From positions 1 through 21,176 of IMG/VR virus record IMGVR_UViG_3300037493_002462: a stretch of 21,176 nucleotides of DNA, one strand, 5' to 3'. The notes under the pieces are model-generated. The model had not been told where the DNA came from and searched no databases. It saw only the letters and a program-made list of their open reading frames with translations. The position numbers and the translations under genes were made by a program. Below, piece by piece: positions 1-21,176 of this stretch. Source of the DNA: a virus. Within the stretch, counting starts at the first letter, position 1. The number at the start of each line of letters is the position of its first letter.

Positions 1-103
1 TAATCCTGTCGCAATAACCATCTATGTTTTTTAGCGAGGCAGTCACTAGGTTGCGATTATACATAATAAGGTCTTCTAAAAATTCTATTTTATTTCCTAA
101 CAT
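1..103 (-). CDS. Hypothetical small protein, cut by the left window edge
   Basis: The ATG is at 103-101 and the frame stays open to the window edge, giving 34 codons; the C-terminus is missing. A good ribosome binding site (AGGTGG, about 6 bases upstream) sits inside the end of the preceding gene, and the start codon overlaps that gene's last codons, so the two are translationally coupled. The visible part begins MLGNKIEFLEDLIMYNRNLV, is acidic to neutral, and has no membrane segment or recognisable motif. It continues the leftward operon that contains polymerase and nucleases. Function unknown. Confidence 0.6.
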   Translation of the reverse strand, partial: MLGNKIEFLEDLIMYNRNLVTASLKNIDGYCDRI

Positions 104-243
104 ACGTTCCACCTTATAAAACCAATGATACCAATAACAATAGCCAAGCCCCATATTATTGCCGCTCGTCTATCAAAATACCCGTCAATTTCTTTTTCTT
201 GCTCTACGGGCACAGCATCTAATTCTTCAAAATCAGTTCTCAT
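97..243 (-). CDS. Small single-span membrane protein, 48 aa
   Basis: The ATG at 243-241 overlaps the stop of the zinc-finger gene as ATGA, and the TAG is at 99-97. The N-terminal half (about residues 1-26) is acidic and hydrophilic. Residues about 28-43 (AAIIWGLAIVIGIIGFI) form one hydrophobic span, followed by a short basic tail, so a single inner-membrane segment is predicted. No signal-peptidase site is apparent. Tiny membrane proteins are common in phage early operons; no function can be assigned. Confidence 0.65.
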   Translation of the reverse strand: MRTDFEELDAVPVEQEKEIDGYFDRRAAIIWGLAIVIGIIGFIRWNVC

Positions 244-428
244 TTTTCGCTCCGATCAGCACATTCTTTTGAACACCAACGTCTACCATCACTAACTGTT
301 GCATCACACTCCCAACAAAGGCCTGACTCATTTTGAAATACATTTAGGGGTCGGCCTCTAGCTATCGCAATTTGTTTCTCTAGTATAAGTTGCACTTGGT
401 CATTAGCACTATCAATTACATCACTCAT
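240..428 (-). CDS. Small putative zinc-binding protein, 62 aa
   Basis: The C-terminal third carries four cysteines arranged C-x2-C-x9-C-x3-C (CWECD ... WCSKEC), followed by a charged tail, as expected of a small zinc-ribbon or treble-clef fold. The N-terminal half looks helical (SANDQVQLILEKQIAIARGRP). Phages often carry small cysteine-rich proteins of this kind, some annotated as DksA/TraR-like, but the second knuckle is C-x3-C rather than C-x2-C, so I do not call it DksA-like. The start overlaps the HNH gene's TGA as ATGA, showing translational coupling. It may bind nucleic acid or RNA polymerase; that is inference. Confidence 0.7.
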   Translation of the reverse strand: MSDVIDSANDQVQLILEKQIAIARGRPLNVFQNESGLCWECDATVSDGRRWCSKECADRSEK

Positions 429-706
429 TTTTTCTTGCTCTTAGTCTTACCATACATCTCAGGGTACTCCTTACGCCACCCCTCGTTCTTTGCAGTACTA
501 ACTACTCGTGTGTTGCTGTCTTTAGTGCTGCCCCCTTTACTTAAGGGTTTTATATGATCTACTTGGGTATTATCTCCGACAGAAGCTTTGCCGTCAGCTA
601 TAGCGTGTCTCCTAGCTTTGTTGCGGGCTACCCGTTTCTCTACTTCGGCAGGTGTTTTTTGACGGTCTGCTTGATAAGCTAGTTTTGTTTTACTTGTTTT
701 AGGCAT
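425..706 (-). CDS. HNH endonuclease, about 93 aa
   Basis: A small, very basic protein with a compact HNH core: Asp50-His51 (VDHIKPLSKGGS), Asn65 (SNTRVV) and Asn74 (AKNEGWR), counted from the chosen start. HNH proteins of this family use a beta-beta-alpha metal finger to cut DNA; phage versions act in packaging, as homing nucleases or in nicking. The frame also offers an ATG at 712, but the Shine-Dalgarno GAGGA abuts that codon and lies 6 bases before the ATG at 706, so 706 is preferred. It follows the polymerase in the operon after a gap of about 70 bases and overlaps the next gene by ATGA. A packaging role is possible, but it lies far from the terminase genes. Confidence 0.85.
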   Translation of the reverse strand: MPKTSKTKLAYQADRQKTPAEVEKRVARNKARRHAIADGKASVGDNTQVDHIKPLSKGGSTKDSNTRVVSTAKNEGWRKEYPEMYGKTKSKKK

Positions 707-775
707 TGCCATTCCTCGTGTGCTTTAAAAGGGATAATCTTTTTCTTTCTATCTTTGTTTGTTTTTTGTTAGCCA

Positions 776-2602
776 TTAGCCCGCATCTTTTAAAGTTTTA
801 CCAAACCCACCTTCTGCTGCCAACGGTAAGTCGGGCATCCACAAAGGAACTTTTGTCATCTCTAACATTAAAAACTCTAATGCTTCTTGTGCCTCATGTT
901 CTGGAGCTAGGATATACAGGGCATCATGAATAGTTAATACGATAGGGTATCTTTTATTTACCCTGACCATCGCCTCAGACATAATGCAACGGGCTGTACC
1001 CTGCACTAGATTATTCATTAGTTTACCGCCGTATAGTCTATCATACCCGTTACGTAACTTATACTTATATCCTTGTTCCCCTGTCTTGGAGTCTACTACA
1101 TTAGCAAGTTGTGGGTATTGCATATATAACCCTGATGGAAACCGTACCCCCAAACTATTAGCTGTATATAGGCTGTTAGTACCAAATGTAAACTCTCCAC
1201 CAGTTGCTATGTTCTCTATAGCTTTGCCGCATGTTTTCCATAGTGCTGTCACTCCTGTATAAGTATTCCTATACAAATCAACAATACGTTTAGACTCTAC
1301 CTCACCTAAGTCTAGCCCAGACCCAGCTTTAATTGCACTGCGTAACTTAGCCGCACCTACCCCAAAGATTAGAGATAGCTGTGAAGTCTTACCAATAAAC
1401 CTTTGCTCTTTATCTACTTCATCGTAGGACACATTAAATACTTTACTAGCAAAGTCCTTATACAAATCCCCCCCGTCACCTAATAACTTAAGTGCATCCA
1501 TCTCTCCTGCAACCCACATACCTACACGCAATTCAATGTTTGATAAGTCAGCTCCTACTATCAGATAACCTTCTGGTGCAATAATGGCTTCTTTAAGTGT
1601 AGAGCCTCTAGGGATATTCTGGAAGTTTACCTTTTGCCCACCACCTGCTGACCACCTGCCTGTTGCTGCTCCGTAATAGTTTAAGGGGATAGGTAGCTTA
1701 CCCATACGCTTTGCGATGTCTATGAAGCGTTCTGTGCGTGTTTCTTCGATGGTGCTTTTAACACCTAGTCTTACCCCTACTAAAGTCTGCACCATCATAT
1801 TAGGGTGTTCTAATAAGTCTTTAAGGCCGTCATCTGTTTTAGCAAATGCATATGTCATCTTGCCTGTAGTAGGGGATACCTTCATTGGCACTTCAACCCC
1901 GCAGTCTTCTAACAACTTAGCAAACTTAGGGTTACTCATAACCTCAGACTTATCTACTATTATTTTGTCTAGTAAATCTTGCTTCGCTGCTTTTACTGCA
2001 TAGAGGTGGCTTTCTAACAAGGCTAAGTCTACTTCTAGCCTAGGTACTACGCCCATCTTAATAGTTATGTCTACTAACGCTAACTCAGTGGCATTAAATT
2101 GAGGCATTAGGCATTGAAGTAGTTTATAGGTCAGTTCTGTGTCATTAATGCAATAATCCCCATACTCATCTAACTCTTCTTGGTTAAAGTCTTTAAGGTG
2201 CTTACCTAATGCATTAACAACTTCAGTGCCTTTCTCACCTAGATTATAGTACGCCGCTAGTTTAGCTAGGCTTCCTCCTACAGAGATACCGTGTATAGCA
2301 CGCGCCATAGAAAGAGTATCAATATACCTTGCGGGAAATATACCAAACGCTAATGAAAGAATACTAGCATCAAAGAAACAGTTATGGGCTACTACGGTTA
2401 TGTTCTTCCAATCAAAAGAATCTAATACATCTTGTATGTATCCTTTGTTACCTGTGTACCACGTAGTTTCTGTGTCGTTAAACTTAATAGATACCCCAAT
2501 AACTTCAAACTCATCGCCATTTACATAGGCTTCTGTTGTTAGTTTAGTTAAGCTGTAGGTCTTACTATAGAAGCTTTCAAAATCTAACGTCATTAATCTC
2601 AT
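776..2602 (-). CDS. polA: Family A DNA polymerase with 3'-5' exonuclease, 608 aa
   Basis: The replicative polymerase of the phage. The N-terminal DEDDy proofreading exonuclease shows Exo I Asp7/Glu9 (LDFES), Exo II Asn74-x3-Asp78 (AHNCFFD) and Exo III Tyr150-x3-Asp154 (YCIND). The polymerase domain shows TGRWS at about 314, motif A at Asp352 (ADLSNIELR), motif B Arg401/Lys405 (RFIGKTSQLSLIFG), the QGTA helix at about 534 and motif C His559-Asp560 (TIHDALYI). No 5'-3' exonuclease domain is present, as usual for phage family A enzymes. The residue aligned with E. coli Pol I Phe762 is Leu409, and that aligned with Tyr766 is Phe413. The ATG overlaps the VRR-NUC stop as ATGA. The symbol is used generically. 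Confidence 0.97.
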   Translation of the reverse strand: MRLMTLDFESFYSKTYSLTKLTTEAYVNGDEFEVIGVSIKFNDTETTWYTGNKGYIQDVLDSFDWKNITVVAHNCFFDASILSLAFGIFPARYIDTLSMARAIHGISVGGSLAKLAAYYNLGEKGTEVVNALGKHLKDFNQEELDEYGDYCINDTELTYKLLQCLMPQFNATELALVDITIKMGVVPRLEVDLALLESHLYAVKAAKQDLLDKIIVDKSEVMSNPKFAKLLEDCGVEVPMKVSPTTGKMTYAFAKTDDGLKDLLEHPNMMVQTLVGVRLGVKSTIEETRTERFIDIAKRMGKLPIPLNYYGAATGRWSAGGGQKVNFQNIPRGSTLKEAIIAPEGYLIVGADLSNIELRVGMWVAGEMDALKLLGDGGDLYKDFASKVFNVSYDEVDKEQRFIGKTSQLSLIFGVGAAKLRSAIKAGSGLDLGEVESKRIVDLYRNTYTGVTALWKTCGKAIENIATGGEFTFGTNSLYTANSLGVRFPSGLYMQYPQLANVVDSKTGEQGYKYKLRNGYDRLYGGKLMNNLVQGTARCIMSEAMVRVNKRYPIVLTIHDALYILAPEHEAQEALEFLMLEMTKVPLWMPDLPLAAEGGFGKTLKDAG

Positions 2603-2892
2603 GGTAGCAACTCCAGCAGAGCCTTAAGCGTCCTAATATTTTCAGCGTTGATGCAGAGCCCTAACCCCTTATGACTGTTGATCCTAGTCAGCTCACGTTG
2701 TTGTATAGCCGTAGCTTGTAGGTTGTCTGCCTTAGCTTCTATTGCAATGAAGTGCCCCTTATAACAACATACAAAGTCAGGGATAGCTGACCGCCCATAA
2801 CCGTTACCAGAGGGCATGAAGTAATAAACCCCTAGTGTATCTAGGATAGCCTTAATATCTTTCTTAACTATCCCTTCTTTAGTTATGCTCAT
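2599..2892 (-). CDS. VRR-NUC domain nuclease, 97 aa
   Basis: A stand-alone VRR-NUC (PD-(D/E)xK superfamily) nuclease. The motif is visible: GRSAIPDF (Pro38-Asp39), then IEAK (Glu52-x-Lys54), then a conserved glutamine region TAIQQREL (about 61-68). Stand-alone phage VRR-NUC proteins are thought to act as structure-selective, Holliday-junction-type nucleases during replication or recombination. The start is set by GGAGG 5-6 bases before the ATG at 2892, which also forms an ATGA overlap with the upstream gene; the longer frame from 2904 would need a TTG start and is rejected. Its place directly before the polymerase fits a replication role. Confidence 0.9.
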   Translation of the reverse strand: MSITKEGIVKKDIKAILDTLGVYYFMPSGNGYGRSAIPDFVCCYKGHFIAIEAKADNLQATAIQQRELTRINSHKGLGLCINAENIRTLKALLELLP

Positions 2893-3101
2893 CTGTTCCT
2901 CCAATAACTGTCGGGTTTATCTCCGTTTTCATCCACTTCATAAACCACTGGCAGCAATCCCCTTAAGAACTTACCTGTGCCTCCATTAGAATTACTATAA
3001 TCAAAATGGTGAGGTATGGCTTGCATAGCTATCTTTTCAGCAGCGTCTTGGTCAACTGCTTCAATATCAATTTTAAAAGTTATGATCCCTATGTATTTCA
3101 T
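2889..3101 (-). CDS. Hypothetical protein, 70 aa
   Basis: The ATG at 3101 is preceded by AAAGG at about 8 bases and overlaps the stop of the upstream 39-codon gene; its TGA overlaps the VRR-NUC start as ATGA. The N-terminus is beta-like and hydrophobic (MKYIGIITFKIDIEAV), followed by an alpha-helical AEKIAMQAI stretch and an acidic tail ending SYWRNR. No catalytic motif or membrane segment is seen. Tight coupling on both sides supports a real gene. Function unknown. Confidence 0.7.
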   Translation of the reverse strand: MKYIGIITFKIDIEAVDQDAAEKIAMQAIPHHFDYSNSNGGTGKFLRGLLPVVYEVDENGDKPDSYWRNR

Positions 3102-3217
3102 TTTTTATACCTTTCATTTAATATAGCAATAATTTTAATCGCATAATGCTCCCGCTCTTTTGGCGTTAGAGTTGGGTCGTTGTATATGTCTAATAAGTCT
3201 TTTATTTGTTTGCTCAT
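3098..3217 (-). CDS. Small hypothetical protein, 39 aa
   Basis: A strong Shine-Dalgarno (GAGGAGG) lies just before the ATG at 3217-3215, the start overlaps the upstream gene's TGA as ATGA, and the stop at 3100-3098 overlaps the next ATG. The product begins MSKQIKDLLDIYNDPTLTPK and ends ILNERYKK. It is charged and predicted helical, with a middle PKEREHYAIKI stretch, and is soluble with no cysteines. Its perfect placement between two coupled genes is the main evidence. Function unknown. Confidence 0.75.
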   Translation of the reverse strand: MSKQIKDLLDIYNDPTLTPKEREHYAIKIIAILNERYKK

Positions 3218-3378
3218 TCTACCTCCTCAATTTCAGCGCTTGCTGATATATGTATCAACGTGTCTCCCAAATAGCACACAGAATACGCGCCATCTATGTG
3301 GTCGAGTAGAAAGACTGTGCCGGAATTGTCACCTACTAGCGTAAATCGTTTGTCGTTTCCTAGTTCATAAAGTTTCAT
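3214..3378 (-). CDS. Conserved small phage protein, 54 aa
   Basis: The ATG at 3378 overlaps the preceding TGA as ATGA, and the TGA at 3216-3214 overlaps the next ATG the same way. The product begins MKLYELGNDKRFTLVGDNSG and continues through a FLLDHIDGAYSVC segment, ending acidic. From memory this resembles a family of small phage proteins starting MKLYELP.. with a later DH(I/M)DG.YS motif; they have no known function. A small beta-rich fold is likely. I cannot check the match by search. Confidence 0.75.
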   Translation of the reverse strand: MKLYELGNDKRFTLVGDNSGTVFLLDHIDGAYSVCYLGDTLIHISASAEIEEVE

Positions 3379-3491
3379 CTTCTTTTTCTCCACCTTCGTT
3401 TTTCTGCAATATCATGATAGACAAAGTTGGCATACCAAATGGCCAAACCAACAACTAGCCCCGTAATAGCTGTTATTAAAACACAGCCCAT
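3375..3491 (-). CDS. Small membrane protein, 38 aa
   Basis: The ATG at 3491-3489 opens a 38-codon frame ending in TGA at 3377-3375, which overlaps the next gene's ATG. Residues about 3-20 are hydrophobic (CVLITAITGLVVGLAIWY), followed by a strongly basic tail (EKRRWRKRR), so one membrane span with the tail in the cytoplasm is predicted. No clear Shine-Dalgarno precedes this ATG, but a well-placed site (GAGGAG) precedes an ATG at 3517 that opens a six-codon frame ending 9 bases before this start. Re-initiation from that leader frame is plausible. Confidence 0.55.
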   Translation of the reverse strand: MGCVLITAITGLVVGLAIWYANFVYHDIAEKRRWRKRR

Positions 3492-3513
3492 TATTTCTAT
3501 ATAAATTCACCGT

Positions 3514-3651
3514 TCATTTCTTTTTGCTCCTCATATACATGCTTCCAAAAGGCTTAAGCCATATTATTTGTTTAAAGTTAATCTGTTTTGCAGGGTGTGT
3601 TCGGGTGCTTTCTAAAAAGCTTCCTATTCTTGTGCGAGGATTAAGCTTCAT
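3514..3651 (-). CDS. Small basic hypothetical protein, 45 aa
   Basis: The frame runs from ATG 3651 to TGA 3516-3514. The product is basic (begins MKLNPRTRIGSFLESTRTHP, ends MRSKKK) with no membrane segment. The stop overlaps the ATG of a six-codon leader frame as ATGA, the coupling pattern of neighbouring genes. The Shine-Dalgarno is poor, and GTG at 3660 is an alternative in-frame start. Upstream, between 3641 and about 3690, a different frame reads VQTPHGIGADDEA and stops, which resembles the ..HHGIGG tail of the gene at 4157 and may be a remnant of that family. A real gene is likely but not certain. Confidence 0.45.
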   Translation of the reverse strand: MKLNPRTRIGSFLESTRTHPAKQINFKQIIWLKPFGSMYMRSKKK

Positions 3652-3699
3652 CGTCTGCACCAATACCGTGCGGTGTTTGCACTAGCTTTAAACAATATT

Positions 3700-3966
3700 T
3701 TAATTATTCGTTTCATTAAATTCCTCCAAGTCAGATGCTAGTCGTTCATGAAAAGATTCCTCGCCATCATCACCAGCCAATAGCCAGTCAATTCGGTGAG
3801 TGTATATCTGCGCTGCTTTTAGATACTTTACGCCATACTTAAATAGGTGAATGGTTTCCTCACTATATGGGTGCTCTGCTGTCTCATTGTTATAAACAAC
3901 ATCTTCAATCGCGTTAACAATATCTGCAATTCTAAATTGCCCGTAGTCAAAAGTTCCTCCGCTCAT
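3700..3966 (-). CDS. Conserved phage protein of unknown function, 88 aa
   Basis: A soluble acidic protein that begins MSGGTFDYGQFRIADIVNAI and contains the stretch IDWLLAGDDGEESFHERL near residues 59-76. I recall this as a common small phage family (SGGxFxY at the N-terminus, DGEESFHxRL near the C-terminus) of unknown function. A GGGGG-type ribosome binding site lies about 7 bases before the ATG. It overlaps the frameshifted gene upstream by 20 bases; without that gene's 14-base duplication the two would overlap as ATGA. Confidence 0.8.
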   Translation of the reverse strand: MSGGTFDYGQFRIADIVNAIEDVVYNNETAEHPYSEETIHLFKYGVKYLKAAQIYTHRIDWLLAGDDGEESFHERLASDLEEFNETNN

Positions 3967-4153
3967 ATCTTATCCCCCAGTATGTCTTTAGTTGATAGTC
4001 TTTAGTTGATAGCCTTTGCATTTCATTACTATAGCCAACGGCTCTGCCCATCCTATCTAGTCTGCGCGTTTCAGCCATAAAACTTTTAACCTCTTTGTTC
4101 TTACAGTAGGCTTCCCATTGACCTTGGTGTATTAGTTTTTCCAAACTACTCAT
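3947..4153 (-). CDS. Hypothetical protein, 68 aa, C-terminus apparently frameshifted
   Basis: The product begins MSSLEKLIHQGQWEAYCKNK, is charged and probably helical, and shares the MSSLE start with the 108-residue protein encoded at 4842. A perfect 14-base tandem duplication (3984-3997 and 3998-4011) lies near its 3' end. Because 14 is not a multiple of 3, it shifts the frame: the present end is ..DYQLKTYWGIRYERRNF, while removing one copy gives ..STKDILGDKI and a TGA overlapping the next ATG as ATGA, exactly like the neighbouring junctions. The original protein was probably about 58 residues. Either a recent slippage event or an assembly error is possible. Confidence 0.65.
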   Translation of the reverse strand: MSSLEKLIHQGQWEAYCKNKEVKSFMAETRRLDRMGRAVGYSNEMQRLSTKDYQLKTYWGIRYERRNF

Positions 4154-4156
4154 TTC

Positions 4157-4519
4157 TTATCCCCCAATACCGTGATGTTTTTCAGCATCAGAAACACCTG
4201 CCCAATAACAGGCAGCGCTTGTTGCTTTCTTGTTAGCATTGAACATGTTAGCAGTGAGGCGATCACTCAAAGGCTCACGTTTTTGTGGTGAGGTGTAAAG
4301 TGGGCGAATATTTCGCACGGCTCTAAAATTCTGAGGCTTTCCTTCCGCAAACTCAGAATCCCATTCACCTGAGTGGTGGCTTTGTTGTTCCCATATCCAA
4401 GCCACAGGCTCTTGCTCAGGTTGGGCGAGTAGTTCCTCCACTTCACAGCTTATAGTATTGTTTAACCACCCCGTAGCTAAAATCTTTTTCAATAACTTTC
4501 TTTCTTTACTCATCTTCAT
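4157..4519 (-). CDS. Modular small phage protein with PVAW and PLYTSPQKREPLSD motifs, 120 aa
   Basis: Three modules are visible: an N-terminal helical segment (SKERKLLKKIL .. EVEELLAQPEQ), an EPVAW motif at about 37-41, and PLYTSPQKREPLSD at about 73-86, then a tail ending DAEKHHGIGG. This modular family recurs in tandem in many phages and has no known function. It is a clear paralogue of the gene at 4842-4516: the two share a 38-base direct repeat (4266-4303 and 4619-4656) with two mismatches. The ATG at 4519 overlaps the upstream TGA as ATGA, and a second ATG at 4513 has better spacing from GGAG; either may be used. Confidence 0.75.
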   Translation of the reverse strand: MKMSKERKLLKKILATGWLNNTISCEVEELLAQPEQEPVAWIWEQQSHHSGEWDSEFAEGKPQNFRAVRNIRPLYTSPQKREPLSDRLTANMFNANKKATSAACYWAGVSDAEKHHGIGG

Positions 4520-4842
4520 CTACTCCAATGGGTATCTATAATCCTACAAAGCTCGATACCTGTGTCCAAGTCAACTTCTGTCGGTAGTTGATTAATAATC
4601 ACCCTGATATCTTCATCGCTCAAAGGCTCTCGTTTTTGTGGTGATGTGTAAAGTGGTATGTGATTTGGAACAGAGGAGGGGGCATTGCCTTTTGTAAAAC
4701 TCACTCGCCTGCCAATAATTGGCGTGCCATCACTATATCTTTGCACCCATTCTGTGATCCAAGCCACAGGATCATACAACTGTAAGCTATTAGATGACAG
4801 TTCGGGGTTGGCAAGTAGTTCTTGTATTTCTAAACTACTCAT
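4516..4842 (-). CDS. Modular small phage protein, paralogue of the next gene, 108 aa
   Basis: It begins MSSLEIQELLANPEL, then has DPVAW at about 24-28, a variable loop, and PLYTSPQKREPLSDEDIR at about 63-80, followed by a divergent helical tail. The PVAW..PLYTSPQKREPLSD core is shared with the 120-residue neighbour, showing a tandem duplication with exchange of ends. It overlaps the preceding gene by 8 bases and the following one by ATGA. No catalytic residues are recognisable; role unknown. Confidence 0.75.
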   Translation of the reverse strand: MSSLEIQELLANPELSSNSLQLYDPVAWITEWVQRYSDGTPIIGRRVSFTKGNAPSSVPNHIPLYTSPQKREPLSDEDIRVIINQLPTEVDLDTGIELCRIIDTHWSR

Positions 4843-5080
4843 AACCCACCTCTCTTGCTTTAAGCATTGCGTCTGCTAGTTTATAAGCATTCTGTGCAAT
4901 GTCGTCATAATTAGTGCATTTAGTAGTTAGCATCGCCAAACCTGCAAAGTGGTCACGTAGTTCTAAACTTGGGTGGTCTAGTGCGGCCTGTATGTCCCAA
5001 TATAGATCGTAATGAGTTTCTTCTAATGTGATTAACGCATCTCGAACTCTTTTTAACAGTGTTCTTTCTCTACTTTCCAT
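4835..5080 (-). CDS. Small helical protein related to the modular family N-terminus, 81 aa
   Basis: The N-terminus MESRERTLLKRVRDAL .. DIQAALDHPSLE resembles the first module of the 120-residue protein (SKERKLLKKIL .. EVEELLAQPE), but the PVAW/PLYTSP module is missing and a different helical tail follows (AKLADAMLKAREVGYE-like end). The start is the ATG at 5080, with GAGGTGG about 6 bases upstream and a one-base TGATG overlap with the previous stop. A longer frame to 5098 would need a TTG start and is not favoured. Function unknown. Confidence 0.7.
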   Translation of the reverse strand: MESRERTLLKRVRDALITLEETHYDLYWDIQAALDHPSLELRDHFAGLAMLTTKCTNYDDIAQNAYKLADAMLKAREVGYE

Positions 5081-5721
5081 CACGCCCACCTCGCCCAAAA
5101 TTGGTTTGAATTAATCGCAACGCGCTGCGTGTTGCAGTATTTAGTTACGTGCTTTGAGGCTTGTAACCAGTTTATTAACAGCATTACATGTGGAGTTAAG
5201 CGTATTTCCCCGATGTTCTTTTTACTTGCTCCTGAGATTGCCTCTTGTGCGAGCACCTCTCTATACTGCTGCTGCCACGCTGCTAATTCATAAATATCAA
5301 ATAAGTCCATGCCGTCCATGCGCAACATCTTAACTTTAGGCATGTTGAACCTAATATCTTTCTGTATTGTCCTTAAGTGGGCTGTTGTGATACCCATCTT
5401 CTTGGCCTCATCCTTTAGAGTAGTCGTGTTGGCTGGTTGGTTCGCCACCTTGCGTATTCTAGGTGCGTATACCACCACTGCTTTCTTAGCTGCGATCTCG
5501 TCACGCACTTTTTGGTGGTACGCCTTGGAGTTGGCGTTCATTGTTTCCTTGTTCTTTTGGTAATACGCTGCCCTATCGGCAACCTTTTTTTCTTTGTTTT
5601 TTAGCGCATTAGCTTTTTTACCTTCTGCAACCTTAGCTTTCATTTCTGGGGACATTTCTTTGCGGTAAATCTTACCTCTAACCCTCTGTTTTTCGTTTTT
5701 TTCTTCTATTGTCTGAGCCAT
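5080..5721 (-). CDS. Basic, probably DNA-binding protein of unknown function, 213 aa
   Basis: Residues 1 to about 90 are very Lys/Arg/Ala-rich and helical (KGKIYRKEMSPEMKAK, then AAYYQKNKETMNANSKAYHQK). Around residues 100-125 a helix-turn-helix-like stretch appears (LKDEAKKMGITTAHLRTIQKD), and the C-terminal half has DLFDIYELAAWQQQYRE and a later LTPHVMLLINWLQA helix. A role in binding DNA is therefore likely but unproven. AGGAAA lies before the ATG, and palindrome copy A lies 19 bases upstream of the start. The N-terminal style (YYQKNKE..) is often seen in HNH-type phage proteins, but no HNH core is present. Confidence 0.75.
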   Translation of the reverse strand: MAQTIEEKNEKQRVRGKIYRKEMSPEMKAKVAEGKKANALKNKEKKVADRAAYYQKNKETMNANSKAYHQKVRDEIAAKKAVVVYAPRIRKVANQPANTTTLKDEAKKMGITTAHLRTIQKDIRFNMPKVKMLRMDGMDLFDIYELAAWQQQYREVLAQEAISGASKKNIGEIRLTPHVMLLINWLQASKHVTKYCNTQRVAINSNQFWARWA

Positions 5722-5739
5722 TTTAGTTTCCTTTTTAAA

Positions 5740-5764
5740 ATATGTAGGACGGTGTCCTACATAT
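5740..5764 (-). repeat. Palindrome copy A (GTAGGAC-N3-GTCCTAC), 11-base arms
   Basis: The core 5744-5760 reads GTAGGAC GGT GTCCTAC, and the symmetry extends to 11-base arms (ATATGTAGGAC and its complement). It lies in the 52-base gap between the 71-residue gene and the 213-residue gene, in the leader of the latter. On the minus-strand RNA it would form a very stable hairpin followed by UUUU, so it could also reduce read-through. The 10-mer TATGACTGCT directly follows on the plus strand. Confidence 0.9.
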
Positions 5765-5773
5765 GACTGCTGA

Positions 5774-5989
5774 TTACATTTCCTGGACTATGTATGTATC
5801 GTCATCTACTTTAAACCCTATACCTGTAACTACCTCTCCACAAGCAGCTATCTTAAGCAATGCCATTCTTTCTGGTATGGGCGGGCCAAGGTCAGATATA
5901 TCTTCAAACGGGGTAATATCCCCTTCTTTTGATACAAAATTATCTAGTGAAATCATTTGTTTACGTATTAAGTCTATGCGTACTGTCAT
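5774..5989 (-). CDS. Hypothetical protein, 71 aa
   Basis: A small acidic protein (begins MTVRIDLIRKQMISLDNFVS, ends DDDTYIVQEM) with no membrane segment or recognisable motif. The ATG overlaps the TAA of the metallopeptidase/VWA gene by one base (TAATG), and GGTGGA lies just upstream inside that gene, so translation is coupled. It may be an accessory to the MoxR/VWA pair, judged only from position. Confidence 0.7.
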   Translation of the reverse strand: MTVRIDLIRKQMISLDNFVSKEGDITPFEDISDLGPPIPERMALLKIAACGEVVTGIGFKVDDDTYIVQEM

Positions 5990-7149
5990 TAATCCACCCG
6001 TATCACTACCCCAAATGCAGGTACAGTAGTTTTATTGCCTACCATTACCCATATAACAGGATAAGTAGGAGCTTGCGTGGGGTATTCTATGTACCCATCA
6101 GTATTTAAGATAAGACATTGAGGTTCTAGTTTGTTCTCTAGCACATAGTCAAACACACACAAGCTACTAGACCCACCCCCACCTTTAGGTTTTGTAGAGG
6201 TCATTAACCCACTATAACTATCTTCATGATATTGCTCATGAGAGGCAACTGCTGTATCCCAGTACAGCAGGTCAACCTTTTCAGGGGTGCAATTATCGCA
6301 TATAGCTACGATCTCTGACAATGCTTTTGTTATATCTGCTCCAGATATACTCCCTGATGTATCTACTGCTACACAGATGCTACCAATGCTCTCACTGATC
6401 TGACTAGGTAAATACATATCGTGCTGTAACCAACGTCTATTAGGCTTAGCCCATGTGCTGTCACCCTTACCTACACAGGTCGATGATACGAACTCTCTTA
6501 GCTGCTCAGTCCAGTCAACTTTAGACTGCATGAGGCTATCAAAGCTCCTATCAACATCGCCCCCCTGTTTACCTGCTAGTAGCGCACCTGTTCTAATAGC
6601 AGCATCTATCTCTTTAACTAACTCTTTCTGTTCTTCTGCGTCTAGTGCTTGCGCTCCCTCCCAGTCATGTTCATCTAGCGGTTCACCCTTACCTCCTTTA
6701 CCTTTACCGTCTTTCTTATCCTGCTTCAACCGTGCGAATACCTCGCCGCTATCTAAGCCTCTATAGCACTCGTCTACTAATGCGCCCTCTGGTAACTTAA
6801 TGAAATCCTCGTAAGGGTTAAGGTCTCTGATCTCAAGGTTAATCACATAGTCACATGCTTGGTTGGCTAACTGTGCATCCTCGTCATACAGTTTGCGCCA
6901 TGTAAATAGGTGTTGGTATAGCTTATGCTTTGTCTCATGTAAGACTAGCCCTCGTACCTCTTGGTCAGTAAGACCCTCAACAAATGCCCTACCATAGATA
7001 ACATCACGCCCATTAGTACAGGCTGTAGGGCAATCATCTTTAATCTCTACCTTACCTACCATTAACAGTCCTGAATAAGCTAAGGTAGTCTTGTGTTGCA
7101 TCAAAGCTATATGGGCTTTAGTGATTTTATCTTCTGCTGATAAACTCAT
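5989..7149 (-). CDS. Metallopeptidase-like and VWA domain protein (DUF2201/VWA type), 386 aa
   Basis: The N-terminal half carries a zinc-peptidase HExxH motif (VLHETKHKLYQH, His71-Glu72-x2-His75), in the style of the putative metallopeptidase domain found in front of VWA domains. A charged Gly/Lys linker (about 140-165) follows. The C-terminal von Willebrand A-like domain shows the MIDAS core AVDTSGSIS (Asp263, Ser265, Ser267), a GGGGSS stretch at 323-328 and LNTDGYI with Asp351. Such proteins pair with MoxR AAA+ ATPases (as in RavA-ViaA or CobS-CobT-like pairs), and the MoxR gene lies just upstream here. AAAGGAG precedes the ATG by about 7 bases. The target of this pair in phages is unknown. 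Confidence 0.88.
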   Translation of the reverse strand: MSLSAEDKITKAHIALMQHKTTLAYSGLLMVGKVEIKDDCPTACTNGRDVIYGRAFVEGLTDQEVRGLVLHETKHKLYQHLFTWRKLYDEDAQLANQACDYVINLEIRDLNPYEDFIKLPEGALVDECYRGLDSGEVFARLKQDKKDGKGKGGKGEPLDEHDWEGAQALDAEEQKELVKEIDAAIRTGALLAGKQGGDVDRSFDSLMQSKVDWTEQLREFVSSTCVGKGDSTWAKPNRRWLQHDMYLPSQISESIGSICVAVDTSGSISGADITKALSEIVAICDNCTPEKVDLLYWDTAVASHEQYHEDSYSGLMTSTKPKGGGGSSSLCVFDYVLENKLEPQCLILNTDGYIEYPTQAPTYPVIWVMVGNKTTVPAFGVVIRVD

Positions 7150-7168
7150 GATACTCTCCTTTGGGTTT

Positions 7169-7190
7169 GCGTAGGACGGTTGTCCTACGC
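7169..7190 (-). repeat. Palindrome copy B, 4-base loop
   Basis: GCGTAGGAC GGTT GTCCTACGC: the arms extend to 9 bases, and the loop has one extra T compared with the other copies. It lies 20 bases upstream of the metallopeptidase/VWA start, in the same position relative to a gene start as the other leader copies. On the plus strand it is followed two bases later by TATGACTGCT. Confidence 0.9.
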
Positions 7191-7211
7191 TTATGACTGC
7201 TCTCTATGACT

Positions 7212-7349
7212 TCAAGAACGGAATACTAGGTATCTCTCTACGTGCCTTAGATAATTCCATCTGAGCGCGCGCCTCTCCTTTACTTTTTCTGGGTTAGCGG
7301 CTCTGTATTTAGCCTCATACATTCTTCTTTCTTCTTTTGTCATTGCCAT
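7212..7349 (-). CDS. Small basic protein, 45 aa, probably frameshifted near its end
   Basis: GGAG lies 7 bases before the ATG at 7349, 10 bases after the MoxR stop. The product begins MAMTKEERRMYEAKYRAANP and continues EKVKERRA, a charged helical type common among small phage proteins. A run GCGCGCGC at 7265-7272 follows; after it the present frame reads RWNYLRHVERYLVFRS. Removing one CG pair would instead give ERRAQMELSKARREIPSIPF and a TAG at 7206-7204, which looks more protein-like. A 2-base repeat-length change or a sequencing or assembly slip is likely. Function unknown. Confidence 0.55.
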   Translation of the reverse strand: MAMTKEERRMYEAKYRAANPEKVKERRALRWNYLRHVERYLVFRS

Positions 7350-7359
7350 CACACAACTC

Positions 7360-8433
7360 CTAGAATAAGTAGCCTTGAGATACTGCATATGCAGTGAACA
7401 TCTTGTTAGTCACCGCTATGCTACGCTTAGGACTTTTGTTTGACATCACACCCATAGCGAACAAGGCTTGGGCTTCACGTGGCATCCTAGCTAAGTACGT
7501 CATCCATGCATCGAATGTTTCAGTTGCTACATTACTTAGTGCTTTACTAACTACAAGGCACACAGCCGCTCCATTTGGGGGTATAACAGTAGTAGTGGGT
7601 TTGTTTACGATCTCTGACCACGCAGGCATTTGATTATCCAGCTTAAGAATATTCATCATATCCATAGTAGCCCTCTCACCTATTACACCAAACAGGGCAT
7701 GTGTAAGTACGTCCTCTGGTAGTTCACGGCATCTCTTGAGTATATCGGATGCTTTTTCTAATGACCTAAAGGTAACAAATGCAGTTCTAGGTACACGGGG
7801 GTCATTGATATACTCATTCATATCAGGGCGTTCGTAATCTTCAAAACTGGCTGTCATGGCTGGGTACTCTATGACTGTTGCTATTACTACAGGGTCAACC
7901 CCTGCGTTCTGTGCATAGTTCCAACGCCATTCATCACCTGTATGCTTACGCATCTTGACTACACATACTCTGTTTCTAGCATGTGGTGGTACGTTGTCCC
8001 CAATACCCTCTACCGCTAAGTTAGTTGTAGCGAATACAATCGAGCCTTCTGGCAGTGTGTGAATACCTAGTTTACGCTCTAACATTAAACGCAAACAGGC
8101 GTTCATGACTGCTTTACTTGCTTTACCAATCTCATCCAGCATAAGGATAAGCGGTTTGTTTAAGTGAAAACCAAACTCCTCATTAGGTATAAAGGAACAT
8201 ACTGGTGTACCGTCAAGGGTACGTATCTGAGGAACTAAGAAGTCGCCTACATCTTTAGTCGTGATATCTATGTAGCAGGGTATATGGTTGGGGTAAATCT
8301 CTACTAGAGACTTGAGTATGCTGCTCTTACCAATGCCCATCTCCCCTTGTACTAGAACTGTTAGAGAGTCACCTACTTTACTGATTAGGTTGATGGTTTC
8401 TTGCATTGATATACTGCTGTATGGTTTCTTCAT
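7360..8433 (-). CDS. MoxR-type AAA+ ATPase, 357 aa
   Basis: The N-terminal AAA+ core shows Walker A GEMGIGKSS (30-38), Walker B LILMLDE (95-101, Asp100-Glu101), sensor 1 VFATTN at about 133-138 and an arginine-rich HARNR at 151-155. The C-terminal part is helical, as in MoxR/CbbQ/CobS-like ATPases, which act as chaperone-like remodelling machines together with VWA proteins. The partner VWA gene lies two genes downstream. The ATG at 8433 has AGGAAA about 7 bases upstream, and the gene is driven by the promoter at 8521-8549 through a leader containing palindrome copy C. The cellular target is not known. Confidence 0.92.
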   Translation of the reverse strand: MKKPYSSISMQETINLISKVGDSLTVLVQGEMGIGKSSILKSLVEIYPNHIPCYIDITTKDVGDFLVPQIRTLDGTPVCSFIPNEEFGFHLNKPLILMLDEIGKASKAVMNACLRLMLERKLGIHTLPEGSIVFATTNLAVEGIGDNVPPHARNRVCVVKMRKHTGDEWRWNYAQNAGVDPVVIATVIEYPAMTASFEDYERPDMNEYINDPRVPRTAFVTFRSLEKASDILKRCRELPEDVLTHALFGVIGERATMDMMNILKLDNQMPAWSEIVNKPTTTVIPPNGAAVCLVVSKALSNVATETFDAWMTYLARMPREAQALFAMGVMSNKSPKRSIAVTNKMFTAYAVSQGYLF

Positions 8434-8450
8434 GTCAATTTCCTAGTTGT

Positions 8451-8467
8451 GTAGGACATCGTCCTAC
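8451..8467 (-). repeat. Palindrome copy C in the MoxR leader
   Basis: A perfect GTAGGAC ATC GTCCTAC lying 18 bases before the MoxR ATG and about 55 bases downstream of the promoter's -10. The flank CGGGTT(G/A)GGT is also found beside copy F, so the repeated unit may be longer than 17 bases. As RNA it would fold into a short hairpin just upstream of the ribosome binding site. Confidence 0.92.
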
Positions 8468-8520
8468 GGGTTGGGTTCAATCCTTTAAGTGGATGAGACT
8501 TTATCTAAACTACAGTACAT

Positions 8521-8549
8521 ATTATACAGGGTTGTAGGGCGGTTGTCAA
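8521..8549 (-). promoter_or_regulatory. Sigma-70-type promoter for the MoxR-to-left-edge operon
   Basis: Minus strand: -35 TTGACA at 8549-8544, a 17-base spacer, -10 TATAAT at 8526-8521 with an extended TG. The 23 bases at 8507-8529 (the -10 and start region) are identical to 10139-10161 at the next promoter. The spacer holds the degenerate fragment GTAGGGCGGTTGTC (8534-8547), which matches 13 of the first 14 bases of palindrome copy B. A weak inverted repeat lies downstream at about 8480-8495. Confidence 0.9.
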
Positions 8550-8551
8550 TA

Positions 8552-8779
8552 CTACTCCTCCCCATTTGCATCTACAAGTTGGTTACACGGGGGTATATCG
8601 TAGCATTTCCACTCATCGAAGTGAGTGTTCATTATTTTATCCAGCTCAGTCTCCTCTTTAGCAAACTGCTTGTTGTATACCTCATGGCGTTCAGCATCAC
8701 TTACCTTAGCTGCTGACACTGAGCCGCATATTAACCCTAACGCTATAACTACTACAAAAAAACTTACTAATGCTCTCAT
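8552..8779 (-). CDS. Small secreted or periplasmic protein, 75 aa
   Basis: A classical signal peptide is visible: MRALVSFFVVVIALGLICGS followed by VSA-AKV, with predicted cleavage after residue 23. The mature part of about 52 residues is acidic, with two cysteines (KCYDIPPC) that could pair in the periplasm. It has no lipobox. AAGGAG lies 7 bases before the ATG. The stop is immediately upstream of the next operon's -35 box. It could act in the cell envelope, for example in superinfection exclusion, but that is speculation. Confidence 0.75.
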   Translation of the reverse strand: MRALVSFFVVVIALGLICGSVSAAKVSDAERHEVYNKQFAKEETELDKIMNTHFDEWKCYDIPPCNQLVDANGEE

Positions 8780-8790
8780 AACTGCTCTCC

Positions 8791-9645
8791 TTAAAAATTA
8801 AATTTGTCTAACATTGCATCTACAGTATGTTTAACCGTACCTCTAATATAATCTGAGTCCTTAATATCCTTAACATCAAGCCCCATCATTGTATCTTCGA
8901 GCTTAATACGCATAGCCTCCAACCGTGTGTCACCTGATACATTAAAATAAGTCAGCATATTGCATAGTTCTTGAGCGCTCTCTACTACTGAGCTGTAGAT
9001 TTTACCCTGTTTGCCGTTCTCATCAGTACGTAGACCAAATGATAGCTGTGTTAATACCTTGTGTAACCTGTCCCACGCATCTTGGGTTACTTTGTCTAAG
9101 TTAGACTTGTATAACTTATCGTACTGGTCTTTTAGGTCATTCATAGCCTCGTTGGTTACATCTACCCTAAAGTCACCTGACTCAGGCACTGGGGTATATC
9201 GCACTGACATACCGAACTTATGTTGCACCTGATCTACGTCAGGGTACTCATCCCTATTAAACAATGCGCCTAGTTGGAATGCCGCCGCACTAATTTTTAC
9301 CCCGTACTCAGGTAAGAACTGATTGACCAGATACCAGTACTCATTCTCTAGGCGTGACATTTCTTGGCGGTAGGTGATGAACATACCTGTACTTAGTAAT
9401 CGTTGCCCTGCATCATTCCAAGGGCTTGTTACCGACATATGGTAAGTTCTGATAAGCCCAGCTAACTTCTGTATAGCTGACAGCGATTCGTCCCCTGCTA
9501 ACAGCCCCTTATAAGCACTGATAACTTTAGTTTTAGTTCCATTGTCTACGTCCACCTGTGAGGCTATAGATTTTGCTTGTTTTCTAGCCGTCCACACAGA
9601 AATATTCAACTCAACTAACATCGCACTACTAGATAATGTTTTCAT
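8791..9645 (-). CDS. Conserved phage protein of unknown function, 284 aa (DUF3150-like?)
   Basis: The N-terminus contains LVELNISVWTARKQAK at about residues 10-25, followed by helical segments and GDFRVDVTNEAM near the middle. From memory this LNIS-WTARK type is widespread in phages, often near MoxR and VWA genes, and may correspond to DUF3150; I cannot confirm that. It is soluble and mostly helical. The ATG at 9645 has AGGAAG about 7 bases upstream; the longer frame from 9675 needs a TTG start and is rejected. It is coupled to the 37-codon gene upstream. It may work with the MoxR/VWA pair although a promoter separates them. Confidence 0.75.
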   Translation of the reverse strand: MKTLSSSAMLVELNISVWTARKQAKSIASQVDVDNGTKTKVISAYKGLLAGDESLSAIQKLAGLIRTYHMSVTSPWNDAGQRLLSTGMFITYRQEMSRLENEYWYLVNQFLPEYGVKISAAAFQLGALFNRDEYPDVDQVQHKFGMSVRYTPVPESGDFRVDVTNEAMNDLKDQYDKLYKSNLDKVTQDAWDRLHKVLTQLSFGLRTDENGKQGKIYSSVVESAQELCNMLTYFNVSGDTRLEAMRIKLEDTMMGLDVKDIKDSDYIRGTVKHTVDAMLDKFNF

Positions 9646-9646
9646 T

Positions 9647-9760
9647 TTAATCTTCCTTTTTATTTGTAAAGTCAAACTCTTTTTGTTCTTTTGGGGTTAA
9701 ATCCTCCCATGTAAGGGTAGGTCTATACTGCCCGTTTGTTTTTATTGTTATGTCACTCAT
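9647..9760 (-). CDS. Small conserved phage protein, 37 aa
   Basis: GGGAG lies 6 bases before the ATG at 9760-9758, and the TAA at 9649-9647 ends one base before the next gene's ATG. The product starts MSDITIKTNGQYRPTLTWED and contains LTPKEQKEFDF; this pattern (a short beta hairpin, then TW-x-(D/E)LTPxEQKEF) looks like a small phage family I have seen without a known function. It is acidic and soluble. Confidence 0.75.
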   Translation of the reverse strand: MSDITIKTNGQYRPTLTWEDLTPKEQKEFDFTNKKED

Positions 9761-9763
9761 CTC

Positions 9764-10069
9764 TTACTCCCAAATACCAAATGCACCGAGGATAGTGTGT
9801 TCACCACCCCATTCTTTGTCATTCAAGTACCACTTACCTTTCTTCTGCACTATGCTTACTCTGTTAAGCCCGTTTAATCTTTCTTTCGTTGTGTTCGTAA
9901 ACCACCCGCAGTTAGTGATGGTGTACGCTAATGAGGTCTTCTGCGCTATGCAGTTTCCGTGTAGCCACAGTTTTACTACTTCTCCCTCTACAGTAACCTT
10001 AGTGTTACCTAATTTAAACTTTTCTCTGCGCAAAAACGCATGTGCCGCTTCTTTTGTTATTTTCCTCAT
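9764..10069 (-). CDS. Conserved small protein of unknown function, 101 aa (DUF8033-like)
   Basis: A beta-rich protein: AFLRREKFKLGNTKVTVEG, VVKLWLHGNCIA, then TTKERLNGL and a final GKWYLNDKEW segment. This order (FKxGNTxV, LxLHGNxIA, TTKERLNGLxxVxIxQKxGxWYLN) is a family I recognise in phages and bacteria, possibly the one named DUF8033; function unknown. GGAG lies 7 bases before the ATG, directly beside the edge of palindrome copy D, so a hairpin there could affect ribosome access. First gene of its operon. Confidence 0.8.
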   Translation of the reverse strand: MRKITKEAAHAFLRREKFKLGNTKVTVEGEVVKLWLHGNCIAQKTSLAYTITNCGWFTNTTKERLNGLNRVSIVQKKGKWYLNDKEWGGEHTILGAFGIWE

Positions 10070-10080
10070 GTCAGTCTCCT

Positions 10081-10097
10081 GTAGGACATCGTCCTAC
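10081..10097 (-). repeat. Palindrome copy D, abutting a ribosome binding site
   Basis: A perfect GTAGGAC ATC GTCCTAC located 12 bases upstream of the ATG at 10069. On the minus strand the stem ends directly before the AGGAG Shine-Dalgarno. It shares core and loop with copy C, and the whole promoter-leader unit is related to that of copy C. Confidence 0.92.
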
Positions 10098-10111
10098 GTT
10101 ATGTTATGCAA

Positions 10112-10123
10112 CCCCTTAAGGGG
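10112..10123. repeat. Palindrome CCCCTTAAGGGG in the same leader
   Basis: A 12-base perfect palindrome between the promoter and palindrome copy D. A related but imperfect repeat lies at the same place in the copy C leader (about 8480-8495), and a different perfect one in the copy E leader (12316-12332). It could be an operator or a second leader hairpin. Confidence 0.7.
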
Positions 10124-10152
10124 GTGAGGCGTTACTTCAAACTACAGTACAT

Positions 10153-10181
10153 ATTATACAGTAGTTGTCGTTAGTTGTCAA
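10153..10181 (-). promoter_or_regulatory. Consensus sigma-70 promoter for the 10069-8552 operon
   Basis: Minus strand: -35 TTGACA at 10181-10176, a 17-base spacer, extended -10 TGTATAAT (TATAAT at 10158-10153). The -35 and spacer contain two copies of GACAACTA offset by exactly 10 bases. The -35 overlaps the stop codon of the 62-residue gene upstream, so the promoter is compressed against that gene. Confidence 0.93.
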
Positions 10182-10366
10182 GTGGTAGAGTACACGTTGT
10201 GATCTTTATAGTTAAGGATAAGGCTCAGTAGTGCTTCATCCGAGTACAGGTTATAGTGAAACGTTGCATATTCTAACGCCCTTCTTTTATCCAAATGTCT
10301 TGTTATGTTGCTCGTGTGTCTCTCTACCATTATTTGAATGGCTTTTTCCCGTTCTTCGGGTGTCAT
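10178..10366 (-). CDS. Small hypothetical protein, 62 aa, paralogue of the gene at 12538
   Basis: A helical charged protein: MTPEEREKAIQIMVERH, then a middle ALEYATFHYNLYSDEALLSLI stretch. The gene at 12538-12350 has the same plan (MTQEERDKVIEMLV .. FYNSYTDEDLLEELL), and both sit directly in front of a promoter of the same type, so gene and promoter were probably duplicated together. ATGA overlap with the upstream gene. The TGA lies within the -35 of the next promoter. Function unknown. Confidence 0.72.
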   Translation of the reverse strand: MTPEEREKAIQIMVERHTSNITRHLDKRRALEYATFHYNLYSDEALLSLILNYKDHNVYSTT

Positions 10367-10650
10367 GGTTTTAGGGTGTATTCCAACCCACCTCTTTTAT
10401 GCGTTGGTTGGGGTTGGGTATATGACTGCTGCTCACATGCAGCGTTAGCTCCTGATTTATACACTAGCCACCTGCTTACACCTACTGTGCATACTAAAGC
10501 TAATACTAAAATACAAGTAAGTCCCTGTAATTTAGCTACGTGGGTGTCACGGTCTACTATTGCTTGTGCGTATGATTGCATAATGCGATTAATGGCATCA
10601 CTGCGTTCTTTAGTCTCGCCTGTACTTCTTATCTCTGATTGTGCGCTCAT
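10363..10650 (-). CDS. Small membrane-anchored protein, 95 aa
   Basis: The N-terminal 40 residues are hydrophilic and helical, possibly coiled coil (DAINRIMQSYAQAIVDRD), followed by one membrane span at about 44-63 (LTCILVLALVCTVGVSRW) and a tail rich in Gln/Pro. The start is the ATG at 10650, with AGGA 7 bases upstream; the longer frame to 10677 lacks a ribosome binding site. The layout (coil, one span, short tail) resembles small phage membrane proteins such as spanin or holin accessories, but no lysis gene is nearby, so no role is assigned. Confidence 0.65.
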   Translation of the reverse strand: MSAQSEIRSTGETKERSDAINRIMQSYAQAIVDRDTHVAKLQGLTCILVLALVCTVGVSRWLVYKSGANAACEQQSYTQPQPTHKRGGLEYTLKP

Positions 10651-10843
10651 TGTTTTATCCTGTGTTAGGTTATACATGTCTAACCTGTTGTTAAAATTGA
10701 GGTCTTAAGGCAAGCAGCGGTAAAACGGTAAATACATATAGGTTGCCACTCCCTTAAGCTTAACGGTTATTGACACAGCCCACTCGTTAATTTACGGCTG
10801 TCTAGGGAAAGGATTGCTCCGCGCCTAGCTCGCTTTTTGTTTT
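10651..10843. other. Gene-free gap of about 190 bases with a possible hairpin
   Basis: No convincing gene. On the minus strand the upstream gene ends with GGAGAATTAA, which looks like a ribosome binding site with no gene after it, suggesting a gene has been lost here. An imperfect inverted repeat (GACACAGCC .. GGCTGTC, about 10769-10802) is present. A weak TATAAC at 10674-10669 could serve the 95-residue gene, but no good -35 is visible. Confidence 0.35.
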
Positions 10844-11089
10844 TTAAATTAATTCTCCTAGTTCATTAGGTCTAAGAAACTCCCAGTCGTTACCGCCTAT
10901 ACAAGCGCATTGTTTCTCTAGTATAAATATCTCGTAACCTACGTCATTTAGTATGTACATTGTAGAGTCCTCAGTAGATTGCCCTCCATTACCGTCCCAC
11001 CTTGCATTTATATACAGTTTGTTGGGTGTGATATAGAGCTTACACCCTACAGGCACTATCTTAGCTCTTGCAAATACTACACCCTTCAT
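10844..11089 (-). CDS. Hypothetical protein, 81 aa
   Basis: A soluble protein with beta-like segments (MKGVVFARAKIVPVGCKLYI, GYEIFILEKQCACIGG) and three cysteines (one near residue 16, two in CAC). The ATG overlaps the TGA of the 200-residue gene as ATGA. Its C-terminus NELGELI matches the NEEGELI end of that gene, because both gene ends encode a ribosome-binding-site-like GGAGAATTA or GGGGAATTG. No domain recognised. Confidence 0.7.
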   Translation of the reverse strand: MKGVVFARAKIVPVGCKLYITPNKLYINARWDGNGGQSTEDSTMYILNDVGYEIFILEKQCACIGGNDWEFLRPNELGELI

Positions 11090-11688
11090 ATCAATTCCCC
11101 TTCCTCATTAAAGTCTTGGTGTTCTACTTGTTCTAGGAATGCTTTTTTAGATGTGCTGTAGGTATACGCTTCCTCCAGTGTGCGGTACAGTTGCCGCATA
11201 TAGGCACGGCATTGTTCTTCTATACCTTTTTCTGCATCTACAATGAGTTTCTCATAGTACCTGTTGGTAGCATCATCCCACCCTGCACCTGTTACCTCAA
11301 AGTCCCATGTCCCTAAGTGTACGGTGTTCTCGTGGTTGTAGGACATCGCCCTACGGGTTAGGTATATATCAAAGTAACGACACGCAGGCTCTTTACCATC
11401 AAAAGGTATGACTGCTATGTACAGCTCTGGGTGAGCCTCACGTATTAATACGTGTGCATCGAGGAAATCTTTGAGGTTTATATTCCCAGTAAACCACGCG
11501 CCGTCACCTTGTGAGTGAAAGCCTGAGTAACTAAATACAGGTTCATAGATGCCCTTAGTCTCTATCATGTCACGGCAATCTTCCAATATACCCTCTACCT
11601 GAAAGTCAAACCCTCCTTTCCCGCTATACTCCTGAAAGTTTTTATAAGCGCACTCCTTTGCGCTGTCTGTTAAGTCTTTATAGTTCAT
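11086..11688 (-). CDS. Conserved phage protein of unknown function, about 200 aa, with palindrome copy F inside
   Basis: The N-terminus MNYKDLTDSAKECAYKNF followed by FSYSGFHSQGDGAWFTG (about residues 52-68) matches a family I recall from phages (LSDKA..KA...., then SGFxSQGDGAxFxG), sometimes loosely annotated as antitoxin-like; the function is not established. GGAG lies 6 bases before the ATG at 11688, and another ATG is at 11691. Palindrome copy F lies in the frame and encodes RRAMSY, between YFDIYLT and NHENTVHLG, without breaking it. The tail is rich in Glu and Tyr. The gene overlaps its upstream neighbour by about 11 bases. Confidence 0.75.
   Translation of the reverse strand: MNYKDLTDSAKECAYKNFQEYSGKGGFDFQVEGILEDCRDMIETKGIYEPVFSYSGFHSQGDGAWFTGNINLKDFLDAHVLIREAHPELYIAVIPFDGKEPACRYFDIYLTRRAMSYNHENTVHLGTWDFEVTGAGWDDATNRYYEKLIVDAEKGIEEQCRAYMRQLYRTLEEAYTYSTSKKAFLEQVEHQDFNEEGELI
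11338..11354 (-). repeat. Palindrome copy F inside a coding region
   Basis: GTAGGAC ATC GCCCTAC, one mismatch from perfect symmetry. It is read in the frame CGT AGG GCG ATG TCC TAC (RRAMSY). TATGACTGCT follows about 50 bases further on the plus strand (11407-11416). The flank CGGGTTAGGT resembles that of copy C. Confidence 0.85.
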
Positions 11689-12256
11689 CATCTTCTCCTA
11701 ATACCTCTACTACAAAGAAAGCGCACACGTCCCAGTATTCCTGCTCCTCCTCCGTTTCGGGTACGTCAAGACTTGGGCAAAAGATAGCGTCCATGTCCTC
11801 TACGCTATTAAACCTCTCATTGATTGCATCTCTAAAGTTGTTATAGTCCTCACTGTTCCTAAACAGCTTCTCATCAAGGTGATCGGTGTTCTGCCACTCT
11901 AGGCACATGCCTAGTAGTTCTTTATAAGTTGTTAAGCCTGTGACGCTTATCTGGAAGGTGGGGAGGTGGTGGCCTTTAAAATACTCTATACAGCATGTAT
12001 CAACGTGTGATACTTTAAAAGTTCTTGTCTCTGTAGGGCATTGTCCTACGTTTTCTTCTATATCAATGCAGTCTCCTGCAATGGCGTACTCCGCCTCCGA
12101 CACGTCATCCCAAACGTTTAATACTCCGTAGGCATTACCCTCGAAGTACCCAAAGACATCTAAGCCTTGAAATACTGTGTCTGAATGGGCATCCATAATA
12201 GAAGCATCTATTAGTGCTGTTAAGCTTGTGTACCTAATTGGTGTGAATGATGTCAT
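11678..12256 (-). CDS. Hypothetical acidic protein, 192 aa, with palindrome copy G inside
   Basis: First gene of its operon. A soluble, strongly acidic protein (ending GEDDEL) with several Cys and aromatic residues and no recognised motif. Palindrome copy G is read as VGQCPT in ..IEENVGQCPTETRTFK... The start has AGGA 9 bases upstream. The 29 bases running from the start codon into the leader (12254-12282) are identical to those before the 241-residue gene (15359-15387), followed by palindrome copy E. Function unknown. Confidence 0.75.
   Translation of the reverse strand: MTSFTPIRYTSLTALIDASIMDAHSDTVFQGLDVFGYFEGNAYGVLNVWDDVSEAEYAIAGDCIDIEENVGQCPTETRTFKVSHVDTCCIEYFKGHHLPTFQISVTGLTTYKELLGMCLEWQNTDHLDEKLFRNSEDYNNFRDAINERFNSVEDMDAIFCPSLDVPETEEEQEYWDVCAFFVVEVLGEDDEL
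12033..12049 (-). repeat. Palindrome copy G inside a coding region
   Basis: GTAGGGC ATT GTCCTAC, one mismatch from perfect symmetry. On the minus strand it is read GTA GGA CAA TGC CCT ACA (VGQCPT), the same frame as copy H (VGQRPT), and both are followed by x-T-R. Confidence 0.85.
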
Positions 12257-12285
12257 TGTCTTAATTCCTATATAAGTAAGTGTGT

Positions 12286-12302
12286 GTAGGACGGTGTCCT
12301 AC
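12286..12302 (-). repeat. Palindrome copy E in the leader of the 192-residue gene
   Basis: A perfect GTAGGAC GGT GTCCTAC, 29 bases before the ATG at 12256. The leader between it and the ATG is a copy of that at 15359-15387, so this is a duplicated promoter-palindrome-leader cassette. Confidence 0.92.
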
Positions 12303-12315
12303 GTGGTTTGTTCTC

Positions 12316-12332
12316 GTTAGGGAGTCCCTAAC
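12316..12332. repeat. Inverted repeat between promoter and palindrome copy E
   Basis: GTTAGGGA-G-TCCCTAAC, perfect 8-base arms around one base, lying 10 bases past the -10 and so overlapping the predicted transcription start. Position and symmetry suit an operator, or a 5' hairpin on the transcript. Confidence 0.75.
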
Positions 12333-12341
12333 TTGAGATAT

Positions 12342-12370
12342 ATTATACGCTAGTTGTCAGTAGTTGTCAA
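12342..12370 (-). promoter_or_regulatory. Consensus sigma-70 promoter for the 12256-10178 operon
   Basis: Minus strand: -35 TTGACA at 12370-12365, a 17-base spacer, -10 TATAAT at 12347-12342. GACAACTA occurs twice with a 10-base offset, as at 10153-10181. The promoter lies inside the 3' end of the small gene at 12538, whose last codons (LTTTDN) encode it. Confidence 0.93.
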
Positions 12371-12538
12371 GCTTGAGATAGCTCTGTTGTATGGGTTTAG
12401 TAGTTCTTCTAATAAGTCCTCATCTGTATAGCTATTATAAAAATTTACCCAAAATGCTTTAGTTGCTGTTGTAGGTGTGCTGTGCTCCCAATTAGATACC
12501 AGCATCTCTATTACCTTATCTCGCTCTTCTTGTGTCAT
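12350..12538 (-). CDS. Small hypothetical protein, 62 aa, paralogue of the gene at 10366
   Basis: The chosen start is the ATG at 12538, which has AGGGG at the right distance; the ATG at 12544 abuts that site. The protein is helical: MTQEERDKVIEMLVSNW, then FYNSYTDEDLLEELLNPYN. It resembles the 62-residue protein at 10366 in length and motif order. Its 3' end contains the next promoter. It follows the 460-residue gene by 9 bases. Function unknown. Confidence 0.7.
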   Translation of the reverse strand: MTQEERDKVIEMLVSNWEHSTPTTATKAFWVNFYNSYTDEDLLEELLNPYNRAISSLTTTDN

Positions 12539-12547
12539 TACCATCCC

Positions 12548-13930
12548 CTAGTAAAATTTACTCCCGCCCACTCGTGTCACCATAAGTGTTTTGTTCTTTA
12601 GCATACGCTTAGTGCCGCGTAGTGCCTTTATATTATCCTCATAGACTCTCATTGCATCTGCCTCACTCCACTCATAACTTACTCTACCTGCTACATTTAC
12701 TGCCCATCTCGGATTCATCGGGTCATGGGCTATATACGTTTTCTTTATGTTACGTTTGGGTGAGTATGTGTTAGTCGATAGCTTGGGTTTGGGTTTTGTG
12801 TCGCTTGGTGCTTTTATTATAGATGCCGTACTAAACTCAGCAGGTTTGATGTTGTCCCATTTGAGGTTATACCAGTCCCCATCACGCGGCTTAGTTTGCA
12901 TAGGTTTGTTGGTTTTGTGGTTGTATTGGCGTAGTCCATGAGGAGCAGTCATGATGTGGTCAGGGTTCTTTTTTATATTATCCAGTCCGTTGGAATAGTC
13001 CCAGTCGCCACCTGCTCCCATGTACAGTGTCGCAAGCCATATAACAGGGTATGATTTCCCCCATAGCGTTATCTTGAGGTTGGGGTTTGAATTAGTAGCA
13101 GCAATACTCTTTATATAATATGTCACCCGTTCAGTGGCTTCTAGTGGTGCTGGCTTGCCTCGCTCCTTCCTTGTACGTACCAAGTATTGCCGCTTATGCA
13201 CGTGTTCCATTGATGTATCTGTCTTTTTATACATGCCCTTTACATCAATCCATGTCGTTTGCTTGTTCTTTATGCCTGCTAAGGTATCTACGTATTCTCG
13301 CTCTGTTATTATCTTATACCCTGCATGTGATGGCATATAAGAGCGTGATTTTAAGGGTAGTGTGTACTCGTGCTGCTTGCGTAGCTTTTTAGGTGGTGTT
13401 TTTGGTTTAGAGAGGTTTACCTGTTTGCCCGCCTTATTACCTTCTTGCCACTCAAACGTACCTAGCTCTGCATCATAATATAAGGTGTCATGTAGCATTT
13501 CTTGAGTTAATACCCTCGTTTGCGTAGGACGTTGTCCTACCTCTTTTAACGCATCGCGCACTAACTTGTTTACGTATACCTTTTTAATAGTCAGTGTGGT
13601 CGCTGTCGGGCTTATGTACGTATACCACACCATATCTGTTAGCTCATCTATGATTGCATTCTTCTTATCTTGATATTGGACTTGTCTTGCAATGGTTTGC
13701 AGCTGAGCTTTTTGGGTTTTTATGTAGGCAGGGGACTGATGTTTCCTTACTTTTCTTCTGTAGCATTGATACTCATTCGCATATAGCCTGTTTAGCCTTA
13801 GTGCTTCTTTGTAGTGCCTTTTATAGACCGCAGGGTGCATGTACTCTGGGCTGGAGGGTGTTTTCTTATCTAACATATTCATACCTATTTGGGTGTCTTT
13901 TGGGACTTCTGTGTGAGTGGAAAATCTCAT
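12548..13930 (-). CDS. Large basic protein with HNH-nuclease-like features, 460 aa
   Basis: A Lys/Arg/Tyr-rich, probably DNA-binding protein. Residues about 141-163 (LTQEMLHDTLYYDAELGTFE followed by WQEG) match the usual opening of phage HNH endonucleases (LTxExLxxxLxYDPxTGxFxW), and KSYPVIWLATLYMGAGGDWD at about 294-313 resembles the HRLAW..YG segment before the HNH core. The expected DHxNG..DNR core is altered (YSNGLDNIKKNPDHI), so it may be inactive or a different fold. Palindrome copy H is read as VGQRPT just before the LTQEML segment. The ATG at 13930 has almost no leader and no Shine-Dalgarno; the ATG at 13876 has AGG 7 bases upstream and may be the true start. Confidence 0.65.
   Translation of the reverse strand: MRFSTHTEVPKDTQIGMNMLDKKTPSSPEYMHPAVYKRHYKEALRLNRLYANEYQCYRRKVRKHQSPAYIKTQKAQLQTIARQVQYQDKKNAIIDELTDMVWYTYISPTATTLTIKKVYVNKLVRDALKEVGQRPTQTRVLTQEMLHDTLYYDAELGTFEWQEGNKAGKQVNLSKPKTPPKKLRKQHEYTLPLKSRSYMPSHAGYKIITEREYVDTLAGIKNKQTTWIDVKGMYKKTDTSMEHVHKRQYLVRTRKERGKPAPLEATERVTYYIKSIAATNSNPNLKITLWGKSYPVIWLATLYMGAGGDWDYSNGLDNIKKNPDHIMTAPHGLRQYNHKTNKPMQTKPRDGDWYNLKWDNIKPAEFSTASIIKAPSDTKPKPKLSTNTYSPKRNIKKTYIAHDPMNPRWAVNVAGRVSYEWSEADAMRVYEDNIKALRGTKRMLKNKTLMVTRVGGSKFY
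13524..13540 (-). repeat. Palindrome copy H inside a coding region
   Basis: A perfect GTAGGAC GTT GTCCTAC, read on the minus strand as GTA GGA CAA CGT CCT ACG (VGQRPT) in the 460-residue gene, at the border between an upstream helical region and the LTQEML module. The frame stays open across it. Confidence 0.9.
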
Positions 13931-13946
13931 TGCGTTTTGAGGGCAT

Positions 13947-13976
13947 ATTATAGTCTTTTTGGGGCTAAATAGGCAA
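13947..13976 (-). promoter_or_regulatory. Probable promoter for the 460-residue gene
   Basis: Minus strand: -10 TATAAT at 13952-13947, 18 bases from TTGCCT at 13976-13971. A perfect TTGACA lies further out (13985-13980), too far (27 bases) to serve this -10. The predicted start would fall about 10 bases before the ATG at 13930. It differs from the repeated promoter family: no GACAACTA repeats and no palindrome in the leader. Confidence 0.65.
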
Positions 13977-14193
13977 ATCTGTCAACAATTACGGGTTGAA
14001 AAATATACCTCCGAAGACTTTGGAGCAAGGGGAGGTCACTAAAGACGCAGTGTGGGGTTGATAGGTAGGTAATTAATTGCAGTTTAAAATATTTGGGGGA
14101 AATGAGCGAAGAAAGAAAGACAAAAAACTAAAAAAGACAAAAGCCGCTAATAAAAGACGTTATTTTCGACTAAAAATGGAAATCTTTTTCCTT

Positions 14194-14227
14194 TATATAT
14201 ATATATTTATAATAATAATAATAATAA
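14194..14227. repeat. AT-rich microsatellite (TA and ATA repeats)
   Basis: A run of alternating TA followed by tandem ATA units with no G or C, the most AT-rich point in the gene-free region. It would melt easily, as in DNA unwinding elements, and could be length-variable by slippage. Confidence 0.8.
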
Positions 14228-14350
14228 GACCTATTTTTTTAATCCCTTGCCATCCGTGCCCTCCAGATGCTCCAAAGTCTATTCAGGTGCAACTTGATGC
14301 CGTAAATTGTTGACAGATACAGGATATCTAACACCAACTCCGCCCTGCAT

Positions 14351-14383
14351 CCATGCTCACCGTCACAAAGGGAGCAGTCATAA
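14351..14383. repeat. 33-base direct repeat, copy 1
   Basis: It begins CCATGCTCACCGTCACAAA and ends GGAGCAGTCATAA, and matches 14511-14543 at 32 of 33 positions, with an offset of exactly 160 bases. It contains AGCAGTCATA, the complement of the 10-mer TATGACTGCT found elsewhere in the window. Confidence 0.95.
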
Positions 14384-14412
14384 GCGAATTTATTATGTTA
14401 GGGTGATTTTAA

Positions 14413-14497
14413 CTAGCATGCCCTTTAAGCCACGATAATCTCAAACCGTGCCCAATGTATTACTTCGCCTTAAATCGCCTTATAAAGGGCATGCTAG
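14413..14497. repeat. Inverted repeat with 15-base arms
   Basis: The left arm 14413-14427 (CTAGCATGCCCTTTA) and right arm 14483-14497 are perfect complements, separated by 55 bases. The interior has a short direct repeat TCGCCTTA (about 14465-14482). The whole structure lies between the two copies of the 33-base direct repeat, giving a symmetric composite element. Confidence 0.93.
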
Positions 14498-14510
14498 TGA
14501 GCTAGAAAAG

Positions 14511-14543
14511 CCATGCTCACCGTCACAAACGGAGCAGTCATAA
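14511..14543. repeat. 33-base direct repeat, copy 2
   Basis: The same sequence as 14351-14383 except C instead of G at 14530. It lies 30 bases from the terminator of the Pro/Ala-rich protein gene. Confidence 0.95.
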
Positions 14544-14572
14544 CACAAGGGTTATGATAAGGAATTTTAGGC

Positions 14573-14600
14573 AAAAAAAAGCCTCCAATTAAGGAGGCTT
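14573..14600 (-). terminator. Rho-independent terminator
   Basis: On the minus strand: stem AAGCCTCC / GGAGGCTT with a 6-base loop, followed by a T tract (14580-14573). It stops transcription of the Pro/Ala-rich gene 36 bases past that gene's stop. Transcripts from the promoter at 15445-15473 should therefore be monocistronic. Confidence 0.92.
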
Positions 14601-14612
14601 AATGATTTTAGT

Positions 14613-14640
14613 GTAGGACGTTGTCCTACATTGTCCTACA
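14613..14640 (-). repeat. Palindrome copy I plus a tandem half copy at a gene end
   Basis: GTAGGAC GTT GTCCTAC at 14613-14629 is perfect; the 10 bases TTGTCCTACA at 14621-14630 are repeated in tandem at 14631-14640. On the minus strand the TAG stop of the Pro/Ala-rich protein (14638-14636) is supplied by the extra half copy, so the element now defines the end of the protein. It sits between that gene and its terminator. Confidence 0.9.
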
Positions 14641-15361
14641 TTGTTTCATACTTAGCTAGGGCCATCCTAGCAAGGCACACAATAGTACTGATATCACTAT
14701 ATTTTTCTAGTGTCTCGAGAGCTATTTTAGCCTTTTTCTCTGTATCAGTGCTAAAGGTAGCACTAAAGTCTATTTTTGTTTGGTCTACGCCTACACCTAT
14801 ACTAGGTGCTGGTGGTGTACCTGCTGGTGCTGGTGGTGTACCTGCTGGTGGTGTACCTGCTGGTGCTGGTGCTGGTGCTGGTGCTGGTGCTGGTGCTGGT
14901 GGTGCTTCTCTAGCCTTTATTGTGTCGCGCGCTTCCTTAGCCTTTTTTTCCGCGGCGTTAACCTTAGTTTTAATTACTGCCCACTCTAAGGGCGATATTG
15001 CCTCAAGAGCTGTTTTGCCTTTCAAGGCTTCCTTTAAATAGGCGGCGGTACGGCTGCCCTTCTTGTCTAGCGCAAAACACGCTATGATGCTGTTTGTTGT
15101 TGCTTGCCTGCGACTTCTTATGTCACTTGCCGCGCCTGCAGTTTGGCTATCGATGAAGTCTTGATAGCCTTTAGGCATTACATAGCCGCCAAGCTTGCAA
15201 GGTACAACCCCTAAGGTGTTGCGAAATGCGATACATTCTTTACGAAACGTATCAATGTCAGTGTTATCATTGATACGTGCAAGCGTAGTTAATGCTGTGT
15301 TAAGAAGTGCGATAGCTTTTACTGTTGTCGCTTCAATGTTTAATGCTTTATTTGTTTTCAT
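14636..15361 (-). CDS. Pro/Ala-rich linker protein of unknown function, 241 aa
   Basis: Three parts: a helical N-terminal domain (1 to about 120, with SIIACFALDKKGSRTAAY), a Lys/Ala-rich helix (about 130-150, NAAEKKAKEARDTIKA), then a Pro/Ala/Gly-Thr linker at 153-186 (PAPAPAPA, AGTPPAGTPP), and a short C-terminal helical domain ending KYETM. The linker is coded by tandem GGTGCT- and GGTGTACCT-type repeats, so its length may vary. It has its own strong promoter and terminator and is the first early gene beside the divergent region. No recognised family; a DNA- or membrane-associated scaffolding role would be speculation. AGGA lies 9 bases before the ATG. Confidence 0.8.
   Translation of the reverse strand: MKTNKALNIEATTVKAIALLNTALTTLARINDNTDIDTFRKECIAFRNTLGVVPCKLGGYVMPKGYQDFIDSQTAGAASDIRSRRQATTNSIIACFALDKKGSRTAAYLKEALKGKTALEAISPLEWAVIKTKVNAAEKKAKEARDTIKAREAPPAPAPAPAPAPAPAGTPPAGTPPAPAGTPPAPSIGVGVDQTKIDFSATFSTDTEKKAKIALETLEKYSDISTIVCLARMALAKYETM
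14806..14904. repeat. Tandem repeats coding for a Pro/Ala linker
   Basis: Short repeating units (plus strand GGTGCT, GGTGGTGTACCTGCT) run through about 100 bases of the 241-residue gene and encode the PAPA and GTPPA segments. All unit sizes are multiples of 3, so changes in copy number keep the frame. Confidence 0.9.
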
Positions 15362-15389
15362 TGTCTTAATTCCTATATAAGTAAGTGAT

Positions 15390-15406
15390 GTAGGACGGTG
15401 TCCTAC
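15390..15406 (-). repeat. Palindrome copy J in the leader of the Pro/Ala-rich gene
   Basis: A perfect GTAGGAC GGT GTCCTAC, 28 bases before the ATG at 15361 and downstream of the promoter. The stretch between it and the ATG is duplicated at the 192-residue gene, whose leader holds copy E with the same GGT loop. Confidence 0.92.
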
Positions 15407-15444
15407 GTTGGGTGTTTCTTCTCTTTCTTCAAACTACAGGACAT

Positions 15445-15473
15445 ATTATCCGCTAGATGTCGTTAATTGTCAA
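15445..15473 (-). promoter_or_regulatory. Sigma-70-type promoter for the Pro/Ala-rich gene
   Basis: Minus strand: -35 TTGACA at 15473-15468, a 17-base spacer, -10 GATAAT at 15450-15445. GACAATTA and GACATCTA lie 10 bases apart, degenerate forms of the GACAACTA repeat at the other promoters. The transcribed start region AAACTACAG(G/T)ACATATTAT (plus-strand view) is nearly the same as at the promoters at 8521 and 10153. Confidence 0.9.
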
Positions 15474-15747
15474 GTATTGTCGGAGTGAATCGGTGTATTT
15501 AATGGAGTGGGCGCGCGTTGTAGGTGAAAAAGCGATATAAATCAGTGGGTTAGCGGATATTTGACCCCATACACCCCATTTTTCAAACTAGGAGTCCCTT
15601 TCTCTTACATAGCACTCCGCTCGTCCGAAGCTCATTTTTTAGAAAACACCCCCCATAGGCCTTTATAATCAAGACCTAAAAATTTTTAATATTTTTTAGA
15701 AAACACCTCCTAATACCCACAAAAACACTACGGAAATAAAATAATAG
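15474..15747. other. Gene-free divergent region
   Basis: No gene supported. It holds a 16-base direct repeat TTTTTTAGAAAACACC at 15635-15650 and 15692-15707, and a TATAAT at 15664-15669 without a good -35. The DNA between the divergent early and late promoters becomes AT-rich towards the late side; regulatory binding sites are likely here. Confidence 0.5.
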
Positions 15748-15776
15748 TTGACATCCCCACCAAAAAACAGTATGCT
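15748..15776 (+). promoter_or_regulatory. Late promoter for the terminase-portal genes
   Basis: Plus strand: -35 TTGACA at 15748-15753, 17 bases, -10 TATGCT at 15771-15776. The poor -10 and the palindrome lying on it suggest that it is controlled. The leader to the small terminase is about 130 bases and A/C-rich. Confidence 0.7.
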
Positions 15777-15788
15777 GAACTCAGCATA
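15771..15788. promoter_or_regulatory. Palindromic operator on the late -10 box
   Basis: TATGCTGA-AC-TCAGCATA, perfect 8-base arms with a 2-base centre, starting exactly at the -10 hexamer and covering the predicted start of transcription. A dimeric repressor or activator bound here would control the late genes. No second copy was noticed in the window. Confidence 0.65.
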
Positions 15789-15911
15789 TCAATTTCCACC
15801 TCAGAACACCCCCACCCCAAAAATATTTACCTAACCCAAAAAATTATTTTTGTAAAAAATTAAAAACGTGCTAAGCTCCAAACCTATTGCCTCCCACAGC
15901 AAACAAAGCAC

Positions 15912-16484
15912 ATGCAACCAGAAGAAGAAACACTACCCTTTTCCCTTGATAGAACCCCCAACGAAGTTACGCAAGCCCGTGCTTGTGCATTAAATGCCTT
16001 TTCTAACCCTGACTTTCTACGAGAGAACGGTGCAGACATTCCCGAATATACCCACAAAGAGAAGACAGAAGCCCTAAGTATTTTCTTAGAACAGCCAGAT
16101 GCCCCTCTTGCACCTACTACATCAGGTGCCGCGAGAGCCCTTGAAAAACTCTTAAAACGTTTCGACTATAACCTCCCAAACGCCACTAATAAAATGCGGC
16201 AGTATCTTATCTTTAAGATGTTTGAGCTAGCGGAAAACGAAGACCCTAAGTTAGCTATTAAAGCCCTTGAGATGCTAGGTAAGGTTTCAGAGATCGGGTT
16301 GTTTACAACTAGGATTGAGATAGCTAATGTCGATAAACCTACTAAAGAGCTAGAGGGAGAACTCAGTACCCTTTTAAAAACTTATTCGTTAGGTGAGTTA
16401 AGTAGCAACCTTGTTGAAGATGCAGTATACGAAGAAATTACAGACGAAGAACTCCGTGGTGACATAGAGTTTGACGAAGCATGA
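15912..16484 (+). CDS. terS: Terminase small subunit, 190 aa
   Basis: An acidic, mostly helical protein directly before the large terminase and overlapping it by ATGA. The middle contains KMRQYLIFKMFELAENEDPK followed by LAIKALEMLGKVSEIGLFTTR, in the style of phage small terminases (helical DNA-recognition and oligomerisation regions). It would bind the packaging start site and bring the large subunit to DNA. No Shine-Dalgarno is visible before the ATG (leader ..CAAAGCAC), unlike nearly every other gene here, so translation may be weak or rely on an A-rich leader. Confidence 0.8.
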   Translation: MQPEEETLPFSLDRTPNEVTQARACALNAFSNPDFLRENGADIPEYTHKEKTEALSIFLEQPDAPLAPTTSGAARALEKLLKRFDYNLPNATNKMRQYLIFKMFELAENEDPKLAIKALEMLGKVSEIGLFTTRIEIANVDKPTKELEGELSTLLKTYSLGELSSNLVEDAVYEEITDEELRGDIEFDEA

Positions 16485-18007
16485 AGAAAGTAAATGATGC
16501 TAAGGATATGAAAGGAAAACTAGCCTTATTATCCCATGCAGAGAAAGAACAGCTAGGGCAGCTTATAAACGAGTTGACTAGACGTAAGAACCGAGAGTTA
16601 TCGCAAGTAAAGTTTTTAGCTTTTGTGCAATCAGTATGGCCCGGCTTTATATATGGTAGGCATCATGCGCGTATTGCACAGGAATTTGAAAAAGTAGTTA
16701 GTGGGGAATGTAAGCGACTCATTATAAACCTTGGCCCTCGACACACCAAGAGTGAGTTTGCTTCATACCTGCTACCTGCATGGTTTTTAGGGCGTTACCC
16801 AGACAAGAAGATTATCCAGTGCTCACATACTGCAGAACTTGCAGTGGGGTTTGGGCGTAAGGTACGTAACTTAGTAGGTTCTCCTGCATACCAAGAGATT
16901 TTTCCGGGCGTAGGTTTACAAACTGACTCTAAAGCTGCAGGTAGGTGGAACACAAGTGCAGGAGGTGATTACTTTGCTATTGGGGTAGGCGGCGCTGTAA
17001 CCGGAAAAGGTGCAGACATACTCATTATTGACGACCCTCACTCAGAACAAGAAGCAGCTATGGCTGCAAGTAACCCAGAAGTGTACGATAAGGTCTATGA
17101 GTGGTATACATCAGGCCCTAGACAGCGACTACAACCGGGCGGAGCCATTATTATAGTCCAAACCCGATGGTCAAAAAGAGACTTAACGGGGCAAGTGGTT
17201 GAAGCTGCGACTCAAAGAGGGAATGAGAACTGGAGGGTTGTTGAGTTACCTGCAGTATTACCCAACGGTAAACCTCTGTGGCCTGAGTTTTGGAGTATTG
17301 AGGAGTTAGAAGCTACACGAGATGCTATTGATGTGTCCAAGTGGCAGGCTCAGTATCAGCAGAACCCCACATCTGAAGAGGGAGCCATAATAAAGAGAGA
17401 GTGGTGGCAGAAATGGCCTAGTGAGACACCGCCACAAACAGATTTTGTACTACAGACTTGGGATACTGCCTTCGAGAAGAGTCAGCGAGCGGATTACTCA
17501 GCGTGTACTACGTGGGGGGTATTTTACAAACCTGATGAGACTGGACTCTCACAAGCAAACATTATAATGCTAGATGCTAAACGTGGGAGATACGAGTTCC
17601 CTGAGTTAAAACAGATCGTGCTAGATGAGTACAAGTACTGGGAACCTGATAGCATTATTATAGAGAAGAAGGCATCGGGTGCCCCCCTAATATATGAGCT
17701 TAGAGCTATGGGTATTCCTGTAGGGGAGTTTACGCCCACACGCGGCAACGATAAAATATCAAGGCTTAACTCTATTGCAGATATATTTGCATCTGGTAGA
17801 GTATGGGTGCCCAACACACGGTGGGCTGATGAGGTAGTTGAAGAAGTAGCTGCATTCCCTGCAGGTCAGCACGATGACTATGTAGATACTGTTGCAATGG
17901 CAATGGCAAGATTTCGTAAGGGTGGGTTCCTAACAACTAACCTAGATAAACCTGATGAGCCTGAAGAGTTCAGAGGGCGGTCATATAGTCGGTCAGCATA
18001 TTATTAA
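16481..18007 (+). CDS. terL: Terminase large subunit, 508 aa
   Basis: The DNA-packaging motor. The ATPase domain shows Walker A GPRHTKSE (85-92), Walker B ILIIDDPH (180-187) and the coupling region IIIVQTRW (223-230). The nuclease domain (RNase H fold) shows LQTWDTAF (Asp328), SIIIEKKASG (Glu395) and HDDYVDT (Asp465/Asp466), the three acidic positions. Length is normal for the family. The start overlaps the small subunit by ATGA, and the stop overlaps the next small gene as TAATG. It works with the portal at the capsid vertex. Confidence 0.97.
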   Translation: MKKVNDAKDMKGKLALLSHAEKEQLGQLINELTRRKNRELSQVKFLAFVQSVWPGFIYGRHHARIAQEFEKVVSGECKRLIINLGPRHTKSEFASYLLPAWFLGRYPDKKIIQCSHTAELAVGFGRKVRNLVGSPAYQEIFPGVGLQTDSKAAGRWNTSAGGDYFAIGVGGAVTGKGADILIIDDPHSEQEAAMAASNPEVYDKVYEWYTSGPRQRLQPGGAIIIVQTRWSKRDLTGQVVEAATQRGNENWRVVELPAVLPNGKPLWPEFWSIEELEATRDAIDVSKWQAQYQQNPTSEEGAIIKREWWQKWPSETPPQTDFVLQTWDTAFEKSQRADYSACTTWGVFYKPDETGLSQANIIMLDAKRGRYEFPELKQIVLDEYKYWEPDSIIIEKKASGAPLIYELRAMGIPVGEFTPTRGNDKISRLNSIADIFASGRVWVPNTRWADEVVEEVAAFPAGQHDDYVDTVAMAMARFRKGGFLTTNLDKPDEPEEFRGRSYSRSAYY

Positions 18008-18123
18008 TGAGAAAAGTTTTACATCAGGTTATAGATACACTAGCTATAGCAGCATTTAGTTTTTTATTTTTAGGTTTGGTGCTCATATCGTTAGATGAGT
18101 ATTGGCAATATTTATACGGTTAA
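18007..18123 (+). CDS. Small membrane protein between terminase and portal, 38 aa
   Basis: The ATG overlaps the terminase TAA (TAATG), and the frame ends 9 bases before the portal ATG. The product starts MRKVLHQVIDTLAIAAFSFL and continues FLGLVLISL, then an acidic-aromatic tail DEYWQYLYG: one membrane span at about residues 11-29. Small hydrophobic frames between terL and portal are seen in other phages. A holin-like role is possible but unsupported. Confidence 0.65.
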   Translation: MRKVLHQVIDTLAIAAFSFLFLGLVLISLDEYWQYLYG

Positions 18124-18132
18124 GGAACATAG

Positions 18133-20706
18133 ATGATAGAGAAAAGTTTAAACCCAGCCCCACAAGGCATAGCAGCAGCAAGTGAAAGTGAAGAGCCTTT
18201 GGAAATTGAGATAGAAGACCCAGAGGCAGTAACCATAAGACATGGCGAAGACATAATACTTAAAATTCAGAAAGAAGTAGATGAGGAAAAATTTAATGCT
18301 AACCTTGCAGAAGAGATTTCAGATGATATATTGGAGTCTTTGGCTTCTGATCTTATTAATGATTTCGAGTCTGATATAAGCGCCAGAAAAGATTGGGTTC
18401 AGACCTACGTTGACGGGCTAGAGTTACTTGGCCTTAACATGGAAGATCGCTCTGAACCTTGGGAAGGTGCGTGTGGTGTATACCACCCACTACTAACTGA
18501 AGCTGTTATTAAGTTCCAAGCAGAGACTATAACTGCAACATTCCCTGCATCTGGCCCTGTTAAAACACAGATTATTGGTAAAGAAACACAAGAGAAAAAA
18601 GAAGCTGCACAACGTGTTCAAGACGACATGAACTACCAGCTTACTGATGTGATGACTGAGTATAGGCCTGAGCATGAGCGGATGTTATGGGGTCTTGGTT
18701 TGGCGGGTAATGCCTTTAAGAAGGTCTACTACGACCCATACTTAGGCCGTCAGGTATCTATGTACGTACCTGCGGAAGATATGGTTGTTCCTTACGGAGC
18801 GGCAGACTTACAAAGTGCGGAACGTGTAACACACGTAATGCGTAAAACTGATAACGAGATACGTAGACTTCAGTACGAAGGGTTCTATAGAGATATTGAT
18901 TTAGGCGAGCCTTCTAACACTATGGATGACATAGAAAAGAAGATAGCGGATAAGTTAGGCTTTAGAGCGTCTACTGATGATCGTTTTAAACTACTTGAAA
19001 TGCATGTTGAGATAAATCTTGAAGGGTTTGAGCATGAGGATCATGATGGAGAGCAAACAGATATTGCCTTACCTTATATAGTGACCATTGAAAAAGGCAC
19101 TAATAGCATTTTATCTATTCGTAGAAACTGGAACCCAGATGATGAATCTTGTAAAAAGCGTAATCACTTCGTTCACTATGGGTACGTTCCGGGCTTTGGC
19201 TTTTATTGCCTTGGTCTTATTCATCTTATTGGTGGTTTTGCCAAGTCGTCTACTTCTATTTTGCGCCAACTTGTTGATGCAGGCACTCTCAGTAATCTTC
19301 CGGGGGGCTTTAAAACTAGAGGACTAAGAGTAAAGGGTGATGATACACCCATCTCTCCGGGCGAATGGCGTGATGTAGATGTACCATCAGGTGTGATTAG
19401 AGATAACTTCATGCCACTACCGTACAAAGAGCCAAGCCAAACACTACTTGTCTTGTTAGGCAACATTGTTGATGAAGGTCGTAAGTTTGCAGGTTCAGCT
19501 GATTTATCTGCTTCAGACATGTCTGCTAATGCGCCTGTAGGAACAACTTTAGCTATCTTAGAAAGAACCCTTAAAGTAATGAGTGCCGTACAAGCGCGTG
19601 TTCACTACTCTATGAAACAAGAATTTATCCTACTTAGGGATATTATTAGGGACTACACGCCAGATGAATATTCATACGAACCTACTGAAGGTGGTCGCCA
19701 CGCTAAACAAGCTGATTATGATTTGGTATACGTACTTCCTGTATCTGATCCCAACGCATCAACAATGGCACAGCGGGTCGTGCAATACCAAGCGGCACTG
19801 GCACTAGCTCAACAATCTCCACAGTTATACAATATGCCTGTACTACATAGGCAAATGCTTGAAGTATTGGGTATCCCTAACTATCAAAAGTTAGTGCCAA
19901 TGAATGATGATATGAAACCTCGTGACCCTATTACGGAGAATCAAAATATCCTTAAAAGCAAGCCTGTAAAAGCGTTTCTTTATCAAGATCATCAAGCGCA
20001 TATTACGGTACATATGTCTGCTATGCAATCGCCTGAAGTACAACAAGTACTACAGCAATCAATGGGTCAAAACCCACAAGCTTTACAGGCGTTACAAGCG
20101 GCTATGTCTGCACATATTAATGAGCATCTTGGCTACGAGTATCGCAAACAGATTGAGCAAATGATGGGTCAAGATATCCCTAGTTATGGTGACGATGACG
20201 AAGATAACCAAATAACTATTCCAGAAGAAATGGAAATACAGATATCTAAAATGGCTGCTCAAGCATCACAAAAGTTATTGCAACAAGGTCAACAGCAAGC
20301 ACAACAGCAAGAAGCTCAGCAAAAAGCCCAAGACCCTTTGATTCAAATGCAGCAACAAGAGATTCAGATTAAGGCCCAAGACTTACAGCGTAAGGCGGCT
20401 AAAGATCAATCCGATGCTCAAATTGAAATGCTTAAAATACAAGTTGATCGTGAACGTATTGGCGCAAGTCAAGAGTCAGCGGGCGCACACGTAGCAGCTA
20501 GTATGCAAAATGTTGACAAACAACTAACCGCAAAACAAAACGAGTTAGCTGCAAAGCTAGGTGTGGATGTTGCTCTTAAAGAGGGTGAACGTGCTCACCA
20601 AAAAACCCAAACAGGGCAGCAACACGACCACCAACGTGGGTTAGCAGCAATGCAAGCCGCACAAGCAGAAAGACAAGCGCAAAAAAGTAAAGGTGGTAAA
20701 GAGTAA
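18133..20706 (+). CDS. Portal protein, 857 aa
   Basis: Portal of the large P22-like type found in many podovirus-like phages; it forms the dodecameric vertex through which DNA is packaged. An acidic N-terminal tail (1 to about 60) precedes the core: WEGACGVYHPLLTEAVIKFQ, RMLWGLGLAGNAFKKVYYD, the VPAEDMVVPYGA segment, and FVHYGYVPGFGFYCLGL near 340-356. The last third (about 640-857) is extremely Gln/Ala-rich and helical (QQGQQQAQQQEAQQKAQ), suggesting a long coiled-coil barrel. AAGGA lies 6 bases before the ATG. The stop overlaps the next gene as TAATG. Gene order with terminase supports the call. Confidence 0.9.
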   Translation: MIEKSLNPAPQGIAAASESEEPLEIEIEDPEAVTIRHGEDIILKIQKEVDEEKFNANLAEEISDDILESLASDLINDFESDISARKDWVQTYVDGLELLGLNMEDRSEPWEGACGVYHPLLTEAVIKFQAETITATFPASGPVKTQIIGKETQEKKEAAQRVQDDMNYQLTDVMTEYRPEHERMLWGLGLAGNAFKKVYYDPYLGRQVSMYVPAEDMVVPYGAADLQSAERVTHVMRKTDNEIRRLQYEGFYRDIDLGEPSNTMDDIEKKIADKLGFRASTDDRFKLLEMHVEINLEGFEHEDHDGEQTDIALPYIVTIEKGTNSILSIRRNWNPDDESCKKRNHFVHYGYVPGFGFYCLGLIHLIGGFAKSSTSILRQLVDAGTLSNLPGGFKTRGLRVKGDDTPISPGEWRDVDVPSGVIRDNFMPLPYKEPSQTLLVLLGNIVDEGRKFAGSADLSASDMSANAPVGTTLAILERTLKVMSAVQARVHYSMKQEFILLRDIIRDYTPDEYSYEPTEGGRHAKQADYDLVYVLPVSDPNASTMAQRVVQYQAALALAQQSPQLYNMPVLHRQMLEVLGIPNYQKLVPMNDDMKPRDPITENQNILKSKPVKAFLYQDHQAHITVHMSAMQSPEVQQVLQQSMGQNPQALQALQAAMSAHINEHLGYEYRKQIEQMMGQDIPSYGDDDEDNQITIPEEMEIQISKMAAQASQKLLQQGQQQAQQQEAQQKAQDPLIQMQQQEIQIKAQDLQRKAAKDQSDAQIEMLKIQVDRERIGASQESAGAHVAASMQNVDKQLTAKQNELAAKLGVDVALKEGERAHQKTQTGQQHDHQRGLAAMQAAQAERQAQKSKGGKE

Positions 20707-20894
20707 TGGATAAAGAAGCAGAGATTCTGTTTAAACAAATTGATGACCGAGTATCGTTATTAACACAAGCAATAACTGCTGGACGACCTGAAGACTACGC
20801 TCAATATAAATACGCATGTGGGCAGATCACCGGGTTAATTCAAGCACGAATGGCTATAGAAACACTAACTAAGAAACTGGAGTTTGAAGACTAA
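20706..20894 (+). CDS. Small hypothetical protein following portal, 62 aa
   Basis: A helical, charged protein (MDKEAEILFKQIDDRVSLLT, then GRPEDYAQYKYACGQITGLI). The core (RPEDYAxYKxxCGxIxGLxxA) is a pattern I recall from small proteins following portal in podovirus-like phages, with no known function. It overlaps both neighbours as TAATG, so it is co-translated with portal and the GroES-like protein. Confidence 0.8.
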   Translation: MDKEAEILFKQIDDRVSLLTQAITAGRPEDYAQYKYACGQITGLIQARMAIETLTKKLEFED

Positions 20895-21176
20895 TGAGTA
20901 AAATCTTAATAGGCGCTAATGCGAAGAACCCTACGGTTGTTGGCTCAATAGACCTAACAGCTACTAATGAAGAGAAAGCAACACAGTTGCCTATCCCTTC
21001 TGGCTTTCGCATTTTATGTGCACTGCCCGAAGTAGATAAGGAGTATGAAAGTGGGATTATCAAAGCGGATGAGACATTACGCTATGAGGGTTTACTGGCT
21101 ACTGTGTTGTTTGTTGTGGCTATGGGCCCTGATTGCTATGCTGACAAAGAGCGTTTCCCTACTGGAGCTTGGTGTA
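20894..21176 (+). CDS. GroES-like co-chaperonin, truncated by the right edge
   Basis: 94 codons are visible and the 3' end is missing. From about residue 37 the sequence follows the Cpn10 plan seen in phage co-chaperonin-like proteins: GFRILCALPEVDKEYESGII, KADETLRYEG, then VLFVVAMGPDCYADKERFPT and GAWC. Such proteins are thought to replace or assist host GroES when GroEL folds the capsid protein. The start overlaps the previous stop as TAATG. The neighbouring portal and the expected capsid gene beyond the edge fit this role. The mobile loop is not obvious, so exact function is inferred. Confidence 0.72.
   Translation, partial: MSKILIGANAKNPTVVGSIDLTATNEEKATQLPIPSGFRILCALPEVDKEYESGIIKADETLRYEGLLATVLFVVAMGPDCYADKERFPTGAWC

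Follow-up and report, generated by a model that had tools for sequence, protein, structure and literature searches.

The window analysed here is a stretch of 21,176 nucleotides, positions 1 to 21,176 of the IMG/VR virus record IMGVR_UViG_3300037493_002462. In its leftward early arm, units C, D and E each keep the order promoter, inverted repeat, GTAGGAC palindrome, Shine-Dalgarno (SD) sequence and ATG, as the first-pass annotation had described. The 23-base identity which it reported between leaders C and D (AAACTACAGTACATATTATACAG, 8507–8529 and 10139–10161) is borne out by sequence comparison. The match stops at exactly these ends on both sides and covers the -10 box of two perfect minus-strand promoters (TTGACA-17-TATAAT), and 6.6e-6 pairs as long as this are expected in the whole window from composition alone. 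The second inverted repeats are likewise present (CCCCTTAAGGGG in D, the imperfect ATCCACTTAAAGGAT in C), and E contains a different one, GTTAGGGAGTCCCTAAC, at 12316–12332. The regulatory unit is repeated as claimed, but the units had been under-counted: a fourth, F, has the promoter block in common with the others and lacks a second inverted repeat. E and F also have in common a 35-nt block on the SD side (12248–12282 and 15353–15387, 94% identity).

8521–8549 (8549–8521), minus strand: promoter of unit C, TTGACA-17-TATAAT, 12/12
10153–10181 (10181–10153), minus strand: promoter of unit D, TTGACA-17-TATAAT, 12/12
12342–12370, minus strand: promoter of unit E, 12/12
15445–15473 (15473–15445), minus strand: promoter of unit F, 11/12
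8507–8529, minus strand: 23-base block around the -10 of unit C, equal to 10139–10161
10139–10161, minus strand: 23-base block around the -10 of unit D, equal to 8507–8529
8480–8494, minus strand: second inverted repeat of C, ATCCACTTAAAGGAT, AUCC-ACUUAAA-GGAU, imperfect, RNA-hairpin type
10111–10125, minus strand: second inverted repeat of D (CCCCTTAAGGGG = 10112–10123), ACCCC-CUUAA-GGGGU, RNA-hairpin type
12316–12332, minus strand: inverted repeat of E, GTTAGGGAGTCCCTAAC, GTTAGGG-N3-CCCTAAC, near the predicted transcript 5' end
7360–8433, minus strand: MoxR-type AAA ATPase gene (PF07728; PHROG 1297), behind leader C
14636–15361, minus strand: gene that opens the early operon (241 aa), a candidate for the operator-binding protein by position and one segment

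The palindrome, GTAGGAC-N3/4-GTCCTAC, occurs in 10 copies, all of them in the leftward early arm; nine have a 3-nt centre and at most one mismatch, and the tenth (7171–7188) has a 4-nt centre. Dinucleotide shuffles give a chance expectation of 0.6 copies at up to three mismatches. Because three copies (11338, 12033 and 13524) lie inside genes, the palindrome is not purely a leader element. The copies, none of which is assigned to a strand, are as follows.

5744–5760: palindrome before a 213-aa gene
7171–7188: palindrome upstream of the vWA gene, with a centre of 4 nt
8451–8467: palindrome GTAGGACATCGTCCTAC (putative operator), leader C, upstream of the MoxR-type ATPase gene
10081–10097: palindrome GTAGGACATCGTCCTAC (putative operator), leader D
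11338–11354: palindrome with 1 mismatch, inside a 201-aa gene; perfect in the related locus L090
12033–12049: palindrome with 1 mismatch, inside a 192-aa gene; absent from L090
12286–12302: palindrome (putative operator), leader E
13524–13540: palindrome inside a 460-aa gene; in the related locus L193 the corresponding linker carries a palindrome of its own
14613–14629: palindrome at the end of the first early gene
15390–15406: palindrome (putative operator), leader F, 28 nt upstream of the first early gene

Replacement of the palindrome in related phages

Related phages each carry a palindrome family of their own (TTTCGTACNGTACGAAA, TTTCATAC.., TTTCCCAC.., GGGTACNNGTACCC and others). By hand count this holds for 32 of 36 vWA-gene relatives (L090–L125) and 55 of 77 further loci (L190–L266), figures that include some clustered repeats of a different kind and some contigs present under more than one locus. 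All 12 records searched whole contain between 6 and 16 palindromes. The replacement can be followed in place: L091 and L092 are 95–97% identical over their longest aligned stretches and have conserved flanks, and at four of the six L091 sites TTTCCCACNGTGGGAAA is set against TTTCATA(C/T)NGTATGAAA. Between the window and L193 the orthologous leaders C and D retain the promoter and the second repeat, with GTAGGAC palindromes in the window and GGGTAC palindromes in L193, and the same type of exchange is seen at the linker inside the homologous gene. The TerL-related phages HTVC027P, 023Pt_psg01 and DSL-LC04, each searched over its first 50 kb, showed no repeated palindrome family. The main text of the HTVC023P-group paper makes no mention of a palindrome, inverted repeat or promoter, and a literature search at the level of abstracts returned no published description of these palindromes, although the print record may still hold one.

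The sites stand at a constrained distance from early promoters, for the most part 40–60 nt downstream of a strong sigma-70 -10 box. Across 476 sites at 73 loci, 59 promoters scoring 11/12 or better have a -10 box ending 40–60 nt before the site centre, compared with one at 20–40 nt and none at 0–20 nt. With a laxer promoter threshold, 66 were observed against about 3 per bin at random positions; some sites were retrieved two times, and their duplicates are still in these counts (about 10 of 68 rows, by eye).

Two kinds of inverted repeat

The two inverted-repeat types in the C and D leaders are different things, and the earlier proposal of leader hairpins stands for one of them. The pattern of substitution marks the CCCCTTAAGGGG repeat as a hairpin of RNA type, with a 5-bp stem and a CUYAA-type loop (variants CUUAA, CUCAA or CAUAA) that evolves with compensatory changes: four of the five pairs show changes on both sides, and 98.2% of 55 cells are paired, as against 27–58% when the alignment is slid. 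Rfam returned no matches at gathering scores. In C and D this separate hairpin would lie between promoter and operator.

For the GTAGGAC palindrome the hairpin proposal is unlikely to hold. Structure prediction does fold leaders C, D, E and F with a 7-bp stem, but the evolution of the element is of DNA type, and from their sequence the palindromes behave as double-stranded DNA words and not as RNA hairpins. A role for them as mRNA hairpins in translation control, processing or 5' stability would fit their place in 5' leaders near the SD. However, 81 of 206 sites fall inside predicted genes, and a change of word is accompanied by a change in a helix-turn-helix (HTH) of DNA-binding type, as described below. 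Among the relatives' sites the outer pair is the loosest, and the C-N-G centre is kept in 119 of 121 deduplicated sites, a figure measured in three palindrome families of relatives and not in GTAGGAC itself; since the innermost C.N.G pair is unable to pair in an RNA loop and is nevertheless near-invariant, this counts against a hairpin. Inner-pair mismatches do not favour G.U (5) over A.C (3), and the neighbouring CUYAA hairpin displays RNA-type evolution in the very same leaders. We therefore set the mRNA-hairpin reading aside as unlikely, chiefly on the mismatches, the centre and the sites within genes, with two observations left over on its side. At some sites the flanks are complementary more often than chance predicts (between genes 19, with 7.9 expected; within genes 11, with 4.5 expected), and this excess could reflect extended hairpins. 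The centre base on the sense strand is C in 90 cases and G in 40, the sole asymmetry of the site and one that is unexpected if the site is fully symmetric.

The first early gene as candidate reader

The first gene of the window (14636–15361) is likely to encode the protein that reads the palindrome, to judge from its position and the conservation of one segment. Its central segment is identical in L090, which has the same palindrome, and different in L193, the comparison of the window's own gene with the word being limited to these two loci. The gene matches no Pfam or PHROG family, shows no homology to the relatives' HTH family detectable with hhalign (probability 0.3%), and gave an unusable AF2 model (pLDDT 42).

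The relatives' first-gene family comprises 88 loci and is an undescribed protein with a predicted HTH (AF2 helices 62–73 and 78–95, pLDDT ~93); its members have no relevant Pfam or PHROG match, HTH_3 of Pfam included. An exact cognate palindrome lies near the first-gene start in 40 of 45 distinct rows (hand count). Searches of the PDB gave nothing better than E 0.15 by sequence, no Foldseek matches at E 0.001 and a best VIA-align Z of 4.7, with which a known fold is still compatible. With the L114 and window first genes as queries, tblastn gave no matches in a phage collection of 50,697 records, and a first-gene search of genome contigs yielded one locus, on a 9-kb MAG contig.

Within this family the lineage-specific word tracks its cognate protein. 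Phages with similar HTH segments tend to share a palindrome, also when similarity in the N- and C-terminal parts is controlled for (partial r 0.40; 0 of 2000 permutations), whereas similarity of the C-terminal domain shows no association (477 of 2000 permutations). In one subclass a single residue (Thr/Val) tells CGTAC phages apart from CATAC phages in 21 of 21 cases. All 13 of 13 CGTAC phages have Thr there and all 7 of 7 CATAC phages have Val, and an additional MAG contig, L316, is concordant, with Thr and seven TTTCGTAC sites. CATAC phages without a one-residue insertion have Asn at this position, and CATAT and CATAC phages can have a near-identical helix. The independent events behind the covariation are few. 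A tree of 29 vWA proteins carries 10 palindrome changes, and independent Thr/Val pairs number no more than two (starred branches) to four, of which the two tested are concordant but far below significance. This joint change of protein and word makes the words look like binding sites for a gene switch that the phage itself encodes.

The sites might instead serve as operators for a regulator of the host, or for a phage protein that is not the first gene product. The window's first gene lacks demonstrable homology to the HTH family and a large part of each genome is unannotated, as this explanation would allow. Different words in near-identical phages are, however, hard to reconcile with one host factor, and the HTH of the first gene follows the word. 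In addition, the record IMGVR_UViG_3300022752_000073 has two first-gene copies with a different palindrome before each, and both site families are present. On this evidence we think another regulator improbable.

A putative operator network and its parallels

In our view the GTAGGAC palindromes are probably double-stranded DNA operators of a phage-encoded, dimeric first-gene protein, and together they would form a network of stoperator type. The DNA-binding protein, encoded by the gene that opens the leftward early operon (in the window, the candidate 14636–15361), would be made first and would occupy its own leader, giving autoregulation, and then the sites ~40–60 nt downstream of the early -10 boxes, before operon genes and inside some genes. 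Bound protein may block or slow the elongating RNA polymerase and so limit early transcription. In relatives, unrelated words at matching places would serve in the same way, word and reader changing jointly. As to the sign of the effect, the sequence data are compatible with repression or activation.

An N-like antitermination system, with the first early gene encoding the N-like protein, the palindrome acting as a nut/boxB-like site and a boxA from the host, would account for a fast-evolving first early gene and for sites soon after promoters. The rrn-type boxA-like sequence YGYTCWTTAACAA is found at 11 deduplicated places in relatives, several of them just 3' of a palindrome. Against this, the window contains no boxA-like sequence of rrn type, the sites number about 10 per genome, are DNA-symmetric and partly intragenic, and the protein has a predicted HTH; we regard antitermination as very unlikely. 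A selfish or neutral palindromic repeat spreading through the early arm is hardly credible, and was rejected, given the tight spacing to promoters and the symmetric replacement of sequence at orthologous places that retain a site, despite the intragenic copies and two window copies in stretches missing from L090. The hairpin promoters of N4-type virion RNA polymerase (7-bp stem, 3-nt loop), brought to mind by the vWA/ATPase genes, were set aside in view of the upstream sigma-70 promoters and the symmetric intragenic sites.

The operator reading can be placed between known systems. The lambda CI/Cro operators are 17-bp, two-fold symmetric DNA sites bound by an HTH dimer, with lineage-specific words, and they are few and overlap early promoters. 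The window shares the two-fold symmetric 17-bp word. It differs in that its sites are numerous and lie 3' of the promoters or within genes, with one promoter (11/12 or better) in the 0–40 nt bins, and the protein has no HTH_3 match. Cluster A mycobacteriophages (L5, Bxb1, Trixie) have many short repressor sites genome-wide, mostly in short intergenic regions and not at promoters, with an autoregulation site proposed before the repressor gene and a site consensus that varies together with the repressor between phages (PMC6550527, PMC9283540). The likeness lies in the scattering of a single short site over the early arm in many copies, in a site before the candidate reader gene and, for the relatives' first-gene family, in the joint change of word and reader. 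However, Cluster A stoperators are 13 bp, asymmetric and oriented with transcription, and are bound by a monomeric repressor with two DNA-binding domains, whereas here the palindromes are symmetric, 16–17 bp long and putatively bound by a dimer. Cluster A phages form lysogens, while no evidence of integration was found in the phages studied here, whose lifestyle may differ; the protein family is also undescribed in Pfam and PHROGs.

We lean, with rather less assurance, towards a stoperator-type network of independent origin, built on an undescribed HTH family and found across many uncultured aquatic phages without sign of integration. As the recognition helix changes, operators would be replaced in place throughout the genome (a single Thr/Val step going with one base pair), and the window's lineage would have a separate, conserved RNA hairpin between promoter and operator. 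If so, dispersed operator networks would be common in the early-gene control of aquatic phages and not peculiar to temperate mycobacteriophages, and an undescribed DNA-binding protein family would gain a first function. The many matched helix–operator pairs from close genomes would form a natural catalogue of HTH–operator specificities, and the stepwise evolution of DNA-binding specificity, all sites and their reader together, would be directly open to study.

A further parallel is offered by the SAS/ESAS repeats of Cluster K phages, which are described as lying just 5' of many start codons, about half of them with imperfect 17-bp inverted repeats (PMC3203893). Repeats upstream of the start codons of many genes are common to both. 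The Cluster K SAS is an asymmetric 13-mer tied to translation starts, whereas the sites here are symmetric, further upstream, also intragenic and specific to each relative; in place of the 13-bp word GGGATAGGAGCCC at the ribosome binding site there is a different word, upstream of the SD.

Palindromes and leader units of the early arm

The 21,176-bp window derives from a tailed phage. By tblastn against the phage collection, the best relatives of its terminase large subunit (TerL) are in 023Pt_psg01, Pelagibacter phage HTVC027P and DSL-LC04 (51-53% identity). The relevant features are as follows.

16481, plus strand: TerL (PHROG 38)
776-15361, minus strand: leftward early arm, holding PolA, a vWA/DUF2201 protein and a MoxR-type ATPase
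5989-7149: vWA/DUF2201 protein (Pfam: DUF2201, putative metallopeptidase plus VWA-like domain)
8434-8549, minus strand: leader unit C; perfect sigma-70 promoter, second inverted repeat, GTAGGAC palindrome, then Shine-Dalgarno (SD) and ATG
10070-10181, minus strand: leader unit D; the same elements as C, its sigma-70 promoter also perfect
12257-12370, minus strand: further leader unit, E
15362-15473, minus strand: further leader unit, F
14636-15361, minus strand: first early gene, with palindrome F 28 nt upstream; in the same place as the first gene of relatives

The palindrome occurs ten times in the window, from 5744 to 15406, against an expectation of 0.6. Three of the ten copies lie inside genes, so its occurrence is not confined to leaders. 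L090, a 65-kb IMG/VR contig closely related to the window (vWA 95%), carries seven exact copies, all at 7915-15026. In two sets of loci fetched with the vWA gene, a repeated palindrome was found in 32/36 and 55/77, counts which include several repeats of the same contig and a few palindromes (GCACCA and GTACTA types) that are clustered repeats of another kind. The words of relatives include TTTCGTACNGTACGAAA, TTTCATACNGTATGAAA, TTTCCCACNGTGGGAAA, CTTCATATNATATGAAG, GGGTACNNGTACCC, TCTAGACNNGTCTAGA, TGTATACATATGTATACA and ATACTGTCNGACAGTAT. AT-rich words occur 6-16 times per record in 12 records searched whole, and are confined to one arm in the records with positions listed. Phage MinM2, which has the same VWA-DUF3150-MoxR gene set, carries GGTTCAGNCTGAACC 14 times exactly and 14 times with one mismatch within 50 kb; many of these copies stand directly 3' of a stop codon and shortly 5' of the next start.

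Units C and D had been described as a duplication sharing 23 bases around the -10; these bases agree one for one, and belong to a promoter module common to C, D and F (the D3 family). L090 keeps leaders C and D almost unchanged but places a promoter of the F type upstream of the E palindrome it carries, which indicates that the leaders are assemblies of movable modules.

DNA site or RNA hairpin

The words are replaced in place. The longest aligned stretches of two relative loci, L091 and L092, are 95-97% identical, and at four orthologous places TTTCCCAC..GTGGGAAA in one locus corresponds to TTTCATA(C/T)..GTATGAAA in the other, the change being symmetric across both halves with the flanks conserved. 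Of the two remaining L091 sites compared, the fifth is of the TTCATAT type, its L092 counterpart being a TTCATAC site, and the sixth has no counterpart in L092. In the orthologous C and D leaders of L193 (vWA 79% to the window), promoter and second repeat are retained, but GGGTACAAGTACCC stands in place of GTAGGAC. The L193 homologue of the window's 460-aa gene carries its own palindrome at the same linker as in the window; that linker has none in L192 and L195. For the other in-gene sites of the window, at 11338 and 12033, the homologues examined (L192, L193, L195) show nothing that corresponds.

Among 206 deduplicated sites in seven word groups, the outermost pair accounts for 52 of 66 deviating pairs, and the inner deviations include five G.U and three A.C. 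The two bases beside the palindrome centre cannot pair in an RNA hairpin. In an outer-arm-only search they were C.N.G in 119/121 sites of the CGTA, CATA and CCCA groups; the CTTCATA group had 11 T.N.A and 5 C.N.G. Of the 206 sites, 125 fall between predicted genes (58 no more than 30 nt from a start) and 81 inside predicted genes, where the coding share of the span is 86% by crude gene calls. The alternative, that the palindrome is not purely a symmetric DNA site, draws on the bias of the centre base on the sense strand (C 90, G 40) and on an excess of complementary flanks around the sites.

The second inverted repeat of the C/D type behaves differently. Across eleven distinct leader hairpins from seven close loci (the window, L090, L190, L192, L193, L195 and L252), the 5-bp stem is paired in 98.2% of cells, with changes on both sides at 4/5 pairs and a loop of CUUAA, CUCAA or CAUAA; the sequences were picked for likeness to the hairpin, which favours the percentage paired and not the double changes. 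Sliding the partner strand lowers pairing to 27-58%. By the pairing, the double changes and the loss on sliding, this repeat is of RNA type; retained where the palindrome is exchanged, it is independent of the palindrome. In single-sequence folding E's own inverted repeat folds clearly and the D hairpin is in the centroid, but the latter is absent from the minimum-free-energy structure and the C hairpin forms in part only. In the L192, L195 and L252 leaders the CUYAA hairpin is followed downstream by another long inverted repeat, GCTAAGTTA...TAACTTAGC.

Candidate readers of the palindrome

In one group of relatives the early operon's first gene, directly 3' of the first palindrome, encodes a single protein family (42 ORFs initially; later 88 ORFs in 88 loci, 45 distinct rows) with no Pfam or PHROG match and no relative found in the PDB. 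The AF2 model (mean pLDDT 80, pTM 0.51) has a long N-terminal helix, a helix-turn-helix (HTH) at residues 62-95 (pLDDT about 93) and a small helical C-terminal domain. In the alignment, the residues of one segment follow the palindrome. With the rest of the protein controlled, identity in the HTH segment correlates with a shared palindrome (partial r 0.40, 0/2000 permutations, 25 distinct rows); C-terminal domain identity showed no correlation in the same 25 rows (477/2000). The L091 and L092 proteins, whose words differ, are 93% identical in the C-terminal domain and 54% in the HTH segment. In a subclass with a one-residue insertion, residue 84, in the second helix of the modelled HTH, is Thr with CGTAC (13/13) and Val with CATAC (7/7), and a later find, L316, agrees; independent switches are few, with 2 on well-supported branches and 4 on the best tree. 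IMGVR_UViG_3300022752_000073 (L308, L309) has two first-gene copies, one following TTTCATATGATATGAAA and the other TTTCCCACCGTGGGAAA, together with the two corresponding families of sites, possibly a switch caught half-way.

The only matches to the first gene of the window are in L090 (73% across the alignment) and L193 (31%). Alignment comparison did not show homology of its product with the HTH family, and the structure model of that product is poor. A role as reader of its palindrome would fit the pattern of segment RSRRQATTNSIIACFALDKKGSRTAAYLKEALKGKTALEAISPLEWAV, which is identical in L090 (same palindrome), where the C-terminal part differs, and is changed in L193, which has another palindrome.

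Proposed mechanism and further observations

The geometry set comprised 476 sites in 73 loci. From the -10 of strong promoters (11/12 or better) to the site centre, the distance was 40-60 nt in 59, 60-80 in 8 and 20-40 in 1; none had a site centre 0-20 nt beyond the -10, and the opposite strand had none up to 200 nt from a site. Lowering the threshold to 10/12 puts 66 in the 40-60 bin, where random positions give about 3. Doubly fetched places inflate these promoter counts and leave the position unaffected. In the window the spacing is 61 nt in C, 63 in D, 47 in E and 46 in F. Sites near +35 to +55 would suit an elongation block better than competition with promoter binding.

The unit is a repeated early-gene leader, and its palindrome is probably one of some ten DNA operators in a stoperator-like network that the phage itself encodes. 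In the best-supported mechanism, the first early gene product would exert negative feedback on the early genes, blocking elongation at the operators. Stoperators of Cluster A mycobacteriophages are the closest known kind; their site symmetry differs, the lifestyle of those phages probably does, and so, as far as tested, does the protein family.

Sequences resembling rrn-type boxA (TGCTCTTTAACAA and variants) occur at 11 deduplicated places in the early arm of relatives, including L091 1688, L092 1848, L106 5049, L117 6048, L256 5044 and L242 289; the window has none. Several lie just 3' of a palindrome, and the sequences suggest that these relatives use the Nus antitermination machinery of the host.

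Relatives and PHROG annotate the 5989-7149 protein as an HNH endonuclease, a label that may be wrong because Pfam assigns DUF2201. Two small ORFs hold a 42-nt direct repeat (4262-4303 and 4615-4656, 93% identical), their proteins having the segment TSPQKREPLSD in common. The interval from the first early gene to the 460-aa gene holds a 33-nt direct repeat (14351-14383 and 14511-14543, 97% identical), close to a terminator-like hairpin at 14579-14600. Finally, Synechococcus phage MinM2 (OQ594354), Planktothrix phage Pag-Yong1 (OL906435) and Planktothricoides phage Pra-JY27 (PP438419) may be one phage, since they agree in length (65,014 bp) and in TerL match scores; the host is perhaps a companion bacterium in cyanobacterial cultures.
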